Source: a virus. From it: a stretch of 64,000 nucleotides of DNA. The notes under the pieces are model-generated. The model worked only from the letters and a program-made list of their open reading frames with translations. It was not told the DNA's origin and searched no databases. The DNA is taken from positions 124,001 to 188,000 of IMG/VR virus record IMGVR_UViG_3300032116_014939. One strand, given 5' to 3'. Of this stretch, positions 1 to 64,000 are shown piece by piece. Position 1 is the stretch's first letter, and every line of letters begins with the position of its first letter. A program made the position numbers and the translations under genes.

Positions 1-806
1 TGATTCTTTAAAACAGAAATTTTTGTTCTGATAGCATAAGATACTGTTCTACCATTTTTAGTTGCCGTAATGTGATTAATACCAGCATTTTTCTGATTAC
101 CAAACAAGAATACAAGAGCCGATGCCAACCAAAGAGCCTCACCACCTTTTGCCTTAATTGTTGGTTGTCCAAATGGATTGTCAGGTAATTCAACCCACGG
201 TTGATTAACTACCACTAGTGTATTTGTATATGGATAGTCTTCTTTACGAGATTTGGTAATACGAGCTTGGATACCCATACCAATCTTATCTGCTAATACA
301 GATGCGTTATGTTGTTTACCACCTTTACCATCAAAGGTCATCTTACAAGGAACTGAACCAACAGAATCCCAAAGGAAACAAAGAGAATAAGGAATATTAC
401 CTTTTTCTTGTTCGTCTAATAATTCGTTGATGTAGTCTGTAACCTGTTCGATGTAATCAAAATTATCATTAAAAATAAATTGTCCGTCCCACTCACCGTC
501 AACCATCTCAGCCTTAAGACCAAGTTCTACTGCGTGGTTCCAACTCCATTTTTTCTCGGTGATAATGAAAACAGGCAAATGCCCCTTCTGCTGAGTAGAC
601 ACAGCGGCTTTGACAAGCGCGGTCGTTTTTGAAGAGTTCGAGTGACCCAAGAACATGTTGATGTTACCCAAAGCAGGGCCAGGTAAACCGCAACTATTAT
701 GGAAAGCTTCACCGACTTCATAAAAGTCTGTTTCTTTATATTTTGTCTTGGTTGAATATTTGTCTTTGATTGCATCTAACGAAAATTCTTTTTTCTTTAT
801 TGCCAT
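1..806 (-). CDS. uvsX: UvsX/RecA-like recombinase (3' part outside window)
   Basis: Strand-exchange recombinase of the RecA/UvsX family, acting in recombination-dependent replication and repair with the gp32-like protein encoded just upstream. The reading frame opens at the ATG at 804-806 (MAIKKKEFSLDAI) and runs off the left edge, leaving about 268 residues. Visible motifs are a Walker A, GHSNSSKTT (about residues 54-62), a Walker B-like LCFLWDSVGS (about 142-151), and a stretch rich in Gly/Lys (KGGKQHNAS) as in RecA loop regions. The usual Gly before the Walker A Lys is Ser, a relaxation also seen in T4 UvsX. It follows gp32 on the same strand, separated by a long hairpin. Identification is from motifs and gene order; the C-terminus cannot be judged. 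Confidence 0.9.
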   Translation of the reverse strand, partial: MAIKKKEFSLDAIKDKYSTKTKYKETDFYEVGEAFHNSCGLPGPALGNINMFLGHSNSSKTTALVKAAVSTQQKGHLPVFIITEKKWSWNHAVELGLKAEMVDGEWDGQFIFNDNFDYIEQVTDYINELLDEQEKGNIPYSLCFLWDSVGSVPCKMTFDGKGGKQHNASVLADKIGMGIQARITKSRKEDYPYTNTLVVVNQPWVELPDNPFGQPTIKAKGGEALWLASALVFLFGNQKNAGINHITATKNGRTVSYAIRTKISVLKN

Positions 807-847
807 AAATGTCTATGCGTTTAAATTGTTTGTTGTTTAAAAATAGC

Positions 848-886
848 AAAGGTTGGACACTTTGTGTATATTAGTGTCCAACCTTT
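848..886 (-). terminator. Long hairpin between gp32-like gene and uvsX (terminator or attenuator)
   Basis: A 13-bp perfect inverted repeat (848-860 pairing with 874-886) encloses a 13-nt loop. In the minus-strand transcript the stem ends in CCTTT and is followed by GCTATTTTT, a broken U-run. It lies right after the gp32-like stop codon, so it would either end most gp32 transcripts, lowering uvsX expression relative to the abundant ssDNA-binding protein, or protect the mRNA 3' end. On the plus strand there is no U-run. Confidence 0.65.
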
Positions 887-892
887 TATAAA

Positions 893-1732
893 TTAGAATG
901 GTAAATCACCATCCGGCTCAGCCTCAGCCTGTGGGTCAACATATGAACCACCGATAGTACCTTCATCAGATGAACTATCACCGTAAACATATTTACCTAA
1001 ATCAGATGACCATCTTGGAGTTTCTCCACGAGCAATTGCCTCCAAGTACTCAACAGGTTTTTTAGAGTAAACATCTGCCCAAGTAAGTGGGTCTTCAATC
1101 CATGACTTAGCCGTTTCAGCATCTGTGTGAACAGGTGATGGGTCGTCATGCATAACTGTTTGAATAACTGTATAAGTTGCCCCTTTTGGAGTCTTAGCCT
1201 TTGTTAACTCAATGATAAGGTCACGTCCATTAACAGGGTCAGTGATATCACCTTTAGCTTTCCAAATCGGAATAATTTTGTCAAGGATACCTTCGTTCTT
1301 GTAATTGTGTTTAAAACGCCAGAACTTAACTCCGTCCGCTTCATTATCACGGTCAATTACTTTAACGATGTAAAATTTACGAGGTTTGTAAGACTTTGCG
1401 AGTTCTTTATCAGACTCTTTACCTGTTGACATTAATTCATCATGAATTTCAGTCAAAGGTGAACGCTCGTTGTCGTTCTTTCCTGGGTCATAGATTTTAT
1501 TCCATTTACCCTCAACTTGTACTTCGTGATACCATACTTCTTTGAAAGGTGATGACCCATCAGGTGTAGGTAGAATACGAAGACGTTTCTGTCCTGAGTT
1601 CTCATTTTGCGTTAAAATTGCTGCAAAATATTTTTTCATTCTGTCTTCTTGAGACATTTTGTTTGCAGAGTTACCTCCACTTTTCGCTTTTTCGTACTGA
1701 GCGAGTACAGCATCTAAGGAATTTGTCGCCAT
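893..1732 (-). CDS. 32: gp32-like single-stranded DNA-binding protein
   Basis: Coats ssDNA at the replication fork and in recombination, partnering UvsX and the DNA polymerase. The 279-aa length is close to T4 gp32 (301 aa). The N-terminal part (MATNSLDAVLAQYEK) is helical. The core contains RLRILPTPDGSSPFKEVWYHE and DPxxxxxxxRSPLTEIHDEL-type segments typical of marine gp32 homologues. The C-terminal 30 residues are acidic (DSSSDEG...) and end in DGDLPF, very like the protein-recruiting tip of bacterial SSB (DDDIPF). There is no cysteine in the whole protein, so the T4 zinc site is missing. It has its own Bacteroidota-type promoter (1762-1793) and no late motif, consistent with early expression. 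Confidence 0.85.
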   Translation of the reverse strand: MATNSLDAVLAQYEKAKSGGNSANKMSQEDRMKKYFAAILTQNENSGQKRLRILPTPDGSSPFKEVWYHEVQVEGKWNKIYDPGKNDNERSPLTEIHDELMSTGKESDKELAKSYKPRKFYIVKVIDRDNEADGVKFWRFKHNYKNEGILDKIIPIWKAKGDITDPVNGRDLIIELTKAKTPKGATYTVIQTVMHDDPSPVHTDAETAKSWIEDPLTWADVYSKKPVEYLEAIARGETPRWSSDLGKYVYGDSSSDEGTIGGSYVDPQAEAEPDGDLPF

Positions 1733-1761
1733 TTTGTGTATATAATTTATTAGTTAATATT

Positions 1762-1793
1762 CAAGTATAAGTGTGTCAGCCGTGATAATCAAA
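1762..1793 (-). promoter_or_regulatory. Bacteroidota-type promoter of the gp32-like gene
   Basis: On the minus strand TTTG (1790-1793) is followed by a 20-nt spacer and TATACTTG (1762-1769), a 7/8 match to the Bacteroidota -7 box TAnnTTTG. The start codon is about 30 nt downstream. Confidence 0.55.
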
Positions 1794-1801
1794 TTTGAAA
1801 T

Positions 1802-2467
1802 TTAGAATTTCAAAGGTTTGTATTGTGTTTCTTCTCCGTAATCGTTAAAAGTTGTTTTAATTTCTGAAGGAGTGAAATCTTCAACTTCATCAGTTGTTAA
1901 AATATATTCATTTTTTCCTGATTTTTCAATATCTTCTTGTTTGTCAACAAAAAAATCAGTTAATTTTTGATTAAATGGCCCTGAGTCTAAACTTCTTAAT
2001 TCAAGTTTTTCTTGTGGAGTTTTTTCTCTGTATTTTTCAATCTTAGCCTCGATATCATTTAATTTAGTAAAAATATTTTCCATATTACTTAACTTACTTT
2101 CTAAATCAGTTAATTGATTAAATAAGTTATTAAAATATTCTTCTTGTTTTGTTTCAATATTTTGTTGTGATTTTACTAAATCAGTAATTTCTAATTCTTC
2201 AGTTTCAGAAGATTCCCCTTCATCACCTACTTTTTCAACATCAGGGTCATTTGCAACATCAATAGGTTGAGCATCCGCCGGTGGAGGTGTCACTCCCGCT
2301 TCAGGTGCCGGTGGTAAAGCTCCAGCGTCAGGTGCTGCAGGTGCCGCCAATGGGTCTTCACCAGGTACAGGTGGTAATCCCGCTTCTTGTTCGGTGATAT
2401 AATTATTAATCTTATTATATCTTTTTAATTCTTCCAAAATTGTTTCTGAAATTCCCATTTTAACCAT
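1802..2467 (-). CDS. Acidic Pro/Ala-rich protein with coiled coil, probable virion or core protein
   Basis: Not recognised by family. The 221 aa divide into an amphipathic N-terminus (ISETILEELKRYNKINNYITEQE), a Pro/Ala/Asp-rich linker (about residues 30-75), an acidic stretch, a predicted coiled coil (about 95-150, QQNIETKQEEYFNNLFNQ...), and a C-terminal segment ending YKPLKF. The N-terminus contains ILE and ITE tripeptides of the (L/I)-x-E type discussed for other proteins here. Two starts are possible: ATG at 2467 overlaps the upstream gene by 8 nt, and ATG at 2458 follows its stop directly. The second looks more natural. A structural or scaffold-like role is only inferred from composition and from its place downstream of the hub. 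Confidence 0.7.
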   Translation of the reverse strand: MVKMGISETILEELKRYNKINNYITEQEAGLPPVPGEDPLAAPAAPDAGALPPAPEAGVTPPPADAQPIDVANDPDVEKVGDEGESSETEELEITDLVKSQQNIETKQEEYFNNLFNQLTDLESKLSNMENIFTKLNDIEAKIEKYREKTPQEKLELRSLDSGPFNQKLTDFFVDKQEDIEKSGKNEYILTTDEVEDFTPSEIKTTFNDYGEETQYKPLKF

Positions 2468-2684
2468 TTAATAATTGTTTGAAACCTTGAGTTGTTTCTA
2501 CGTTTATTTTTTTATTAGTATTAAGAGTATTATTAACTCTCTCAATTAAACCATCTTTCATTCTGATTGTATAACAATCACCAGTATCTAAATCACACAC
2601 CTCTTTAAAACCATTTCCTTTGTCAGTTTCAGTAATTCTTGTACTCTTACCTAAGTATCTGTCTAAAATTTGTTTAGTGTTCAT
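2460..2684 (-). CDS. Small hypothetical protein
   Basis: A 74-aa protein of unknown function (MNTKQILDRYLGKSTRITE...). A pair of cysteines lies in VCDLDTGDCYTIRMKDG, a short beta-hairpin-like segment. No membrane segment or signal peptide is visible. It is the first gene after a late-type TATTTATA motif (13 nt before the ATG) and is coupled to the next gene by overlap, so it is probably co-expressed late with the virion genes. Confidence 0.65.
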   Translation of the reverse strand: MNTKQILDRYLGKSTRITETDKGNGFKEVCDLDTGDCYTIRMKDGLIERVNNTLNTNKKINVETTQGFKQLLNG

Positions 2685-2697
2685 AATATTATTTTAT

Positions 2698-2705
2698 TAT
2701 AAATA
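2698..2705 (-). promoter_or_regulatory. Candidate late motif TATTTATA
   Basis: Sense-strand TATTTATA, 13 nt before the ATG at 2684; it could drive the two small genes downstream. Confidence 0.45.
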
Positions 2706-2721
2706 TTCGTCAATAATGAAA

Positions 2722-5700
2722 TTACTCACTAATAGGAATAATACTTTGGTAAATATCAAATCCTTTTTTAATTTTACTTAACAGTTTTTGATAATTTTCG
2801 TTATTGGTTTGTATATAGTCATTAAAAATTGTTGGAGTATTAACTACTTTATTATAAGGGAAATATTCTATCCAAAATTTTGAAAATTCATTTGCAAACG
2901 TATCTTTGTTTATTATATCATTTACGTTATTATTAATGTAATCAGGGTATGCCGCAATCATAAAATCATATAAACTGTTTTCTCTTTCAAAGACTGCATA
3001 TGTTTGTGTATATTGGCTGGTGTTAGTTAAACACATGAAATTTGAAGTAATATAGTTTTTAAGTTCACCATGGTAATCGTAATCTAATGTTACTCCCGCG
3101 ATATTATTACCAAAAAACTGCAAACGATTTGTTGTTTCATTTATAGATAATCCTGATTCAATCCAACAACTAATAAAAATACAAAGTCGAACTTTATCAG
3201 TTGTAGGCAATACTTTAATTGCCGAAACAATAACATCAACACCTTCATTTTTAGTAAGCCCTGTGTATTTTGTATAATTAGAGTAAGCTTCATCTTTATT
3301 ACAATTTGGGGTATTAGACATTATTTTACCACCAATTATAGAATTAGTTATACTATTTTTTATTTGTACAGAATTGTTTGGTATACCTGTAGTAGACCCA
3401 CCTTGATTTTTAAATGTACTACCTAAATTAGTTAATAATTGTTTTTTAATTGTTTGGAAAAGTGTATCCACTTTTGGTAATGTAGCAACCGCCTGTCTTG
3501 TACCCGTAAATGATGTTGTAAAATCATCTAATCCTATACTATGGTTCACTTCAGTAATAAAATAAGACCCTGCAAATAATGGTATATTTCTTAAAACAAA
3601 ATACATTGATGGTTGAATCATTACGTTACCCATTGATTCAACAGACGCAGCGTAACTTCTAGTTTTATAAATGTTATATAAACTAACACTTTGTGTTGAT
3701 GTTTGAATTCCAGCACTTGAGTTAGCTAAATTATACTCAGCCATTAAGGATTCACTTGTTGCCTTACCTAAATCCTGACTTACATTTATTTTTTTGAAAA
3801 CTCCTTGATTTTGTAATTCAAAGTCAACCGCAAAACCAACTATTCTATTTTCTAAAGAAAAGTTTCTTTTTTGAGACGCATCAACCCCAACAGAATTTTC
3901 AGCACATATTGTAATATCTAAACCATCATCTTTATATCCATTAAGTTTGGATTTGTTATCCGTTTGTTGTGAAGGTTTATCAACAAATATATTTAACATT
4001 TTTGGTTTTGAGCTTTGATAATCAACAGTATCAAATGTTCCAAATAAATTGTTCGCAAATTCATTTGGTTCAGTATTTTTTGAAGTATCATCCTGTCCAG
4101 TTGGAGTTTGTCTTCCATAAAAATTAATGTATGATGGCATTAAAAAACTAACAAAATTATGGTCTTTTATTATTGAACCGACAACTGTAAAAACGTTTGA
4201 TTTAAGATTTGCACCTTTTAAATACGAATTAACTTTTGTAATATCAACAAATATATCACCAACATTTCTATTTGCTCTGTCAACAAATAAATAATCTTTA
4301 AATAAAGGAGCGTCAGAGTTTTCATCAATTTTTGTATAATCATTTCCAGCAATCCATTTATCATTAATTGCTTTAAACATATCATATAATTCAACTTTAC
4401 TTTGAAACCCTTCTAAAACCGAATCAATTTTTTCAGTATTTGTATTACCACCACCTAATTTTTTTTGTAAAGATGTGATAAAATTTGTGAAAGTTTCACC
4501 CGATAAATTATCAGTAATATTTAAATAAGTGTCTATTTTATTTTTAAAAACATCAATATTTCCAGAATTACCCAAAATTGATGTTGTTCCATACATTTTA
4601 ATTAAATTTCTAAATAATTTAATATTATCAACTGTAAAACCTATATTGAAAACTCTAAAGAAGTTAGTTAAATAATTTTCAGAAGCGTCGTAGTTTAATC
4701 CATCAATTGTTGAAAATCCGACATAAAGTTCCATAGTATTCCACTCGTTTGGATATAGAGCCTTTGATTCACTATAAGTTATACCAAAGTTAGTCGGCAC
4801 TGAATTTGGCGTTATCTCATAGTTTGGGATATTATATCGATTTACTATTTCAGGAGACGGATTTGATGAGAGTATATTAAACAAATTTTTATCAAACCCA
4901 GTCGGATTTCCTCGTTTAATTAAAATATCGTATTGTAACGAGTTTGTTATTGTTGTACTAACATCATAACTTTGTGAAATGGCAATACTTTTAACAATTT
5001 CGTTATAGTTAACTCCAATAATATTCTCAGATTTTTCATTATAGAATGTTATTTTTTTAAGTATTGACTCAAAAGAATAAACACTTGAACTTCCCTGATT
5101 TGCAAATTTTAAAAATTCAATTTCAAAATTATTTAATTCTTCAGTATCAAAAACAGAAAATAATTCTTCAATGTTTGAATAAATAAATTCAGAAAATAAT
5201 TCAAAACTTACTTGTTCTTGTTTATCGGAATAAACTTTTTTAAGATATTCATTATAACTAGATTTTCTAATTGGTGTTGTATTAAAATACCCATAGTTAG
5301 GTGCTCCCCAAAATAACCTTACCGAACCGTTATGAATACTTGGATTGTTTGAAAGTGAGATTATGTTATTATTATTGCCGTCAAAACATTCTTTTTTAAT
5401 TTGATTAGTTGTTGTACCAAAAGAAGGACATATTGTATAAGACTCCTCACCTTCCGAATTACTAACTTTAATTAAAACAGTCCAAGTTTTTAAATTAATG
5501 TTTGAAGATTGGATATTTGATTGGTCAGCATTAAATAAAATAATTTCTCGGTTATCAAGTGCGGTTTGTAATGCGTTTTGTATATCTAATGAAGTTGTGA
5601 CTGAGTTTGGGTTATATAAATAAGAACCATTATGTAAAAAATAAAAATCATTTACCAGTTTTGGATAAAATCCAATATGATAATTTATTGATGATGTTTG

Positions 5701-8700
5701 GGTATTTTCTAATGTAATTGATGTTGTATTAAATGTTTCTGAAGACAAAACATAAGTAGTTGATGCCAAATTGTTAATCGGGTCAAAATTATTTAAATAA
5801 TTAAAATTAGTCCAAATAGGTGTAATATAATCAGTCCCATCATTAACATAATTTTTATATCGGTTCCAAATTGAACCTAATTTCAAAATCCAAAAGTATG
5901 GTAACCTATGAACACCACCAAATTTCTTTAAACCAGCAAAAATAAAATCAGAATATGTATTTAAATTATTTTCAAATGACAAATATCTTTCTTTTAATGT
6001 TGATAAAGGTAAACTGTTTAAGAAAAGATAAGACGCTTCTAAATAGGCACTACTTTGACCATTTAAAGTTGCGTTAATACCTTTTTGTATTGCGTTAATA
6101 AAATAAGGTGTATTAAGAATTGAAGTTGTTTGTTTATTGGTTAATTCAGAGTCAATGTAATTAATAAACCCTTCTGTCGGTAAAAATTCTGTAGATTTTC
6201 TATTATTATAAAAAGTTTGTAAATCAACAGGTAGTGTTATTTCATTAGACCTCCAATTATAATCAGTATATGGTCGTAGTTTTGTTTTATTACCATTAGT
6301 ACCGACAACTGAAGAGTCTTCAAAATTTGTAACTTTTTTAAAGTATGTGTTATAATAAATTGAAAACTCTGTTGAGTTTATGTTTTTAAACTTTGTATTA
6401 TTTTGTCCCGCAGCTAAATTAGCGTAATTCCAATTTGAATCAATATATGGATATGTATCAGTAAAACTAATGTCATTATGGACATTAGAATTTAAATAAT
6501 TTACCATGTATTTTTCTTTGTCATTGGTTATTTGAATTGTTGGTAAATCTTCAAATAAAATTTTATTCGGATTTTCATTAACTTCTCTTTTTAAATAATC
6601 AGTTACAAAATACCCTTGTGAATAAATTGAATAATCCTGTTGTAAATTAACAAGTTCAGAAAAATAAGAATCTTTAGTAAAGTTCGATGTTTTAAAAAGA
6701 AAATTTAATCTTGGTGAATTTTCTCGATTACCCGAATTTAAAGCGTTAAATACATTCAGACTTTCTGTTTCAGCTAAGTAGTTTAATATATTTTGATTAG
6801 TTGAACTGTCATTATTTTTTTGAAATCCGTTATATTGTGTTATTGTTTGAATTCTTTCCCAAACTTCATATAAAAATTTACTTTCAGTTAAATTACTATA
6901 TGGCTCATTACTTGGTAACGTATCAAACCCTGAAATTAAAATTCGATTAATACCTTCATTAGTCGGTGTTGGTGGGATTGGGGGTATTTCTCTTTGTAAA
7001 TAACCTTTTAAAAACTCTTCGACAAACTCGACTTCAGGCCAAATAGTATAATTATTTCCTTTAGTTATCGATATAACTGAATTATCGCCAGGATATTGTA
7101 TTTCAAATTTCACTTGACCATCAATATTTTTTTCAACTACAAATTGAGGCCAAGGATATACAGGTGATAACTGTGATGCAGAATCATTTTTAGTTACTAA
7201 CTTTTTTATTTCACTGTTTCTAACATCAAATGCTTTTTTATGAACATCTTGCATTAATCTTAAAAAGGCCTCTGCAGATGCCATGATAACCGCAACTACA
7301 TTTCTTATTGTTGGTGAAAATCCTAATCCACTTGTTGTTTGTATAAAACTTGATAATTCTTTAGTAAGTTTATCTTCAATTAATGTTTTTTTATCATTTA
7401 ATATTTTATCTAACTCATATGTTAAATCTAAAAATCTACTTGCCCCATCAAATTGAAATAAAAATCCAACTTCACTTTCTTTAAAAATATTTTTTAAATT
7501 ATCAATCTCATTGACAATTGATGTGACTTGGTCTTGATTTACTGTTTCCACATTATTTCTTTGTTTATATGTTTCAACATAATCAATATTAGTATCATCA
7601 GTTCTTATATTTTGAATATCTATTGGGTTTTCAATTTTATATTCACCTGAACCAAAAGTTGTATTATTTTTTAAATTTTCATTATTTTGTGTAATAATTG
7701 ATTGTAATTTAGAATATTGGGAATCAATATCACTGATTGCAACTGTATCTAATTTTTGAAAATTTGATAACTTATAAGTGTAGATTTTATATCTGACATT
7801 ATTGATTGGGTTTGAAATAAAGAAATTCGTAGCATCTAAATTTAGATTAAACCACGAAGTAGTAAAATTATAAATTTCTCCACGATATTGTGTTAAATCT
7901 TGTGAGTATGTATCAATATCATTAAGCGGTGTTAGATTTGATTGACCAAATTTTGCTAAACTATAATTGATAAAATTATCCAATTTTGTTGATAACTGTT
8001 GTACCGTTAATTCGGGGAAATCTTTCGGAATTAATCCTAAGTTTTTATAATCAGTATAAACATCTCTAATCTTTTCATACCCAAGTTGAGTTATTTGTTG
8101 GGTATTAGTTTGTGTTTGATTTCCAGTATTTTCACCTTGTGACACATTAGTTCTTTTAAGATACATCTGTGGAACCGCAAAAAGTTCCGCCATTGTAATA
8201 TCGGTTAACACATTAAACTTATAACCAATCATTACCAAACTAATATCAAAATTACCTGTAGATGAATTAAATGAAGATGTAAATTTTTGTAAAATTAATG
8301 GGTATCTAACCGCCTTACCATAGTAACCTTTAAGTGTTAAATAAAATGTTGGGTATGGTAAATTAAAAAACGCAGAATATGGTGAATTTTCACCACTTTC
8401 AAATAGAGCTCTACCTTTAATATCTTCTAAATTTATTGTAATTGTTGGGATATAACTTAAACCTACTCGGTATGAAATCCCTTTTATTCCAAGAAGTTGA
8501 TTAGCAATTTGGTTTTGATTAGCAGTTGTGTCTTGTATTCCCGTCCATTCAGTAGTTAACGCACCTGTCCCTGTAGGATTTAAAAAATTCATACTTGCCA
8601 ATGAAACTGTTTTTACAGTGGTTTTGTCCGCCCCTGAAATTAGTCTACTTCTTGGTTCAAGGTCACACTCTAAATTAGCGTAATAAATTAAGTTTTCTTG

Positions 8701-8811
8701 TTTTATATTTCTATCTTCCGCATTACCATATTGGTTAGTAACCTTATTTGGGTTAATAACAAAAATGTTATCACATGTACTTGGAAAAACGTATATATTC
8801 TCACTGTCCAT
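2722..8811 (-). CDS. Giant baseplate/tail hub protein with C-terminal peptidoglycan hydrolase-like domain
   Basis: A 2029-aa structural protein. The N-terminal 230 residues hold segments such as ENSPYSAFFNLPYPTFYLTL and KGYYGKAVRYPL, typical of hub/central tail proteins of marine T4-like phages. Around residues 1720-1790 a segment with VMIQPSMYFVLRNIPLF and GSYFITEVNHSI recalls the C-terminal part of gp27/late-control-D hub proteins. The last 200 residues look like a GH73-type glucosaminidase: FISCWIESG (Glu near residue 1884), NNIAGV, then YAVFERENSLYDF, matching the E-S-G / NN..G / F..Y.S order of that family. I infer a hub that also carries the cell-wall-opening enzyme, as gp5 does in T4. 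It overlaps the LysM wedge gene upstream by 11 nt. Family homology of the middle 1400 residues is not evident. Confidence 0.65.
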   Translation of the reverse strand: MDSENIYVFPSTCDNIFVINPNKVTNQYGNAEDRNIKQENLIYYANLECDLEPRSRLISGADKTTVKTVSLASMNFLNPTGTGALTTEWTGIQDTTANQNQIANQLLGIKGISYRVGLSYIPTITINLEDIKGRALFESGENSPYSAFFNLPYPTFYLTLKGYYGKAVRYPLILQKFTSSFNSSTGNFDISLVMIGYKFNVLTDITMAELFAVPQMYLKRTNVSQGENTGNQTQTNTQQITQLGYEKIRDVYTDYKNLGLIPKDFPELTVQQLSTKLDNFINYSLAKFGQSNLTPLNDIDTYSQDLTQYRGEIYNFTTSWFNLNLDATNFFISNPINNVRYKIYTYKLSNFQKLDTVAISDIDSQYSKLQSIITQNNENLKNNTTFGSGEYKIENPIDIQNIRTDDTNIDYVETYKQRNNVETVNQDQVTSIVNEIDNLKNIFKESEVGFLFQFDGASRFLDLTYELDKILNDKKTLIEDKLTKELSSFIQTTSGLGFSPTIRNVVAVIMASAEAFLRLMQDVHKKAFDVRNSEIKKLVTKNDSASQLSPVYPWPQFVVEKNIDGQVKFEIQYPGDNSVISITKGNNYTIWPEVEFVEEFLKGYLQREIPPIPPTPTNEGINRILISGFDTLPSNEPYSNLTESKFLYEVWERIQTITQYNGFQKNNDSSTNQNILNYLAETESLNVFNALNSGNRENSPRLNFLFKTSNFTKDSYFSELVNLQQDYSIYSQGYFVTDYLKREVNENPNKILFEDLPTIQITNDKEKYMVNYLNSNVHNDISFTDTYPYIDSNWNYANLAAGQNNTKFKNINSTEFSIYYNTYFKKVTNFEDSSVVGTNGNKTKLRPYTDYNWRSNEITLPVDLQTFYNNRKSTEFLPTEGFINYIDSELTNKQTTSILNTPYFINAIQKGINATLNGQSSAYLEASYLFLNSLPLSTLKERYLSFENNLNTYSDFIFAGLKKFGGVHRLPYFWILKLGSIWNRYKNYVNDGTDYITPIWTNFNYLNNFDPINNLASTTYVLSSETFNTTSITLENTQTSSINYHIGFYPKLVNDFYFLHNGSYLYNPNSVTTSLDIQNALQTALDNREIILFNADQSNIQSSNINLKTWTVLIKVSNSEGEESYTICPSFGTTTNQIKKECFDGNNNNIISLSNNPSIHNGSVRLFWGAPNYGYFNTTPIRKSSYNEYLKKVYSDKQEQVSFELFSEFIYSNIEELFSVFDTEELNNFEIEFLKFANQGSSSVYSFESILKKITFYNEKSENIIGVNYNEIVKSIAISQSYDVSTTITNSLQYDILIKRGNPTGFDKNLFNILSSNPSPEIVNRYNIPNYEITPNSVPTNFGITYSESKALYPNEWNTMELYVGFSTIDGLNYDASENYLTNFFRVFNIGFTVDNIKLFRNLIKMYGTTSILGNSGNIDVFKNKIDTYLNITDNLSGETFTNFITSLQKKLGGGNTNTEKIDSVLEGFQSKVELYDMFKAINDKWIAGNDYTKIDENSDAPLFKDYLFVDRANRNVGDIFVDITKVNSYLKGANLKSNVFTVVGSIIKDHNFVSFLMPSYINFYGRQTPTGQDDTSKNTEPNEFANNLFGTFDTVDYQSSKPKMLNIFVDKPSQQTDNKSKLNGYKDDGLDITICAENSVGVDASQKRNFSLENRIVGFAVDFELQNQGVFKKINVSQDLGKATSESLMAEYNLANSSAGIQTSTQSVSLYNIYKTRSYAASVESMGNVMIQPSMYFVLRNIPLFAGSYFITEVNHSIGLDDFTTSFTGTRQAVATLPKVDTLFQTIKKQLLTNLGSTFKNQGGSTTGIPNNSVQIKNSITNSIIGGKIMSNTPNCNKDEAYSNYTKYTGLTKNEGVDVIVSAIKVLPTTDKVRLCIFISCWIESGLSINETTNRLQFFGNNIAGVTLDYDYHGELKNYITSNFMCLTNTSQYTQTYAVFERENSLYDFMIAAYPDYINNNVNDIINKDTFANEFSKFWIEYFPYNKVVNTPTIFNDYIQTNNENYQKLLSKIKKGFDIYQSIIPISE

Positions 8812-9124
8812 AATAATAGAAATATTCTTTCACTGCTGTTTTATAATCTAACAAAGAACTCAATAAAGGGAATGGTATATTCAGCACGGCATTATCAGGA
8901 ATATTTAATTCAGAACCACTATATTGTGGATTTGACTGTAATATCAACCAACCATAAAATGGTGAGTTATAATATAACTGAGAAACTTTATCTAATCTTG
9001 ATACCCCTAACTTATAGATGTATTTCTTATCAGTAGTTTTTAATGGAATATTAACAAAAGGGATATATGTAGTTGTTCCATCAACAGTAAAATTTTGGTA
9101 TCTATTGTAATATTCGTTAGCCAT
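8801..9124 (-). CDS. LysM-like baseplate wedge protein (gp53-type)
   Basis: A 107-aa protein whose core reads KLGVSRLDKVSQLYYNSPFYGWLILQ followed by NIPDNAVLNIPF. This is the pattern of T4 gp53 and tail protein X (short LysM-like fold: D.la..yYg.p.lWw.I...N ... I.pG..L.IP). In T4 such a protein joins baseplate wedges. It sits between two giant baseplate genes and overlaps both (TGATG at 9122-9126 and 11 nt at 8801-8811), implying translational coupling. Confident on fold, less on the exact T4 equivalent. Confidence 0.65.
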   Translation of the reverse strand: MANEYYNRYQNFTVDGTTTYIPFVNIPLKTTDKKYIYKLGVSRLDKVSQLYYNSPFYGWLILQSNPQYSGSELNIPDNAVLNIPFPLLSSLLDYKTAVKEYFYYYGQ

Positions 9125-12100
9125 CAGTCAAAAATTATTTTTCCGTTAAAGGTCGTTTTATCTAAATTAACATTCACATTCGAATACAAATTTTTCAAAT
9201 TTTCGTTTTGTGTAGGAGTCGCACCTGCACTTGTATAAGAGAAATTTCTTGTTTTTCCAACAATACTTTGGTTTGACACTTGTGGATTATAATTTTTATA
9301 ACTTAAATAGTCAGGTGAATTAAAGAAAGTGTCAACCTTATTTGTTTGTGCATTTTTTTCAACTGTAAAACTTGAGACTAATCCATTAATTGTAGTTTCG
9401 ACAATACTTTTTGTTAACTGTACAGTATCTGAAACTAAATTTAAAGTTAAATTATTAATTAAACTTTGCCTTGAATTGTTATCAATTATTTCATTACAGA
9501 AAAGAGTGAAAAATCTATTTAAATTACCCGCAATATTTTGACTTGATATAGGTGTAAATGTTGTACTTGGAGTTGTCACGTCAATAATAATATCATTAGA
9601 ATTCAATAATGTATAGTATGATTGAACGTCAGAGGCTAATTTAATATAGTCAGTTCTTATTGAGGTTAGTGTATCACTTGCCCCGTCAGGTAATCCTGTA
9701 AGAGTATAAACATAAGGACTTCCAAGTGATGTGATTTTACCATCAGTCGCTGAACATATTAAATCAAGTTTTCTATAATTTTGATATATTCCAACTTGTG
9801 TATTAGAAACACTTTGTATTTGACTAGATATTTTAGAAATGATATTATTAACCTGATTTGATACTTGGGATATATAATTAGCCCTTACCGCTCTAATGTC
9901 CGATGTTGATACATTATTAACAATTAATGCTGAAATTAAAAAATCAGTTCCATTAGTAATTTCAGTACTTAGTTCATTTGCAACATTTAAAAGATAATTG
10001 TTGTAATTAACCATTTTACCAAGTATCTTAACGTTTGTAACGGGTGTATCTAAACTATTCAATGAACCTGTTACAAACTGTTTTTCAGAACTTACTTGTT
10101 TATAAACACCATAGTTTGTGGTTTGAACAATTTTTGTCACAAAACTTTCAATATTATTAAAATAGTTTTGAGTATAGACAACTGTGTTATCAAACAAACC
10201 ACCGTATAATAATGTACCCGTTTCAACACCACCTGAAGTTTGTGAATTAGTAATATTCCCAGCTTGTGTACCCCCATTATTTGTTATTTGGGTATTAAGT
10301 TGATTACTCATAGAAGGTGTTGAATTCGCAAATGCCGCATTTGCCTGACTAATATTACTTGATTGTTGATTACTTAAAATGAAAGATTCAACATTAGTAT
10401 CATCAGTTGCATCCGCTCTTTCATCGTATACTTCAGTATTTGCATAAAAATTAAAACTCAAAGCATTTTGAAGTTTTTCAATTGGTTCTTTTAGTCCGTG
10501 ACCACCAATCATTTTAAAACCAAGTTTAACATTAACAATCGCTGGTTGCACACCAATTCCTTCAGGATTAAAATCTAATTGTTCATAAGTAAACGATAAT
10601 GTATCAGGTACAATTTTACAATTATAAAAATCACCAACTCTTAAAATTAAAATTGGAGGTCTACCAAAATTAGTATTAAATGCGTCTTTGTTTTTAACAC
10701 CTCCTTGATTATCAGTTGTTGTAGGTATGGTTCTACCTGGTCTTACACATTGATTTAAAAATGTAATTCTTGAGTTAAAACCTTCAGGTGTTATAGAATG
10801 GAATAATGGATTAAAAAATTTAATTCTTTGTTTAATACCATCATATAAAAATGGGTCAGAGTTTTTTATCGTTTCAAAATAATTTTGTTCATTTAAAAGT
10901 TCTCTAATAAGTCTTTTTGTTACATTTTTTAATTTACTCTGAAAATCGGCAACAGGTACTTGTTTTAATCCAAAAGTATTATTATAACCTTCACTCACCG
11001 ATTTAGCAACTTTTGTACCAAATGGTGTATACGGTTGTACAGTAATTTTACTGATAACCAAAGTACTACAAGCAACACGGATTACATTATATTCATCGGC
11101 AATATTATTACCATTACAATTATAAGTTTGACTACTATCTTTAGGTTTGTAATTATCAATAGTTCCAGAGTTAACATCAATTTTTAATCTTCTGGAGTCA
11201 ACATACTCTGAAATATTTGTACCTTGATATACAAGTTGATTAAAATATTCAATAATACTTTGTTTTCTATCTTCACCTAAATTTTGTGATTCAGGCCCCG
11301 AAATACCACCAACACCAAAATTAGTAGCCTTTAAATCTATTTTAACCTCATTGTTATTAACTAAAGCATCCGCAATTTCTTGAGCTAATTCAATAAAATT
11401 ATTGTAATTTGGAGTTATTGTATTTTCTAAAAAACTTTTAGAAGCATCAATACCATCAAAAGATTCAGAGTTTATATTTGTGACAAGTTGGTTATATATG
11501 TTTTCATATGATTGGTCATAGTTACTATTTTCTGTAGTATCAGCATTAAAATATATTCCGTTACCAACATATGAACTTAAATTAGGTAATTCTTTTGGCC
11601 CTGAATTATCCTCTTGTGGTATTTGTGTTAGAGCGTCTACTTTATCACTTTCTGACGTATCTAAACTTTCCAATACCTGTTGATAAACTTCGTCAATAGT
11701 ACCTAAACTTAATGAACTAAATTTCTGAGCTAATTCATATATATCATACCTTTGACATCCTGCAAAAAATGAATCAACTACCGATGTTATAGTTGAGTTA
11801 GATTGATTTTGTAATTCTTTATTAACAATTAAATTTAACACGGACGGATGGTCAACAATAATTTTAAAATTTATACTACCCGACCTTTTAGTATTTTTAT
11901 AAGTATATATTGGTTCAGGTCTACCGATAAAATCAGTTTCATTAAATGATGGTGTAGAACTATCATCAAAAGTTAAATCGTATGGAGGGAACCACATAAT
12001 TCTACCACCATTAGGCCCTTTTTCTGCCGATGGAAGTTGATTATATTCAGGTGTGTCTTTCCAAGCTAAGTTTTCTAAAGACAACATGTATTTTTTTACC

Positions 12101-13902
12101 TGTCCGTTAATGACATTTGTCCCACCATTTTTAAAAGGTGTAATATTAAGATTGTAGGTACTATCTAAAACAGAATAAGTAAACCTTCTAATGTTACCAT
12201 TAGTTTCTAAACCTGAGTCATTAGCAACTGTTTTTTGTAAATTAGCATAAGTGTAATAAGGTTTATCTTTTGTAAAGATTCTACAATATTCTTGTCCTAC
12301 CTCAGTACCTGAGTTATTAACATATTTTTTAACTTTTGAACCTTTGGTTAATATTTTATAACCATCTGAAAATACTTTAGACACTTGATTAATTGCGTTT
12401 CCAACATGTCCCAATCTATCAGCACCTTGAGCAGGTGTTGAGTTAATTAATCGTTGTGTAACATCTAAAATAGAACCAGGTCTAAATGTATAGTTAGTAG
12501 ATAAAACTTGATTGTAAGAAGACGCTAACGGTGTAAAATTTGGATTATTACTTAACAACTGTCCACCTTGTCCAACATTTCTTCCAGCTTCAGGTTTTGT
12601 AAATTCTGTAATCCAAACAAATCCTCCATCAAAAGAAGGTTTTTGTTCGTAATTTAATCCAGCTAATCCAAACTGAAAATTTTGGTCACCTTCATATAAT
12701 ATACCAACCTTATCAGGCCCATATACAGGAGCTTGTGTTGGTATTCCAAAAGCGTCTATAGGCGAAGCGTTTGGTGGTGATACAACATTTGTAATGTCCG
12801 TTTCTTGTCTACCAACATAAAGGTTACCTATTGAAGTAAAATTATCAAATAAATTATTAATAAAATTACCAACCTGTGTAGATGTTATAGCGTAGTTAGG
12901 TTTAAACCTATTGTAGTTAAGTGCGTTAAATAAAACCGATTTTGTACCAGCACCTGTATTTTGTAAAAATTTAATTGACGGGTTTGGTCTGTTTGTAATA
13001 TTTCCACCACCCAAATTACCAATAGCTTGTAGTGGTCGTAATCTTAATATTTCAGTATCAGAAAAATAACTTCCCTCAATAGGTGAAGCGGGTAAATAAG
13101 TACCACTTAACTTTTGTATGAAAAACGCAGCGTAATCTAATAGACCGTCAGGTTTTGTAATAGTATAATCTCTATAAACAAAAGGTTCTTGACCTGTGGC
13201 TAACAACGTCGCATTAAATGGATTAGTTAAAGTATCAAGATTAATTGCTCCAATAGTATTTCTTTCAATTTCTCTAGCAATACGGGCTTGTGTAGCTTCT
13301 CTCAAACTTTGAGCCGCCAATTGTTGTAAAAATGAGTCGTTAGCTAATGCGGCGTCACCAAATAATATTTCGTAATTAGTATAATCTCCCTGAACAAATA
13401 TGATTGGAGCAACTTTACCATCACCATATATTTGTGAACCAGCAGGTAACTTACCTAAAATTAAATCAGATGTAACGAATAAATCCTCATAACCATCAGG
13501 TGGTAAATACCTATTAACAACTTCAGCATCATCAATAAATGCCTCATTGAATAAATCCATTCTTGATGTTTGTAAGTCATATGGTTGTGATGTACCTAAA
13601 GGGTTATTTTCAGTACTTCCTCCACCAGGAAGAACCGTATTATCAACAACTAATGCCCCATCAAAAAATTGACCTGCGGGACTATACAAATTCATTCTTG
13701 TACTATACGCAGGTTCAACATATAAGTTTGAACTTACACTTTCAGAATCTGCCGGTGAATTGTCTTGTAATTTAATTGGATAGTTTTGTAACCCTTGGGG
13801 TGAAGTAAAATTACCCTGAATACTATACGGTGCTAAATTCCTTGCAACTAATGCTTTTCTAAATTGTTCCGAATTGTTGAATGATAAGAATTCTACAGCC
13901 AT
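9124..13902 (-). CDS. Giant baseplate/tail structural protein with OmpA-like segment
   Basis: A 1592-aa protein, Asn/Gln/Ser-rich, without signal peptide or membrane segments. Conserved-looking blocks include a central MWFPPYDLTFDD...FIGRPEPIYTYKNTKR..INFKIIVDHPSVL module and, near residue 1140, VGDFYNCKIV...LDFNPEGIGVQPAIVNVKLGFKMIGG, a beta-rich tail/baseplate module. Between them (about residues 870-960) NNNEVKIDLKATNFGVGG ... NLGEDRKQSIIEYF ... RRLKI follows the spacing of the OmpA C-terminal peptidoglycan-binding fold. The role is inferred as a baseplate component, possibly anchoring to peptidoglycan after contraction. A late-type motif stands 13 nt before the ATG. Exact function unknown. 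Confidence 0.65.
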   Translation of the reverse strand: MAVEFLSFNNSEQFRKALVARNLAPYSIQGNFTSPQGLQNYPIKLQDNSPADSESVSSNLYVEPAYSTRMNLYSPAGQFFDGALVVDNTVLPGGGSTENNPLGTSQPYDLQTSRMDLFNEAFIDDAEVVNRYLPPDGYEDLFVTSDLILGKLPAGSQIYGDGKVAPIIFVQGDYTNYEILFGDAALANDSFLQQLAAQSLREATQARIAREIERNTIGAINLDTLTNPFNATLLATGQEPFVYRDYTITKPDGLLDYAAFFIQKLSGTYLPASPIEGSYFSDTEILRLRPLQAIGNLGGGNITNRPNPSIKFLQNTGAGTKSVLFNALNYNRFKPNYAITSTQVGNFINNLFDNFTSIGNLYVGRQETDITNVVSPPNASPIDAFGIPTQAPVYGPDKVGILYEGDQNFQFGLAGLNYEQKPSFDGGFVWITEFTKPEAGRNVGQGGQLLSNNPNFTPLASSYNQVLSTNYTFRPGSILDVTQRLINSTPAQGADRLGHVGNAINQVSKVFSDGYKILTKGSKVKKYVNNSGTEVGQEYCRIFTKDKPYYTYANLQKTVANDSGLETNGNIRRFTYSVLDSTYNLNITPFKNGGTNVINGQVKKYMLSLENLAWKDTPEYNQLPSAEKGPNGGRIMWFPPYDLTFDDSSTPSFNETDFIGRPEPIYTYKNTKRSGSINFKIIVDHPSVLNLIVNKELQNQSNSTITSVVDSFFAGCQRYDIYELAQKFSSLSLGTIDEVYQQVLESLDTSESDKVDALTQIPQEDNSGPKELPNLSSYVGNGIYFNADTTENSNYDQSYENIYNQLVTNINSESFDGIDASKSFLENTITPNYNNFIELAQEIADALVNNNEVKIDLKATNFGVGGISGPESQNLGEDRKQSIIEYFNQLVYQGTNISEYVDSRRLKIDVNSGTIDNYKPKDSSQTYNCNGNNIADEYNVIRVACSTLVISKITVQPYTPFGTKVAKSVSEGYNNTFGLKQVPVADFQSKLKNVTKRLIRELLNEQNYFETIKNSDPFLYDGIKQRIKFFNPLFHSITPEGFNSRITFLNQCVRPGRTIPTTTDNQGGVKNKDAFNTNFGRPPILILRVGDFYNCKIVPDTLSFTYEQLDFNPEGIGVQPAIVNVKLGFKMIGGHGLKEPIEKLQNALSFNFYANTEVYDERADATDDTNVESFILSNQQSSNISQANAAFANSTPSMSNQLNTQITNNGGTQAGNITNSQTSGGVETGTLLYGGLFDNTVVYTQNYFNNIESFVTKIVQTTNYGVYKQVSSEKQFVTGSLNSLDTPVTNVKILGKMVNYNNYLLNVANELSTEITNGTDFLISALIVNNVSTSDIRAVRANYISQVSNQVNNIISKISSQIQSVSNTQVGIYQNYRKLDLICSATDGKITSLGSPYVYTLTGLPDGASDTLTSIRTDYIKLASDVQSYYTLLNSNDIIIDVTTPSTTFTPISSQNIAGNLNRFFTLFCNEIIDNNSRQSLINNLTLNLVSDTVQLTKSIVETTINGLVSSFTVEKNAQTNKVDTFFNSPDYLSYKNYNPQVSNQSIVGKTRNFSYTSAGATPTQNENLKNLYSNVNVNLDKTTFNGKIIFD

Positions 13903-13915
13903 CTATACTTTTTTC

Positions 13916-13923
13916 TATAAATA
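13916..13923 (-). promoter_or_regulatory. Candidate late motif TATTTATA
   Basis: Sense-strand TATTTATA, 13 nt before the ATG at 13902 of the 1592-aa baseplate gene, in the 38-nt gap after the tape measure gene. Confidence 0.45.
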
Positions 13924-13940
13924 GAATAGAAATAATTTTA

Positions 13941-15956
13941 TTACGTTGCAGTTAGACCATAATCAGAACCAACTACTCCAATTTTTTCTCTTAATGTTCT
14001 TAAAGTGTCGTCATTATTAAACGCTGATAGTATAGCATTTTTAATTTGAGGGTCATTAGAATTAGCATTTACATTTAATGTTAAAACCAATTCTTTTTTA
14101 CCTGATGTTGTATTATTTACCGCTTGTCCTTCATTTGAAGGTAATAACGGACCTACATTACCACCTATTGAAGATGCTAAGGCTTTTTGATTAACCGCCA
14201 TCAACATATCCCCTTTATCTAAACTATAATGCATTCCGTCAGCAGTAATCGCAATATCTTTTTTCTCTTCAGTTATTCCAAGTTTTTCTTTAGCCCAATT
14301 AGTAACCGCACTTCCAAGTATTGTAAGTTTAGTGACCGCATTACCAAAATCACCTACATTTATACCAAATTTTTTAGCACCTTCTTCAAATGAACTTGAA
14401 GCTTTCAATGCTTCTGAAATTACAACTTTAGTAGTGTTTTCGGTTGCGATTTTAACGGCATCATCCATTATTGGTTTTAAAGTTTCAAATCCTTGTGAAA
14501 AATCAGCTAATAATGATGTAATTTCAGTTATAGATATGTCACCTGATACAACTTTATTTACACGACCTTGTATATCCCCAATCAACTGTTGTGAGTTGTC
14601 TTTTCCTTTTTGGGTTGTTAGGCTAAAAGTTTCAAATCCGCTTTTTAAAATTTCTGTTTGCCCATTTACAGCATTTCTTAAAAATTCATTACCTTCTTTA
14701 GAAATTGCATATTGAGTCGATAATAAAGACGTTAAAGCGTTTTGTTGAGCAACTAACGTATTTGCAGCTCCAAGTTGGTCTTTAGCCAAATCAACCATCT
14801 GTGAACCACTATCTTTTTTTTGAAACTCCTGTTGTTGAGCTATTAGGTCAATATCACCTTTTTGTAAATTATTTAAAGCTTGTGTTGTAACGGCACCATT
14901 TGCATCTTTATAAGTTACTTCATATTTACCACTATTTTTATTAAATTCCGCAATATTTGCCAACATCATTTTTTGGTCTTCAGGAACATTTTCAAGACCT
15001 TTAAAATCAATCTCGCCCATTTTCTTTTCAATCTTAGCGGATTCAATTGCCATTTTTTCAAACTCCGCTCTGTCAATACCTAAAGAGTCAGCAACTTCTT
15101 TTAACTGTCTTCTAGCTTCAGGCATGATTTGGAACGTACCAGTTTTTTCATCAAATTTTGTAAAAGTTTTAGATAGTTCAGATAATTGATTTTGTAACTC
15201 AGGTACATTATTTTGAGCTAAATCCATTAATTTTAATGGGTCTAATAACGCACTTGATGTCGCCCCTAACCTTTGTAAAGTCGAAGCAACGTCTATTGCC
15301 GACTCAGGTGAAAAAAGTTTGTCAGCAACATTAAGAGTTTGAGCCATATCAACTCTCATAGCCGCCGCTTTTGCCGCCATTTTTGCCATACCTTCAACAC
15401 CTGTACCAAACCCGTACCTGTTCATTTTGTCTAAATTAGTAACTACCATTGCTGAAACTACTTGGGCATTTACACCCATATTTTGTGCGGTTGATACTAC
15501 TTTAGTCATTTCATCACTAATATGGGTAGTTTCCATACCCGCATTTCTAAATGAACTTTCTAATGTTTTTGCAGCAACACCTGTTACTTGTTGAGCAGCA
15601 TATAATTGTGTAATATTTTCAGTTGTTAAAACAATATTTCTATTAGTAACTTCATTAAATTCTTTCTGAAGGGTGTTAATTGCCTCTTGATTACCACCCA
15701 TTAAACTGATTTCAGTGTTTGCTCTACCTAATTGATTTTTTAAAATTTCAGCATAACTACTTGTAACACCCATACCTCTTATTAATGAAGAGGTACTTTT
15801 ATCCATATTAATTAAAGCATTTGCTCCCCCTTCAATAGATTTTTTAATTAATTCTGAATTTTTTAAAACATCAGTTTGATATAATATCAAATCTTTATAA
15901 CCAAGTGTTATATTTTCAGGATTTGGGACATTTGCATCCAGAGGAGTGTTTTGCAT
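13941..15956 (-). CDS. Tail tape measure protein (candidate)
   Basis: A 671-aa, almost entirely helical protein, rich in Ala/Lys/Glu/Gln with low Pro, containing many amphipathic repeats (for example GMAKMAAKAAAMRVDMAQTL) and a C-terminal Gly/Asp segment (SLDKGDMLMAVNQKALASS) of the kind found at the end of tape measure proteins. Its place directly after the tail tube and chaperone-like pair matches the conserved tail gene order. At about 1.5 angstrom per residue the tail would be near 100 nm, similar to T4 (gp29, 590 aa). Assignment is from composition and order, not from a signature motif. Confidence 0.6.
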   Translation of the reverse strand: MQNTPLDANVPNPENITLGYKDLILYQTDVLKNSELIKKSIEGGANALINMDKSTSSLIRGMGVTSSYAEILKNQLGRANTEISLMGGNQEAINTLQKEFNEVTNRNIVLTTENITQLYAAQQVTGVAAKTLESSFRNAGMETTHISDEMTKVVSTAQNMGVNAQVVSAMVVTNLDKMNRYGFGTGVEGMAKMAAKAAAMRVDMAQTLNVADKLFSPESAIDVASTLQRLGATSSALLDPLKLMDLAQNNVPELQNQLSELSKTFTKFDEKTGTFQIMPEARRQLKEVADSLGIDRAEFEKMAIESAKIEKKMGEIDFKGLENVPEDQKMMLANIAEFNKNSGKYEVTYKDANGAVTTQALNNLQKGDIDLIAQQQEFQKKDSGSQMVDLAKDQLGAANTLVAQQNALTSLLSTQYAISKEGNEFLRNAVNGQTEILKSGFETFSLTTQKGKDNSQQLIGDIQGRVNKVVSGDISITEITSLLADFSQGFETLKPIMDDAVKIATENTTKVVISEALKASSSFEEGAKKFGINVGDFGNAVTKLTILGSAVTNWAKEKLGITEEKKDIAITADGMHYSLDKGDMLMAVNQKALASSIGGNVGPLLPSNEGQAVNNTTSGKKELVLTLNVNANSNDPQIKNAILSAFNNDDTLRTLREKIGVVGSDYGLTAT

Positions 15957-15966
15957 GTTTTTTATT

Positions 15967-15974
15967 TATAAATA
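15967..15974 (-). promoter_or_regulatory. Candidate late motif within TATTTATAAATA
   Basis: The element is nearly palindromic, so both TATTTATA and the classic T4 late box TATAAATA read in sense orientation. It lies 10 nt before the ATG at 15956. Confidence 0.45.
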
Positions 15975-15975
15975 A

Positions 15976-16158
15976 TCAACTTTCTGTTTTAGAATTTAAT
16001 TCAATAATCCTATCAACCAAAAATCTTCTCTGGTAAGTTGGTATTTTTAAAAAATCGGTATACGACATATGCAATTGTCGTGACAACAGAATATATTCTT
16101 CTAATAAAAATTTTAGATACTCAGAAGAAAGGACGAAAAAACTCCGCCCCAAAGGCAA
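15976..16158 (-). CDS. Small tail-assembly chaperone extension, probably reached by frameshift
   Basis: A 60-codon open frame overlapping the 3' end of the upstream gene by 38 nt in another frame. Its only possible start inside the overlap is TTG (16156-16158). The first ATG is at 16068, leaving 30 aa, and has no ribosome-binding site. The C-terminal sequence MSYTDFLKIPTYQRRF resembles small proteins found immediately before tape measure genes in T4-like marine phages. I therefore read it as the extension half of a G/GT-type chaperone pair: ribosomes translating 16873-16121 would shift at the six-T run (sense T6 at 16141-16136) to +1 or -2 and add about 50 residues. Independent translation remains possible. 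Confidence 0.5.
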   Translation of the reverse strand: MPLGRSFFVLSSEYLKFLLEEYILLSRQLHMSYTDFLKIPTYQRRFLVDRIIELNSKTES

Positions 16159-16873
16159 TACGTGTGAGTACCTTTTTTCCGGATGGGGCTGTTACTTCTC
16201 TTATTAAATCTAAACCTGGTGAATTATCCGACAAAAATTTTGTAATGTATTTAGAATCCATGATTGGCATTTTTTCAATAAACTTAACAATTTCACCTTT
16301 ATCTGTACTTCCGTTTATTGAAACTATTTGTTTTGATAACCTCCATGTTACTTTCGGTACTACCATATTTTTAGGATATGACTCTTCTCTTTCATTTAAT
16401 TCTTTAATATCCCCAAAAGTAAGTATTTTTAATTTAACTACAGTATTTGACTTAGGTAATGTCGTTTCAAAAAACCCATTTTCATCAGGTTCAACATTTG
16501 TTTTAATAAAATCAACCTCATCTAAAATTTCAGTGTGTTCAAATTCTTTACCTGTTTCAGGGTCAACCAATGATAGTTTATATTCAGGTGTAAATGATGT
16601 GTTTCTTAAAAACAACAAAATTGCCTGTATATCACCGTCTAACATATCTTCAATTTTCAAATCAGGTTCATAAACTTTATTTCTAACCAAATTATAAATA
16701 ATCTGGTCACCACCCATATTTGACGCACTTGATAATATATTTTCATCAGAAGCGGTTAAAAAACCAACCTTAACTGATTTCTTTTTATTTTTATAAAATT
16801 TTCCCTGACTTGGTAATTGGATTACGTCGTGAGGTAAATTGAAATTCATTTGATTTACACTATTGTCTTCCAT
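16121..16873 (-). CDS. gp26-like baseplate hub/tail assembly protein
   Basis: A 250-aa protein with N-terminal VIQLPSQGKFYKNKKKS, then VGFLTASDENILSS: the pattern (I.LPS.GkfY ... v.yltA.de.iL.s) of the T4 gp26-type baseplate hub assembly family. The remainder is mixed alpha/beta with FGDIKELNEREESYPK. It sits between the tail tube gene and the tape measure gene, where tail-assembly chaperones are encoded in most tailed phages. Near its end the message has GAG TTT TTT CGT, a slippery run leading into the overlapping small frame. It lacks a perfect late motif; upstream is a variant with an extra T (TATTTTATA). Confidence 0.65.
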   Translation of the reverse strand: MEDNSVNQMNFNLPHDVIQLPSQGKFYKNKKKSVKVGFLTASDENILSSASNMGGDQIIYNLVRNKVYEPDLKIEDMLDGDIQAILLFLRNTSFTPEYKLSLVDPETGKEFEHTEILDEVDFIKTNVEPDENGFFETTLPKSNTVVKLKILTFGDIKELNEREESYPKNMVVPKVTWRLSKQIVSINGSTDKGEIVKFIEKMPIMDSKYITKFLSDNSPGLDLIREVTAPSGKKVLTRIAFGAEFFRPFF

Positions 16874-16916
16874 AGTTTTTGTTTATAAAATAGTTTAAAA
16901 TTATCTTTATGTAAAT

Positions 16917-16939
16917 AAAAAACCCACATTACTGTGGGT
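16917..16939 (-). terminator. Intrinsic terminator after tail tube gene
   Basis: 7-bp perfect stem (16922-16928 with 16933-16939), 4-nt loop, followed on the minus strand by a six-U run. It separates the tail tube transcript from the chaperone/tape measure genes. Confidence 0.8.
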
Positions 16940-16963
16940 CTTAATATAATATTTGTAATTGTA

Positions 16964-17452
16964 TTAGTAAAGTAAAACACAATAGTCAGGACGAAGAGTC
17001 AAAGTAATATCTGCCAAACCATCATCAGTATAGGCAATTGAACCAAAATCAACGTCAGTTAAGAAACATTGGATTAATGACCACTTTTCAATAACAACCC
17101 CTGTTGGGTCTAACATTTCAAGTTCCACATCTTTTTTGTAACCCGCAGCATATCCCATACGACCTGTTACTTCTTCAGCGTGTAATCTTACCCACTCCAT
17201 CATAGCCTGAGCAGCTGATGGCCCGATTGGGTCAAGAAGTTTAACCTGAATAGTATTCCACTCATACATACCCGCAACATATCTTTTGGTATTCAAAAAT
17301 GGAATATCATTTGATTTAATAGTAATTTTAGGTCGAGAAGCAGATTGAACAAACCACTCGTTTATTCCCAATGAATCAGGAAATCTCAAAATGAACCTGT
17401 TTTTCTTTTTGGGTTCATATGGAAAGGGCATTTTGGTTAACAAATCAGCCAT
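16964..17452 (-). CDS. 19: Tail tube protein (gp19-type)
   Basis: Forms the inner tube of the contractile tail. The 162 aa match T4 gp19 (163 aa). Recognisable features are FPYEPKKKNRFILRFP at the N-terminus, DIPFLNTKRYVAG, VKLLDPIGPSAAQAMMEWVR and the C-terminal ADITLTLRPDYCVL. These are the conserved beta-strands and helix of gp19-like tube subunits. It has its own terminator downstream and two late-type motifs upstream (17486-17493 and 17561-17568), fitting the need for many copies. Confidence 0.88.
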   Translation of the reverse strand: MADLLTKMPFPYEPKKKNRFILRFPDSLGINEWFVQSASRPKITIKSNDIPFLNTKRYVAGMYEWNTIQVKLLDPIGPSAAQAMMEWVRLHAEEVTGRMGYAAGYKKDVELEMLDPTGVVIEKWSLIQCFLTDVDFGSIAYTDDGLADITLTLRPDYCVLLY

Positions 17453-17485
17453 ATTATTTTGTTTTTAAATTTTCTTTTATTTTAT

Positions 17486-17493
17486 TATAAATA
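17486..17493 (-). promoter_or_regulatory. Candidate late motif TATTTATA, proximal to tail tube gene
   Basis: Sense-strand TATTTATA 33 nt before the ATG at 17452. It is one of two copies in the 116-nt gap upstream of the tail tube gene. Confidence 0.45.
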
Positions 17494-17560
17494 GTGTCAA
17501 TTAAATATTTTTCTATTTACTTTGAACTTTTTTTCAGTCAAACTTGCTATAAGTCCAGTT

Positions 17561-17568
17561 TATAAATA
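17561..17568 (-). promoter_or_regulatory. Candidate late motif TATTTATA, distal to tail tube gene
   Basis: Second copy in the tail tube upstream gap, directly after the stop codon of the HAD-fold gene. Confidence 0.35.
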
Positions 17569-18384
17569 TTAATATAATTTCTTTTCTCCTCCATGTGTTG
17601 ATATTGTTTGAATAATATTTTCCGGGTCTTTTGATAATTCATCTTTAACTTTTTCTAAATTTCTTAAATCATCATCTGAAAAACCTATTTTAGGTATGAA
17701 TCTATTACTAATATCATCTTTAAACATTACAGGTTTCTTTAATAGATTTGCTAAATATTTTACATATTGTTGAAATTCTCTTAAAGCTTCAACCTTTCCT
17801 TTTTCAGGACTTTGAGCAGAACCGGCTCCAAATGTTACAGGATAATACTTATTCATATCCATATAAGCATTTATAAGTTCTTTGTCTGTCATATCTTCTT
17901 CACCGGCAAACTTTCTAAACTTTCTTAAATTTTTAACCAATTCTTTTTTAGATATTCCTCTAAAATTAGTTTCAATCATATTTTCAATTGCCCTACGTAA
18001 AGCCAATGGTGAATGTCCTCTTGCTGTAACTATTGAAAAAATTGAACCCCCATTAATCGCCTCAACAAAGTCATCCCATGCTGGGCCTTCTTTCGCCATC
18101 ATTGCATCAATAATGAACCTCTTATCCCCTTTGGTTCCAAAATTTCTGAATGGGTCGTCAGCAAATCCTACAACAGTTTTCTTTTTATATTCAAAAGGTT
18201 CAACCCCAACCTTTACACGATATTCCGCAAAGTCTTCAGTTGACATACCAACTTCTTCACCATCTTCTGTACGAAGTATTATTTGTGTCGGCATTGTAAG
18301 AATATTATCATCCCAATCAAATGCATAATATTTTAAATCGGGTGTGATTTCTTCATTAAATTCTTCTACTAAAAATATTTTCAT
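17569..18384 (-). CDS. HAD-fold phosphatase-like protein in the tail operon
   Basis: A 271-aa protein with HAD superfamily motifs in order: motif I YAFDWDDNIL (about 19-28, Asp-x-Asp present), motif II SIVTARGH (Thr about 119), a Lys-bearing QSPEKGKVEAL segment, and motif IV-like GFSDDD near residue 234. All catalytic positions appear intact, so it is probably an active phosphohydrolase of unknown substrate. The first 12 residues (MKIFLVEEFNEE) contain L-V-E and resemble the N-terminal segments of several other proteins here. It sits between tail sheath and tail tube and has a late motif only 3 nt before its ATG, so a virion or assembly role is suspected. Confidence 0.65.
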   Translation of the reverse strand: MKIFLVEEFNEEITPDLKYYAFDWDDNILTMPTQIILRTEDGEEVGMSTEDFAEYRVKVGVEPFEYKKKTVVGFADDPFRNFGTKGDKRFIIDAMMAKEGPAWDDFVEAINGGSIFSIVTARGHSPLALRRAIENMIETNFRGISKKELVKNLRKFRKFAGEEDMTDKELINAYMDMNKYYPVTFGAGSAQSPEKGKVEALREFQQYVKYLANLLKKPVMFKDDISNRFIPKIGFSDDDLRNLEKVKDELSKDPENIIQTISTHGGEKKLY

Positions 18385-18387
18385 ATC

Positions 18388-18395
18388 TATAAATA
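18388..18395 (-). promoter_or_regulatory. Candidate late motif TATTTATA
   Basis: Ends 3 nt before the ATG at 18384. If it is a -7/-10 box the transcript would be leaderless or nearly so. Confidence 0.4.
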
Positions 18396-18406
18396 TTATG
18401 TAAAAT

Positions 18407-18430
18407 AAAAACCCCCACTTTCGTGAGGGT
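18407..18430 (-). terminator. Intrinsic terminator after tail sheath gene
   Basis: 8-bp stem with one G-U pair (18411-18418 with 18423-18430). On the minus strand it is capped by a GAAA tetraloop closed by C-G and followed by a run of U, a very stable terminator. Confidence 0.85.
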
Positions 18431-18451
18431 TTTCAATTATTTTATCGTTGA

Positions 18452-21400
18452 TTAAATATTTTCAAACGATGCTCCTGTTGGAGTAATTAAGAACTCAATG
18501 TCTATGAATTCAAGAGCTTTAGTTGGTTTGATATAAATCTTACCTACTAATTGGTTAGCATCTAAGTCTTCAGGTGTGTTTTGAACAGTAACTCTGAAGT
18601 CATATAAACCTCTGTCTCTTCTAATCGAATCTAAGATTGGATTAACTGAATCTAAGAACTGTTGTCTTACTAAGTTGTCGTTTTGTTCAAACAACAATCT
18701 TACCGCTACCGCTGAAATCAACTTACGAGCTTGTAATAACAATCTTCTTACGTTAATTCTGTCAAGAGCTGACTCTCTAATTTGAAGAGTTTTGTTACCC
18801 CAAATTACAGTTCCAACGTCGTTGAAAGTTGCAATTGGGTTAATTCTTCCCTTATAAAGAGTATCTCTATCTTCTTGAGTTAATCTCTTTCTTGCTCTGA
18901 TAGCATTTACAATACCTCTTGTGTAACCCGCAGTTGCGAACCATGGGAACGCTATATTGTCAGTTAACGCTAAGTTTCTTGTAACTTCAGCAGTTGATGG
19001 AATATAGATTTGAGTATTGTTTACCGTGTCACGAGTAAGAACCCATGGATAGTAAGTTGCTGTGTAATTAGAGTCAATTCCTGTATTTTCTAAATTATCA
19101 ACCGCTTCTTGTGGGTAAATTAAATTATCCATTGAAGTTGATGGTTGTAATAAGTTAAAGTCAGGAGTTGTACAGATGTAGATTGAATCCGCTCTGTCGT
19201 TTTCAACAATATCGATTGTTGCAGAAACTAAATCACTATTGTTAACATAGTCAACACCAGGTGTTACAAGAACATTGATGTTTGTTACTTCAGGATTTGC
19301 AAATGATTGTACACCTAACAAGTATGCGTAATAGTCAGTATTTGCGTAATCAACTGTGTTATCACCAACTGTGATTTGTTTAAATGCTCCCCATCCTGTA
19401 GCATCTGTGTACGGTGCACAAGATAGAGCTCCTTGTTTATATCCTGTGTTTCCTAAACGGAATCTGTCAGCGTTTGTTCTATATTCTCTGTATATATCCC
19501 ATCCGTCAAATCCTGCTTGAACAAGGAATGTAAACTTACGAGAATATAAGAAGTAATATGGACTTGTTTGTGACGTAGGTTCTGAACTAAATGAACCAGC
19601 TCCAACTTCAAATGCTGTTTGACCACTGTTTTGGTAAACATTTGCTATAACAATAGAAGTCGCTCCTGAATCCATGTGGAAACCTTTTGTAACATTTGGC
19701 CAAAATACGTGAGAAGGTGGTGTACAAGTTGCCGAATTTGGATTTGGCATCCCTTTGTATTGGAAGAAATCAGGGTCATAACCTGGTGCGTCTGATGAGA
19801 ACGCTACCGCTGAAGAAATACCTAAATAAGTTCTTCTTATGTTATCACCTGAACTAGCAGTAGTGTTAGAACCGTTAGAAGTTGTTCCAAATGGTGGGTT
19901 GTAAATAACTTCACCAGGATAGTCGTATTTTGTTTTGAAGATTTGGAATGGTGATTTTGCACCTGTGTAAGTTCTTGTTACAAAACCTTCAAATCCACAA
20001 GGAAGTGCATCTACAGGTGCCTCTTCATTTACTTCTACAAAAATATATTTCGACTGTACTGCATATTCACCATCAGATGAACCAACTTTTTTAGCCACAT
20101 AACTATTTTCAGCCGGGTCCATACTACAGTTTGTAAACTTCTCTAAAACAACAGGATTCGCATCTGTATCAAAGAAATCACGAACAATAAGGTCAAATGT
20201 ACCATTGTTAAATGATATGTTTGCAACGGACACTTTAATTTCAGTGTTCGCAGCATTACCATCAGCAATTGTATAAACTTTAAACAATCTATAAACTAAA
20301 TTACCACGTAATTCCGAAACAACCCACGGAGATTCAGGTGTTTGGTATTGCTCAAGATAATAAGCGATAGATGATGTATCATTATTTCTCGCTTCAGGTA
20401 AAGAAATTAAACTACAATTCAAACCACGAATATAACCTTTATTATAACCGTAATTTAATAATGTCGGATAACGCTCTTCAACAAACAACGGAACTTCAGT
20501 TCTATCTTTAGCGAAGTTCTCAACACCAAATACTTTAGAAATATAGTTAGCGTTACCCGCATTAAACGAAGTTTCAAATTGGAATGCTGAATTTTCATAA
20601 GTTAAACCTGAAATCAAGAATGTACTAAATGGATTTTTAGTAACTCCCGAATAAGAACCTGTACAAATCATTTGTACGTCTGAAGTACCTGTTACTTGGT
20701 AATCAGGGCCGTTTTGTGTCGATGAATAATTTGTAATACCTCTTGAACGTAAAGTTGCCACAACTAAATCATTATAACCTGAATAAGTTAAACCTGAGAA
20801 GTTATAGATATTACCTGTTATAGAACCACTATAAGAACCTGACGTACCAGTTATTGTACTAATTCTACTAAAGAACGAATAACCATTGTAATTTTCACCT
20901 GTTGTTGGAGGTGTAAATGTAGCATAATACCATACATCATTAACTTCAGAACAATAATCAATACTTGAAGCACTTATTGCATTAACACCAAATACGTTTG
21001 TAGATGCTGAATATCCAGCAGCAATGTTTGCCGTAACTTGAGCTCCCGAAACCGCTCCAAAATAATAGATGGAAGATGCTGAAGTTGAATTAGAACCAAT
21101 TACACCAAAAATTTGACTCTGAAGTTGAGCATAAATAGTTGATGAACCTCCACTATATGTTGTATAAGGAGTTGTTGCATTTGTAATTCCAACAGGTAAA
21201 CCTGTAATTGTTACTGTTGATGTTGAAGCCGTTGTACCAACAAATGTTGCGGTAAATGGTGTTGCAGTACCTGTAAGTGCAACAGTATTACAATCTACAT
21301 TAGCCACAGTTGTAATAGACCAAGATGGCCCTGCGTCATAACCTGATAATCCTAAGATTCTTGTTACAAACAATTGGTTAGATTGTTGAAGATATGACTT

Positions 21401-21643
21401 AGCAATATATGCTGCCTCATATTTTGGGATTTGTGTGTTCACAAATTTTTCAGGAGTAGTACCGCCGAAATAGGTTTCAAACTCTCCATAACTTGTGATG
21501 AAGATTGGTTCAAAAGCTGGGCCTTTTAAGGTTTCTCCAGCTATACCCAACGTGGTAATCCCAACACTTTGTGAAACAAATGATAAGTCTCTTTCTGATG
21601 TATATACACCTGGCGAGACGAAAACTTTGTTTGATGTTGCCAT
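18452..21643 (-). CDS. 18: Tail sheath protein (gp18-type)
   Basis: Subunit of the contractile sheath. The N-terminus (VFVSPGVYTSERDLSF) and the C-terminal 150 residues (LQIRESALDRINVRRLLLQA, LFEQNDNLVRQQF, PEDLDANQLVGKIYIKPT) are classic for sheath proteins. At 1063 aa it is far longer than T4 gp18 (659 aa). The extra length is mostly a Ser/Thr/Gly/Tyr-rich insertion after residue about 110 (up to about 340) that looks like surface beta-domains, so the sheath may be decorated. It is followed by a strong terminator and preceded by a TATTTATC motif. Confidence 0.92.
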   Translation of the reverse strand: MATSNKVFVSPGVYTSERDLSFVSQSVGITTLGIAGETLKGPAFEPIFITSYGEFETYFGGTTPEKFVNTQIPKYEAAYIAKSYLQQSNQLFVTRILGLSGYDAGPSWSITTVANVDCNTVALTGTATPFTATFVGTTASTSTVTITGLPVGITNATTPYTTYSGGSSTIYAQLQSQIFGVIGSNSTSASSIYYFGAVSGAQVTANIAAGYSASTNVFGVNAISASSIDYCSEVNDVWYYATFTPPTTGENYNGYSFFSRISTITGTSGSYSGSITGNIYNFSGLTYSGYNDLVVATLRSRGITNYSSTQNGPDYQVTGTSDVQMICTGSYSGVTKNPFSTFLISGLTYENSAFQFETSFNAGNANYISKVFGVENFAKDRTEVPLFVEERYPTLLNYGYNKGYIRGLNCSLISLPEARNNDTSSIAYYLEQYQTPESPWVVSELRGNLVYRLFKVYTIADGNAANTEIKVSVANISFNNGTFDLIVRDFFDTDANPVVLEKFTNCSMDPAENSYVAKKVGSSDGEYAVQSKYIFVEVNEEAPVDALPCGFEGFVTRTYTGAKSPFQIFKTKYDYPGEVIYNPPFGTTSNGSNTTASSGDNIRRTYLGISSAVAFSSDAPGYDPDFFQYKGMPNPNSATCTPPSHVFWPNVTKGFHMDSGATSIVIANVYQNSGQTAFEVGAGSFSSEPTSQTSPYYFLYSRKFTFLVQAGFDGWDIYREYRTNADRFRLGNTGYKQGALSCAPYTDATGWGAFKQITVGDNTVDYANTDYYAYLLGVQSFANPEVTNINVLVTPGVDYVNNSDLVSATIDIVENDRADSIYICTTPDFNLLQPSTSMDNLIYPQEAVDNLENTGIDSNYTATYYPWVLTRDTVNNTQIYIPSTAEVTRNLALTDNIAFPWFATAGYTRGIVNAIRARKRLTQEDRDTLYKGRINPIATFNDVGTVIWGNKTLQIRESALDRINVRRLLLQARKLISAVAVRLLFEQNDNLVRQQFLDSVNPILDSIRRDRGLYDFRVTVQNTPEDLDANQLVGKIYIKPTKALEFIDIEFLITPTGASFENI

Positions 21644-21677
21644 TTTTATTTTAAATGTTTTTGAAAATTTATTTATT

Positions 21678-21685
21678 GATAAATA
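21678..21685 (-). promoter_or_regulatory. Candidate late motif TATTTATC upstream of tail sheath
   Basis: Sense-strand TATTTATC, 34 nt before the sheath ATG at 21643. It lies about 37 bp from an oppositely oriented copy at 21722. Confidence 0.45.
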
Positions 21686-21721
21686 TTGTCTTTTTATTCA
21701 AAAACTAATACGTTAAGTAAC

Positions 21722-21729
21722 TATTTATA
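21722..21729 (+). promoter_or_regulatory. Candidate late motif TATTTATA upstream of the small plus-strand ORF
   Basis: Plus-strand TATTTATA, 34 nt before the TTG start of the 49-aa ORF. It is the only such motif here not tied to a large structural gene. Confidence 0.35.
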
Positions 21730-21763
21730 AAACAGTAGGAATAAATTCTACCTTTTTTCTACC

Positions 21764-21913
21764 TTGAAAATTAAGAACATTAAAATATCACCTGAGAGTC
21801 ACGAAATCTTAAAAAACTATTGTAACAAACATGGTTACAAAATTCATAAGTTTTTAGAAAAATTAATTATTGATACGTGTGTTGAAAAAAAAGATATTTA
21901 TGGGGAGAATTAA
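21764..21913 (+). CDS. Tiny ribbon-helix-helix-like protein (49 aa)
   Basis: Too short for most gene callers, and on the strand opposite to its neighbours. It starts at TTG (21764-21766; no in-frame ATG) and reads KIKNIKISPESHEILKNYC...HKFLEKLIIDTC. That is a short beta-strand with Ile-Lys-Ile-Ser, followed by two amphipathic helices, the layout of MetJ/Arc-type ribbon-helix-helix DNA-binding proteins. It overlaps the 3' end of the convergent gene by 4 nt. The coherent fold and the sense-oriented late motif upstream argue that it is real; the non-ATG start and lack of a ribosome-binding site argue for caution. Possible role: a small transcriptional regulator. Confidence 0.5.
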   Translation: MKIKNIKISPESHEILKNYCNKHGYKIHKFLEKLIIDTCVEKKDIYGEN

Positions 21914-22962
21914 AGTATTGTGGAAACTAATTTTATAGTACTACTTAAACTTCCATTTGTTTTAACGACAGTAATTGATAATTCATCACTATCATTAATT
22001 TGTATATAACCTGTTAACAACTGTGTTGAACTATCACCGTAATATAAACCATTAATGTATATTGCATAAGAGTTAACATTTTCACTACCCTCAACCTTTA
22101 TGTTTGCAGTATAATTAAAAGTTTGAGTATATGCGGTGGTACCTACAGGATAATTTGCATTAAATTGGTATTGGTCAGGATTTGGGGGTAGTACCTTTTT
22201 TTTAACTTTTTTCTTTCTATTATCTAACTCAACCATAATCAAACTTCTACTAATTGCAGGTTTAACTTGGTATTCTTCTTCATCACTTAAAAACCCTTGT
22301 AAAGTAAAAGCGTAAGATTGGATGTAGTATCTTCTTTTTTCAACATCCATAACAGATTCATCTGAAATTTCATCTAAAGTTATTGGAATATAATGTCCTT
22401 TTATTTTAGTATAAGCCTGACGAGATGAAAATTTTTCAATAACAATTTGATTGAATTTATTCAATTCTCTCATTCTATTACAAATAATTTTAACAGAATA
22501 TTTTATATCTACAGGAACTGGCTGGGGAATTGTGTATATATCCATACCTTTTCTTTGTCCGTCCCAAGTCGGTACCGCAGCGTAATAAAATTGTTTTCTA
22601 TTAGGTATCGTATATTTTAAAGACGGTAATGTACCATATTTTACTTCAGGAGTTCTTACAGTTGTTATAATTGGTGGTTCAACGTTTTTATCTATGTTGT
22701 TAAAATCCCAAGTTTGTGTAAATTGAGCCCAGTTTTGAGTCGTCATTAAAATATCTACAACTTTAACTATTTTACCACTAACAACAGTTTTTAAATCATT
22801 TTTAACAAAATCTAAAAACCCTCTATCTAAATCTTCATGTAAAATAGATTTAGGCAAGTAAGTTCCATCCTTATTGATATCTTCAAGAAGTTCTAATCTT
22901 CGTTCATAACCAATAGGTGGGTATGTAAGGGGTAAAGTTTTTTTAATTTTAGGTAATCCCAT
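21910..22962 (-). CDS. Tail completion/sheath-stabiliser candidate (gp15-like)
   Basis: A 350-aa protein. The region around residues 130-230 (TIPQPVPVDIKYSVKIICNR, LNKFNQIVIEKFSSR, KGHYIPITLDEIS) resembles proteins annotated as gp15-like tail terminators in marine T4-like phages, which cap the sheath and tube. The C-terminal 90 residues form a separate beta-rich, Ig-like looking domain after a KKKVKKKVLPPNP hinge. Order supports the call: the preceding gene looks like gp14 and the next is the sheath gp18, as in T4 (14-15-18-19). Start and stop codons abut the gp14-like gene. Confidence 0.5.
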   Translation of the reverse strand: MGLPKIKKTLPLTYPPIGYERRLELLEDINKDGTYLPKSILHEDLDRGFLDFVKNDLKTVVSGKIVKVVDILMTTQNWAQFTQTWDFNNIDKNVEPPIITTVRTPEVKYGTLPSLKYTIPNRKQFYYAAVPTWDGQRKGMDIYTIPQPVPVDIKYSVKIICNRMRELNKFNQIVIEKFSSRQAYTKIKGHYIPITLDEISDESVMDVEKRRYYIQSYAFTLQGFLSDEEEYQVKPAISRSLIMVELDNRKKKVKKKVLPPNPDQYQFNANYPVGTTAYTQTFNYTANIKVEGSENVNSYAIYINGLYYGDSSTQLLTGYIQINDSDELSITVVKTNGSLSSTIKLVSTIL

Positions 22963-23477
22963 TATAATCCTCTAAATTCGTTTTCCATTACAGGAGATGC
23001 GTTTATTGTTCTATAAAACGGTTTGTATCCTGCATAAGTATGTTTGTTATCTGAAACAACACGTCCGTCATTATTAACTACATAATATCTAACTCTACTT
23101 TCAGTTTCGTAATAACCAATATAATCACCATATTCTATATCAACTCCTAATTCATCAAGGTGTGATTGATATACTGATATTCTTGCGTTTCCCGGCTCTA
23201 ACTGATTAATCTTACTTGTCCCAAGAAATTTATTTTCAGGGGCAACAATTTGTAAAAAAGCCTTAAACTCAACAGGTGGTAAAAATTTAATTCCGTCAAC
23301 AGACGCTTCACCATATACATCATCTACATTTGTCTTCTGTTTGTCAACACGATATAATACAAGAGTGAAGTTCATATCACCTTCTAACCATTCTCTACCC
23401 ATGTTGATATCCAAATTGTAATCTTCTGCACCGAAAAATTTACCTAATCTTGTTATTGGAACTATTCTATTTGACAT
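22962..23477 (-). CDS. Neck protein candidate (gp14-like)
   Basis: A 171-aa protein starting MSNRIVPITRLG (ATG at 23475-23477). An upstream in-frame extension to 23555 exists but it would run through the late motif and reads as low-complexity Ile/Lys, so I chose the internal ATG. The sequence YRVDKQKTNVDDVYGEASVDG...LEPGNARISVY...IEYGDYIGYYETE follows the gp14 neck pattern (GE ... f.v ... GD.i). Head completion/neck function is inferred from this and from its position ahead of the gp15-like and sheath genes. Confidence 0.5.
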   Translation of the reverse strand: MSNRIVPITRLGKFFGAEDYNLDINMGREWLEGDMNFTLVLYRVDKQKTNVDDVYGEASVDGIKFLPPVEFKAFLQIVAPENKFLGTSKINQLEPGNARISVYQSHLDELGVDIEYGDYIGYYETESRVRYYVVNNDGRVVSDNKHTYAGYKPFYRTINASPVMENEFRGL

Positions 23478-23480
23478 ATT

Positions 23481-23488
23481 GATAAATA
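23481..23488 (-). promoter_or_regulatory. Candidate late motif TATTTATC
   Basis: Ends 3 nt before the ATG at 23477 and would head the minus-strand neck-tail transcript. Confidence 0.4.
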
Positions 23489-23534
23489 TTTCTTTTTTGA
23501 TTATTATTATAGTTGTATAGTTAATTAAAATATT

Positions 23535-25295
23535 TTGACGACTTCTACGGGACATTTAAGTGTTGAGCAACAAGCAATATCCATTCTTGAAAATTATCAA
23601 GGCTCAAATAACTATATCCTTAAATTAAAGAAACAAATTGAGTCAAATAAAAAGTATGTCCCAACAAGAGCTCAATGTGATTATGTTATTGACTATAATT
23701 CAGTAGTTCCAAAAGTCGCTAAGAAATGGGTTGAGATTGACTCATACTTTTCACAAAAACTTGTTGCCGATAATCCATTCATTAAGGAACCTGATAAAAT
23801 TTACGTTGAAAAGATTTTAATTGAAAAAGATAAATCATATCATATTTGGGGTAAGATTTTTAGTGGTGAAACTATTCATGATTTTTGGATACCAAAAGCG
23901 GCGGTTATCAAACAATACACCGAAAACTTGGTTGACGTTGATTACTCAAAATACGAAAACCGTCCACCACTTACTCACCAAAAAGAAGCAATTGAAAAGT
24001 TATTAAAAAACGACAAGTTTATTTTAGCAGATGACATGGGACTTGGTAAAACAACAAGTACTGTTATTGCTTCGTTAGAAAGTGGAGCTAATAGAGTGTT
24101 AATTATTTGTCCAGCGTCTCTCAAAATAAATTGGGAAAGAGAAATCAAAAACTATACTGACAAATCAGTTTATATCTGTGAGGGTAAGAAGTTTGAACAA
24201 GCGGACTACGTTATTGTTAACTACGACATTCTTAAAAACTTCCATGACCCAAAAGATAAGTTAAACTCAATAATTCTTAATTCAAAGTTTGATTTAGTTG
24301 TTATAGATGAAGCACATTATGTTTCAAACGCTCAAGCTCAAAGAACAAAGATTATAATGGATGTAACCAAGAATATTAAAAAATTATGGTTACTAACGGG
24401 AACACCAATGACTTCTCGTCCAATGAATTATTACAATATCTTAAAACTTATTGATAGTCCTGTAAGTCAAAACTGGCAAGCATACGCAATTAGATATTGT
24501 GGTGGATATCAGTTTAGAGTTGGTGGTAAAAAGATTTGGAATGTTACAGGAGCGTCAAACTTGGAAGAGTTGAGAGAAAGGACTTCTCGTCAAATTTTAA
24601 GAAGATTAAAAACTGATGTTTTAGATTTACCTGAAAAAATTATGACTCCTGTTTACCTTCGTTTGAAATCAAGGTTATATGAAGGATTGATGGGTGAGTA
24701 TTATGATTGGTATAACAACAGACAAGACGAATCAAAGTCATTATCTGTTCAGTTTACAAAACTGATGAAAGTAAGACAAGTAATTGCCGAAGAAAAAATA
24801 CCAATTACAATTGAACTTGCTGAGAACATTATCGAACAAGGTAAAAAAGTTATTATCTTTAGTAACTTTACCGAACCACTTAAAAAGATACACGAACATT
24901 TTGGTAAAAAATCTGTTTATTTAGATGGGTCAACATCAAAACCTGCAAGACAAGATGCGGTTGACAAGTTCCAAGAGAGTGATAAAATACAAGTTTTTTG
25001 TGGTAATATGAAAGCCGCAGGTGTTGGATTAACACTTACTGCGGGTGAAGCTGTTATTATGAATGACCTATCATTTGTACCGGCAGAACATTCCCAAGCT
25101 GAAGACCGAGCATACAGATACGGACAAAAAAATTCAGTTTCAGTATATTACCCACTATTTGAAAATACAATTGAGGGTGTTATCTACGACATTCTGATAA
25201 AGAAGAAACAGATTATTGGTACGGTTATGGGTGATGTTGATGAAAATTCTGTAGATATTGTTGAACAAATACTTAACGAAATCAATAGTAAGTAA
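23535..25295 (+). CDS. SNF2/HARP-like helicase, UvsW functional analogue
   Basis: A superfamily 2 ATPase of 586 aa: Walker A DDMGLGKTT (about 166-174), DEAH box VIDEAH (257-261), motif III LTGTP (287-291), a C-terminal helicase lobe with IIFSNF and GVGLTLT, and motif VI QAEDRAYRYGQ (about 520-531). The RxxRxGQ form and MGLGKT are SNF2-family, closest in style to SMARCAL1/HARP annealing helicases rather than classical UvsW. The likely role is fork remodelling, branch migration or annealing in phage replication. The frame has no ATG before the ATPase core; TTG at 23535 is the only upstream start. It lies outside the late motif pattern, consistent with replication timing. Confidence 0.8.
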   Translation: MTTSTGHLSVEQQAISILENYQGSNNYILKLKKQIESNKKYVPTRAQCDYVIDYNSVVPKVAKKWVEIDSYFSQKLVADNPFIKEPDKIYVEKILIEKDKSYHIWGKIFSGETIHDFWIPKAAVIKQYTENLVDVDYSKYENRPPLTHQKEAIEKLLKNDKFILADDMGLGKTTSTVIASLESGANRVLIICPASLKINWEREIKNYTDKSVYICEGKKFEQADYVIVNYDILKNFHDPKDKLNSIILNSKFDLVVIDEAHYVSNAQAQRTKIIMDVTKNIKKLWLLTGTPMTSRPMNYYNILKLIDSPVSQNWQAYAIRYCGGYQFRVGGKKIWNVTGASNLEELRERTSRQILRRLKTDVLDLPEKIMTPVYLRLKSRLYEGLMGEYYDWYNNRQDESKSLSVQFTKLMKVRQVIAEEKIPITIELAENIIEQGKKVIIFSNFTEPLKKIHEHFGKKSVYLDGSTSKPARQDAVDKFQESDKIQVFCGNMKAAGVGLTLTAGEAVIMNDLSFVPAEHSQAEDRAYRYGQKNSVSVYYPLFENTIEGVIYDILIKKKQIIGTVMGDVDENSVDIVEQILNEINSK

Positions 25296-25296
25296 G

Positions 25297-25304
25297 TATT
25301 TATA
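25297..25304 (+). promoter_or_regulatory. Candidate late motif TATTTATA
   Basis: Ends 4 nt before the ATG at 25309, directly after the helicase stop, separating replication and late expression. Confidence 0.45.
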
Positions 25305-25308
25305 ATTA

Positions 25309-26814
25309 ATGAAATCGTTAAATTTAGTATCAGAGTCATTAGTTAGTCGTATATTAGGTGAGGAAACTCAACCTGAAACCAAATTCTTTATTAACGAAAT
25401 GAAAACCATAGGTATTGATAAATTACCTTACGGTTACGCATCATTAAGAAGATTTATTGACCCTGAAACAATGAAGTTTCATTATCAGAAACATTACAAA
25501 GGGTATGTTAAAAAATTAAATTCAGCTCTTCGTAAAAAAGATTATGGGGATGTTGAATTAGAAAACATTGTTAAACAAATTTCAAAGTATAATACAACAA
25601 TAAGAAACAACGCAGGTGGAGCATTTAATCACGCATTGTTTTGGAAGATGTTATCACCAACCCCACAAAAACCAAGTGGTGAAGTGTTTGAAAAGATTGT
25701 TAAACAATTTGGAACATATCGTAACTTCAAAACTAAATTTGAAGAAATCTCAAGAAAAAGATTTGGTTCAGGATGGTGTTGGTTAGTATTAACCGATACT
25801 GGTAGATTAAAAGTTATGTCGACTTCAAATCAGGATAATCCACTTATGAACATAATAAACAAGGGTGGTTTTCCGTTGTTAGGTTTAGATTTGTGGGAAC
25901 ACGCTTATTATTTAAAATACCAAAACAAAAGAGACGAATATATTGAAAATTTTTGGGACGTAATTAATTGGGAATTTGTTAACGAGTTATACAAATCAAA
26001 AACTGAAAAAAAATTGAACGAATCAATTTCACCAAAAAAACTTTTATACGAAAACGTATCTGATTATTCAGATATTTTTAGTAACAACAAAAATGTTCTT
26101 TGGACTTATAGAAGATGTATTGACAATACACTGAAAAGAGTTTTATCTGATAAATGGTATGAAAACAATCAACACTCTGAAGGTTCATCTTCAGGTATTT
26201 ACGATTTAGAAGCTCCTGGTCGTTCAGTAATTAATAAATTAAATACAAACTATATTGGGTTTAAAATTTTAGTTGATGATTTAAATGTGGTACTTACAAA
26301 ATTAAATAAACCCACATTAAATTTTATTGGGGTAACACCTTCACAACAAGTAGAAGAAATAAACAAATTTTGTGAGTATTTGGGTTTTTTTGGTGAAAGA
26401 ATTTTTAAAGGGTCTAAAACTCTTGATAAAATTATGAAACTTTTAAAAAGAACACATGACAAAGGTGGTCAACTTGAAGAGTATGTTGCAAAAAAAATCA
26501 ATCAAGAATTTGGTGAAGGAACTGCTACTGTAGTAGGTAGTTTAGGTTCAAAAGAAGATTTTGCAGGAACTGATTTAACAGTAAATTTTGATAACAAAAT
26601 ACAAAACGCTCAAGTAAAACCAATTTTAAGTATGGAAGTAATTGAAGGTTTCTATCATATCAAAATCAAAGGGTTTGTTAAAAAATTCAATACCGACTTG
26701 TTAATTTTCTCAAATCTTAATAAAGAAGTTTACATTTTTAAAAACAAAACTGTTGCTTTTAGTTCAAGTATGTTTAAAATTCCAACACAAGATTTAATTT
26801 ATACTCTGAATTGA
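25309..26814 (+). CDS. Mn-type superoxide dismutase fused to a PD-(D/E)xK nuclease-like domain
   Basis: 501 aa in three parts. Residues 1-25 (LVSESLVSRILGEE) form an amphipathic N-terminal segment with L-G-E. Residues about 30-230 are a complete Fe/Mn superoxide dismutase: ligands His58, His108, Asp194 and His198 (E. coli MnSOD His26, His81, Asp167, His171), second-shell His62 and Tyr66, and NNAGG plus STSNQD, the Gly/Gln pair of Mn enzymes. Residues about 240-501 are unrelated to SOD. There GGQLEEYVAKK, AGTDLTV (Asp422) and AQVKP (Lys437) follow the E...D...(E/Q)xK pattern of PD-(D/E)xK nucleases, with Gln at the usual Glu. A late motif precedes it and a neck protein follows, so it is probably a virion protein. 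The SOD call is firm; the nuclease call is tentative. Confidence 0.88.
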   Translation: MKSLNLVSESLVSRILGEETQPETKFFINEMKTIGIDKLPYGYASLRRFIDPETMKFHYQKHYKGYVKKLNSALRKKDYGDVELENIVKQISKYNTTIRNNAGGAFNHALFWKMLSPTPQKPSGEVFEKIVKQFGTYRNFKTKFEEISRKRFGSGWCWLVLTDTGRLKVMSTSNQDNPLMNIINKGGFPLLGLDLWEHAYYLKYQNKRDEYIENFWDVINWEFVNELYKSKTEKKLNESISPKKLLYENVSDYSDIFSNNKNVLWTYRRCIDNTLKRVLSDKWYENNQHSEGSSSGIYDLEAPGRSVINKLNTNYIGFKILVDDLNVVLTKLNKPTLNFIGVTPSQQVEEINKFCEYLGFFGERIFKGSKTLDKIMKLLKRTHDKGGQLEEYVAKKINQEFGEGTATVVGSLGSKEDFAGTDLTVNFDNKIQNAQVKPILSMEVIEGFYHIKIKGFVKKFNTDLLIFSNLNKEVYIFKNKTVAFSSSMFKIPTQDLIYTLN

Positions 26815-26822
26815 TATTTATA
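26815..26822 (+). promoter_or_regulatory. Candidate late motif TATTTATA
   Basis: Overlaps the end of the SOD-fusion stop codon and lies 15 nt before the gp13-like ATG at 26838. Confidence 0.45.
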
Positions 26823-26837
26823 TAAAAATATCATTTC

Positions 26838-27968
26838 ATGAATACAATAATCGCAGAACCTTACAGAAGTCAACTATACACAAAAGTTAGACACGTATTA
26901 GGTGCACCAATTCGTTCAATTGAATTAGAAGATGAACAAATGGACTCAATCTTAGAATTTTCTATCGGAGATTATGCTCAGTATGTACAAGATTGGTTAA
27001 TTGAATCACAATGGACATCATTAAATAATCTAAATTTAGACACACAATCTTTATCAAGAGCTTTTGTAACAAAAAGTTTGGATTTTGAAAATAGATATGC
27101 TCAGGCTTATTCCAAAATAGTTGGGTTACAATCATCACCTCTTGGGGATTGGGTTCTTAAAAAAGATTATATCACATTAGTTCCAAATCAACAAATTTAT
27201 GAAATTCCAGCAGGTCGTGAAATTAATGAATTATTATGGTTTACACCAACCGCTCTTAATAATGTATTATTTGACCCATGGAGTTTTGGTGCGTTAGGTG
27301 GATATGGTATGGCAGGGCCAGCAGGTTATTCTCAAATGGGTTATACTGGTTCATACTTTATGATGCCAGCGTTTGATATGTTGTTAAGATTACAAGAAAT
27401 TAATATTCAAAGAAGAATTATTGCAGGTGATTTAACTTATAGAATAACAGGTTTACCTAATGGTAAAAAGGCAATTCATTTGATGCAAACACCTGGTGGT
27501 AAATTTGACTTCGGTAACTCATCATTAAGAAATTCACAAGTTTGGTATTGGTATTATGATGTTGGCCCTGAGGATAGAGACGCTTGTTTGGCCGCAAATC
27601 CTGATATTATTAAACTACCTTCAGATGTACCTATGAACTCAATTGCATGGGCGGATTTAAATGAACCGGCACAACAATGGGTTAGAAGATATTTTGTAGC
27701 AGGATGTAAAGAAACATTAGCCAAAGTAAGAGGAAAATACTCAGGAAACTTAAAAACACCTGATTCTGAATTAACAATGGATTACGCTTCATTGGCAACT
27801 GAGGGTAAAGATGAAAAAACAAAACTTATTGAAGAATTAATTGGTGCCGACGGTAGATTGACAAGATTACGTCCTGAAAAAATAATGGAACGAGAAGCAT
27901 TAATTGCTGAAAATCTAAACAAACAAATGAAGTTTAGAGCGTTCCCAAGAAATATGTATGTTATTTAA
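26838..27968 (+). CDS. Neck/head completion protein (gp13-like)
   Basis: A 376-aa protein with an N-terminal YTKVRHVLGAPIRSIELEDE module (LGaP...iEL.DEQ..., about 14-36), as in gp13 neck proteins of T4-like marine phages. A Gly/Met/Tyr-rich surface loop (about residues 150-180, GALGGYGMAGPAGYSQM) is followed by a C-terminal helical region. In T4, gp13 and gp14 seal the packaged head before tail joining. The gp14/gp15-like genes lie 3 kb away on the other strand, so the neck module is split by the helicase and SOD genes. Confidence 0.6.
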   Translation: MNTIIAEPYRSQLYTKVRHVLGAPIRSIELEDEQMDSILEFSIGDYAQYVQDWLIESQWTSLNNLNLDTQSLSRAFVTKSLDFENRYAQAYSKIVGLQSSPLGDWVLKKDYITLVPNQQIYEIPAGREINELLWFTPTALNNVLFDPWSFGALGGYGMAGPAGYSQMGYTGSYFMMPAFDMLLRLQEINIQRRIIAGDLTYRITGLPNGKKAIHLMQTPGGKFDFGNSSLRNSQVWYWYYDVGPEDRDACLAANPDIIKLPSDVPMNSIAWADLNEPAQQWVRRYFVAGCKETLAKVRGKYSGNLKTPDSELTMDYASLATEGKDEKTKLIEELIGADGRLTRLRPEKIMEREALIAENLNKQMKFRAFPRNMYVI

Positions 27969-27971
27969 TTT

Positions 27972-28307
27972 ATGAGTGTTCAAAAATCAATTCCGATGAG
28001 AAGAGTCATCGGAAACCAAGTATTAACAACTTCTGAAGTATGTATGATTTCGGATGAAAAATATACAACTGAAGGTGAAAGTGTTGTAATTACAAAAGAA
28101 TTAGATGAAATTGAAATTGTTTTAAATCATAACAATACTGACCATGTAATAGTAAAAGCACTTACTAATACAAAAATCAAACCCATTGAGGGTTTGATTG
28201 ATGAAGAGTTTAATGAAATTAATATTGAAAAGGGAGCTTGTGTTGAACTATACTACGCATTTGGTTCTTGGTTTATAGTTTCATCAGACGGGTTGAAACA
28301 GTATTAA
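27972..28307 (+). CDS. Small beta-rich virion-type protein
   Basis: A 111-aa protein of unknown function. It is predicted to be mostly beta-strand and ends GACVELYYAFGSWFIVSSDG, a Trp-bearing terminal strand common in phage capsid-decoration and fibre-attachment domains. It starts 3 nt after the gp13-like stop and probably shares its late transcript. The 3' end overlaps the convergent DNA polymerase gene by 4 nt. Confidence 0.6.
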   Translation: MSVQKSIPMRRVIGNQVLTTSEVCMISDEKYTTEGESVVITKELDEIEIVLNHNNTDHVIVKALTNTKIKPIEGLIDEEFNEINIEKGACVELYYAFGSWFIVSSDGLKQY

Positions 28308-31099
28308 ACCATTTCTTCCCATCCTTCTTCCGCTAATTCATAAATGTATTCAGGGTCAATTCCTCGTTTACCCCAATACACCATTTCTTGGTCTGTAATA
28401 GTTAACAAATCTTCAATACTATCTTGGTCGGCAGGTTCAAAAGGAACACCATTAATTAGTTTACATTGTTCTTTGGTAAATAAAGCTCTGTCTTTAGGGT
28501 CGGTAACAATTAGATTATTTCTAACTTCTTCATTAAACACAATTAACAAAGGTTCAATTCTTTTATTAAATGTAACAATCGCTCTAGCTACGTTATATTC
28601 ACCTGTCATATCAGGATTTGATTCCAATTCAGATGGGTCAAGACGATAACAATTAAGTTTTACATACGATTCAACCATTTCACGAGGTATTTTACCATAT
28701 CCTTCCATCATATTATCCAAATCAGATTGTGACCATCCTTTTTTAGGTTTATTAACCTTTTGAACGTCACCATGTGATGCTTTCACACCATTGTTCACAT
28801 AGAATATCACATCACCTAAACTAACCGCAATTCCATCTCTCATTGCCAATTCCATATGAGCCATACGAGACATTTCATTACCGGCCTTGGTCTTTTCCTT
28901 TGAACGTTTGTTATAATCATCAATTGATAATTTAACTTTCGCTCTTTGGGCAATCTTCATTAAAGGAATTTGTTGGTTAAAGATTACTTCTAAATATTCA
29001 TAATACCACTCAACAAATGCTTGTCCATTACCTTCTAACAACATCTTAATTCCTTTATCCAAAAAGTCCTCAATGTAAAGTGGTAATTTCTTACTCTTGA
29101 TTGAGTTACCTGTGAGTTTAATCTTACCATTATGTTCCATTGTTGCGTAGTTCTTACGAGCAATGTTCATACAGGATTTCCAAGTTCCATCACAATCAAG
29201 TCCCATAGCCCCTTTCATAAACATATCGTTAAACTCGGCAACATCAGCGTCGTAACCTGTGTATTCTTTACCTTCTTTAACTAACCAATTTTTACCCTTA
29301 CCGATGTATCTTCTATCATCAACACCACCTTCAGGTAACGAGAAATTCATACCATCCGTATCACATACAAGTGGGGTATATCCTCGTTTCATAAAGAAAC
29401 GTAACATCTGACGAAGGTATTGTCGTCCTGTACAGGTAATCTGTTCACCCATATACATGTCACCCCAGTGATATACTTGTGGAGCGGATAACGCTCCGAA
29501 CATTGAGTTGATGAAAATCTTAATTGGTAATTGTTTTCTGTCGTAAGATGTTGCTTGTTTTTTATCAATATCCTGATATTCTTTCGCCAAGTTTTTATAC
29601 TTGATACGAGTATTACGGAAGTAATTTAACATTCCTTTCATTGCTCCTGTAATATCACAAGTTGGGAATACATCGTGAACAAGTTGTATTGACGGATAAA
29701 GTGATGAGAAGTCAAGTTTCAATACATCTGTTGAATAACCTACTTTAAGTAGTCGTGATAAACCACCAACAAATTCTGTCTTTTCATTCTTAGCAGGAAT
29801 AGCCAACATGTGTTTATAAGACCATGCTCTCATTTGGATTTCCCATAATGTTGCAGTTCCCATTGTAGAAACCCTTTCATATGTTGTTGGAACCAAAGAT
29901 GCAAGTAAGAATGAACCCTGATTGAATTCTTCATCAACCGTTAAAGTTTCCTCCAAGTCATCGTCAAGATATCGTTCAACCAAATCATCACCTGTTGTTT
30001 TGATATATATGTTTGAATGTTTAGAACACGCTTCGTCAATCTTTGGGTCAACCCCCACTTTTTTATATTTTCCGTTTTGAATGTTTAACCAAAACTCTTC
30101 TTTCTTTGCATAAAATGGACCAATATCTGTGTGGTCAATATAAACACGGTCAGGTGCTTCAGCCTTAATGTATTGGGTAATATATTTCAAACCCGCAGAT
30201 TTGATAGATGAGTTGATTGCCTGAGCTCTTCTAACTGCGTGTAACGTATCAACAACGTTATAACCCCACATAGATGTCTGATTAAATCTCTCAACCTCAT
30301 TTGCAAGTTTTAATAAACTTTCAGATTGTTTAATTGGATTGATTGGATTAAGAGTTTTGGCAACTTTCTTAATATCCAACTTTAAAGCTTTGGCTCTTTC
30401 AAATAACCAAAACCAGTCAAAGTTAAATCCGTTATAAGACGCGATGATACTTGGTTTAAGTTCATCTATGGTATTAAAAAATTTAATAATACCTTCTCTT
30501 TCTTGTTCTTCAGTTGAACACTCAATTACCTGACTAAAACCTTTATTGGTTTTCATTCCTATCATGAATATACGACCATCCTTTGGTTCTAATGCGGTCG
30601 TCTCTAAGTCAAATACAAACCTCGTAATACTGTTGTAATCGTCAAATCCCTTGAATAATCGTTTTTCTTTTGTAACCAAGAATTGTTCAACAGGTGGTAA
30701 TATTAATACTAAACCTTTTGTTGTTTCACCCCATGGGTCAACACCACCATCTCTAAAAAATTGGATGAGAGAACGATATCCGTTTAAGGATTTAACCATA
30801 AAGGTTAAACCTTTTTCTAATCTTTCGTTACCATCAGTTCTTAATTTTTCAATGACAATTTTATGTTTTGTCATTGCCTCTTTTTGTAATGCTTTTGAGG
30901 ATTTATAAAAATTTAACCCACGTAAATCACCTACCCAAGCAAATGGGATGAAGGTATCTTTTTTAATTTGTTTTCCGTGAATTGGGTGTTCGATAATTTT
31001 CCAAACACAATCTTTGACGTAATCGTATTCGACACTGACGATATATTTTTCGTCATCATTTCCCTGAAGGAAATTTTCAATTTCTTCGTTTGATATCAT
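28304..31099 (-). CDS. 43: Family B DNA polymerase (gp43-type)
   Basis: Replicative polymerase of 931 aa with proofreading. Exonuclease motifs are FDLETT (163-168), SYNGFNFD (221-228) and YLDDD (377-381). Polymerase motif A is DFSSLYPS (463-470), motif B KIFINSMFGAL (527-537) and motif C CDTDG (579-583), a variant of YxDTD with Cys. The size is close to T4 gp43 (898 aa) and it is complete. It lies alone on the minus strand, convergent with the neck-gene transcript, and has no late motif upstream, as expected for an early/middle gene. Confidence 0.95.
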   Translation of the reverse strand: MISNEEIENFLQGNDDEKYIVSVEYDYVKDCVWKIIEHPIHGKQIKKDTFIPFAWVGDLRGLNFYKSSKALQKEAMTKHKIVIEKLRTDGNERLEKGLTFMVKSLNGYRSLIQFFRDGGVDPWGETTKGLVLILPPVEQFLVTKEKRLFKGFDDYNSITRFVFDLETTALEPKDGRIFMIGMKTNKGFSQVIECSTEEQEREGIIKFFNTIDELKPSIIASYNGFNFDWFWLFERAKALKLDIKKVAKTLNPINPIKQSESLLKLANEVERFNQTSMWGYNVVDTLHAVRRAQAINSSIKSAGLKYITQYIKAEAPDRVYIDHTDIGPFYAKKEEFWLNIQNGKYKKVGVDPKIDEACSKHSNIYIKTTGDDLVERYLDDDLEETLTVDEEFNQGSFLLASLVPTTYERVSTMGTATLWEIQMRAWSYKHMLAIPAKNEKTEFVGGLSRLLKVGYSTDVLKLDFSSLYPSIQLVHDVFPTCDITGAMKGMLNYFRNTRIKYKNLAKEYQDIDKKQATSYDRKQLPIKIFINSMFGALSAPQVYHWGDMYMGEQITCTGRQYLRQMLRFFMKRGYTPLVCDTDGMNFSLPEGGVDDRRYIGKGKNWLVKEGKEYTGYDADVAEFNDMFMKGAMGLDCDGTWKSCMNIARKNYATMEHNGKIKLTGNSIKSKKLPLYIEDFLDKGIKMLLEGNGQAFVEWYYEYLEVIFNQQIPLMKIAQRAKVKLSIDDYNKRSKEKTKAGNEMSRMAHMELAMRDGIAVSLGDVIFYVNNGVKASHGDVQKVNKPKKGWSQSDLDNMMEGYGKIPREMVESYVKLNCYRLDPSELESNPDMTGEYNVARAIVTFNKRIEPLLIVFNEEVRNNLIVTDPKDRALFTKEQCKLINGVPFEPADQDSIEDLLTITDQEMVYWGKRGIDPEYIYELAEEGWEEMV

Positions 31100-31194
31100 A
31101 AAATTTAAAATGGTGTATTTGCTTCCGAAATTAAGGTCGGAATTTACCTTGTATGGTAAGTTTAACCAATCAAATATTATAAGTCAAATTAAAT

Positions 31195-34119
31195 TTAAGC
31201 TTGTTTCTGAATTTGTATTTTGTTTTCTGCGGTAAATGTTCTGGCTGAGAATGTGTAAAGACTTTCACCAGCGTAGTCTATAGTTTGATTTACACCATTA
31301 CAATCCACATAATTTAAAGTTAAGTCAGGTGGTAATGTTTGACAATAAGTCGTCGCTTGGAAATTATAACAACTTGTAGATGAATAAGTTCCTAAATCAA
31401 TTAAATCAAATCCGTCAGGTGATGCTGGACCTGATATCCATCGTGGCGGATAACTCGCGTAAGACACAACTGTCATATAACCAATATCACTAAGAGAACC
31501 TAAAGTTTGACTAACATAATTACCATTAATATCTCTATATTGAACAACCATACTTGATACTGAACAGTCACCATTCTTTTCATTACCAATCACATACATA
31601 TTTAAAGGTTCCGCAGGTGATGGTGATGGAGTTAAACTAACTGTAGGAGTTACCGTTGGTGTTTTAGTTACTGTTGGCGTGTTAGTTGGGGTTGATGTTA
31701 TTGTTGGAGTTTGTGTAACTGTTGGTGTATTTGTAGGAGTTTGACTTGGAGTTACAGTATTAGTTGGAGTTTGAGTTACAGTTGCGGTATTAGTAGGGGT
31801 TTGGGTTACGGTAGGAGTATTTGTTGGTGTATTTGTTGGTGTTTCAGTATTAGTTGGAGTAGGTGTTGTTGTTGGTGTTGGAGACGCGTAAATTGTTGGA
31901 GTAACCGATGGTGTTGGCGTAATAGTTGGAGTAACTGATGGTGTTGGTGTGACGGTAGGTGTCGGTGTTGGTGTTGGTCTACTTGGGTCAAAACAAGTTA
32001 AAATTAAAGTTTGGTCATCCTCAATTAAATGTAAATAAAAGTTATTATAACAACAATTAGGTATTGTAGTATTGTTAACTGTAAATGGGAATGTCTGACC
32101 TGATGTAATCAAATATCTTGGATTTGATTCTGAAACATCATAATATAAATTAAATGTTCTATCGGCAAAAGTAGTTGAGGTAACTGTAAGATTATTACCT
32201 GAAACTAATAAACAAATATCGTTAATTAATCCGTCAGAACAATCGGGACATCCGTAGTCAAAAAGTAAAAACGGACTTTTTAAAATATCAAAATTATGTA
32301 TAACTTCAGGATAACTTAATGGTTCTGTATACATTCTGAATTGAGAAATTGCACCATCAAACGTTCCACCAAAAGTTGGTTCTAATAGTATATTGGTTGT
32401 TAAACCTGATAATGAAGTTCCTGACAATGTTTGATTTGGCATAACCTCAGGGTCTTGCATGTATGTCAATCCTGTTAAGGTTGTTGGACATCCGGTAAAA
32501 GTTAAACTCTCTCTTAAACCTTGTGTTCCACCACCCCAAGAAATATTAAATGGAACACCTAATTGTTTTTCTTTTTCTGTATTTAGAGCTCTTGGGATTA
32601 CCTCTTCAAATCCGTTAATAACATAGAATAATCTTCCGTTAATATAGATTTTTAACACACCTAATCTATCTTCTCTCTCAATTAACCATCTTTCATTTAG
32701 GTTAACTATCTCAACTTGTTCCGCAGGTGTTGAACCTGTATGTGTTATTGGTGGTTCGATTAATAATACGGTATTATTTGATAAACTATCAACATATTCT
32801 GTATCACTAATTAGTCCTAACCCTCCTCTGTAATATAAATCACAAGTATCAAAATAAGTACTTCTTTCCCACACACAATCTACTAAAATCCAATGTTCTT
32901 TTGTTGTATAATCAGAATTTAAACTTTCACAATAATCAAAAATTTGATTTGATGAACAATATTCAGTAATAGTATATCCTGTTTGATATGTAATACCTGT
33001 TGTTGGACAAGTACCAGTAGTGACACATCCACCTGTAAATGTTAATACTTTAACACAAACTTTTGGATTTTTAGGGTCACCTGATAACCTCAATGAAAAT
33101 GAATTTGACATTGAATCGTATAACGGGTCTTTGTCACTATTTGGAACTTGGGTGGTTGCGTTACACCCACAATTACAATCTGTATTATGTTGTGGACTAT
33201 AAACCAAAGGTTCATATACTTCAACACATCTTGAATTGGTCACACCCGTGTTTGAACAAGCACAAGTTTCTAAACATCCACTTAAAACACTTGTAACTCT
33301 TGTGTATCCACTATCTGAAGATGGTGAACCTGATGCGTGATGGTAGAATTTATTTTCAGCTCTCGCCCCAAAGTAGAAAAAAGTATTTTCATTTTCAGGA
33401 TATGTTAAATTTAAAGTTGTTTGAGATGATGTCGGCGCAAATTCATCAACATATCTTGGTCTAATTAACATTTCAACAGTCCATCCTTCGTTTGTTCTAC
33501 TTGGAAATGTTTCGTAGTCATATCCAAACAATCTAAAGAAACCTTGATAAAACCCTCCATACAATTGATTGTAATATGTAATAGTATAACCTGATTCTGA
33601 AACCATATTATACAAAGTTTGTTTTGTATTTCCTGAAAATCTTTCGTTTGGAGGATTCGTATATCCAGTTACCTGAAATAATTTTGTTCTTCTATCAAAA
33701 TAATATCTATCCCACTTACTTGACCCAGTAAATAAACCCATTGTGTAATTAATTGTTTCACCTGTCATCTGTGGTACTAAACCATTATCTATGCCTGTTA
33801 ATCCAATATCACATAATGTAGATGCGGTTAAACAATTTAAATCATCATTTAGTGGATTGTAATAATTTAATGAAACTAAAGTATTACCTGATAAAAAATC
33901 ACCATAGTTAATTGTTAGTTCTTGTGATGATAAAGGATTATTTAAATCAAAATAAATAGGTAATCTATTACCATCATTATAACCAATAAGATTAGTTGAA
34001 AATACAACTTCTTCGTTATAATCTTTTTCATCCGATGCTAAACAAATGTCAAAAATTTTTGGGACAGGTTTAACATACCACTTTTTAAAATTGAATTGAT
34101 TTATATTCTGTTGAGCCAT
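31195..34119 (-). CDS. Cys-rich fibre/adhesin-like structural protein with Thr-Pro repeat stalk
   Basis: A 974-aa protein. The N-terminal 600 residues are beta-rich with many cysteines (for example CLETCACSNTG, DCNCGCNATT). A LamG/concanavalin-like carbohydrate-binding look is given by FDGAISQFRMYTEPLSY near residue 610. Residues about 714-835 are a low-complexity linker of TP, TPT and TQTPTNT units. A globular beta-rich C-terminus of about 135 residues with further cysteines follows. The pattern is that of a fibre or adhesin with a flexible, possibly O-glycosylated stalk. A TATTTATC motif 6 nt before the ATG indicates late expression. The receptor-binding role is inferred, not demonstrated by homology. 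Confidence 0.6.
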   Translation of the reverse strand: MAQQNINQFNFKKWYVKPVPKIFDICLASDEKDYNEEVVFSTNLIGYNDGNRLPIYFDLNNPLSSQELTINYGDFLSGNTLVSLNYYNPLNDDLNCLTASTLCDIGLTGIDNGLVPQMTGETINYTMGLFTGSSKWDRYYFDRRTKLFQVTGYTNPPNERFSGNTKQTLYNMVSESGYTITYYNQLYGGFYQGFFRLFGYDYETFPSRTNEGWTVEMLIRPRYVDEFAPTSSQTTLNLTYPENENTFFYFGARAENKFYHHASGSPSSDSGYTRVTSVLSGCLETCACSNTGVTNSRCVEVYEPLVYSPQHNTDCNCGCNATTQVPNSDKDPLYDSMSNSFSLRLSGDPKNPKVCVKVLTFTGGCVTTGTCPTTGITYQTGYTITEYCSSNQIFDYCESLNSDYTTKEHWILVDCVWERSTYFDTCDLYYRGGLGLISDTEYVDSLSNNTVLLIEPPITHTGSTPAEQVEIVNLNERWLIEREDRLGVLKIYINGRLFYVINGFEEVIPRALNTEKEKQLGVPFNISWGGGTQGLRESLTFTGCPTTLTGLTYMQDPEVMPNQTLSGTSLSGLTTNILLEPTFGGTFDGAISQFRMYTEPLSYPEVIHNFDILKSPFLLFDYGCPDCSDGLINDICLLVSGNNLTVTSTTFADRTFNLYYDVSESNPRYLITSGQTFPFTVNNTTIPNCCYNNFYLHLIEDDQTLILTCFDPSRPTPTPTPTVTPTPSVTPTITPTPSVTPTIYASPTPTTTPTPTNTETPTNTPTNTPTVTQTPTNTATVTQTPTNTVTPSQTPTNTPTVTQTPTITSTPTNTPTVTKTPTVTPTVSLTPSPSPAEPLNMYVIGNEKNGDCSVSSMVVQYRDINGNYVSQTLGSLSDIGYMTVVSYASYPPRWISGPASPDGFDLIDLGTYSSTSCYNFQATTYCQTLPPDLTLNYVDCNGVNQTIDYAGESLYTFSARTFTAENKIQIQKQA
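31614..31979 (-). repeat. Degenerate Thr-Pro coding repeat (stalk linker)
   Basis: About 365 bp encoding some 120 residues made of T, P, N, S, V and Q, with local 6- and 9-residue periods (TVTPTP, TQTPTNT). The DNA repeats are imperfect, built from GGTGTT/GGAGTT-type units on the plus strand. Length could vary by recombination or slippage. Confidence 0.85.
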
Positions 34120-34125
34120 TCTATT

Positions 34126-34133
34126 GATAAATA
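34126..34133 (-). promoter_or_regulatory. Candidate late motif TATTTATC for the fibre gene
   Basis: 6 nt before the ATG at 34119; one half of a divergent pair in the 47-nt gap between two genes. Confidence 0.45.
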
Positions 34134-34145
34134 GTTAAATCCAAG

Positions 34146-34153
34146 TATTTATA
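34146..34153 (+). promoter_or_regulatory. Candidate late motif TATTTATA for the 289-aa gene
   Basis: 13 nt before the ATG at 34167; the other half of the divergent pair, 12 nt from the minus-strand copy. Confidence 0.45.
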
Positions 34154-34166
34154 TGTAAAAAGCCAA

Positions 34167-35036
34167 ATGGAATTTAATAAAGAATATTTTAGTTCACCAT
34201 ATTACTTCTATATCAAAGAGGGGAAGCAAGATATTTCTGTATATTTTAGTGTTTCTAATACATTAACTGAAGCCAGAAAAAAAGATGAAGTTGTTAAATT
34301 CGACAAGAAAGATAAAAAAGAGGTTGAAAAAACAATTTCAAAAATTCAAAAAGAAAAAAAATTAAAAAATAATTCTGACGTTAAAAAAACTTTAAATAAG
34401 AAAAAAGACGAATTAGAAGAATTAGTTGATTATGATGGAAGTTTTTTAAGTTCTAAAATTCCAATTTTTAATCCTTATCTTTCACCAAAGAGTACAATGG
34501 ACCAGGAGGTTGTTGCAACAAGACAAACAAACAATCCTGTTACTCGTGGATATCGTGTATATTGGGGTGAGGGTGAGGAAGAAACTGACGAGGTAATTAA
34601 TGAAACTGACTTTTCAGATGCATTTGGATATGAAGAAACAAAAGACAAAAATGGCCCTGAAACTTTCAAAACATTTGTTAAAGAGTTAGGTTTAGATAAA
34701 GAAGAGGCGGCTGAAAGAACAAGACAACAAGGTAAAGAACCTGACGCTAAAAAACATAGACAAAAATTAGAAAGAGTTCCCAAAAAAATTAAAAAACAAA
34801 AAGGTTTTATTGATAGAATGACTATTTCTGAAAAAGAAAATTTGGAAGAAGAGAAAAAAGAAATGATGAAAAAAATGGTTGAAGATATAGTTCTTAAGAA
34901 AAAATCAGGTGACAAAGAAATGGGTAAGAAAAGTGGGTTGAGTAAAGTCCTTATGAAAAATTTAGAAAATATTAAAAAATTGGCCGACAAAGAAGGTATT
35001 GAAATAAATGACTTGGTTAAAATACTTAAGAAATGA
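34167..35036 (+). CDS. Highly charged Lys/Glu-rich protein, scaffold/core-like
   Basis: 289 aa, very rich in Lys and Glu, with long predicted helices (about 45-85 and 185-289). A central segment (NNPVTRGYRVYWGEGEEE) may form a small globular region. No known family recognised. The composition resembles phage prohead core or internal proteins, and late expression is suggested by the motif upstream. It overlaps the next gene by 4 nt. Function unknown; core or internal protein is a guess from composition. Confidence 0.65.
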   Translation: MEFNKEYFSSPYYFYIKEGKQDISVYFSVSNTLTEARKKDEVVKFDKKDKKEVEKTISKIQKEKKLKNNSDVKKTLNKKKDELEELVDYDGSFLSSKIPIFNPYLSPKSTMDQEVVATRQTNNPVTRGYRVYWGEGEEETDEVINETDFSDAFGYEETKDKNGPETFKTFVKELGLDKEEAAERTRQQGKEPDAKKHRQKLERVPKKIKKQKGFIDRMTISEKENLEEEKKEMMKKMVEDIVLKKKSGDKEMGKKSGLSKVLMKNLENIKKLADKEGIEINDLVKILKK

Positions 35037-35449
35037 ATAGTGAAATGTATGGAAATACATACGAGGTTCCTCACAACGTATTATCGTCTTTAGAAAATTT
35101 TAAAGACGAAAAAACTATTCATAATATTTTTACAAATGGATTTTTAACATATCAAAATATGAAGAAAATACTTCATGATATTGATAATGGTAAATTTGGT
35201 AATAAAGATTTAAGTACTTTAAAATCATTTATAACACAAAATTTAGATTCAGATAGAGGAAGTATTAAGAGACAAAAAAGAGATGCTTCGGATTCAGGAA
35301 TGCAAAACCAATATTTATCAACACATAGAAAAGATAATGTTAGGGATTTAAACAGACCTTCTAAAAGTCATCACTCTATTTATGAAGATTACAATAAAGA
35401 AGTTGTAGATAATTTAAAAAGAATAAACGAAATAATGAAAAAATTATAA
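35033..35449 (+). CDS. Hypothetical small basic protein
   Basis: A 138-aa protein with a helical N-terminal half (VLSSLENFKDEKTIHNIF ... MKKILHDIDNG) and a polar, Arg/Lys/His-rich, probably disordered middle (KRQKRDASDSG). No family recognised. It starts inside the stop of the previous gene (ATGA) and precedes another small gene by 4 nt, so it belongs to the five-gene 34167-36701 operon. Confidence 0.6.
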   Translation: MNSEMYGNTYEVPHNVLSSLENFKDEKTIHNIFTNGFLTYQNMKKILHDIDNGKFGNKDLSTLKSFITQNLDSDRGSIKRQKRDASDSGMQNQYLSTHRKDNVRDLNRPSKSHHSIYEDYNKEVVDNLKRINEIMKKL

Positions 35450-35453
35450 AATT

Positions 35454-35747
35454 ATGGCATCAAAAGTTCCAATAGATTTAAACCAACCAGATAATACTTT
35501 AAGTGCTATTGCCGAAAAAGTTAGAAAAGACTTGGTTACAAGAAATGATTATAAATCAAATGCTAATGAATATGGTGTAACTAATCCTGACGCTATCTCT
35601 GATGGTGACGGTAAAGGAAGAGGAACAGGAGTATTTTTAGATATATTTAATGGTGGTACATCTACAGACCAAGTTACTAAAGTTGATAATATTAAACTAA
35701 ACAAATACAGTTCAAAAAATCCTTATAATTCACCTTCAACAGAATGA
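35454..35747 (+). CDS. Hypothetical small protein
   Basis: 97 aa, without recognised domain. The middle has a Gly/Asp-rich loop (DAISDGDGKGRGTGVFLDIF) followed by a polar tail ending in NPYNSPSTE. It looks like a small, partly flexible structural protein. It overlaps the WYL-like gene downstream by 4 nt, implying coupled translation. Confidence 0.6.
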   Translation: MASKVPIDLNQPDNTLSAIAEKVRKDLVTRNDYKSNANEYGVTNPDAISDGDGKGRGTGVFLDIFNGGTSTDQVTKVDNIKLNKYSSKNPYNSPSTE

Positions 35748-36136
35748 AGCTTTACAACGTCATAAAACAACTTATTTTTGAAGCAAGTAGTGAAGAAATT
35801 ACTAATGCAATAAAAAATAGAAATGTTGCAATAATTTACTATGACGGAGAAGATAACGGTGGTAAGGGACTTCGTGTTATTGAACCTTTTTGTTACGGAA
35901 CATCAAAAAGAGGTAACAAAGTAATAAGAGCATGGGAAAGAGAAGGTGCTTCACACACCGCAACAATAGGTGACCAACCATTACCAGGTTGGAGATTATT
36001 TAGGGTGGATAGAATTGGAAGCTTTTCATCTGACCCACGTGAAAAATTTGATGTAATAAGACCAAATTACAATCCTGAAGATAAAGGAATGGTCGGATTA
36101 AGAGTATGTACAAAATTTGAATTAGAAAATGAATGA
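35744..36136 (+). CDS. WYL-like domain protein with candidate capsid-targeting N-terminus
   Basis: 130 aa. After an amphipathic start (MKLYNVIKQLIFEASSEE, containing I-F-E/A), residues about 28-95 have the layout of a WYL domain: AIIYYDGED, GKGLRVIEPFCYG, KRGNKVIRAWEREG, PGWRLFRVDRIG. WYL domains bind nucleic acid or ligands and usually regulate transcription or defence systems in bacteria. Here the domain stands alone, without a helix-turn-helix. In a late operon with small virion-like proteins, delivery into the host is conceivable. The domain call is from pattern only. Confidence 0.6.
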   Translation: MKLYNVIKQLIFEASSEEITNAIKNRNVAIIYYDGEDNGGKGLRVIEPFCYGTSKRGNKVIRAWEREGASHTATIGDQPLPGWRLFRVDRIGSFSSDPREKFDVIRPNYNPEDKGMVGLRVCTKFELENE

Positions 36137-36701
36137 TTTAATGCAAAAACTAATGTTGTCTAAAGAAATTATGAATAGACACGACGAAATGGACAAGGGA
36201 AGTTCATCTAAAAGGTCATCATCAACTCAACAATTAGTTAGAGAATATGATGAGGCTCCTATACCCGCAACTTATAATATACCACAAGAATTTTTAGCAC
36301 AAGAACAACCAAAAGCAGTTGCCCCAAAAGTTATGACAGAAGATAGAATAAAAAATTCTAAACTACCTGACGCAATCAAAAGATTGATGATGGAACACCC
36401 AATAGACCAACCACAACAATATCAGGCAACAATTTCAGATGATGTTATTGAAAAAGCCGCAAGACTAATGGGTAATAACAAAACCCAAGTTGCAGAATCA
36501 AAAAAACAAGAACCATCATACACATCTAACGGATTATCTGCGTCGGATATTAAAAAAATTGTAAGGGAAACGGTTGAAGAAGTTTTAAGTGAAAATGGAC
36601 TTCTTGTTGAGTCTTCTCAAAAATCAAATGAAATTATGACTATCAAAGTAGGTAAACACATTTTTGAAGGTAAAATTTCAAAAGTTAAAAAAGTTCAATA
36701 A
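36129..36701 (+). CDS. Hypothetical protein with helical C-terminus
   Basis: 190 aa. The N-terminal 100 residues are polar and mostly disordered, Pro/Gln-rich. The helix ASDIKKIVRETVEEVLSE (about 139-156) is followed by a small basic strand pair, IKVGKHIFEGKISKVKK, at the C-terminus. This kind of C-terminus recurs in marine phage proteins of unknown function. It is the last gene of the operon, 23 nt before a strong terminator. Confidence 0.6.
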   Translation: MNDLMQKLMLSKEIMNRHDEMDKGSSSKRSSSTQQLVREYDEAPIPATYNIPQEFLAQEQPKAVAPKVMTEDRIKNSKLPDAIKRLMMEHPIDQPQQYQATISDDVIEKAARLMGNNKTQVAESKKQEPSYTSNGLSASDIKKIVRETVEEVLSENGLLVESSQKSNEIMTIKVGKHIFEGKISKVKKVQ

Positions 36702-36723
36702 AATTAAATACACTAAAAATTTT

Positions 36724-36749
36724 GTCCTCCTTGTGAGGACTTTTTTTTT
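36724..36749 (+). terminator. Intrinsic terminator closing the 34167-36701 operon
   Basis: 6-bp GC-rich stem (36724-36729 with 36735-36740), 5-nt loop and nine consecutive T. It isolates the glycan island from the late operon upstream. Confidence 0.9.
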
Positions 36750-36792
36750 GTTATAGTTGAATTATAAATGTCTTTCTATTATCTTTTAGATT

Positions 36793-38007
36793 ATGAAAGA
36801 AAAAATTAAAGTTTTAGTTATCCCTTCTGACACTACAGGTGTTGGAAGATTTAGGTCAATCACTCCTCATACTCATTTACAATCAAAATACGGTGAAGAT
36901 TTTCATGTTGATATTGAATTCAACCCTGATTTGACTAATATAAATTATTTTAAGGATTATCAAATAATTCACTATCACCGTTCTCTTGGTCAAGATATGG
37001 ATAAGTCAGTACAAATAGTACCGATTCTTAATTCTTTGGGCATTATTACTATCTGTGATTTAGATGATTACTGGTTACCTGGCAAAGAACATCCTCTTCA
37101 TCAGTTGATTGTACAAGAAAAAATACATGAAAAAATTATTGCAAATTTAAAAGTTGCTCAATATGTAACTACAACAACTGAGTTATTTGCGGATGAAATA
37201 CGTAAATACAATAAAAATGTTGTAATTTTTCCAAATGCAATTGACCAAAATGAAGCTCAATTTAAAGAACCTACTGAAGAATCTGATTTAGTTAGAATTG
37301 GTTGGTTAGGTGGTTCATCTCACTTACATGATTTAAAACTTCTTGACGGTATGGTTTCAAAACTATCAGACATACAAAAAAATCTTCAATTTGTTGTTTG
37401 TGGTTTTGACACACGTGGTATGATGACAGAAATTAATCAGGCAACTGGAGAACAAACAAGAAGACCAATTAAACCACACGAAACTGTATGGTATGATTAC
37501 GAAAAGATTTTTACAAACAATTACTCAATTGTTACACCTGAATATAAAAAACATTTAGAACTTTTTGTTCAAACACCTTACGAAAATGAACAAAACCAAC
37601 CATACAGAAGAGTTTGGACAAAACCTGTTACATCTTATGCTCGTAATTATTCAAAATTTGACATATCTTTGGCACCAATTAAACAACATATGTTTAACAA
37701 AGTAAAATCACAACTTAAAGTTATTGAAGCAGGTTTTTATAAAAAAGCATTAATCGCCAGTAACTATGGGCCATATACTATTGATTTAAAACACGCAATG
37801 AAAAATGGTGAATTTACTGATGGTAACGCTCTTTTAGTTGATGACGCAAGAAATCATAGTGATTGGGCTAAATATGTTAAAAAATTGGTTCAAAACCCAA
37901 ATATGAGAATTGACATGGGTGAAAGATTATATGAATATGTTTCACAAAGATATAGTTTAGATGTAGTAACAAAAACAAGAGCAGAATTTTATAAATCAAT
38001 CGTATGA
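36793..38007 (+). CDS. GT-B glycosyltransferase (GT4-like)
   Basis: A 404-aa two-lobed glycosyltransferase. The N-terminal lobe starts IKVLVIPSDTTGVGRFR. The C-terminal lobe holds VRIGWLGGSSHLHDL (about 166-180) and a donor-site segment QLKVIEAGFYKKALIAS (about 312-328, Glu and Gly as in the GT4 E..x..G motif). It shares ATGATAA overlap with the exonuclease gene downstream. It is the first gene after the terminator and likely begins the island transcript. Donor and acceptor are unknown. Confidence 0.75.
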   Translation: MKEKIKVLVIPSDTTGVGRFRSITPHTHLQSKYGEDFHVDIEFNPDLTNINYFKDYQIIHYHRSLGQDMDKSVQIVPILNSLGIITICDLDDYWLPGKEHPLHQLIVQEKIHEKIIANLKVAQYVTTTTELFADEIRKYNKNVVIFPNAIDQNEAQFKEPTEESDLVRIGWLGGSSHLHDLKLLDGMVSKLSDIQKNLQFVVCGFDTRGMMTEINQATGEQTRRPIKPHETVWYDYEKIFTNNYSIVTPEYKKHLELFVQTPYENEQNQPYRRVWTKPVTSYARNYSKFDISLAPIKQHMFNKVKSQLKVIEAGFYKKALIASNYGPYTIDLKHAMKNGEFTDGNALLVDDARNHSDWAKYVKKLVQNPNMRIDMGERLYEYVSQRYSLDVVTKTRAEFYKSIV

Positions 38008-38702
38008 TAAAACACCCATTACACAAAATTTTATTTATTGACATTGAAACTGTCGGGGTTTCAAGTAACTATGAAAATTTTAAAAAGGATTATCCTGAAC
38101 TTCATTTCCAATTTATCAATTATTTAGATTGGTTTCAAAAAAGGTTTCCTGAAGACGCTGAAAAAAGTATTGATGAAATTTTTGTTAATCGTGCGGCTTT
38201 AGTTCCTGAGTTCTCAAAGATTGTTTGTGTTTCAGTAGGATTTCTTGACCCAAAGGGTGACATTAAAAAACAAAGTTTTTTTAACTCAGATGAAAAAGTA
38301 TTACTTACAGATGTAAACACATTGTTAAATCGAGTTGATAAGTTAGGTTTTATCCTTTGTGGACATAATCTTAAAAACTTTGATATTCCTGTATTGGCAA
38401 AAAGAATGTTAGTTAATGGTATTTTACCATCATCTATCCTTCCATCTTACGATACTAAACCTTGGGAGATTAAAGCAATTGATACAAAAGAAATTTGGCA
38501 ATATGGACAATTTGGAGCAATAAGTTCATTAGAACTAATGTGTGTATCTCTTGGTGTTGAGACTTCTAAAAATATGGAAGTCACGGGAAATAAAGTTCAC
38601 AACGCATTTTGGAATAAAAACAAATACCAAGAAATCCAAGATTATTGTGAGAAAGATGTTGAAGTACTAATTAAAGTTTTAATAAAATTAACAAATTTAT
38701 GA
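38004..38702 (+). CDS. DEDDy 3'-5' exonuclease (PolB-exonuclease-like)
   Basis: A stand-alone proofreading-type exonuclease of 232 aa. Motif I is LFIDIETVG (about 9-17), motif II GHNLKNFDIPV (about 113-123), motif III YCEKDVE (Tyr-x3-Asp, about 214-220). The arrangement fits predicted exonucleases related to the PolB exonuclease domain. The polymerase in this window has an intact exonuclease of its own, so this enzyme probably works in repair, RNA/DNA trimming or nucleotide recycling. It overlaps both neighbours by 4 nt, linking it with dUTPase. Confidence 0.8.
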   Translation: MIKHPLHKILFIDIETVGVSSNYENFKKDYPELHFQFINYLDWFQKRFPEDAEKSIDEIFVNRAALVPEFSKIVCVSVGFLDPKGDIKKQSFFNSDEKVLLTDVNTLLNRVDKLGFILCGHNLKNFDIPVLAKRMLVNGILPSSILPSYDTKPWEIKAIDTKEIWQYGQFGAISSLELMCVSLGVETSKNMEVTGNKVHNAFWNKNKYQEIQDYCEKDVEVLIKVLIKLTNL

Positions 38703-39283
38703 GTGAAAAATTTAATTTTGCAAGAGAATTAGAAGAATTAAAAAAATTGGTTGATGACTTTAGTCAATTACAGGAACAAGAATTAAATGATGAATTAGGG
38801 TTCGATATTAAGGAATTTGAGGATGCAAATCAATTTATTGGGGATGGAAAAATTACAATAAATTTTGTTTCAACGAATGAAAAAGAATTGAATTACGCGT
38901 ACGAATCAGACAGTGGATTTGATTTATACGCAAATGAAGAAGTTAAAATACCTGCATTTGGTAGGGCTTTAGTTCCAACAGGTGTTTCAGTTGATTTACC
39001 CCAAGACTTTGAGATACAAGTTAGGTCAAAGAGCGGTTTAGCCATCAATCAAGGGTTAATGGTTTTAAACTCCCCAGGAACTGTAGATGAAGGTTATACT
39101 GGTGAAATTAAAGCCATTATTTTTAATACAAACAACCATGAATTTGTGATAACAAAAGGTATGAAAGTCGCTCAAGCGGTAGTTGCAAGATGTATTACAG
39201 GTAGATGGGTTAATTTGAAAAAAGTAGATAAAATAGAAGAAAAAGATAGAGGTAGTAAAGGTTTTGGGAGTACAGGGATATGA
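38699..39283 (+). CDS. dut: dUTPase with N-terminal extension
   Basis: Hydrolyses dUTP to dUMP and pyrophosphate, keeping uracil out of DNA. All five motifs of trimeric dUTPases are present: SDSGFDL, RSKSGLA, GTVDEGYTGEI, GMKVAQAVV and the C-terminal RGSKGFGSTG arm. The catalytic core starts near residue 48. The first 45 residues (Glu/Leu-rich, LEELKKLVDDFSQLQEQE) are an extra helical extension not needed for the core, perhaps for partner binding. It overlaps the exonuclease and the next glycosyltransferase by 4 nt each. Confidence 0.93.
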   Translation: MSEKFNFARELEELKKLVDDFSQLQEQELNDELGFDIKEFEDANQFIGDGKITINFVSTNEKELNYAYESDSGFDLYANEEVKIPAFGRALVPTGVSVDLPQDFEIQVRSKSGLAINQGLMVLNSPGTVDEGYTGEIKAIIFNTNNHEFVITKGMKVAQAVVARCITGRWVNLKKVDKIEEKDRGSKGFGSTGI

Positions 39284-40785
39284 TAACAATAATATACTCA
39301 ACACATAAAGACGAAAATTATAATAAAAAATTTAAACAACATTTATTAGAAAGTGTTGATTTGAAAAATGTTCAAATATTAGAATACCAAAACAATAATC
39401 AATATTCGTTGGCTCAAATTTATAATAGTGGAATAACAGAATCAAATTATGATATTGTTGTTTGTTGTCATAATGATATTAAATTAGAAAAAGGATGGGG
39501 TAAAAAATTATTAAGAGATTTTGAAGAAAATCTTGATTTTGGTATTTTAGGTAAGGCTGGTTCATGTTATTTTCCTAAATCAGGTGTTTATTGGGAAAAT
39601 ATGCACAATACAATGGTCGGTCATGTGTATCACCAACCTGAAGGTCAACCAAAGTGGATTAGTAAATACTCGGCCAAATTACCTAAACCAATACCAGTTG
39701 TCACATTAGACGGATTATTTTTATCGTTTAATAAAAATAAAATAAAACACACATTTGATGAAACTATTGGTAAATTTCATTTTTATGACCACCCGTTTTG
39801 TTTGAGTAATTTTTTGGATGGTGTTAAATTAGGGGTAACTTTTTCATTCGATATTACACACCAATCTGTTGGTCAACCAAACCATGAATTTTATAATAGT
39901 AAAATTACATTTTTAGAAAAATACGGACAATTTTTGCCTATTGTAATTTATCCCGAAATTTATATCCCAAGAATACAAAGAAAACCAATAAAAATTGATG
40001 GTAAAGTTGCAATTATTATCCCACATAAAGATAATTTTTCTTTATTAAAAAAATGTATTTTATCTTATTTTGATAATTGTGATGAAACTATTTTTGATAT
40101 TTTTGTTGCGGATACGGGTTCTTCTAAACTTGAAAAAAAAGCTATTAAAAATTTTATATTTAATTATTCAAATATAAAGTTGATTGAATATGATTATTAT
40201 AATTTTGCAAAAATTAATAATGATGTAGTTAAAAATCATTTATTTAACGAACATACGTACATTTTATTTAGTAACAATGATATTGAACTTTTAAATGATG
40301 TGATTTATGGTATGTTAAAAATACATAAGACTATTCCCGCAGTTGGTACTGTTGGTTGTAGATTACATTTTAAAAATAAATTAATCCAACATGATGGAGT
40401 AATCATTGTAAGTGATAAAGAAAATAAAATTCAAATGCACCATAGTGGTATTAATTCTCATTATAACTTTCAAAATCAAATAAAAAAAGTACCAATCACT
40501 ACAGGTGCTCTTATGATGGTATATAGAAAGGTTTTTGAAAAATTAAATTATTTTAATGAATCATATACTGAATGTTTTGAAGATGTTGAATTTAATTTAA
40601 AATGTTTGATAAATGGATATACTAATTATTTAGATGGTAATTTAGTATCATATCACTATGAAAGTCAAACAAGAAATTTAAATTATGATAAAAATGAAAG
40701 AGTGATTGAAGATTATAAAAAAACATTATCGCCTTTTATTTCAAACAATTTTAATAAATTACAAAAATTTATATTATCAATCTAA
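39280..40785 (+). CDS. Tandem GT-A (GT2-like) glycosyltransferase
   Basis: 501 aa with two GT-A domains. Domain one (1-225) has ITIIYSTHKDE, VVCCHNDIKLEKGW (Asn-Asp-Ile at the DxD position) and FHFYDHPFCL. Domain two (about 235-490) has VAIIIPHKDNFSLLKKC, ILFSNNDIELLND and the acceptor-site TECFEDVEFNLKC. Two active domains would allow two successive sugar additions by one protein. Sugar and acceptor unknown. Confidence 0.75.
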   Translation: MITIIYSTHKDENYNKKFKQHLLESVDLKNVQILEYQNNNQYSLAQIYNSGITESNYDIVVCCHNDIKLEKGWGKKLLRDFEENLDFGILGKAGSCYFPKSGVYWENMHNTMVGHVYHQPEGQPKWISKYSAKLPKPIPVVTLDGLFLSFNKNKIKHTFDETIGKFHFYDHPFCLSNFLDGVKLGVTFSFDITHQSVGQPNHEFYNSKITFLEKYGQFLPIVIYPEIYIPRIQRKPIKIDGKVAIIIPHKDNFSLLKKCILSYFDNCDETIFDIFVADTGSSKLEKKAIKNFIFNYSNIKLIEYDYYNFAKINNDVVKNHLFNEHTYILFSNNDIELLNDVIYGMLKIHKTIPAVGTVGCRLHFKNKLIQHDGVIIVSDKENKIQMHHSGINSHYNFQNQIKKVPITTGALMMVYRKVFEKLNYFNESYTECFEDVEFNLKCLINGYTNYLDGNLVSYHYESQTRNLNYDKNERVIEDYKKTLSPFISNNFNKLQKFILSI

Positions 40786-41672
40786 TGGAAGAGAAAAAAT
40801 TAAAAATTTTATTTGGGTGTCTTTTATACCGAGACTTCACAGGTTCTGAAATGTATGTATTTGAACTTTGTAAAAATTTAGTTAAAAACGGACATGATGT
40901 TAGTGTAGTTTCACCTTCAATAGAAGGTCCAATAAGATACCTATCAGAATCATTAGGAATTAAAGTTTACGATTTCAACAATGCCCCTGTTCATGAAAAT
41001 TTTGATATAATACACGGACAACATTATCCTGTTGTTGAAATTTTGGTACACGCATTCCCAAACACACCAATAATTACAACAATTCATTCTGAAGTTATTG
41101 AATTAGAAAATCCAGTAATTTCTCCAAATATTAAAAAATACATCTGTATAAGACCTGAAATTAAACAACATATTATTAATAATTTTAAAATTGATATTAA
41201 TTCAACTACAATTATTTATAACCCAATAGATGAATCAAGATTTAATCAAAACAATACTGAAAATTCTAACTCAGTACTTTTTGTCGGTACTATAGATTAT
41301 TTACGTAAAAATTCAATTTTTGATATTTCAGATTATTGTGAAAAAAACAATAAAGAACTTTGGTTAGTTGGTAAAAACCACTCAAATTATTTGAATGAAC
41401 TAACAACTAAACCACATGTTAAATACTTTAGTGAAACAAGTTCTGTTGAGGAGTTCACAAAAAAATGTGGTGAAACTGCGGGTATATTATTGGGTAGAAC
41501 AACTATTGAAGGATGGATGTGTGGCAAAAAGGGTTGGATTTATAATATCAATAGTAATGGGAATATTATTGATAAAAAATTACACGATGTCCCTGAAAAT
41601 ATTGGTCAATTTGAATCGTCAAATGTTTGTAAAGAAATAACAAACGAATATATTAAAATATTAAATCAATGA
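40785..41672 (+). CDS. GT-B glycosyltransferase (GT4-like, short)
   Basis: 295 aa, shorter than usual GT4 enzymes (350-400). The N-terminal lobe has FTGSEMYVFELCKNLVKNGH (Gly-Ser-Glu plus Gly-His typical of GT4). The second lobe has SVLFVGTIDYLRKN and GRTTIEGWMCGKKGWIYN with the conserved Glu. The usual second Glu region is condensed. It overlaps the upstream and WecB-like genes by 1-4 nt. Confidence 0.72.
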   Translation: MEEKKLKILFGCLLYRDFTGSEMYVFELCKNLVKNGHDVSVVSPSIEGPIRYLSESLGIKVYDFNNAPVHENFDIIHGQHYPVVEILVHAFPNTPIITTIHSEVIELENPVISPNIKKYICIRPEIKQHIINNFKIDINSTTIIYNPIDESRFNQNNTENSNSVLFVGTIDYLRKNSIFDISDYCEKNNKELWLVGKNHSNYLNELTTKPHVKYFSETSSVEEFTKKCGETAGILLGRTTIEGWMCGKKGWIYNINSNGNIIDKKLHDVPENIGQFESSNVCKEITNEYIKILNQ

Positions 41673-42727
41673 AAAAAACAATCATAACTATCACCGGTAT
41701 TAGACCCGATTTTATAAGAATGTCTGAAATTTTTAAAAAATTAGATAACAATTTTAATCATATATTAATACACACAGGACAACATTATGATAAAATGTTA
41801 TCTGATGTATTTTTTGATGAGTTATCAATACGTAAACCTGATTTTAATTTAGAAATCGGCTCAAAGGGAAAAGAACATTTTCACCAACAGGCAGATTTAT
41901 CTGTCAAAATAATTGACTTAATCCGTAATGAAAATATAAATCCTGATTTAATAATTTTTTTAGGTGATTCAAATTCGGCTTTAGCATCGGTACCTCTTAA
42001 AAAAGAGGGGTATAAAATTGCCCACATTGAGGCAGGTATGAGGTCGGGTGATAAAAGAATGCTTGAAGAAATTAATAGAATTGTTTGTGACCATTGTAGT
42101 GACCTTTTGTTTGTTTATCATGATAATTACAAAGAAAAATTGATTAGAGAATCAATTAATCCAAAATCAATTTATGTTGTAGGAAATACAATTAAAGAGG
42201 TTGCAAATAAAATAGAATTAAATAAATCTAAAAAAAATAATAAAATAATTTTAGATATTCATAGACCTGAAAATTTTAATAGTAAGGAACGTTTAAAAAA
42301 CATATTAAACTATGCTAATATTTGTTCCCAAAGATTTGGGATACCTGTTGAAATGTTATCATTTAAAAGAACTATTGATAAAATATCCGAATTTAATTTA
42401 GATTTAGAAAATATTAAAGTAATTGATTTATTATCTTTTAAAAATTATATAAATGAAATGTACCATTCTAAGTTTATAATTTCAGATTCAGGTACAGCTC
42501 AAGAAGAACCTTGTTTATTTAATACTCCAGTTATTGTCCCAAGAGATTTTACTGAAAGACCTGAATCGGTTGAATCTGGATGTTCATATATGATTAATGT
42601 AAACGAATTAGATGTTTCGTGGATTGAGTCATTTAATTATCTATCAAATTATAACTCAAACACAGATTGGTTAGGAGATGGTAAAACATCCGACAAAATT
42701 ATTGAAATATTAAAAGAAAAATTATGA
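41669..42727 (+). CDS. wecB: UDP-N-acetylglucosamine 2-epimerase (non-hydrolysing)
   Basis: Interconverts UDP-GlcNAc and UDP-ManNAc (or a 6-deoxy counterpart). 352 aa, normal length. Signature segments are ITGIRPDFIRM at the N-terminus, HTGQHYD (about 36-42), AHIEAGMRSGDKRMLEE, LDIHRPENF, SDSGTAQEEP and ERPESVESG, all typical of the WecB family. It supplies an activated amino sugar to the surrounding glycosyltransferases. Overlaps both neighbours by 4 nt. Confidence 0.9.
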   Translation: MKKTIITITGIRPDFIRMSEIFKKLDNNFNHILIHTGQHYDKMLSDVFFDELSIRKPDFNLEIGSKGKEHFHQQADLSVKIIDLIRNENINPDLIIFLGDSNSALASVPLKKEGYKIAHIEAGMRSGDKRMLEEINRIVCDHCSDLLFVYHDNYKEKLIRESINPKSIYVVGNTIKEVANKIELNKSKKNNKIILDIHRPENFNSKERLKNILNYANICSQRFGIPVEMLSFKRTIDKISEFNLDLENIKVIDLLSFKNYINEMYHSKFIISDSGTAQEEPCLFNTPVIVPRDFTERPESVESGCSYMINVNELDVSWIESFNYLSNYNSNTDWLGDGKTSDKIIEILKEKL

Positions 42728-43533
42728 TTTCCATTGTTACTGCGTATCACAATCGAAAAAAAATATTTATTAAAACATTAGAAAGTTTTAAAAAAAGTAG
42801 TTTTACTGATTTTGAAGTTATCGCTGTCGATGACTGTAGTCACGAAGATGAAAGATTAGAAGATTTGGTAGACGAATTTCCTTTTTTAAAAATTGTTAGA
42901 TTAGAAAAAAAAGATAAATGGTATGTAAATCCATGTGTTCCTTTTAACGTCGGATTTAACCACGCATCAGGTGATAAAATTATTATACAAAATCCTGAAT
43001 GTTTACATTCAGATGATATTTTAAATTTTGTAAACGAAAATTTAATTGATAATGATTATTTATCATTTGCTTGTTATTCTTTAAGTGAAATTCAAACATC
43101 GGCAGTGTTACAACTTAATGATTTTAAATCATTTATTAACCCCTCAACATATAAAAAAATATCAGTAGTTAATGATGGTGATGAAGGATGGTATAATCAT
43201 TCATTATATCGACCAAAATCTTATCATTTTTGTACCGCAATAACTAAAAAAGATTTAAAAGAATTAGGAGGATTTGACGAAAGATTTGCAACTGGAGTAG
43301 CGTTTGATGATGATGAATTTATACATAGAATTCGTCTTAAATTAAATGTAAGGTTTATTGATGATTTTGTTGCTCTTCATTTATGGCATTACGGAAATGA
43401 TAAAAATGCAACAGTAACAAATAGAGTAAATATGGATAATAAATTTTGGGAAATGTGGAATAAAAATAATTACTTATTCAATTATGTGACTAAAATTGAA
43501 AATAAATACACAATTAATAATTTAATTAAATGA
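42724..43533 (+). CDS. GT2-like glycosyltransferase
   Basis: 269 aa, single GT-A domain: MISIVTAYHNRKKIFIKTLE, nucleotide-binding VIAVDDCSHEDE, CVPFNVGFNHASGDKI and acceptor-site LGGFDERFATGVAFDDDEF. All expected GT2 regions are present; the metal-binding motif is degenerate (QNPECLHSDD). Soluble, no membrane segment. Overlaps both neighbours by 4 nt. Confidence 0.78.
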   Translation: MISIVTAYHNRKKIFIKTLESFKKSSFTDFEVIAVDDCSHEDERLEDLVDEFPFLKIVRLEKKDKWYVNPCVPFNVGFNHASGDKIIIQNPECLHSDDILNFVNENLIDNDYLSFACYSLSEIQTSAVLQLNDFKSFINPSTYKKISVVNDGDEGWYNHSLYRPKSYHFCTAITKKDLKELGGFDERFATGVAFDDDEFIHRIRLKLNVRFIDDFVALHLWHYGNDKNATVTNRVNMDNKFWEMWNKNNYLFNYVTKIENKYTINNLIK

Positions 43534-44324
43534 AAATAGTAGGATTTACACAATTAAGAAATGAATTATCAAAAGGAAATTTACATAATTGGTTAAAACA
43601 AATGTTTGAAATATGTGAATACGTTTATGTATACGACCAAAATTCTGATGATGGTAGTAAAGAAATTTATAAAAATTTTTCTAATTTACGAGTAATTGAG
43701 TCAGAAATAAATGATTTTAAAAATGAAATATCGTGTAAGAAAAAATTGTTAGATACTCTACTACTTGAGCAACCTGACACTGAATTTATTATATGGTTAG
43801 ATGGTGATTCACTTTTAGATAGTCGTTTAACTAATGATAACAATAAAATTTTAATTGATATTTGTAACTACGCTAAAAACAATAATATTGACGGTATATT
43901 GTTGGGTCATTACAATCTATGGAGAAGTGACATCCACTATAGAATAGATAACGCTTATCATAGTTTAAGTCATGGGGTTTGTGCAATATGGAGAAATAAT
44001 AAAAATTTAAATTTTCAGTCAATTCACGGGTTACACCAACCTCAATATCCAAATGGAATTGTAACAACCATTAAAATACCTTATAGTATAATACATAGAG
44101 GTTTTGCGACTGACTATCAAATTATTACTAAATATAATGTTTATAAAAGTTATGGCCAAGACGGATGGGCACTTGAGAGATTATTAGACGAAACTACGTT
44201 AGAAGTTGTTGAATTAGATACTAATATATTACCTTCATGGTTTAAAATTACTGACGCAACTAATCCAAAAGAAAAAGAAAAAATAATTAATATTTTTAAA
44301 AAACAAAATGAAGAAATCAATTGA
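43530..44324 (+). CDS. GT-A glycosyltransferase-like protein
   Basis: 264 aa. The N-terminus MKIVGFTQLRNE..., VYVYDQNSDDGSKEI and the metal site IIWLDGDSLLD (Asp-Gly-Asp, about 88-98) indicate a GT-A fold of the kind with a long C-terminal acceptor region (HGLHQPQYPNG, IIHRGFATDY). It overlaps the following gene by 17 nt. Substrate unknown. Confidence 0.68.
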   Translation: MKIVGFTQLRNELSKGNLHNWLKQMFEICEYVYVYDQNSDDGSKEIYKNFSNLRVIESEINDFKNEISCKKKLLDTLLLEQPDTEFIIWLDGDSLLDSRLTNDNNKILIDICNYAKNNNIDGILLGHYNLWRSDIHYRIDNAYHSLSHGVCAIWRNNKNLNFQSIHGLHQPQYPNGIVTTIKIPYSIIHRGFATDYQIITKYNVYKSYGQDGWALERLLDETTLEVVELDTNILPSWFKITDATNPKEKEKIINIFKKQNEEIN

Positions 44325-45033
44325 AATTATTTCATTAATTTTTAAATCAGTAGAATACTTAGATTTAATACATAAAGAATTAACTAGTGAAAAATGTAAA
44401 GTTAATGGTTGGGATGTCTCAATAAGAATTGTCGCAAATGATGCAACAGATGAGATTATAAATAAATTAACAAAATTAGATATACCATATTCAATTTATA
44501 ATGACCCAATTCCTAATGATTATTATTTAAATAGAGTTTATAGATGTTGGAATTACGCCGGTAAAACTAGTAAATCAGATAATATTTGTTTTGTTAATTC
44601 AGATATGGTCTTTAGTAATGGATGGTTAGAAAATTTATTAAAACATCACGATGGTACTAATATACCAACATCTAGATTAGTTGAGAGTGGTAAAATGAGG
44701 AGTGGAACTTATGGTATTAGTATTGATTGTGGTAAAAGTCCTAAAAAAATTGATTATGAACTTTGGGAAAAAGTTAATACATCTATGAGGGAGGATAACA
44801 TTTATTCAGGTGGTTTATACATGCCATGTATTTTTGAAAAAACTCGATTTATTGAAAGTGGTATGTATCCTGAAGGTAACATTTATACTGATGGAGTTGG
44901 TACTTTAAATGGGTTTGTTCAAAGTGGAGATGACTGGTATTTTAGAAAATTAGAATCAACTTATGGGATGAGACATGTTACAGTATTTGATTCATTAGTT
45001 TATCATATACAAGAAGGTGAAAAAGACGATTAA
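44308..45033 (+). CDS. GT2-like glycosyltransferase
   Basis: 241 aa with a compact GT-A layout: IEIISLIFKSVEYLDLIH, VNSDMVFSNGWLENLL (Ser-Asp-Met at the DxD site) and a C-terminal FVQSGDDWYFRKLES acceptor motif. It begins inside the previous gene and ends 24 nt before the cupin gene, one of the few non-overlapping junctions here. Confidence 0.68.
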   Translation: MKKSIEIISLIFKSVEYLDLIHKELTSEKCKVNGWDVSIRIVANDATDEIINKLTKLDIPYSIYNDPIPNDYYLNRVYRCWNYAGKTSKSDNICFVNSDMVFSNGWLENLLKHHDGTNIPTSRLVESGKMRSGTYGISIDCGKSPKKIDYELWEKVNTSMREDNIYSGGLYMPCIFEKTRFIESGMYPEGNIYTDGVGTLNGFVQSGDDWYFRKLESTYGMRHVTVFDSLVYHIQEGEKDD

Positions 45034-45057
45034 AATATTAAAGATATACAAAATAAA

Positions 45058-45468
45058 ATGGAAAAAATATATTCTAAAATTAATGGAGAACTCCTTCATC
45101 AAATTGTGAGATTATCTGATGTTACTTCTGAACGAACTGATTTAAGCTTAGATAAAAACTACCTTCAATGTGCCAGTTTAAAATTATCTAAAGGACATAC
45201 ATTTAAACCTCACAAACATAATATAATCCCAAGACATGATGAAAATTACATACCTCAGGAAAGTTGGTGTGTTATAAAAGGAAAGGTAAAATGTATTTTC
45301 TATGACATTGATGATAATATAATTGCGGAACCTATATTATCCGCAGGTGATATTAGTTTTACATTTAATGGTGGTCATAATTATTTGATTTTAGAAGACG
45401 ATACTATTGTATATGAATACAAAACAGGGCCATATTTTGGTCAAACAATTGATAAAACTTTTATTTGA
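45058..45468 (+). CDS. Cupin-fold protein
   Basis: 136 aa, single cupin barrel. Motif 1 is GHTFKPHKHNIIP with two metal-binding His, then QESWCVIKGKVKCIFYD and motif 2 FTFNGGHNYLILEDD. In sugar gene clusters such proteins act as isomerases/epimerases of nucleotide sugars or as small binding proteins. Its stop overlaps the start of the acyltransferase gene (TGATG), which suggests the two work in one pathway. It lacks the conserved features that would name it FdtA/QdtA. Confidence 0.65.
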   Translation: MEKIYSKINGELLHQIVRLSDVTSERTDLSLDKNYLQCASLKLSKGHTFKPHKHNIIPRHDENYIPQESWCVIKGKVKCIFYDIDDNIIAEPILSAGDISFTFNGGHNYLILEDDTIVYEYKTGPYFGQTIDKTFI

Positions 45469-45992
45469 TGAAAATAGGTAGTGATGTTGTTTTAGATTTA
45501 GATATAATAATAAAAGAAAAAAATAATTGTGTTATAGGTAGTCATGTTGCAATAGATAAAGGATTTTATTGTACAACAAAATTATATATTGGTGATTATA
45601 CACATATTAGTCCTTATGTAACAATTATAGGTGGTAAAAACTCAGATTTTACGGCCAAAGGGTTTAATAACATAATGGCCGGAGCTAGAATTGTATGTGG
45701 TTCAGATAGATTTGATGATAGTGGATTATTTGGAGCGATGATACCTGAAGAATTAAAAGGTACTCAAATAATTAAACCTGTTCTTATGGAAGAATTTTCT
45801 AATATCGGAACAAATTCTATTGTATTACCCGGCTCAAGATTAAGACGTGGTGTTCTATTATCCGCAGGTAGTTTATTAATGGGTGATACTGAAGAATGGG
45901 GGGTATATAAGGGAAATCCAGCAATTTTAGTTAAAAAAATAGATAGTACAAGAATACTTTACAACGCGAAAAAATTAGGATATAATTATTAA
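45468..45992 (+). CDS. Left-handed beta-helix (hexapeptide) acyltransferase
   Basis: 174 aa, starting at ATG 45468; an in-frame TTG one codon upstream is disfavoured. Hexapeptide repeats run through most of the protein (IGSHVAIDKG, IGDYTHISPYVTIIGG, IGTNSIVLPGSRL, GVLLSAGSLLMGD), ending with the YKGNPA cap common to O/N-acetyltransferases. It likely acetylates an amino sugar made by the adjacent DegT-like aminotransferase. Confidence 0.82.
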   Translation: MKIGSDVVLDLDIIIKEKNNCVIGSHVAIDKGFYCTTKLYIGDYTHISPYVTIIGGKNSDFTAKGFNNIMAGARIVCGSDRFDDSGLFGAMIPEELKGTQIIKPVLMEEFSNIGTNSIVLPGSRLRRGVLLSAGSLLMGDTEEWGVYKGNPAILVKKIDSTRILYNAKKLGYNY

Positions 45993-45996
45993 TCTT

Positions 45997-46605
45997 ATGG
46001 AACAAGTGAATATGGATACTGTGACGGAATTTGAAAAAAAGATATCACAATTTTACAACGCCCCTTACGCAGTTGCTGTAGATAGTTGTACTCATGGTAT
46101 AGAGTTATGTTTAAGATTAACAAATACTACTAAAATTAACGTCCCATTACGAACTTATTTATCCGTACCCATGTTGTCTAAAAAATTGGGGATTGGATTA
46201 GAATGGAGAGATGAAAAATGGGAAGATTACTACACTTTAAATTACGAAGAAAAAAAAATAATTGACGCAGCAGTACTGTGGAAAAAAGACAGTTATATTC
46301 CAAATACGTATATGTGTTTAAGTTTTCAATTTCAAAAACATTTAAGTTTAGGTAGAGGTGGAATGATTCTTTTGGACAACGAACAAGATGCTATTCAGTT
46401 AAAAAAAATGAGTTATGACGGTAGACTACCCAATATTCCATGGAGAGAACAAAATATCGATACAATGGGTTACCATTACTATATGACTCCTGAAACCGCT
46501 AAATTAGGATTAGATAAATTATCTAATGCCATTAATACAAATCCTAGAAAATGGAAATATGAGGATTGGCCAGATTTGACTAAAATGAATTTTTTTAAAA
46601 GTTAA
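45997..46605 (+). CDS. Compact DegT/DnrJ-type PLP aminotransferase
   Basis: 202 aa, barely half the usual ~370 aa, yet the catalytic landmarks are in order: VAVDSCTHGIELCL (cofactor phosphate loop), IIDAAVLW (Asp90, pyridine-nitrogen contact), SFQFQKHLSLGRGG (Lys114, Schiff base) and MGYHYYMTPETAKLGL (the GyNyRms..qA.lGl block). The C-terminal domain and intervening loops are missing. Normal relatives aminate 4-keto-6-deoxy sugars. Between an acyltransferase and Gmd, a perosamine-like product is plausible. Whether the minimal form is active alone is unknown. Confidence 0.75.
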   Translation: MEQVNMDTVTEFEKKISQFYNAPYAVAVDSCTHGIELCLRLTNTTKINVPLRTYLSVPMLSKKLGIGLEWRDEKWEDYYTLNYEEKKIIDAAVLWKKDSYIPNTYMCLSFQFQKHLSLGRGGMILLDNEQDAIQLKKMSYDGRLPNIPWREQNIDTMGYHYYMTPETAKLGLDKLSNAINTNPRKWKYEDWPDLTKMNFFKS

Positions 46606-46614
46606 AAATAAAAT

Positions 46615-47586
46615 ATGATTAAACGTGCATTTATAACCGGTGTGGGTGGCCAAGATGGGTCATATCTAGCGGAATATCTTTTATCATTAGGATATGAAGT
46701 TCATGGTATTATACGAAGAAATTCTACACCTGAACACCAACAAAGTAGACTTGACGAAATTCGAGACAAAATAAATATATATTATGGTGACTTGTTAGAC
46801 CAATCTAATATTGAAAGATTATTAAGTGAAATACAACCTGACGAAATATACAACTTAGCCGCTCAAAGTCATGTACGTATTAGTTACGATATCCCACAAT
46901 TTACATCACAAGTTAATTCTTTAGGTGTTTTAAATATTTTAGATGCTTATCGTAGAGTTTGTCCTAACGCAAAATTTTATCAAGCAAGTAGTTCGGAAAT
47001 GTTTGGAAGTTCGGTAGACCCTGATGGGTACCAAAGAGAAACAACTCATATGAATCCAGTTTCACCATATGGATGTAGTAAAGTATTTGGGTATAATATT
47101 GTTCGAAATTATAGAAACGCATATAATTTACATGCTAATAATGGTATTTTATTCAATCATGAATCTCCTCGTAGAGGTTCTAATTTTGTTACTAATAAAG
47201 TAGTTAAAGCCGCGGTGATGATAAGTTTAGGTTTATCTGATAAATTAGAACTTGGTAACATGGATTCATATAGAGATTGGGGACATTCCAAAGACTATGT
47301 AAAAGCAATGCATTTAATATTACAACAGGATAAACCAGTCGACTTAGTTGTGGCAACTGGGGAGTCAAGGTCAGTTAGAGATATGTGTGAATATGTTTTT
47401 AGTAAATTAAATTTAAATTATAAAGACTATGTTGTTCAAAATGATAAGTTTTTACGTCCTGAAGAATTACCATACCTTAAAGGTGACTCAAGTAAAATTA
47501 GGTCTTTAGGATGGAAACCTGAATATAGTTTTGAGACAATGATGGATGAAATGATTGATTATTGGTTAAACATTTATAAAAAATAA
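46615..47586 (+). CDS. gmd: GDP-mannose 4,6-dehydratase
   Basis: Converts GDP-mannose to GDP-4-keto-6-deoxymannose, precursor of fucose, rhamnose, perosamine and colitose. 323 aa, complete: NADP-binding GVGGQDGSYLAEYL (about 9-22), RRNSTPEHQQSR, NLAAQSHVRISYD, catalytic ASSSEMFG, VSPYGCSK (Tyr-x3-Lys) and FNHESPRRGSNFVTNK. The neighbours (aminotransferase, acyltransferase, fucosyltransferase-like protein) are typical consumers of its product. Confidence 0.95.
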   Translation: MIKRAFITGVGGQDGSYLAEYLLSLGYEVHGIIRRNSTPEHQQSRLDEIRDKINIYYGDLLDQSNIERLLSEIQPDEIYNLAAQSHVRISYDIPQFTSQVNSLGVLNILDAYRRVCPNAKFYQASSSEMFGSSVDPDGYQRETTHMNPVSPYGCSKVFGYNIVRNYRNAYNLHANNGILFNHESPRRGSNFVTNKVVKAAVMISLGLSDKLELGNMDSYRDWGHSKDYVKAMHLILQQDKPVDLVVATGESRSVRDMCEYVFSKLNLNYKDYVVQNDKFLRPEELPYLKGDSSKIRSLGWKPEYSFETMMDEMIDYWLNIYKK

Positions 47587-47594
47587 AACATACT

Positions 47595-48518
47595 ATGGAT
47601 AATAAAATTGGGTGGTTAGTTAACGATACACTTACGTGTATTCCAAACACGAGAACATTTTGGCATGACCTATTAGAATGGTTTCCAGGCCTTCAAGATA
47701 AATGTGACGGATATACAAGTTATGCAATATTAGCTGATAAAATAGAATCTATTAGAGAGCGCCCTGATTATATAATTAGAAATGGAAGTTATTTTCGTAA
47801 ACTTAATATTGATGTCCCAACATTCTGTCTAATACAAGATACTATGGATAATCCAATGCAAACTGAAGTTATAAATTCATGTACTTGTGTTGTATTTGCG
47901 TCTAAACAAACGTATAATCTTTATAAAGAAAGAATTAATCCAAAAAATGTAAGAGTAATTGAACAATCATCAGATTTTAATTTTTTTAAACCTATTCCTG
48001 AAAGACATCCAGAAGTTTTACCTAATTCAATTATTTTTATAGGTGATTCTTCTCATGAAAAAAAAGGATTTCATAGAGTTTTAAACCTCATTGAAACAAT
48101 GACGGATTTTAATTTTTGTTTAGTAATGAAAGATAATACAACTATTGACGCAATTCCTGAACATAATAGAAATAGAGTAAGAATATTTAACAGAGTTGAC
48201 ACAAATACAGTTAGACTTTTAATAAATTCATCAGTGTGTGGTATTTGTACATCAGGAAATGAAGAAGGTCATTTTGCAGGAATTGAAATAGGTGCATGTG
48301 ACATACCAATGGTTGCAAGACCTATGGGATGTTATTTAGATAGACAAGATGATAAAACATGGGGGTTAGTATCTAACGATGAAAATTTTCCTGAAACAAT
48401 AAGATACGTTATTAGTAATCGAAATCTTTTTTCACCACGAGAATATTATTCAAAAGAATATACTTTAGAACGTTGTCGTGAAAAATGGAATAATTTAATT
48501 AATGAATTTGTTAAATAA
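47595..48518 (+). CDS. GT-B glycosyltransferase (GT4-like)
   Basis: 307 aa. The C-terminal lobe is clear: SIIFIGDSSHEKKGFHRVL, then GNEEGHFAGIEIGACDIPMV containing the donor-binding Glu residues. The N-terminal lobe is reduced to about 130 residues and starts IGWLVNDTLTC. Probably transfers a sugar from a nucleotide donor; donor unknown. Confidence 0.7.
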   Translation: MDNKIGWLVNDTLTCIPNTRTFWHDLLEWFPGLQDKCDGYTSYAILADKIESIRERPDYIIRNGSYFRKLNIDVPTFCLIQDTMDNPMQTEVINSCTCVVFASKQTYNLYKERINPKNVRVIEQSSDFNFFKPIPERHPEVLPNSIIFIGDSSHEKKGFHRVLNLIETMTDFNFCLVMKDNTTIDAIPEHNRNRVRIFNRVDTNTVRLLINSSVCGICTSGNEEGHFAGIEIGACDIPMVARPMGCYLDRQDDKTWGLVSNDENFPETIRYVISNRNLFSPREYYSKEYTLERCREKWNNLINEFVK

Positions 48519-48525
48519 TACATAT

Positions 48526-49350
48526 ATGAAATTTACGGTAGAAATAAAATCTGGTTTATGTAATGTTTTAAAATCTTTTGTCACCGCTTTAAGTATAGGT
48601 GAAACTAATATTTTACCTAGATTTGACGCACATTTTGACGCTGATTATCGAGAAATTTTAGATGATAGTTTAATTTGCCATAACCCACACGAATTTGGTA
48701 ATTCTTTTATTTCTGCAAGATTTTTAGTTTTAAAATCAGAAGAAACAGAACAACCTGATTTAATAAACGACGCTAAAGCTTTAGGTGACCACCCTAATAT
48801 CGTAAATAAATCACTTTCTTATTTATTTTCAACACATTCAATTGATTGGTTTTTTAATAGAAATTTAATATGTGATACAGTATTTAACAGAATACAAAAA
48901 GGAATTAGTAAAATTAAATGGAGACCTGAAGTTTTATCCGAAGTTGATAGAGTGTCAAAACATTTTGAATACCCATTACTTACCATACAAATAAGAACTT
49001 GGACTCATCAATTTGACCCTCCAAACTGTACAAGTATTCGAGACGGAGTTATTAGAGATTATAATTTTGAAACTTATAAAAATGCAATTAATGAATTTTT
49101 ACCAAAAGTAAAAACTATTTTTCTTACTTCAGATAACGACAGTGTTTTACCTGAATATTTAGAATATTTAAAAGACTACAATGTAATAACTTACACTAAA
49201 CCAGATAATGTTACTCAAATGCAATATTCTACAGCAACTATGTTAATAGCCTCAAAATGTGATATGTTGGTTTGTAATCGTCTTAGTACATTTTCAGAAT
49301 GTATTTGGTGGTTTGGCGGATGTAAAGCCGAAACAATACCTGTTTTTTAA
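48526..49350 (+). CDS. Fucosyltransferase-like glycosyltransferase
   Basis: 274 aa from ATG 48526, 8 nt after the previous stop; an upstream ATG at 48502 would overlap the previous gene. LLTIQIRTWTHQFD with Arg in the GDP-binding position, IFLTSDNDSVLPEYLE and the C-terminal DMLVCNRLSTFSECIWWFGG follow the layout of GT11/GT23-like fucosyltransferases. This fits the presence of Gmd, whose product leads to GDP-fucose, but no GDP-fucose synthase is visible, so the donor may be another GDP-6-deoxyhexose. Confidence 0.6.
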   Translation: MKFTVEIKSGLCNVLKSFVTALSIGETNILPRFDAHFDADYREILDDSLICHNPHEFGNSFISARFLVLKSEETEQPDLINDAKALGDHPNIVNKSLSYLFSTHSIDWFFNRNLICDTVFNRIQKGISKIKWRPEVLSEVDRVSKHFEYPLLTIQIRTWTHQFDPPNCTSIRDGVIRDYNFETYKNAINEFLPKVKTIFLTSDNDSVLPEYLEYLKDYNVITYTKPDNVTQMQYSTATMLIASKCDMLVCNRLSTFSECIWWFGGCKAETIPVF

Positions 49351-49382
49351 GATGAATAAAAACAACACTTAATGTTTACTGT

Positions 49383-49421
49383 ATCCATATTTTTTATTAA
49401 TTTAAAATAAAAAATATGGAT
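49383..49421. promoter_or_regulatory. Perfect 16-bp inverted repeat enclosing a start codon
   Basis: Left arm 49383-49398 and right arm 49406-49421 are exact reverse complements around a 7-nt AATTTAA loop. The ATG of the methyltransferase gene (49416-49418) lies in the right arm, so the mRNA hairpin would hide the start codon. The stem is AT-rich, with GG/CC near its base. Confidence 0.7.
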
Positions 49422-49949
49422 AAATTTGCATACGGACATGAAGTTCACACGGACATGATAGTCCAAATAGTTAAATCAATTAATTGTAAAAATTATTTAG
49501 AATTAGGTGTATATGATGGGTCAACTTTTGAAAAAGTTTCAGAAGTAGTACCTAGGGTAATTGGGGTTGATATTATTGATTTTAGAAGAAATAAAAACAT
49601 TGGTGAGTTCCATCAAACATCAACACAAGACTTTTTAAATAATTTTAATGAAATAGTAGATGTTATTTTCATAGATGCTGACCATGCGTTTGAAGCGGTT
49701 AAATTAGATTTCAAAGCATCACTTAAAAATTTAAATGAATTTGGGGTAATTATTTTACATGATACTGACCCAATTTCTGAAAAATATATTACCCGAGAAC
49801 ACTGTGAGGATTCTTATAAAATGATAGATTGGATTAAAACTGAATATCCTGAGATGGATATTTTTACATTCCCCATATCCGAAGCGGGTTTAACAATTGT
49901 CAAACGTTCTATTGACAGACGTGTTAGTAAATTTTTAAATAATGGATAA
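49416..49949 (+). CDS. Class I SAM-dependent methyltransferase
   Basis: 177 aa. The SAM-binding motif YLELGVYDGSTFEK (about 30-43), acidic VIGVDIID, then VIFIDADHAFEAVKLDF and FGVIILHDTD match the Methyltransf_24 type found in glycan clusters. Likely methylates a sugar or a glycan-linked group. Its ATG is buried in a perfect inverted repeat, so translation may be controlled. Confidence 0.8.
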   Translation: MDKFAYGHEVHTDMIVQIVKSINCKNYLELGVYDGSTFEKVSEVVPRVIGVDIIDFRRNKNIGEFHQTSTQDFLNNFNEIVDVIFIDADHAFEAVKLDFKASLKNLNEFGVIILHDTDPISEKYITREHCEDSYKMIDWIKTEYPEMDIFTFPISEAGLTIVKRSIDRRVSKFLNNG

Positions 49950-49972
49950 TAAAAAAATAAATTAAAATTACC

Positions 49973-50626
49973 ATGAATAAAGAATATACTATAATTATAC
50001 CAAGCAATAGAGACTCTTTAAAAGATGAATTAATTACTCATTTAAAAAACATGGATGAAGAATCAATTTGGAAAAATGGTCACGGATACCCATCTTTCTC
50101 AAAATTAATTAATGATTGTGTTGTTGAATCACCAACAGAAACCATTATTATTTGTAATGACAAAGCTAGACCTAAAAAAGAACATATTGAAAAAATTTTA
50201 ACTCTTTTAGAACAAGGATATGGGTTTGTTGGATTATATGCGTGGGGGTTTTTTGGTTTTAAAAAAGAATTATTTAGAAATATTGGGTTTATGGATGAAA
50301 GATTTATTGGGGGTAATTATGAAGATAGTGATTACCTAAGAAGAATGATGGAGGGCAATATTGCCATGTATAATTCATTTGAAATAGATTATATCTCTAT
50401 GAGTTCAGGATGGAACATATCAAATACAAAAAACCATTTTGATAAAAAATGGGAGCATGGTGATTTACCAGGTGATAAATATGTAAAACGATTATTACCA
50501 GAAGAAACTTATGATTATAACATAGGTGAAAAAACAAACATAAAATTTCTACCATGGTCTGATTCATTTTTTAGTATTGACGTAGGTAAATCAGAAACAT
50601 TCATGGATTACAAAATAAAAATATAA
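49973..50626 (+). CDS. GT2-like glycosyltransferase (compact)
   Basis: 217 aa. EYTIIIPSNRDSLKDELI at the N-terminus, TIIICNDKARPKK at the metal-site position, and IGFMDERFIGGNYEDSDYLRR as acceptor motif. It is short for GT2, lacking a long C-terminal region. Separated from its neighbours by about 22 nt on each side. Confidence 0.68.
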   Translation: MNKEYTIIIPSNRDSLKDELITHLKNMDEESIWKNGHGYPSFSKLINDCVVESPTETIIICNDKARPKKEHIEKILTLLEQGYGFVGLYAWGFFGFKKELFRNIGFMDERFIGGNYEDSDYLRRMMEGNIAMYNSFEIDYISMSSGWNISNTKNHFDKKWEHGDLPGDKYVKRLLPEETYDYNIGEKTNIKFLPWSDSFFSIDVGKSETFMDYKIKI

Positions 50627-50648
50627 AATAAATAAATTATATAAAATA

Positions 50649-51623
50649 ATGAAAGAAAAAGTTTTATTAGTAGGTGGTGCCGGTTACATCGGAGGATTAA
50701 CATCAGATTATCTTATTAGAGAAGGGTTTGATATAACTATTTACGATAATTTATTATATGAAAATAGGTATTTAAAAGATGTTTCTTTTATTTATGGAGA
50801 CATTAGAGATACTGATAAACTTTATGAAGTATCTAAAGATTTTGATATTATAGTTTTAATGGCTGCTTTAGTTGGTGACCCGGCTTGTAGTGTTGACCCA
50901 TTTTTAACTGAAGAAATTAATTATAATTCTATTAAAAATTTTTGTGATATTGTTTCACCCGATAAACATTTAATTTTCATGTCTACGTGTTCAGTTTACG
51001 GGGCTCAAGATGGTATATTAGATGAATTAAGTGAAACAAATCCATTATCATCATATGCATCAACAAAACTTAAAGCCGAAAAACACATTTTAGACAAAAA
51101 TGGGACAATTTTTAGATTAGGAACTGTATTTGGTCTTGGTGACACATATTCTAGAATTAGAATGGATTTAGTTGTTAATGTATTAACTATGAAGGCGGTA
51201 AAAGAAGGTACTATAACTATTAATGGAGGTGAACAATGGAGACCAATAATAGCAGTTAAAGATATTGCGGGATATATTACAGAGGCCTGTAAAGAAAAGT
51301 ATCCGGGAATTTTTGTTTTATCAAAAGAAAATGTTATAATTAAAGAACTAGGTGAACGTGTTGCTAAAATAGTACCTAATACTAAAGTAACGTACACTGA
51401 AATATCTTTTCAAGATGCTAGAAATTATCGTGTTGATAATTCAAAATCTTTAAAAGTTTTTAAATATAAACCAATTACAACCGTTGAGGATGAGGTATTA
51501 AGAATGGTAACTTTATTTGAAGAAAATAGAATTGAAAACCCTGAAGATAAAGTTTACCACAATGGAGCGTTTTTAACAAATAAAAAAAATCAAAAAGAAT
51601 TATTATGGACACAAAAAAATTAA
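50649..51623 (+). CDS. NAD-dependent nucleotide-sugar epimerase/dehydratase (extended SDR)
   Basis: 324 aa. Rossmann motif LLVGGAGYIGG (about 6-16), FIYGDIRD, MAALVGDPA, MSTCSVYG with the catalytic Ser/Thr, and YASTKLKAEKH carrying the Tyr-x3-Lys pair. It belongs to the GalE-like extended SDRs. Substrate not predictable from sequence. Its 3' end overlaps the RmlC-like gene by 19 nt, and an RmlD-like reductase follows, so the three probably form one deoxysugar route. Confidence 0.82.
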   Translation: MKEKVLLVGGAGYIGGLTSDYLIREGFDITIYDNLLYENRYLKDVSFIYGDIRDTDKLYEVSKDFDIIVLMAALVGDPACSVDPFLTEEINYNSIKNFCDIVSPDKHLIFMSTCSVYGAQDGILDELSETNPLSSYASTKLKAEKHILDKNGTIFRLGTVFGLGDTYSRIRMDLVVNVLTMKAVKEGTITINGGEQWRPIIAVKDIAGYITEACKEKYPGIFVLSKENVIIKELGERVAKIVPNTKVTYTEISFQDARNYRVDNSKSLKVFKYKPITTVEDEVLRMVTLFEENRIENPEDKVYHNGAFLTNKKNQKELLWTQKN

Positions 51624-52024
51624 TGAATGGTGGTATCTCTGTTGATGATAGAGGTTCGGTTAGATTTGTTAATGATTTCAATTTTGAAAATGTAAAGAGA
51701 TTTTACCAAGTTGAGAATCATAGACAAGGATTTATAAGAGCGTGGCATGGTCATAAAAAAGAAGGGAAATATGTTTATGTATCTAGTGGTACCGCACTTA
51801 TTGGAATTGTTAATATGGAAACTGAAGAAATTACAAAATATATTTTAAGTGCAAGACAACCAAAAGTATTATTTATCCCACCGAATCATTATAATGGTTT
51901 TAAAAATTTGGAAGAAAATACTTCAGTTATTTTCTTTTCTACTACATCATTAGAAGAAAGTTTAGGTGACGATATAAGATTACCACATGATAATTGGAAT
52001 ATATGGGAAGAAGATTTTAGATAA
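51605..52024 (+). CDS. RmlC-like (dTDP-4-dehydrorhamnose 3,5-epimerase family) protein
   Basis: 139 aa cupin with DDRGSVRFVNDFNF, FYQVENHRQGFIRAWHGHKK (His at the catalytic position), YVYVSSGTALIGIV and FIPPNHYNGFKNLEE. Shorter than classical RmlC (about 180 aa), as in single-function sugar epimerases. The downstream RmlD-like reductase starts 25 nt later. Confidence 0.72.
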   Translation: MDTKKLMNGGISVDDRGSVRFVNDFNFENVKRFYQVENHRQGFIRAWHGHKKEGKYVYVSSGTALIGIVNMETEEITKYILSARQPKVLFIPPNHYNGFKNLEENTSVIFFSTTSLEESLGDDIRLPHDNWNIWEEDFR

Positions 52025-52049
52025 AAAAAATAAAAAAAGTAAAAAAATT

Positions 52050-52874
52050 ATGAAAATTTATATTTTAGGTTCAAAAGGTATGTTAGGTAAATATGTTTAC
52101 ACTTATTTATCTGAAAAATTTAATGTTAATGAAATTAACAGAGATGTTCTTGACGCATCTCAACAGACAGAAAAAACATTAGAAGAAATTTTAATCAATT
52201 GTGGAGTAAATCAGGGTGATGTTATTATAAATTGTATTGGTACAATTAAACCAAGAGTTGACCAATTAGGTGACTTAAACGCAATTTTAGTAAACTCAGT
52301 TTTTCCAAGATTATTAGCTAATGTTTGTGAGAAAAATGAATGGAATATGATTCATCCAACAACTGATTGTGTCTTTTCAGGTAAAAAAGGTAGATATGAT
52401 GAAAAAGATAAATATGATGTTGATGATGTATATGGTATGTCTAAAGCTATGGGAGAACCAAGTAATTGTACAATAATAAGAACTTCAATAATTGGTGAAG
52501 AAGTTAATCAACATAGGTCTTTAGTTGAATGGGTTAAAAGTCAAAAAAATAATACAGTTAATGGTTTTTTAAATCATTTTTGGAATGGTATTACTTGTTT
52601 AGAATGGGCTAAATTAGTGGAAAAAATTATTGATAACAAAGATTTTTGGAAAGGGATTAAACATTTTGTTTCACCAACTCAAGTTACAAAATACGATTTA
52701 GTAAAAATGATATCAAATTCATATGAATTAAATATTGGTATTAACGCCATGAATTCAGAATTAACTGTTGATAGAACTTTATCGACTATTTTTGATACAA
52801 AATATGATATACCTGAGTTGGAATTTCAAATAAATGAAATGCAATCATTCTCAAAAAAGTTACACAAAAATTAA
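52050..52874 (+). CDS. RmlD-like sugar nucleotide reductase (SDR)
   Basis: 274 aa from ATG 52050 (MKIYILGSKGMLGKYV). The longer frame upstream reads through low-complexity Lys codons and overlaps the RmlC-like gene, so I rejected it. NAD(P) motif GSKGMLG, NCIGTIKPRVDQLGD, HPTTDCVFSGKKG and DDVYGMSKAMGE with Tyr-x3-Lys match the dTDP-4-dehydrorhamnose reductase/RmlD family. It probably reduces the 4-keto sugar made by earlier enzymes. Confidence 0.8.
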   Translation: MKIYILGSKGMLGKYVYTYLSEKFNVNEINRDVLDASQQTEKTLEEILINCGVNQGDVIINCIGTIKPRVDQLGDLNAILVNSVFPRLLANVCEKNEWNMIHPTTDCVFSGKKGRYDEKDKYDVDDVYGMSKAMGEPSNCTIIRTSIIGEEVNQHRSLVEWVKSQKNNTVNGFLNHFWNGITCLEWAKLVEKIIDNKDFWKGIKHFVSPTQVTKYDLVKMISNSYELNIGINAMNSELTVDRTLSTIFDTKYDIPELEFQINEMQSFSKKLHKN

Positions 52875-52877
52875 ATA

Positions 52878-53618
52878 ATGACAAGAAAAAAAACAATTAG
52901 CAAAGACAGTCAGTATATTCCTACTGAAGCTAAACCAAAAATGTCGAAAAAAGACCAAATTAGTGGGATGATTAAAAAGAGTAAAGATAAATTCTTAACT
53001 CAAAGTCAGAGAGAGTACTATGATAAATTGAAGAAAAATCAAATAACAATTTGTTCAGGTCCGGCAGGTGTTGGTAAAAGTTTTATAGCAATGAAAGCAG
53101 CGGTTGATTTAATTGCCGACCATACGTCACCTTACGAAAAAATTATCATTGTTAGACCAGCGGTTGAAGCTGAAGAAAAACTTGGTTCATTACCTGGTAA
53201 TGTTGAAGAAAAATTAGACCCGTATATCTTCCCATCATATTATCTATTAAATAAAATTATAGGTAAAGAGGCGAGAGAAAAATTAAAACAAATGGAAGTT
53301 ATTGAGGTTTTCGCATTGGCATATATGAGAGGGATGAATATTGATAATTCTATTTTAATATTTGAAGAAGCTCAAAATGCTACGCCAAAACAAATGAAGT
53401 TATTATTAACTCGTATTGGTACCGATAGCAAATTTTTTATATCAGGTGATTTAGAACAAACTGACAGATATAAAGATAAAAAACATTCAGGTTTATGGGA
53501 TGCTATTGAGAAATTTAAAAACATTTCAGAGATTGGAGTTCATGAATTTGGAGATGATGATGTTGTTAGAAATCCATTAATTACTGAAATATTAAAAAGG
53601 TATGAAGATAGGAATTGA
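52878..53618 (+). CDS. phoH: PhoH-like ATPase
   Basis: 246 aa, with an N-terminal charged tail of about 45 residues and a P-loop domain: Walker A CSGPAGVGKSF (about 58-68), IIIVRPAVEAEEKLG, LPGNVEEKLDPY, Walker B ILIFEEAQNATPKQM and the sensor-like FISGDLEQTD. PhoH-like proteins are common in marine phages and are thought to act in RNA or nucleotide metabolism; the exact role is unsettled. It marks the end of the contiguous sugar cluster. Confidence 0.92.
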   Translation: MTRKKTISKDSQYIPTEAKPKMSKKDQISGMIKKSKDKFLTQSQREYYDKLKKNQITICSGPAGVGKSFIAMKAAVDLIADHTSPYEKIIIVRPAVEAEEKLGSLPGNVEEKLDPYIFPSYYLLNKIIGKEAREKLKQMEVIEVFALAYMRGMNIDNSILIFEEAQNATPKQMKLLLTRIGTDSKFFISGDLEQTDRYKDKKHSGLWDAIEKFKNISEIGVHEFGDDDVVRNPLITEILKRYEDRN

Positions 53619-54228
53619 TATTAACGGAGTTTTAAGGGATACTATTGGTAAGTTTAAAACAACCTATAATAAATTTCTAATTGAAAAAAGTGACGGGTTT
53701 GAGGAAGATGAGGTGTCGTTTAACTATGAGATAATTGAACCAATTGATAGTTTAGATTTATCCAAACATTTTTTATTTCCTTCAAAAGAAGAAATGTTTT
53801 CATTCATGTTTGAAGAATGTCCTATGGAAATATTTGGTCATTCACCATCAAGTGAAATGACAACATTTGTGGATTTCAACGACATATATGTTAAACACAG
53901 AGATAATATTCAGTTCACTATTATATCAGATGAAATTTCAAAATCAAAACCCGCAACTTTATTTTTTTTATCAAAATTTGGTTGTTTGGTTGAAAGAATT
54001 ATTTTCTATAATGAAGTAACAAAAAAAGAAGTTTTAAATGAATTTGATTTAATAGTTACTTCTAACCCTGAAATTATTATTAATTACAATAATAAAGTTG
54101 TTAAATATAAAACACTTTATAATGAAAAAATAAACTCGTCTAAAACTATTGAAAAGTTAAAGGAATTAGACGAAATAATCTCAAATATTACAGATGTTAA
54201 AAATACTAGGGGAACATTACTATATTGA
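53602..54228 (+). CDS. HAD-like protein with altered motif I
   Basis: 208 aa starting inside phoH (17-nt overlap). The start IGIDINGVLRDT is a HAD motif I (DxDGVxRD) in which the second Asp is Asn, the general acid/base in phosphatases. TIISDE (motif II, Ser) and SKPATLFFLSKFG (Lys, motif III) are present. It resembles phage 5'(3')-nucleotidase-like HAD proteins but may be catalytically weakened or act as a binding protein. Confidence 0.6.
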   Translation: MKIGIDINGVLRDTIGKFKTTYNKFLIEKSDGFEEDEVSFNYEIIEPIDSLDLSKHFLFPSKEEMFSFMFEECPMEIFGHSPSSEMTTFVDFNDIYVKHRDNIQFTIISDEISKSKPATLFFLSKFGCLVERIIFYNEVTKKEVLNEFDLIVTSNPEIIINYNNKVVKYKTLYNEKINSSKTIEKLKELDEIISNITDVKNTRGTLLY

Positions 54229-54457
54229 TTTGGAGTCTGCTCAATCAATTATTAATATAGACACACCAAACTCATCAGGTTCAACTGAACAACAGATAGG
54301 TGTGGTTCAATACGAAATAATTAAAATGATGCTAGAGGTAGTCTTGAGTGAAACTGAAGAAGTTGATGAAACTTTAGGAGATAAAGCATCAGCATCAATA
54401 CCATTTAAATTGGCATTTAACACTTTATTAAATAATAAAATAATTCAAAAATACTAA
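54194..54457 (+). CDS. Hypothetical small acidic protein
   Basis: 87 aa, overlapping the previous gene by 35 nt in another frame. Mostly helical and acidic (VVLSETEEVDETLG). No family recognised. The start ATG at 54194 is the first in frame, but a later non-ATG start beyond the overlap cannot be excluded. Lies 3 nt before the next glycosyltransferase gene. Confidence 0.55.
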   Translation: MLKILGEHYYIDLESAQSIINIDTPNSSGSTEQQIGVVQYEIIKMMLEVVLSETEEVDETLGDKASASIPFKLAFNTLLNNKIIQKY

Positions 54458-54460
54458 AAC

Positions 54461-55519
54461 ATGGAAGAAACAATTAAAAAAATTGAAGATTCAATTAAAA
54501 ATTTGAGTGAAAAAAAATCAAGAATTTATTTTTTCGCTCAAGATACTTTAGGGAACGCTAAAGCGTCAATCAAATACATTTATGATATGGCATTAACACT
54601 TAAAAATGCCGGTTATAATGTCATTATTTTACATGAAAAACCTAATTATTTTGGAGTACAAAGTTGGTTAGGAAATAAATATGATTCTATTCCCCACCAA
54701 TCAGTAGAAGGACAAAATTTACAAATAGCGCCTGAAGATTTTATGATTATTCCTGAAATTTTTGGTTACGTTATGAGTCAATTAACAAACTTACCTTGTA
54801 CTAAAATCGTATTGTCACAGTCTTATGACTATATATTTGAAACTCTTCAACCAGGACAAACTTGGCAACAATTTAACTTTACAAAGTGTATCACAACTTC
54901 AGAAGAGCAAAAAAATTATGTTTCAAAATTAATGAGAATGAGTGCTGTTGACGTTATTGAACCAGTAATCGATGAGAATTTTGTTGTTTCTGAAAAACCT
55001 GTTAAACCAATTATTTCGGTTGTGTTTAGAGAACAAAGAGATTCAATTAATTTTATCAAGTCGTTCTATCAAAAGTATCCACAATTTAGATGGATTACTT
55101 TCCGTGATTTAAGAGGTTTATCTCAAGAAGAATTTGCAAGTTCATTAAGAGAATCTATGTTGTCAGTATGGAACGATAGAATTAGTTCTTTTGGTACCTT
55201 CCCATTAGAATCTATGAAGAGTGGTGTAGCAGTTATGGGTGTAGTTCCAAAACTAATTCCAAGTTGGTTAAGCGAAGAAAACGGAATTTGGATACAAGAT
55301 GAAATAAAACTTGTAGACTATGTTGCAGATTTTGTTCAAAATTGGTTAGAAGATAATGTTTCTGAAAATCTTTACAAGAATGGTATTGAAACTTCGGAAA
55401 AATATAGTGATGTAGAAAAATTTGAAAAGACAATTTTATCAACGTTTGAAGGTTATCTTCAAGTTATAAAAGAAAATTTTGAAACTGAATTAAATAAACT
55501 ACAATTAATTGAAAATTAA
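54461..55519 (+). CDS. GT-B glycosyltransferase-like protein
   Basis: 352 aa. SRIYFFAQDTLGNAKASIKY with an ALTLKNAGYNVIILHEKP strand-helix-strand as in GT4 N-lobes, and SSFGTFPLESMKSGVAVMGVVP as donor-site segment (Glu and Gly conserved). It lies apart from the main sugar cluster, paired with a GT2-like gene and directly upstream of the late sigma factor, so its timing and target may differ from the island enzymes. Confidence 0.65.
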   Translation: MEETIKKIEDSIKNLSEKKSRIYFFAQDTLGNAKASIKYIYDMALTLKNAGYNVIILHEKPNYFGVQSWLGNKYDSIPHQSVEGQNLQIAPEDFMIIPEIFGYVMSQLTNLPCTKIVLSQSYDYIFETLQPGQTWQQFNFTKCITTSEEQKNYVSKLMRMSAVDVIEPVIDENFVVSEKPVKPIISVVFREQRDSINFIKSFYQKYPQFRWITFRDLRGLSQEEFASSLRESMLSVWNDRISSFGTFPLESMKSGVAVMGVVPKLIPSWLSEENGIWIQDEIKLVDYVADFVQNWLEDNVSENLYKNGIETSEKYSDVEKFEKTILSTFEGYLQVIKENFETELNKLQLIEN

Positions 55520-55523
55520 TATT

Positions 55524-56330
55524 ATGGAAAATATTTTAGATTTAAGTGTTATATTACCTATTAAAAGTATGGTAATGAGAGATTTTGAGGATTTCTTTAA
55601 AAAATCAATTGAGTCTGTACAATCTCAAGAGTTCTTACCAAAAAACTTAATTATAGTTCATGGTAAAGATAAAAATTTATCGGATTATTTGAAAAAATAT
55701 GATTTTCAAAATCTTAAAGTAACAACTTTTGAATTTGATGGAGAACCAAATTTTTCAAATCAGGTTAATTTTGGAATTACAAAAGCTGAAACTAAATGGG
55801 TTAGTATTCTAGAAGTTGACGATGAATACTCAAAAATTTGGTTTAAAAATGTAAAAAAATATTTAGATTCATATTCTGATGTTGACGCATTTTTACCTAT
55901 CGTAGTTGAGGTAGATAATAAATTAACCTTCCAAGGATTTACAAACGAAGCTACATTTGCGGCTAATTTCTCACAAGAAATGGGATATCTAACAAATGAA
56001 ACTTTATTACAATATCAAAATTTTCAAACATCAGGAATGGTATTCAAAAAATCTCTAATTGAAGATTTTGGTGGATTTAAACCAAGCATTAAATTAACAT
56101 TTGTTTATGAATTGTTACTTCGTTTAACGTACAATTCGGCTAAAATTATGACTATTCCTAAAATTGGTTACAAACACACTAATTTAAGAGAAGGTTCTAT
56201 TTTTTGGGAATACAAAAATGGTGAAACCAAACTTGAAGAAAATGAGGTTAAGTTTTGGGTATCTTCAGCTAAAAAAGAATATTTTTTTAGTGAAGACAGA
56301 AACATAAAATTTGTTCCTGAAAATGCTTAA
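55524..56330 (+). CDS. GT2-like glycosyltransferase
   Basis: 268 aa from ATG 55524 (MENILDLSVILPIK). Features: SVQSQEFLPKNLIIVHGKD, NFGITKAETKWVSILEVDDE (Asp-Asp metal site, about 98-100) and LIEDFGGFKPSIKLTFVYELLLRL in the acceptor region. Its stop overlaps the sigma factor start codon (TAATG), so the two are translated together. Confidence 0.7.
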   Translation: MENILDLSVILPIKSMVMRDFEDFFKKSIESVQSQEFLPKNLIIVHGKDKNLSDYLKKYDFQNLKVTTFEFDGEPNFSNQVNFGITKAETKWVSILEVDDEYSKIWFKNVKKYLDSYSDVDAFLPIVVEVDNKLTFQGFTNEATFAANFSQEMGYLTNETLLQYQNFQTSGMVFKKSLIEDFGGFKPSIKLTFVYELLLRLTYNSAKIMTIPKIGYKHTNLREGSIFWEYKNGETKLEENEVKFWVSSAKKEYFFSEDRNIKFVPENA

Positions 56331-57067
56331 TGATATTAAGCGCCAGCTCAATAGAAATTGCCGTTAAGACGAAAAAAAAATCTAGCGGTGAAAATTACTT
56401 TGACATAAGAGAAGAGAATGCGGTCAGAATGTTTCTGACTGCTTCTACTTTTGAAGAAAAAAATAAGATTTATAATGAATATTTAAGACATCCTTTAGAT
56501 AAAATGATTTCTTCAATTATTCGTAGATATAAATTATACAGAAAAGATATGGATTTTATTGAAATTCATACTGATACACATTCATTTTTGATGACAAAAA
56601 TTGACAAATTTAGTCCATCAAAAGAAAAGAAAGCTTATTCATATTTTGGAACTATTTGCAAGAATTATCTTATGGGTCAAATATTAAAAGACCAAAAAGA
56701 ACAAAATAGAAAAATTTCCTATGAAGATATATCAGGTGATTTAGAAAATTCTCCTGAAATGGTTTATTACTTAGATGTTGAACCATCTGAAGAAGTTAAT
56801 TTAATACCAATATTAATTGATTATATTAAAGAAACTATTGAAATTGATGATTTAAACGAAAGTGAAATAAAATTAGGTATTTCATTAGTTGAGATTATGG
56901 AAAATTATGAGACAATTTTTCCAGCAACTGATAACAATAAATTTAATAAAAATATTATTTTATTATCGCTCAGAGAGATGACAAATATGTCAACAAAAGA
57001 AATAAGAGCGTCAATGAAAAAGTTCAAAAAAATATATACTGCTCTACTCCAAGTTAATCCTGAATAA
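56330..57067 (+). CDS. 55: gp55-like late transcription sigma factor
   Basis: 245 aa. A sigma-region-2-like block, LDKMISSIIRRYKLYRKDM ... DTHSFLMTKIDKFSPSKEKKAYSYFGTICKNYL (about 50-125), followed by ILKDQKEQNRKISYEDI, corresponds to T4 gp55 (185 aa), which redirects host RNA polymerase to late promoters. The C-terminal 100 residues are helical and may replace part of region 4. It is translationally coupled to a glycosyltransferase and followed by late structural genes. Confidence 0.7.
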   Translation: MILSASSIEIAVKTKKKSSGENYFDIREENAVRMFLTASTFEEKNKIYNEYLRHPLDKMISSIIRRYKLYRKDMDFIEIHTDTHSFLMTKIDKFSPSKEKKAYSYFGTICKNYLMGQILKDQKEQNRKISYEDISGDLENSPEMVYYLDVEPSEEVNLIPILIDYIKETIEIDDLNESEIKLGISLVEIMENYETIFPATDNNKFNKNIILLSLREMTNMSTKEIRASMKKFKKIYTALLQVNPE

Positions 57068-57083
57068 AAAATGTCATAAAAAA

Positions 57084-57091
57084 TATTTATA
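57084..57091 (+). promoter_or_regulatory. Candidate late motif TATTTATA
   Basis: Ends 3 nt before the ATG at 57095, in the 27-nt gap after the sigma factor gene, heading the tail/fibre operon. Confidence 0.45.
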
Positions 57092-57094
57092 AGT

Positions 57095-57457
57095 ATGACA
57101 AAACCAAAAAAGAAACAAATAAATTTTACACAGGACTCAATTTTAGCTCTGATGCAGGAAATTTATAATGAGTTAGTTGAACAACGCTCCACCGCAATTA
57201 GAATTCAAAATAAAATGATTTCTATGATGAAAGAGCCTGAAGACATGACTGTTATAGGCCCGGTTATTGAAAAACAACAAAAAATCATAAATGATTGTGT
57301 TGAGAAAAAACTTACGTTATCTAAGTTACAATCAGGTATATGGGAAAAAAGAAGTAATTCCGAAGAAACTTTTGATATTTCATCTATGGATGATGATATT
57401 CTACAGGGTCTAATTTCAAAGGATATAAATTCAGATATTGAAAAATTTAATCTGTAA
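57095..57457 (+). CDS. Small coiled-coil protein
   Basis: 120 aa, basic N-terminus (TKPKKKQINFTQDS) then nearly continuous helix (LMQEIYNELVEQRS ... VIEKQQKIINDC), acidic C-terminus. No family recognised. Its stop shares a base with the start of the 640-aa structural gene, so a small baseplate or assembly protein is likely. Confidence 0.6.
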   Translation: MTKPKKKQINFTQDSILALMQEIYNELVEQRSTAIRIQNKMISMMKEPEDMTVIGPVIEKQQKIINDCVEKKLTLSKLQSGIWEKRSNSEETFDISSMDDDILQGLISKDINSDIEKFNL

Positions 57458-59379
57458 TGGCAGAGGATATCAGACAAGGTTTTAAAGAAAGTAAAGCAAG
57501 GGCTAAAGCCGTCAAAACTTTTACGCAAGTACAAAAGGATTATGAAGGGTTTATACAGAACAATACTGATAGATTACAAAAAAAAGCGGAAAACATTCAA
57601 ATAAATTTAGATTCCGCAACAATTTCAAGAAAAATTAAAGAAAAAACAAGTAATTCGTTTGAAGAATTAATTGATTTAATTGGTCAAACAAATACTAACC
57701 CAAATAATGATTTTTTTATTAATATTTTAAAAAATCAATTACAGAATTTACCAACTTTAATTGAAGGTATTATCGAAGAGTGTGTTTTTAGCTCATTGAA
57801 TTGTTCTAATGAACAAACTTATTTAACAAATCAAGAACTATATATTCAAGTAAGTGAAATTGATTTATTTAATCAACTTAAATTAAGTCCTGATAGTTCC
57901 ATTGGTGCTTCAATATATGAAAAAATACCGTATGACCCATTAGCATCAAGAAGAAGTACTAACAGGTTTTTATACGAATTAATTCAAACACCATCAGTTC
58001 CGCAAGTTTACTACGGTTCATCAGGTCAAGAATTATTTAAAATTTCTTTTGAAACTTTTAACGGAGTTACTCAGGGGAATTATTTTAAAGTAGTTTTATA
58101 CCAAAGAATAAATGCTCCAAATAGAGTAACAGATTTTATTATTGATTATTATAAAACTCTAAAAATGTTAGATTTTAATAATGCGATAAATAAAATAGTT
58201 GATTTAATTTTAAACATAACAAAATTTAATTCAAATACCGGACCTTCAAAATATAATGATTGGTTAAAATTCACTAGAATACTTGAAAGAATTTTAGGAA
58301 TGTGTTTTGATTCTAACCAAGAGATTGATGTTGGGGGTATTGCAAAATATCCTGAATATGATGATGTTACTGACACATTTTTTGAATTTACACCAAATGA
58401 AATTTCTCAAATTGAGAACGAAATTTCTATCATAAGACAGGGTTATGTTGAATTTATTGATTGTAATAATGTTCAATTACCAATTAGTGATGTTGATTAT
58501 GTTTTTGACACTATAAGTGAAGTCAATGAAGATGGAAGTAATATTAATACAATATTTCAAGATATCTATTTTAATTTATCTAATGATGATAGATGGCAAT
58601 TACAAGGTATTTCTCTTGATTACGCTTGGAATCAAGGAATAATTAAAAACTTTGTTAAAGGTGCAATGATGTCAATTTTATCACCAAAAGTCCTATTACC
58701 TTTTGTGGTTATGTCTAAAGCACTTTCAACCACTGTTTCCAATTTAGATGAAAACATTGTAAACGATTTAGAAGCAAGTTCACCAGGAATGATGCAGTTT
58801 GCAAAATTGAACAGAAAAATGATAATCTGTGCTACCTCAAAAATAGGTGCGTTATTTATTGAAGCATTATATGAACAATTCAAACAGGATATTCTTAAAT
58901 TAGTTAAATCAATATTAAGAGATTTGATTGTGACTAAAACAAAAATGCAAAAAAATGCAATTCAATCAATTTTAGATAATACAGAGGCAATTATTAGAGG
59001 AGTAGTTAGTTTAGTTAATGACTATCGAAGTTGTAAATCACTACTTAATGCAATTTTTAATCTATTAAAATTAACTCCAATACCTAGAAAATATATTTTA
59101 CCAACACCATTTTTATATTTAACTGAATATCTATCTGGAGTTTTACCTCAAAAAGAAGTTGTTGAATACATTTTACAAATGCAACAACTTGGGATACCAA
59201 CAGGCCCGGGTATTAATGGTGAGCCTGACTTAGGAACCCTTGAGAAAATTGCGGTCTTTACAGCATCTTTTAATGAAAGGACTAAAAATGGTAAAATTGA
59301 AGGTGTTATAGTTACTGAAACAATTTCACCTACAGGTCAACCAACAGGAAATGTAAGAGTAACAGGAAAATATTTTTAA
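57457..59379 (+). CDS. Structural/baseplate protein of unknown type
   Basis: 640 aa. Long N-terminal helices (FKESKARAKAVKTFTQVQ) are followed by mixed regions and a helical, moderately hydrophobic region near 400-560 (VKGAMMSILSPKVLLPFVVM; KFNRKM-like helices), then a Gly/Pro-rich turn (LGIPTGPGINGEPDLG) and a beta-hairpin end. No recognised family. It precedes a baseplate-like protein and is late by context. An isolated apolar segment is not convincing as a membrane span. Confidence 0.6.
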   Translation: MAEDIRQGFKESKARAKAVKTFTQVQKDYEGFIQNNTDRLQKKAENIQINLDSATISRKIKEKTSNSFEELIDLIGQTNTNPNNDFFINILKNQLQNLPTLIEGIIEECVFSSLNCSNEQTYLTNQELYIQVSEIDLFNQLKLSPDSSIGASIYEKIPYDPLASRRSTNRFLYELIQTPSVPQVYYGSSGQELFKISFETFNGVTQGNYFKVVLYQRINAPNRVTDFIIDYYKTLKMLDFNNAINKIVDLILNITKFNSNTGPSKYNDWLKFTRILERILGMCFDSNQEIDVGGIAKYPEYDDVTDTFFEFTPNEISQIENEISIIRQGYVEFIDCNNVQLPISDVDYVFDTISEVNEDGSNINTIFQDIYFNLSNDDRWQLQGISLDYAWNQGIIKNFVKGAMMSILSPKVLLPFVVMSKALSTTVSNLDENIVNDLEASSPGMMQFAKLNRKMIICATSKIGALFIEALYEQFKQDILKLVKSILRDLIVTKTKMQKNAIQSILDNTEAIIRGVVSLVNDYRSCKSLLNAIFNLLKLTPIPRKYILPTPFLYLTEYLSGVLPQKEVVEYILQMQQLGIPTGPGINGEPDLGTLEKIAVFTASFNERTKNGKIEGVIVTETISPTGQPTGNVRVTGKYF

Positions 59380-59380
59380 T

Positions 59381-59575
59381 ATGTCAGAAAAAATAAAAGA
59401 AATATTAGTTGAATATAAAACTAAATCAAACAAAGATTTGGTATTAGCAATGGATTTTTTATCAAAAGAATTTGATAATACCAAACATTTAGTTATTGAA
59501 TTAACAAAAAAAATTGATAAAATAGAATCAACATATAACAAAATTTTAAAAGAATATGAGTCAAGGAAGGGATGA
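59381..59575 (+). CDS. Small coiled-coil protein
   Basis: 64 aa, almost entirely heptad-like helix (VIELTKKIDKIESTYNKILKE). It begins 1 nt after the previous stop and overlaps the next gene by 20 nt. It could be a chaperone or oligomerisation helper for the neighbouring baseplate proteins. No family recognised. Confidence 0.55.
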   Translation: MSEKIKEILVEYKTKSNKDLVLAMDFLSKEFDNTKHLVIELTKKIDKIESTYNKILKEYESRKG

Positions 59576-61145
59576 CCAACAAAAACATAGGATATTATTT
59601 GGAGGTACTGTTACCCATAATGAAGACAAATATTCATTAGAACGTATTAGAGTTAAACCTGATTTTGAAATTTACCAACAAGTAATTGATTCACTTAAAG
59701 ATATTACAAAAAATGGTAAATCAGTTTTAAATGCTCAAGGTAATGATATTTTAGAAGAATTTTTTTACGAAGATGTCGACCCTTTTGTTTATATTCCTTT
59801 AATTCCTGTTCAATTAAATATTGTTCCTGAAAATAATGATTATGTTCATTTAATTTATTATAATTGGTCTGAAAATACAGGAAGAAAAAATCAATTTTAT
59901 ATTAAAGGCCCGATATCATCAGCAATGTCTGTTGCTCGTGAAAATTCAAACCAAACAAAAAGTATTATGGCGGCAGGGCCTAATGTTAAACCAGGTTTAC
60001 CATTAAAAAATTCAAATGGATACTTTTTTGAAAACACTAAAGGGGTATTTGCTGAACCAAAAGATTATGGAATTTATTCTAAAGGAAGGTCTGATATTAT
60101 TTTAAAAGATAATGAAGTTTTATTAAGGTCAAAAAAAACACCAATATTAAAAACAAATGAATACCCTGTAACGAATCCTAAAAGGTCTTTTTTACAATTA
60201 TCTAATTTTGATTCTAAAACAACCAAAGGGACACAAAAAACAATTACTCAAAATTCAACAGTATCTGAACAAATTGTTAAACTTGTTGAGTATGAAATTT
60301 ATTATGGATTGGATACTGAAGGCCCATTTTCAGGTAACATTAACATATATAATTTACCCGGAAAGTCCCCAAATACTTTAACAGATAGATTTACACAACA
60401 AACAGTTATTGACGATGTTACATATACGTATTTTTCACATTCTTTTAATAACATTGATACTCTACAAGAAGTATCTGATATAATTAATAAAGTGATATCA
60501 GGATTAAATGACGGACTAATTAATATTGATTACTTAACGCCAAGAGAAACTGTAAATGTTACAGATGTTAGATTTCCATTTTTCTTTAGACCATCATTAT
60601 CTTTACAAAAAAAATCACTAATTGGTAGTGACCTCGAAAAGAAAAATACAAATACTTTAATTTCATTAATAGCATTTCCGAAATCACAGAAATTAACAAA
60701 CCCTGGTTCAGGATTAATTTCAAGTAAAAATAAATACGGATTAAAAAAGGTTTCAAAGAAAGTAAAATACACTCCTAATGTAAGTCAAAACGGTGATTTT
60801 GGTTACGCAGTAATGGGGTCTGAAAAAATATTTTTAATATCTAACAATTCAAATATTCCAGGATTAGAAAAAATCCAATTAAAAAATTCAGATGTTTATG
60901 GTATTAATGAACCTACTTTATCAGGAAATTATTATAATTCAACAAACTCTATGGTTAGAGGAGAATCGTTAAAAGATTTATTGGCATTAATTGTGAGATT
61001 TTTATTAAATCATCAACACCTATATCATAGAGAAACTCCATTTGAATTAACAAGGGAAACTTCTCCAATATCTAAGACAAAATTAACATCTGAATGGAAA
61101 TTATTCGATACTAAAGTATTAAATCAAAATATTCGTATAAATTGA
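59556..61145 (+). CDS. Baseplate spike/hub-like structural protein (candidate)
   Basis: 529 aa. Early region VYIPLIPVQLNIVPEN plus NDYVHLIYYNWSENTGRKNQ resembles OB-like hub domains of marine phages. GRSDIILKDNEVLLRSKK looks like the beta-strand repeat that starts spike domains. Near the C-terminus LKDLLALIVRFLLNHQHLYH, with a His-x-His, recalls the end of gpV/gp5-type spike proteins. The combination suggests a baseplate spike or wedge component; not certain. Confidence 0.5.
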   Translation: MSQGRDDQQKHRILFGGTVTHNEDKYSLERIRVKPDFEIYQQVIDSLKDITKNGKSVLNAQGNDILEEFFYEDVDPFVYIPLIPVQLNIVPENNDYVHLIYYNWSENTGRKNQFYIKGPISSAMSVARENSNQTKSIMAAGPNVKPGLPLKNSNGYFFENTKGVFAEPKDYGIYSKGRSDIILKDNEVLLRSKKTPILKTNEYPVTNPKRSFLQLSNFDSKTTKGTQKTITQNSTVSEQIVKLVEYEIYYGLDTEGPFSGNINIYNLPGKSPNTLTDRFTQQTVIDDVTYTYFSHSFNNIDTLQEVSDIINKVISGLNDGLINIDYLTPRETVNVTDVRFPFFFRPSLSLQKKSLIGSDLEKKNTNTLISLIAFPKSQKLTNPGSGLISSKNKYGLKKVSKKVKYTPNVSQNGDFGYAVMGSEKIFLISNNSNIPGLEKIQLKNSDVYGINEPTLSGNYYNSTNSMVRGESLKDLLALIVRFLLNHQHLYHRETPFELTRETSPISKTKLTSEWKLFDTKVLNQNIRIN

Positions 61146-61153
61146 TATTTATC
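61146..61153 (+). promoter_or_regulatory. Candidate late motif TATTTATC
   Basis: Starts at the base right after the previous stop codon (61143-61145) and lies 12 nt before the ATG at 61166. Confidence 0.45.
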
Positions 61154-61165
61154 TAAAAAGAGTAA

Positions 61166-62671
61166 ATGTCAATACATCGTTCATATTTTAGTAGGAACAA
61201 TACAATAATTTCAAATAGTTTTACCAACACTGGTAAATCACCTTATACGCAATTATATTTTGGTTCAGCATCTGATGTAATTGCGTCCCCTGGATTTAGT
61301 AGATTTATCTTTGATTTAGATTTATCATTACTTGTACAAAAAATCCAAGACGGAATAATATCAACAGGATGTACAGGTTTTTCAGGTATCACTCATACAT
61401 TAAAAATGACCAACACATCTTCTTTTGATAAAGATGGGTTAAGTAATGAATACACATCACAAGGAAGATTAAGAGCAACATCATTTGACTTAGTTTTATT
61501 TAGAATACCTCTTACTTCAGGTAATACAGGAACTGCTCAAACGTGGGATGAAGGTGTTGGATATGATTACTATGATGTTCAACGTACTTTAAATTCAACT
61601 AATGGTTTATTATCACCAATAGCTTTACCACAAGATAAAGCATATTCTCAAAGACCTTCTAATTGGTATCAAACAACAACATTAGATAATTGGTCAACAC
61701 CCGGAATATACAATAATACAAACACAGGAACAGGGTCAACAATTAATTATTCGGCGTTAACAATTGTTGATACTCAACATTTTGAATTTGGGAATGAAGA
61801 TATTGAGTTTGATATGACAAATGAAATCAATCGAATTCTTACCGGTACAACAACTGGGTCAACAGGATGGGGAGTTGCTTTTTTACCCGAATTAGAAAAT
61901 TTAACAGGTTTAACTGAAAACTATTCAGTAGGATTTTTTACAAGGCATACCCAAACTTTCTACGAACCATTTCTTGAAACAAATTATAACGATTTAATAC
62001 TTGATAATCGAAACGCTTTTTATTCTTACAACAATAATAAATTATACTTGTATTCTTACATAGGTGGTGTACCAACAAATTTGGATAATTTACCGATTGT
62101 TACCTTAGAAAATAATCAAGGTAACACTATTGGTACTTATACGGGGTGTCAAATTACTCAAGGTGTTTATGAAATAACAACTAATTCTGTTTCAGCAACA
62201 ACACCTTGTATGTTTACAGATACTTGGTCAAATCTTTATTATAACGGTATACAAATACCTAATGTAGTTAATGATTTAACTGTTTTACCATACACTGGTT
62301 ATTTTACTCTTGGGCCTAATAGTCAAGACCCTGAACTTTTTGGTTTTGATTTTTACGGTATTAAACAAGATGAAAAAATATTAAATACTGATTTAAGAAA
62401 AGTTGGTGTTGTTGTTAAAAAAGCGTACACATCTAATCAAGTATTAACACCTGTAACTGTTTATTACCGAGTTTATGTTAAAGAGGGTCAAACAGAAGTA
62501 CAAGTTCAAGATTGGACACAAGTAAACAGAGCGTCAAATGAATATTATTTCATCTTTGATACAAGAGATAAAATACCTAATGAATATTCAATAGATATTA
62601 AAGTACTTACATCAGGTGAAGTAGATACTTATAAGAAAACACTAACATTCCAAATAGTTGATAAGAAATGA
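61166..62671 (+). CDS. Tail/fibre structural protein (candidate)
   Basis: 501 aa, beta-rich, high in Asn/Thr/Gly/Tyr, as in fibres and baseplate-attached adhesins. Recognisable pieces: FSRFIFDLDLSLLVQKI at the N-terminus, FEFGNEDIEFDMTNEINRIL, then TQTFYEPFLETNYNDLILD, a segment I associate with marine phage structural proteins, and Ig-like strands near the C-terminus (TVYYRVYVKEGQTE). It may hold several beta-sandwich domains. Receptor binding not shown. Confidence 0.55.
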   Translation: MSIHRSYFSRNNTIISNSFTNTGKSPYTQLYFGSASDVIASPGFSRFIFDLDLSLLVQKIQDGIISTGCTGFSGITHTLKMTNTSSFDKDGLSNEYTSQGRLRATSFDLVLFRIPLTSGNTGTAQTWDEGVGYDYYDVQRTLNSTNGLLSPIALPQDKAYSQRPSNWYQTTTLDNWSTPGIYNNTNTGTGSTINYSALTIVDTQHFEFGNEDIEFDMTNEINRILTGTTTGSTGWGVAFLPELENLTGLTENYSVGFFTRHTQTFYEPFLETNYNDLILDNRNAFYSYNNNKLYLYSYIGGVPTNLDNLPIVTLENNQGNTIGTYTGCQITQGVYEITTNSVSATTPCMFTDTWSNLYYNGIQIPNVVNDLTVLPYTGYFTLGPNSQDPELFGFDFYGIKQDEKILNTDLRKVGVVVKKAYTSNQVLTPVTVYYRVYVKEGQTEVQVQDWTQVNRASNEYYFIFDTRDKIPNEYSIDIKVLTSGEVDTYKKTLTFQIVDKK

Positions 62672-63186
62672 AAAAAATAAAATTAAAAGAAAACGAATAT
62701 ATTAAATTATTAAAATTTGTTTTATCCGAAGCCTTTACTCCTGGTGAAGATAAAATTGACGCAATTTTAGATAAAATTAGTCAATCAGGTATGGAATCAA
62801 TTACACCTGAAGAAAGAAAAACTCTTGAGAAATTTACTAAAGGTATTTCAATTGAAGACGAACCGTCATCTAAAGAAGATGCTATAACAAAGGCAGGTGG
62901 TTTTTGGTCTTTTGAATTTCCAGGAATGCCATCGTTTAAATTTAGATATGAGTCAACTGAAGATAATGAGGATGAAAAAATACATACAGGGTATCTAACT
63001 GTTGATGATAGTGACTATTATGGTGAAATTTATTGTGACCCCGAAGGTAATTTTCAAACTTGTATGTTTGAAAACACAACTGAAGGAACAAATGTATTTG
63101 AAGATTATGAAGGTTTAGAACATGATATTGAAGTGTTTTTAGATGTAGTCTGTAATGACCTAAAAGAAGATGATATGATAGCTTAA
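62668..63186 (+). CDS. Acidic protein with candidate capsid-targeting N-terminus
   Basis: 172 aa. The start KENEYIKLLKFVLSEAFTPG is an amphipathic helix ending in L-S-E/A. The rest is strongly acidic, with GGFWSFEFPGMPSFKFRYE, a probable small beta domain, and GEIYCDPEGNFQTC containing two Cys. No known family. It overlaps the fibre gene by 4 nt. A packaged internal protein is suspected from the N-terminus. Confidence 0.6.
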   Translation: MKKIKLKENEYIKLLKFVLSEAFTPGEDKIDAILDKISQSGMESITPEERKTLEKFTKGISIEDEPSSKEDAITKAGGFWSFEFPGMPSFKFRYESTEDNEDEKIHTGYLTVDDSDYYGEIYCDPEGNFQTCMFENTTEGTNVFEDYEGLEHDIEVFLDVVCNDLKEDDMIA

Positions 63187-63187
63187 T

Positions 63188-63643
63188 ATGAAAAACTTAG
63201 ACAATTTAATTAAACAAGTATTAAAAGAACAAAATGAAAGATATATGTTTTTCAGTAATTTAGAACAAATGCACCGTCAATGTGAGATACTTTTATCTAT
63301 ACCTAAAGATGACGTTGAAAATATTTTAAACAATGGTCACGATTGGGCTCAAGACCACATTGCCGAATCTAAAAATAACTTAGACCAAGTATTTGATTTT
63401 ATGATGAATGAAATCAAAGGTGATAAGTTTAGTTCTGATGATGCAGTTAAACCTCAAGAAGATATCATGATGGAAGGTCGTAAAAAAGCAGGTACTAAAC
63501 TTTGTGCACGTGGTAAATCGGCAGCTAAAGCTAAATTTGATGTTTACCCTTCAGCATATGCTAATGGTTATGCGGTACAGGTATGTAAAGGTACAAAACC
63601 TGGTTTAGACGGAAAAAAACACTGTTCAGGGGCTTATTGTTAA
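63188..63643 (+). CDS. Small protein with Cys-rich YPSAYAN C-terminal domain
   Basis: 151 aa. N-terminal MKNLDNLIKQVLKEQNER (L-K-E), a helical middle, and a basic C-terminal 50 residues with four Cys: KLCARGKSAAKAKFDVYPSA, then YAVQVCKG and KKHCSGAYC. The AAKAKFDVYPSAYANGYA core recurs, in my recollection, in proteins of marine phages, with no known role; the Cys pattern suggests a metal site or disulfides. Probably packaged or nucleic-acid-associated because it is basic. Confidence 0.65.
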   Translation: MKNLDNLIKQVLKEQNERYMFFSNLEQMHRQCEILLSIPKDDVENILNNGHDWAQDHIAESKNNLDQVFDFMMNEIKGDKFSSDDAVKPQEDIMMEGRKKAGTKLCARGKSAAKAKFDVYPSAYANGYAVQVCKGTKPGLDGKKHCSGAYC

Positions 63644-63651
63644 CAAAACAT

Positions 63652-63682
63652 TTTGAATTATTAAAAAAACATAGTATATTTG
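63652..63682 (+). promoter_or_regulatory. Consensus Bacteroidota promoter
   Basis: TTTG (63652-63655), 19-nt spacer, TATATTTG (63675-63682): a full match to the Bacteroidota -33/-7 consensus. It starts a new unit 20 nt before the next ATG. Confidence 0.75.
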
Positions 63683-63701
63683 TAGTCAAATCATAAATGA
63701 C

Positions 63702-64000
63702 ATGACTATAATAAAAAAACTATGGGTTAAATATCGTCTATATCTACGTCGATTAGACCGAGAAAGTACCGAATTTGACATTTATATGTCTAACGTGAGG
63801 AAATGTTCCACCATATGTAGAAAACTCATTCATTCGGAGGATTCTGAACTCATAATCGCTCCAATATCTGACAAAAAATATATCCGTAATGATAAATTAG
63901 GTATTTTTGTTACTATGGACGGTGGTCAAATAACTGTAACAAATCATACATACAGTTATTTTATTAAATTAAGTAAAAGTCAATGGGATAAATTGGTTAA
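63702..64000 (+). CDS. Hypothetical protein, 5' part only (runs off right edge)
   Basis: Opens at ATG 63702 (MTIIKKLWVKYRLYLRRLD) and continues without stop to the window end, about 99 residues. The basic N-terminus is followed by a mixed region with NDKLGIFVTMDGGQITVTN, beta-rich. No family recognised. It is directly behind a host-type promoter and carries no late motif, so it is likely an early gene, marking a change of expression class from the structural genes to its left. Confidence 0.65.
   Translation, partial: MTIIKKLWVKYRLYLRRLDRESTEFDIYMSNVRKCSTICRKLIHSEDSELIIAPISDKKYIRNDKLGIFVTMDGGQITVTNHTYSYFIKLSKSQWDKLV

Follow-up and report, generated by a model that had tools for sequence, protein, structure and literature searches.

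A fusion of superoxide dismutase to a putative nuclease in giant T4-like freshwater phages, with predicted prohead protease sites

Gene Context of the Fusion

The window analyzed here comprises 64,000 nucleotides, positions 124,001–188,000 of a 242,064-base IMG/VR virus record (IMGVR_UViG_3300032116_014939, called G000). ORFs and motifs were analyzed over the whole ∼242-kb phage contig, which holds 241 ORFs. On the plus strand, window positions 25309–26814 form an uninterrupted frame for a superoxide dismutase (SOD)–nuclease polyprotein of 501 amino acids. An earlier note, made from this DNA alone, had placed an SOD and a C-terminal nuclease-like domain in one frame, and the frame is indeed open for 501 codons. 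The chain probably consists, in this order, of a leader, an MnSOD domain, a flexible linker, and a PD-(D/E)xK nuclease. The phages carrying the fusion are giant T4-like freshwater phages; among annotated phages, those nearest in portal and neck have Microcystis and Flavobacterium as hosts.

The gene is flanked on the same strand by an SNF2-type helicase gene (positions 23535–25295, start codon uncertain; Pfam and PHROG matches) and by a neck or head–tail adaptor gene (positions 26838–27968; phrog_211, E = 2.3e-8), the latter in agreement with the neck gene claimed earlier. Among distinct loci with enough flank, the helicase gene directly adjoins the fusion gene in 72 of 74 and the neck gene does so in 72 of 76. 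The lineages of L081, L036, and L071 have about 1.2 kb more between the fusion and neck genes; the extra stretch of L081 contains a 381-amino acid ORF (L081:2183–3328) with the leader-like start MKFIINE.

A late-promoter-like motif, TATTTATA, occupies positions 25297–25304 (plus strand) and ends 4 nt before the ATG of the fusion gene. The late motif had already been noted, and the late placement of the gene is upheld. Of the 241 ORFs, 37 have the motif in the 45 nt before their start, whereas random positions would give 1.3. The ORFs preceded by it include those for terminase, tail tube, neck, and the fusion itself, as well as many leader-bearing ORFs. Copies lie at window positions 25297 and 26815 and at 35 other starts across G000, mostly 3–6 or 10–17 nt upstream; if the copies at 3–6 nt were promoters, their transcripts would have almost no leader.

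The same genome encodes a portal, a terminase, a gp23-type capsid protein, and a head maturation (prohead) protease (phrog_207, E = 3e-44). The major capsid proteins of eight related contigs have (F/H)LINE|A around residue 60, a T4-like position, and it is likely at LINE|A that the major capsid protein of this phage group is cleaved. Together with the protease gene, this sequence indicates that both signal and enzyme are present.

At least 15 ORFs of G000 share an N-terminal leader (e.g. MKK(I/V)(I/V)RLTESDL..(I/V)IK+V(I/V)KE or MKxIITE..), beyond which their sequences are unrelated. They lie mostly at 214–242 kb of G000 (loci L090 and L091), and also at window positions 62668–63186, and probably represent an extensive group of internal proteins targeted to the capsid. 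Two DNA methyltransferases, of the N6_N4_Mtase and D12 classes, are encoded at G000 positions 16899–17756 and 29533–30372 (L082 and L083); conservation of the first one extends to 7 of 10 related contigs. Judged from ORF starts only, the genes in a long run at window positions 36793–56330 resemble those for glycosyltransferases, sugar-nucleotide enzymes, and methyltransferases, suggesting that the surface or the DNA is modified with sugars.

Superoxide Dismutase Domain

Residues 36–230 (positions 25414–25998, plus strand) form an SOD domain of the Mn type. Both Pfam models, Sod_Fe_N (E = 1.9e-23) and Sod_Fe_C (E = 7.3e-42), match above their curated cut-offs, and the best PDB matches are MnSODs (E = 4e-60, about 45–47% identity). 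SODs were also the only matches returned by Foldseek for the full-length protein. The four metal ligands (His58, His108, Asp194, and His198) and the Mn-type pair Gly104/Gln175, all recognized in the earlier note, are invariant in 96 of 96 near-complete distinct fused homologues. The same is true of the second-shell and interface residues H62, Y66, N107, W156, D176, W196, E197, and Y201.

Comparison of one pair of sequences gave pN/pS values of 0.04 (SOD), 0.27 (nuclease), and 0.53 (linker); judged by these ratios, the strongest purifying selection falls on the SOD half, where it is present. The invariant active site and the low pN/pS lead us to reject a degenerate structural fold, and they lend no support to the earlier suggestion that an SOD fold was recruited as a virion component. 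The SOD half is predicted to dismutate superoxide.

C-terminal Nuclease-like Domain

Residues 256–501 (positions 26074–26811, plus strand) make up the nuclease-like domain. Structure prediction of this half, proposed earlier as a check, gave a confident AlphaFold2 model (pLDDT 90.6, pTM 0.82; built from 28 divergent members). Its leading PDB fold match in Foldseek is I-Ssp6803I (E = 4e-3, probability 1.00), followed by many Hjc resolvase entries and then RecU, so that nearly all leading matches are PD-(D/E)xK enzymes. The match is moderate, with a best PDB E-value of 4e-3 and a TM-score of about 0.4 to the target. The predicted active site (E390, D417, D422, and Q435-x-K437; positions 26476–26619, plus strand) is invariant wherever the column is present, including the 96 near-complete fused homologues, with members down to about 34% identity. 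Within it, E390, D422, and Q435xK437 match the E...D...(D/E/Q)xK motif of the PD-(D/E)xK superfamily.

I-Ssp6803I, Hjc, and RecU share the predicted core fold and the E-D-(E/Q)xK residues with the C-terminal domain, whereas the phage domain possesses an additional ∼130-residue helical part at its N terminus and has no detected sequence similarity to them. Sequence and profile searches against Pfam, PHROG, and the PDB returned nothing convincing, and no convincing sequence-profile match to Hjc or another named PD-(D/E)xK family was found. The modeled resemblance is therefore at the superfamily level only. Relatives of the domain were found neither in the annotated phage genomes searched, nor in the nearest annotated phages (Mel-JY01, immuto, and LR756508), nor, by one narrow pattern, in bacterial and archaeal genome contigs. 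A full-length structural match (TM 0.82, 20% identity) is provided by A0A8D9CCA0, a 1113-residue protein of an uncultured marine phage; a broader alignment aimed at this protein returned only closer relatives. The PD-(D/E)xK-like pattern first noted from the sequence is thus borne out by the invariant residues and the predicted fold, but not by any match to a sequence family. A comparable D...QxK site is found in DREN, an active PD-(D/E)xK nuclease with the catalytic residues D41, Q60, and K62 that has been likened to I-Ssp6803I (PMC12205087). On the strength of the model, the C-terminal domain likely has a nuclease fold, and nuclease activity is probable.

Two other roles were considered for this domain. 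It might be a non-catalytic DNA-binding or structural head protein that only resembles PD-(D/E)xK enzymes, as its position among head and tail genes and a pN/pS laxer than that of the SOD would allow. Since none of the five putative catalytic residues varies, even among members only about 34% identical, this is highly unlikely. Alternatively, the domain could be a late-phase Holliday-junction resolvase or packaging nuclease with the SOD as a passenger, in keeping with the Hjc and RecU fold matches, the late-type motif, and the neck-gene neighborhood. We consider this quite unlikely, as the Hjc Pfam model found no match in the phage genome and a capsid-targeting leader would be needless for such an enzyme.

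Leader, Linker, and Predicted Cleavage Sites

The capsid-targeting-like leader (residues 1–30; positions 25309–25398, plus strand) ends at a predicted prohead protease site, FINE30|M. The disordered linker (residues 231–255; positions 25999–26073, plus strand) contains two more predicted sites, LNE238|S and LYE248|N. Conservation was scored on 33 representatives that are <90% identical. Glu30 (site 1; positions 25396–25398) is found in 33 of 33, with Ile, Leu, or Val at −2. Glu238 (site 2; positions 26020–26022) is 94% conserved with Ile or Leu at −2 in 82%, and Glu248 (site 3; positions 26050–26052) is 97% conserved with Ile or Leu at −2 in 94%. When Val and Met are also counted at −2, the values for sites 1, 2, and 3 are 100, 88, and 97%. 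These three glutamates are the only residues conserved above 90% in leader residues 3–31 and linker residues 228–256; leader positions 3–29 reach 79% at most. In a structure model that spans the linker, pLDDT drops below 50 at residues 234–249, as in disordered segments. The sole linker of the 33 without Glu248 is that of L184, and Val replaces Ile or Leu at a few sites.

The 33 linkers contain 64 (I/L)xE sites versus 17 in shuffled sequences (maximum 29 over 1000 shuffles) and the leaders 91 versus 43 (maximum 60), comparisons that overstate significance because the shuffles preserve composition but ignore the relatedness of the sequences. T4 gp21 cuts after L/I-X-E, and the propeptide of T4 gp23 is 65 residues long (PMC9026906). 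In the alignment, the conserved glutamates of leader and linker each stand in an (I/L/V)xE motif, as recognized by T4-type prohead proteases. The shortness of the gp21-type motif counts against this assignment; Met at P1′, as at site 1, is less usual than Ala, Gly, or Ser.

The capsid-targeting-like start described earlier is upheld by a leader that ends in (I/L/V)xE with an invariant Glu30. The “bifunctional enzyme” of the earlier note is probably not the mature form, since the linker has two conserved predicted cut sites. SOD and nuclease are accordingly predicted to be separated in the head.

Recurrence of the Fusion and Loss of SOD

In one viral-contig scan, the best 80 of 596 candidate relatives were kept, and nearly all of these 80 carry the full SOD–nuclease frame. 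Over all IMG/VR contig scans, the search for the same fusion in related phages yielded at least 100 distinct fused proteins at one locus, originating from independent metagenomes. In one contig (L196, identical with L210 and L264) the two halves lie in different frames, which could point to chance joining of ORFs or an assembly artefact, but close relatives of L196 are fused. An assembly join is ruled out by the ∼100 distinct fusions from independent metagenomes, and the probability left to this explanation as a whole is next to negligible.

The trees of the two halves are broadly congruent, with a correlation of pairwise distances of 0.81. Among the matches listed, 17 distinct proteins without SOD keep leader and nuclease, and 16 of the 17 retain (I/L/V)xE before the nuclease. 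On a midpoint-rooted tree of the C-terminal domain, the SOD-less proteins form three separate groups inside SOD-bearing lineages, and parsimony gives three changes for SOD presence or absence. By this tree, the SOD was cleanly lost three times, whereas leader, predicted cut site, and nuclease stayed. L157 looks like an in-frame removal of the SOD that left both predicted sites in place. No SOD was found elsewhere in six SOD-less contigs (including those of 318 and 309 kb), records that may be incomplete, with SOD-bearing controls positive. The comparison thus marks the SOD as the dispensable part of the polyprotein.

The losses also bear on a different reading, in which the fusion stays uncut as a late-made, cytoplasmic bifunctional enzyme whose SOD additionally pairs two nuclease domains as a dimerization module. 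Bacterial MnSODs are dimeric, and Hjc-type nucleases also work as dimers. The invariant SOD interface residues E197 and Y201, the retention of the fusion in ∼100 distinct proteins, and the congruence of the two trees would all fit such an enzyme. On the other hand, the nuclease persists through three SOD losses, which argues that the SOD is not needed for dimerization, and conserved glutamates in a fast-evolving disordered linker suit a cut site better than a tether. We therefore regard an uncut enzyme as unlikely.

Proposed Maturation and Role

Our preferred reading is that of a capsid-targeted polyprotein that is cleaved in the prohead to SOD and nuclease and probably injected, to which we assign a probability of about 0.6. 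The late-made polyprotein would be carried into the prohead core by its leader, as T4 internal proteins are by their capsid-targeting sequences. By the same rule as for the major capsid protein, the gp21-type prohead protease of the phage would then release the leader with a cut after Glu30 and part SOD from nuclease by cutting after Glu238, Glu248, or both. The mature head would hold free SOD and free nuclease, and both enzymes would probably enter the host along with the DNA. There, the nuclease may act against DNA of the host or of competitors, or it may process the DNA that comes in. The SOD may remove superoxide within the host or from the surroundings of the genome in the head. Speculatively, the conserved DNA methyltransferases of the phage could shield its own DNA from the nuclease. 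Against this account stands the fact that a nuclease inside a DNA-filled head would need to be held inactive. The more specific proposal, that the maturation protease frees two different injected enzymes so that the virion brings an SOD into the host with its genome, stands at even odds.

The polyprotein resembles the internal head proteins of T4 (IPI–IPIII and Alt) in its short N-terminal leader ending in (L/I)xE, its late-type expression, and the presence of a gp21-type protease and a gp23-type capsid protein in the same genome. It differs from the T4 proteins in its predicted cargo, an SOD and a nuclease in one chain with further predicted sites between them. Chlorovirus PBCV-1 packages a late SOD (A245R) and restriction endonucleases that are believed to enter with the genome (PMC7019647), so that packaging in virions has a precedent for both halves. 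In contrast to the phage fusion, the PBCV-1 SOD is of the Cu/Zn type, the genes are separate, and the virus infects eukaryotes. The T4 internal proteins and the chlorovirus enzymes provide precedents for the individual parts but none for their combination.

Stand-alone phage SODs (the Pseudomonas Callisto/PA5oct group and Vibrio phage 2.275.O) share the Fe/Mn SOD fold and likewise come from jumbo phages, but are short, unfused single-domain ORFs among non-structural genes. The fusion itself is represented in UniProt by A0A6J5L953, “superoxide dismutase [uncultured Caudovirales phage]”, which has the same 501-residue length and a C-terminal domain 92% identical to that described here; its name covers the SOD only, not the nuclease, leader, or sites. 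SODs of freshwater phages have been described as genes for defense against ROS (PMC6802176). A limited literature search, with subscription journals mostly outside its reach, found no description of the fusion, its leader, or its sites. What the alignments add as new is the conserved set of (I/L/V)xE sites in the unstructured leader and linker.

The usual view takes phage SODs for auxiliary metabolic genes that are expressed during infection. If packaged, the SOD would act at entry or protect the virion, a role other than auxiliary metabolism. The three natural SOD losses provide matched pairs in which the purpose of the SOD can be addressed, and the (I/L/V)xE rule may allow genes for injected head proteins of uncultured jumbo phages to be read from their sequences.
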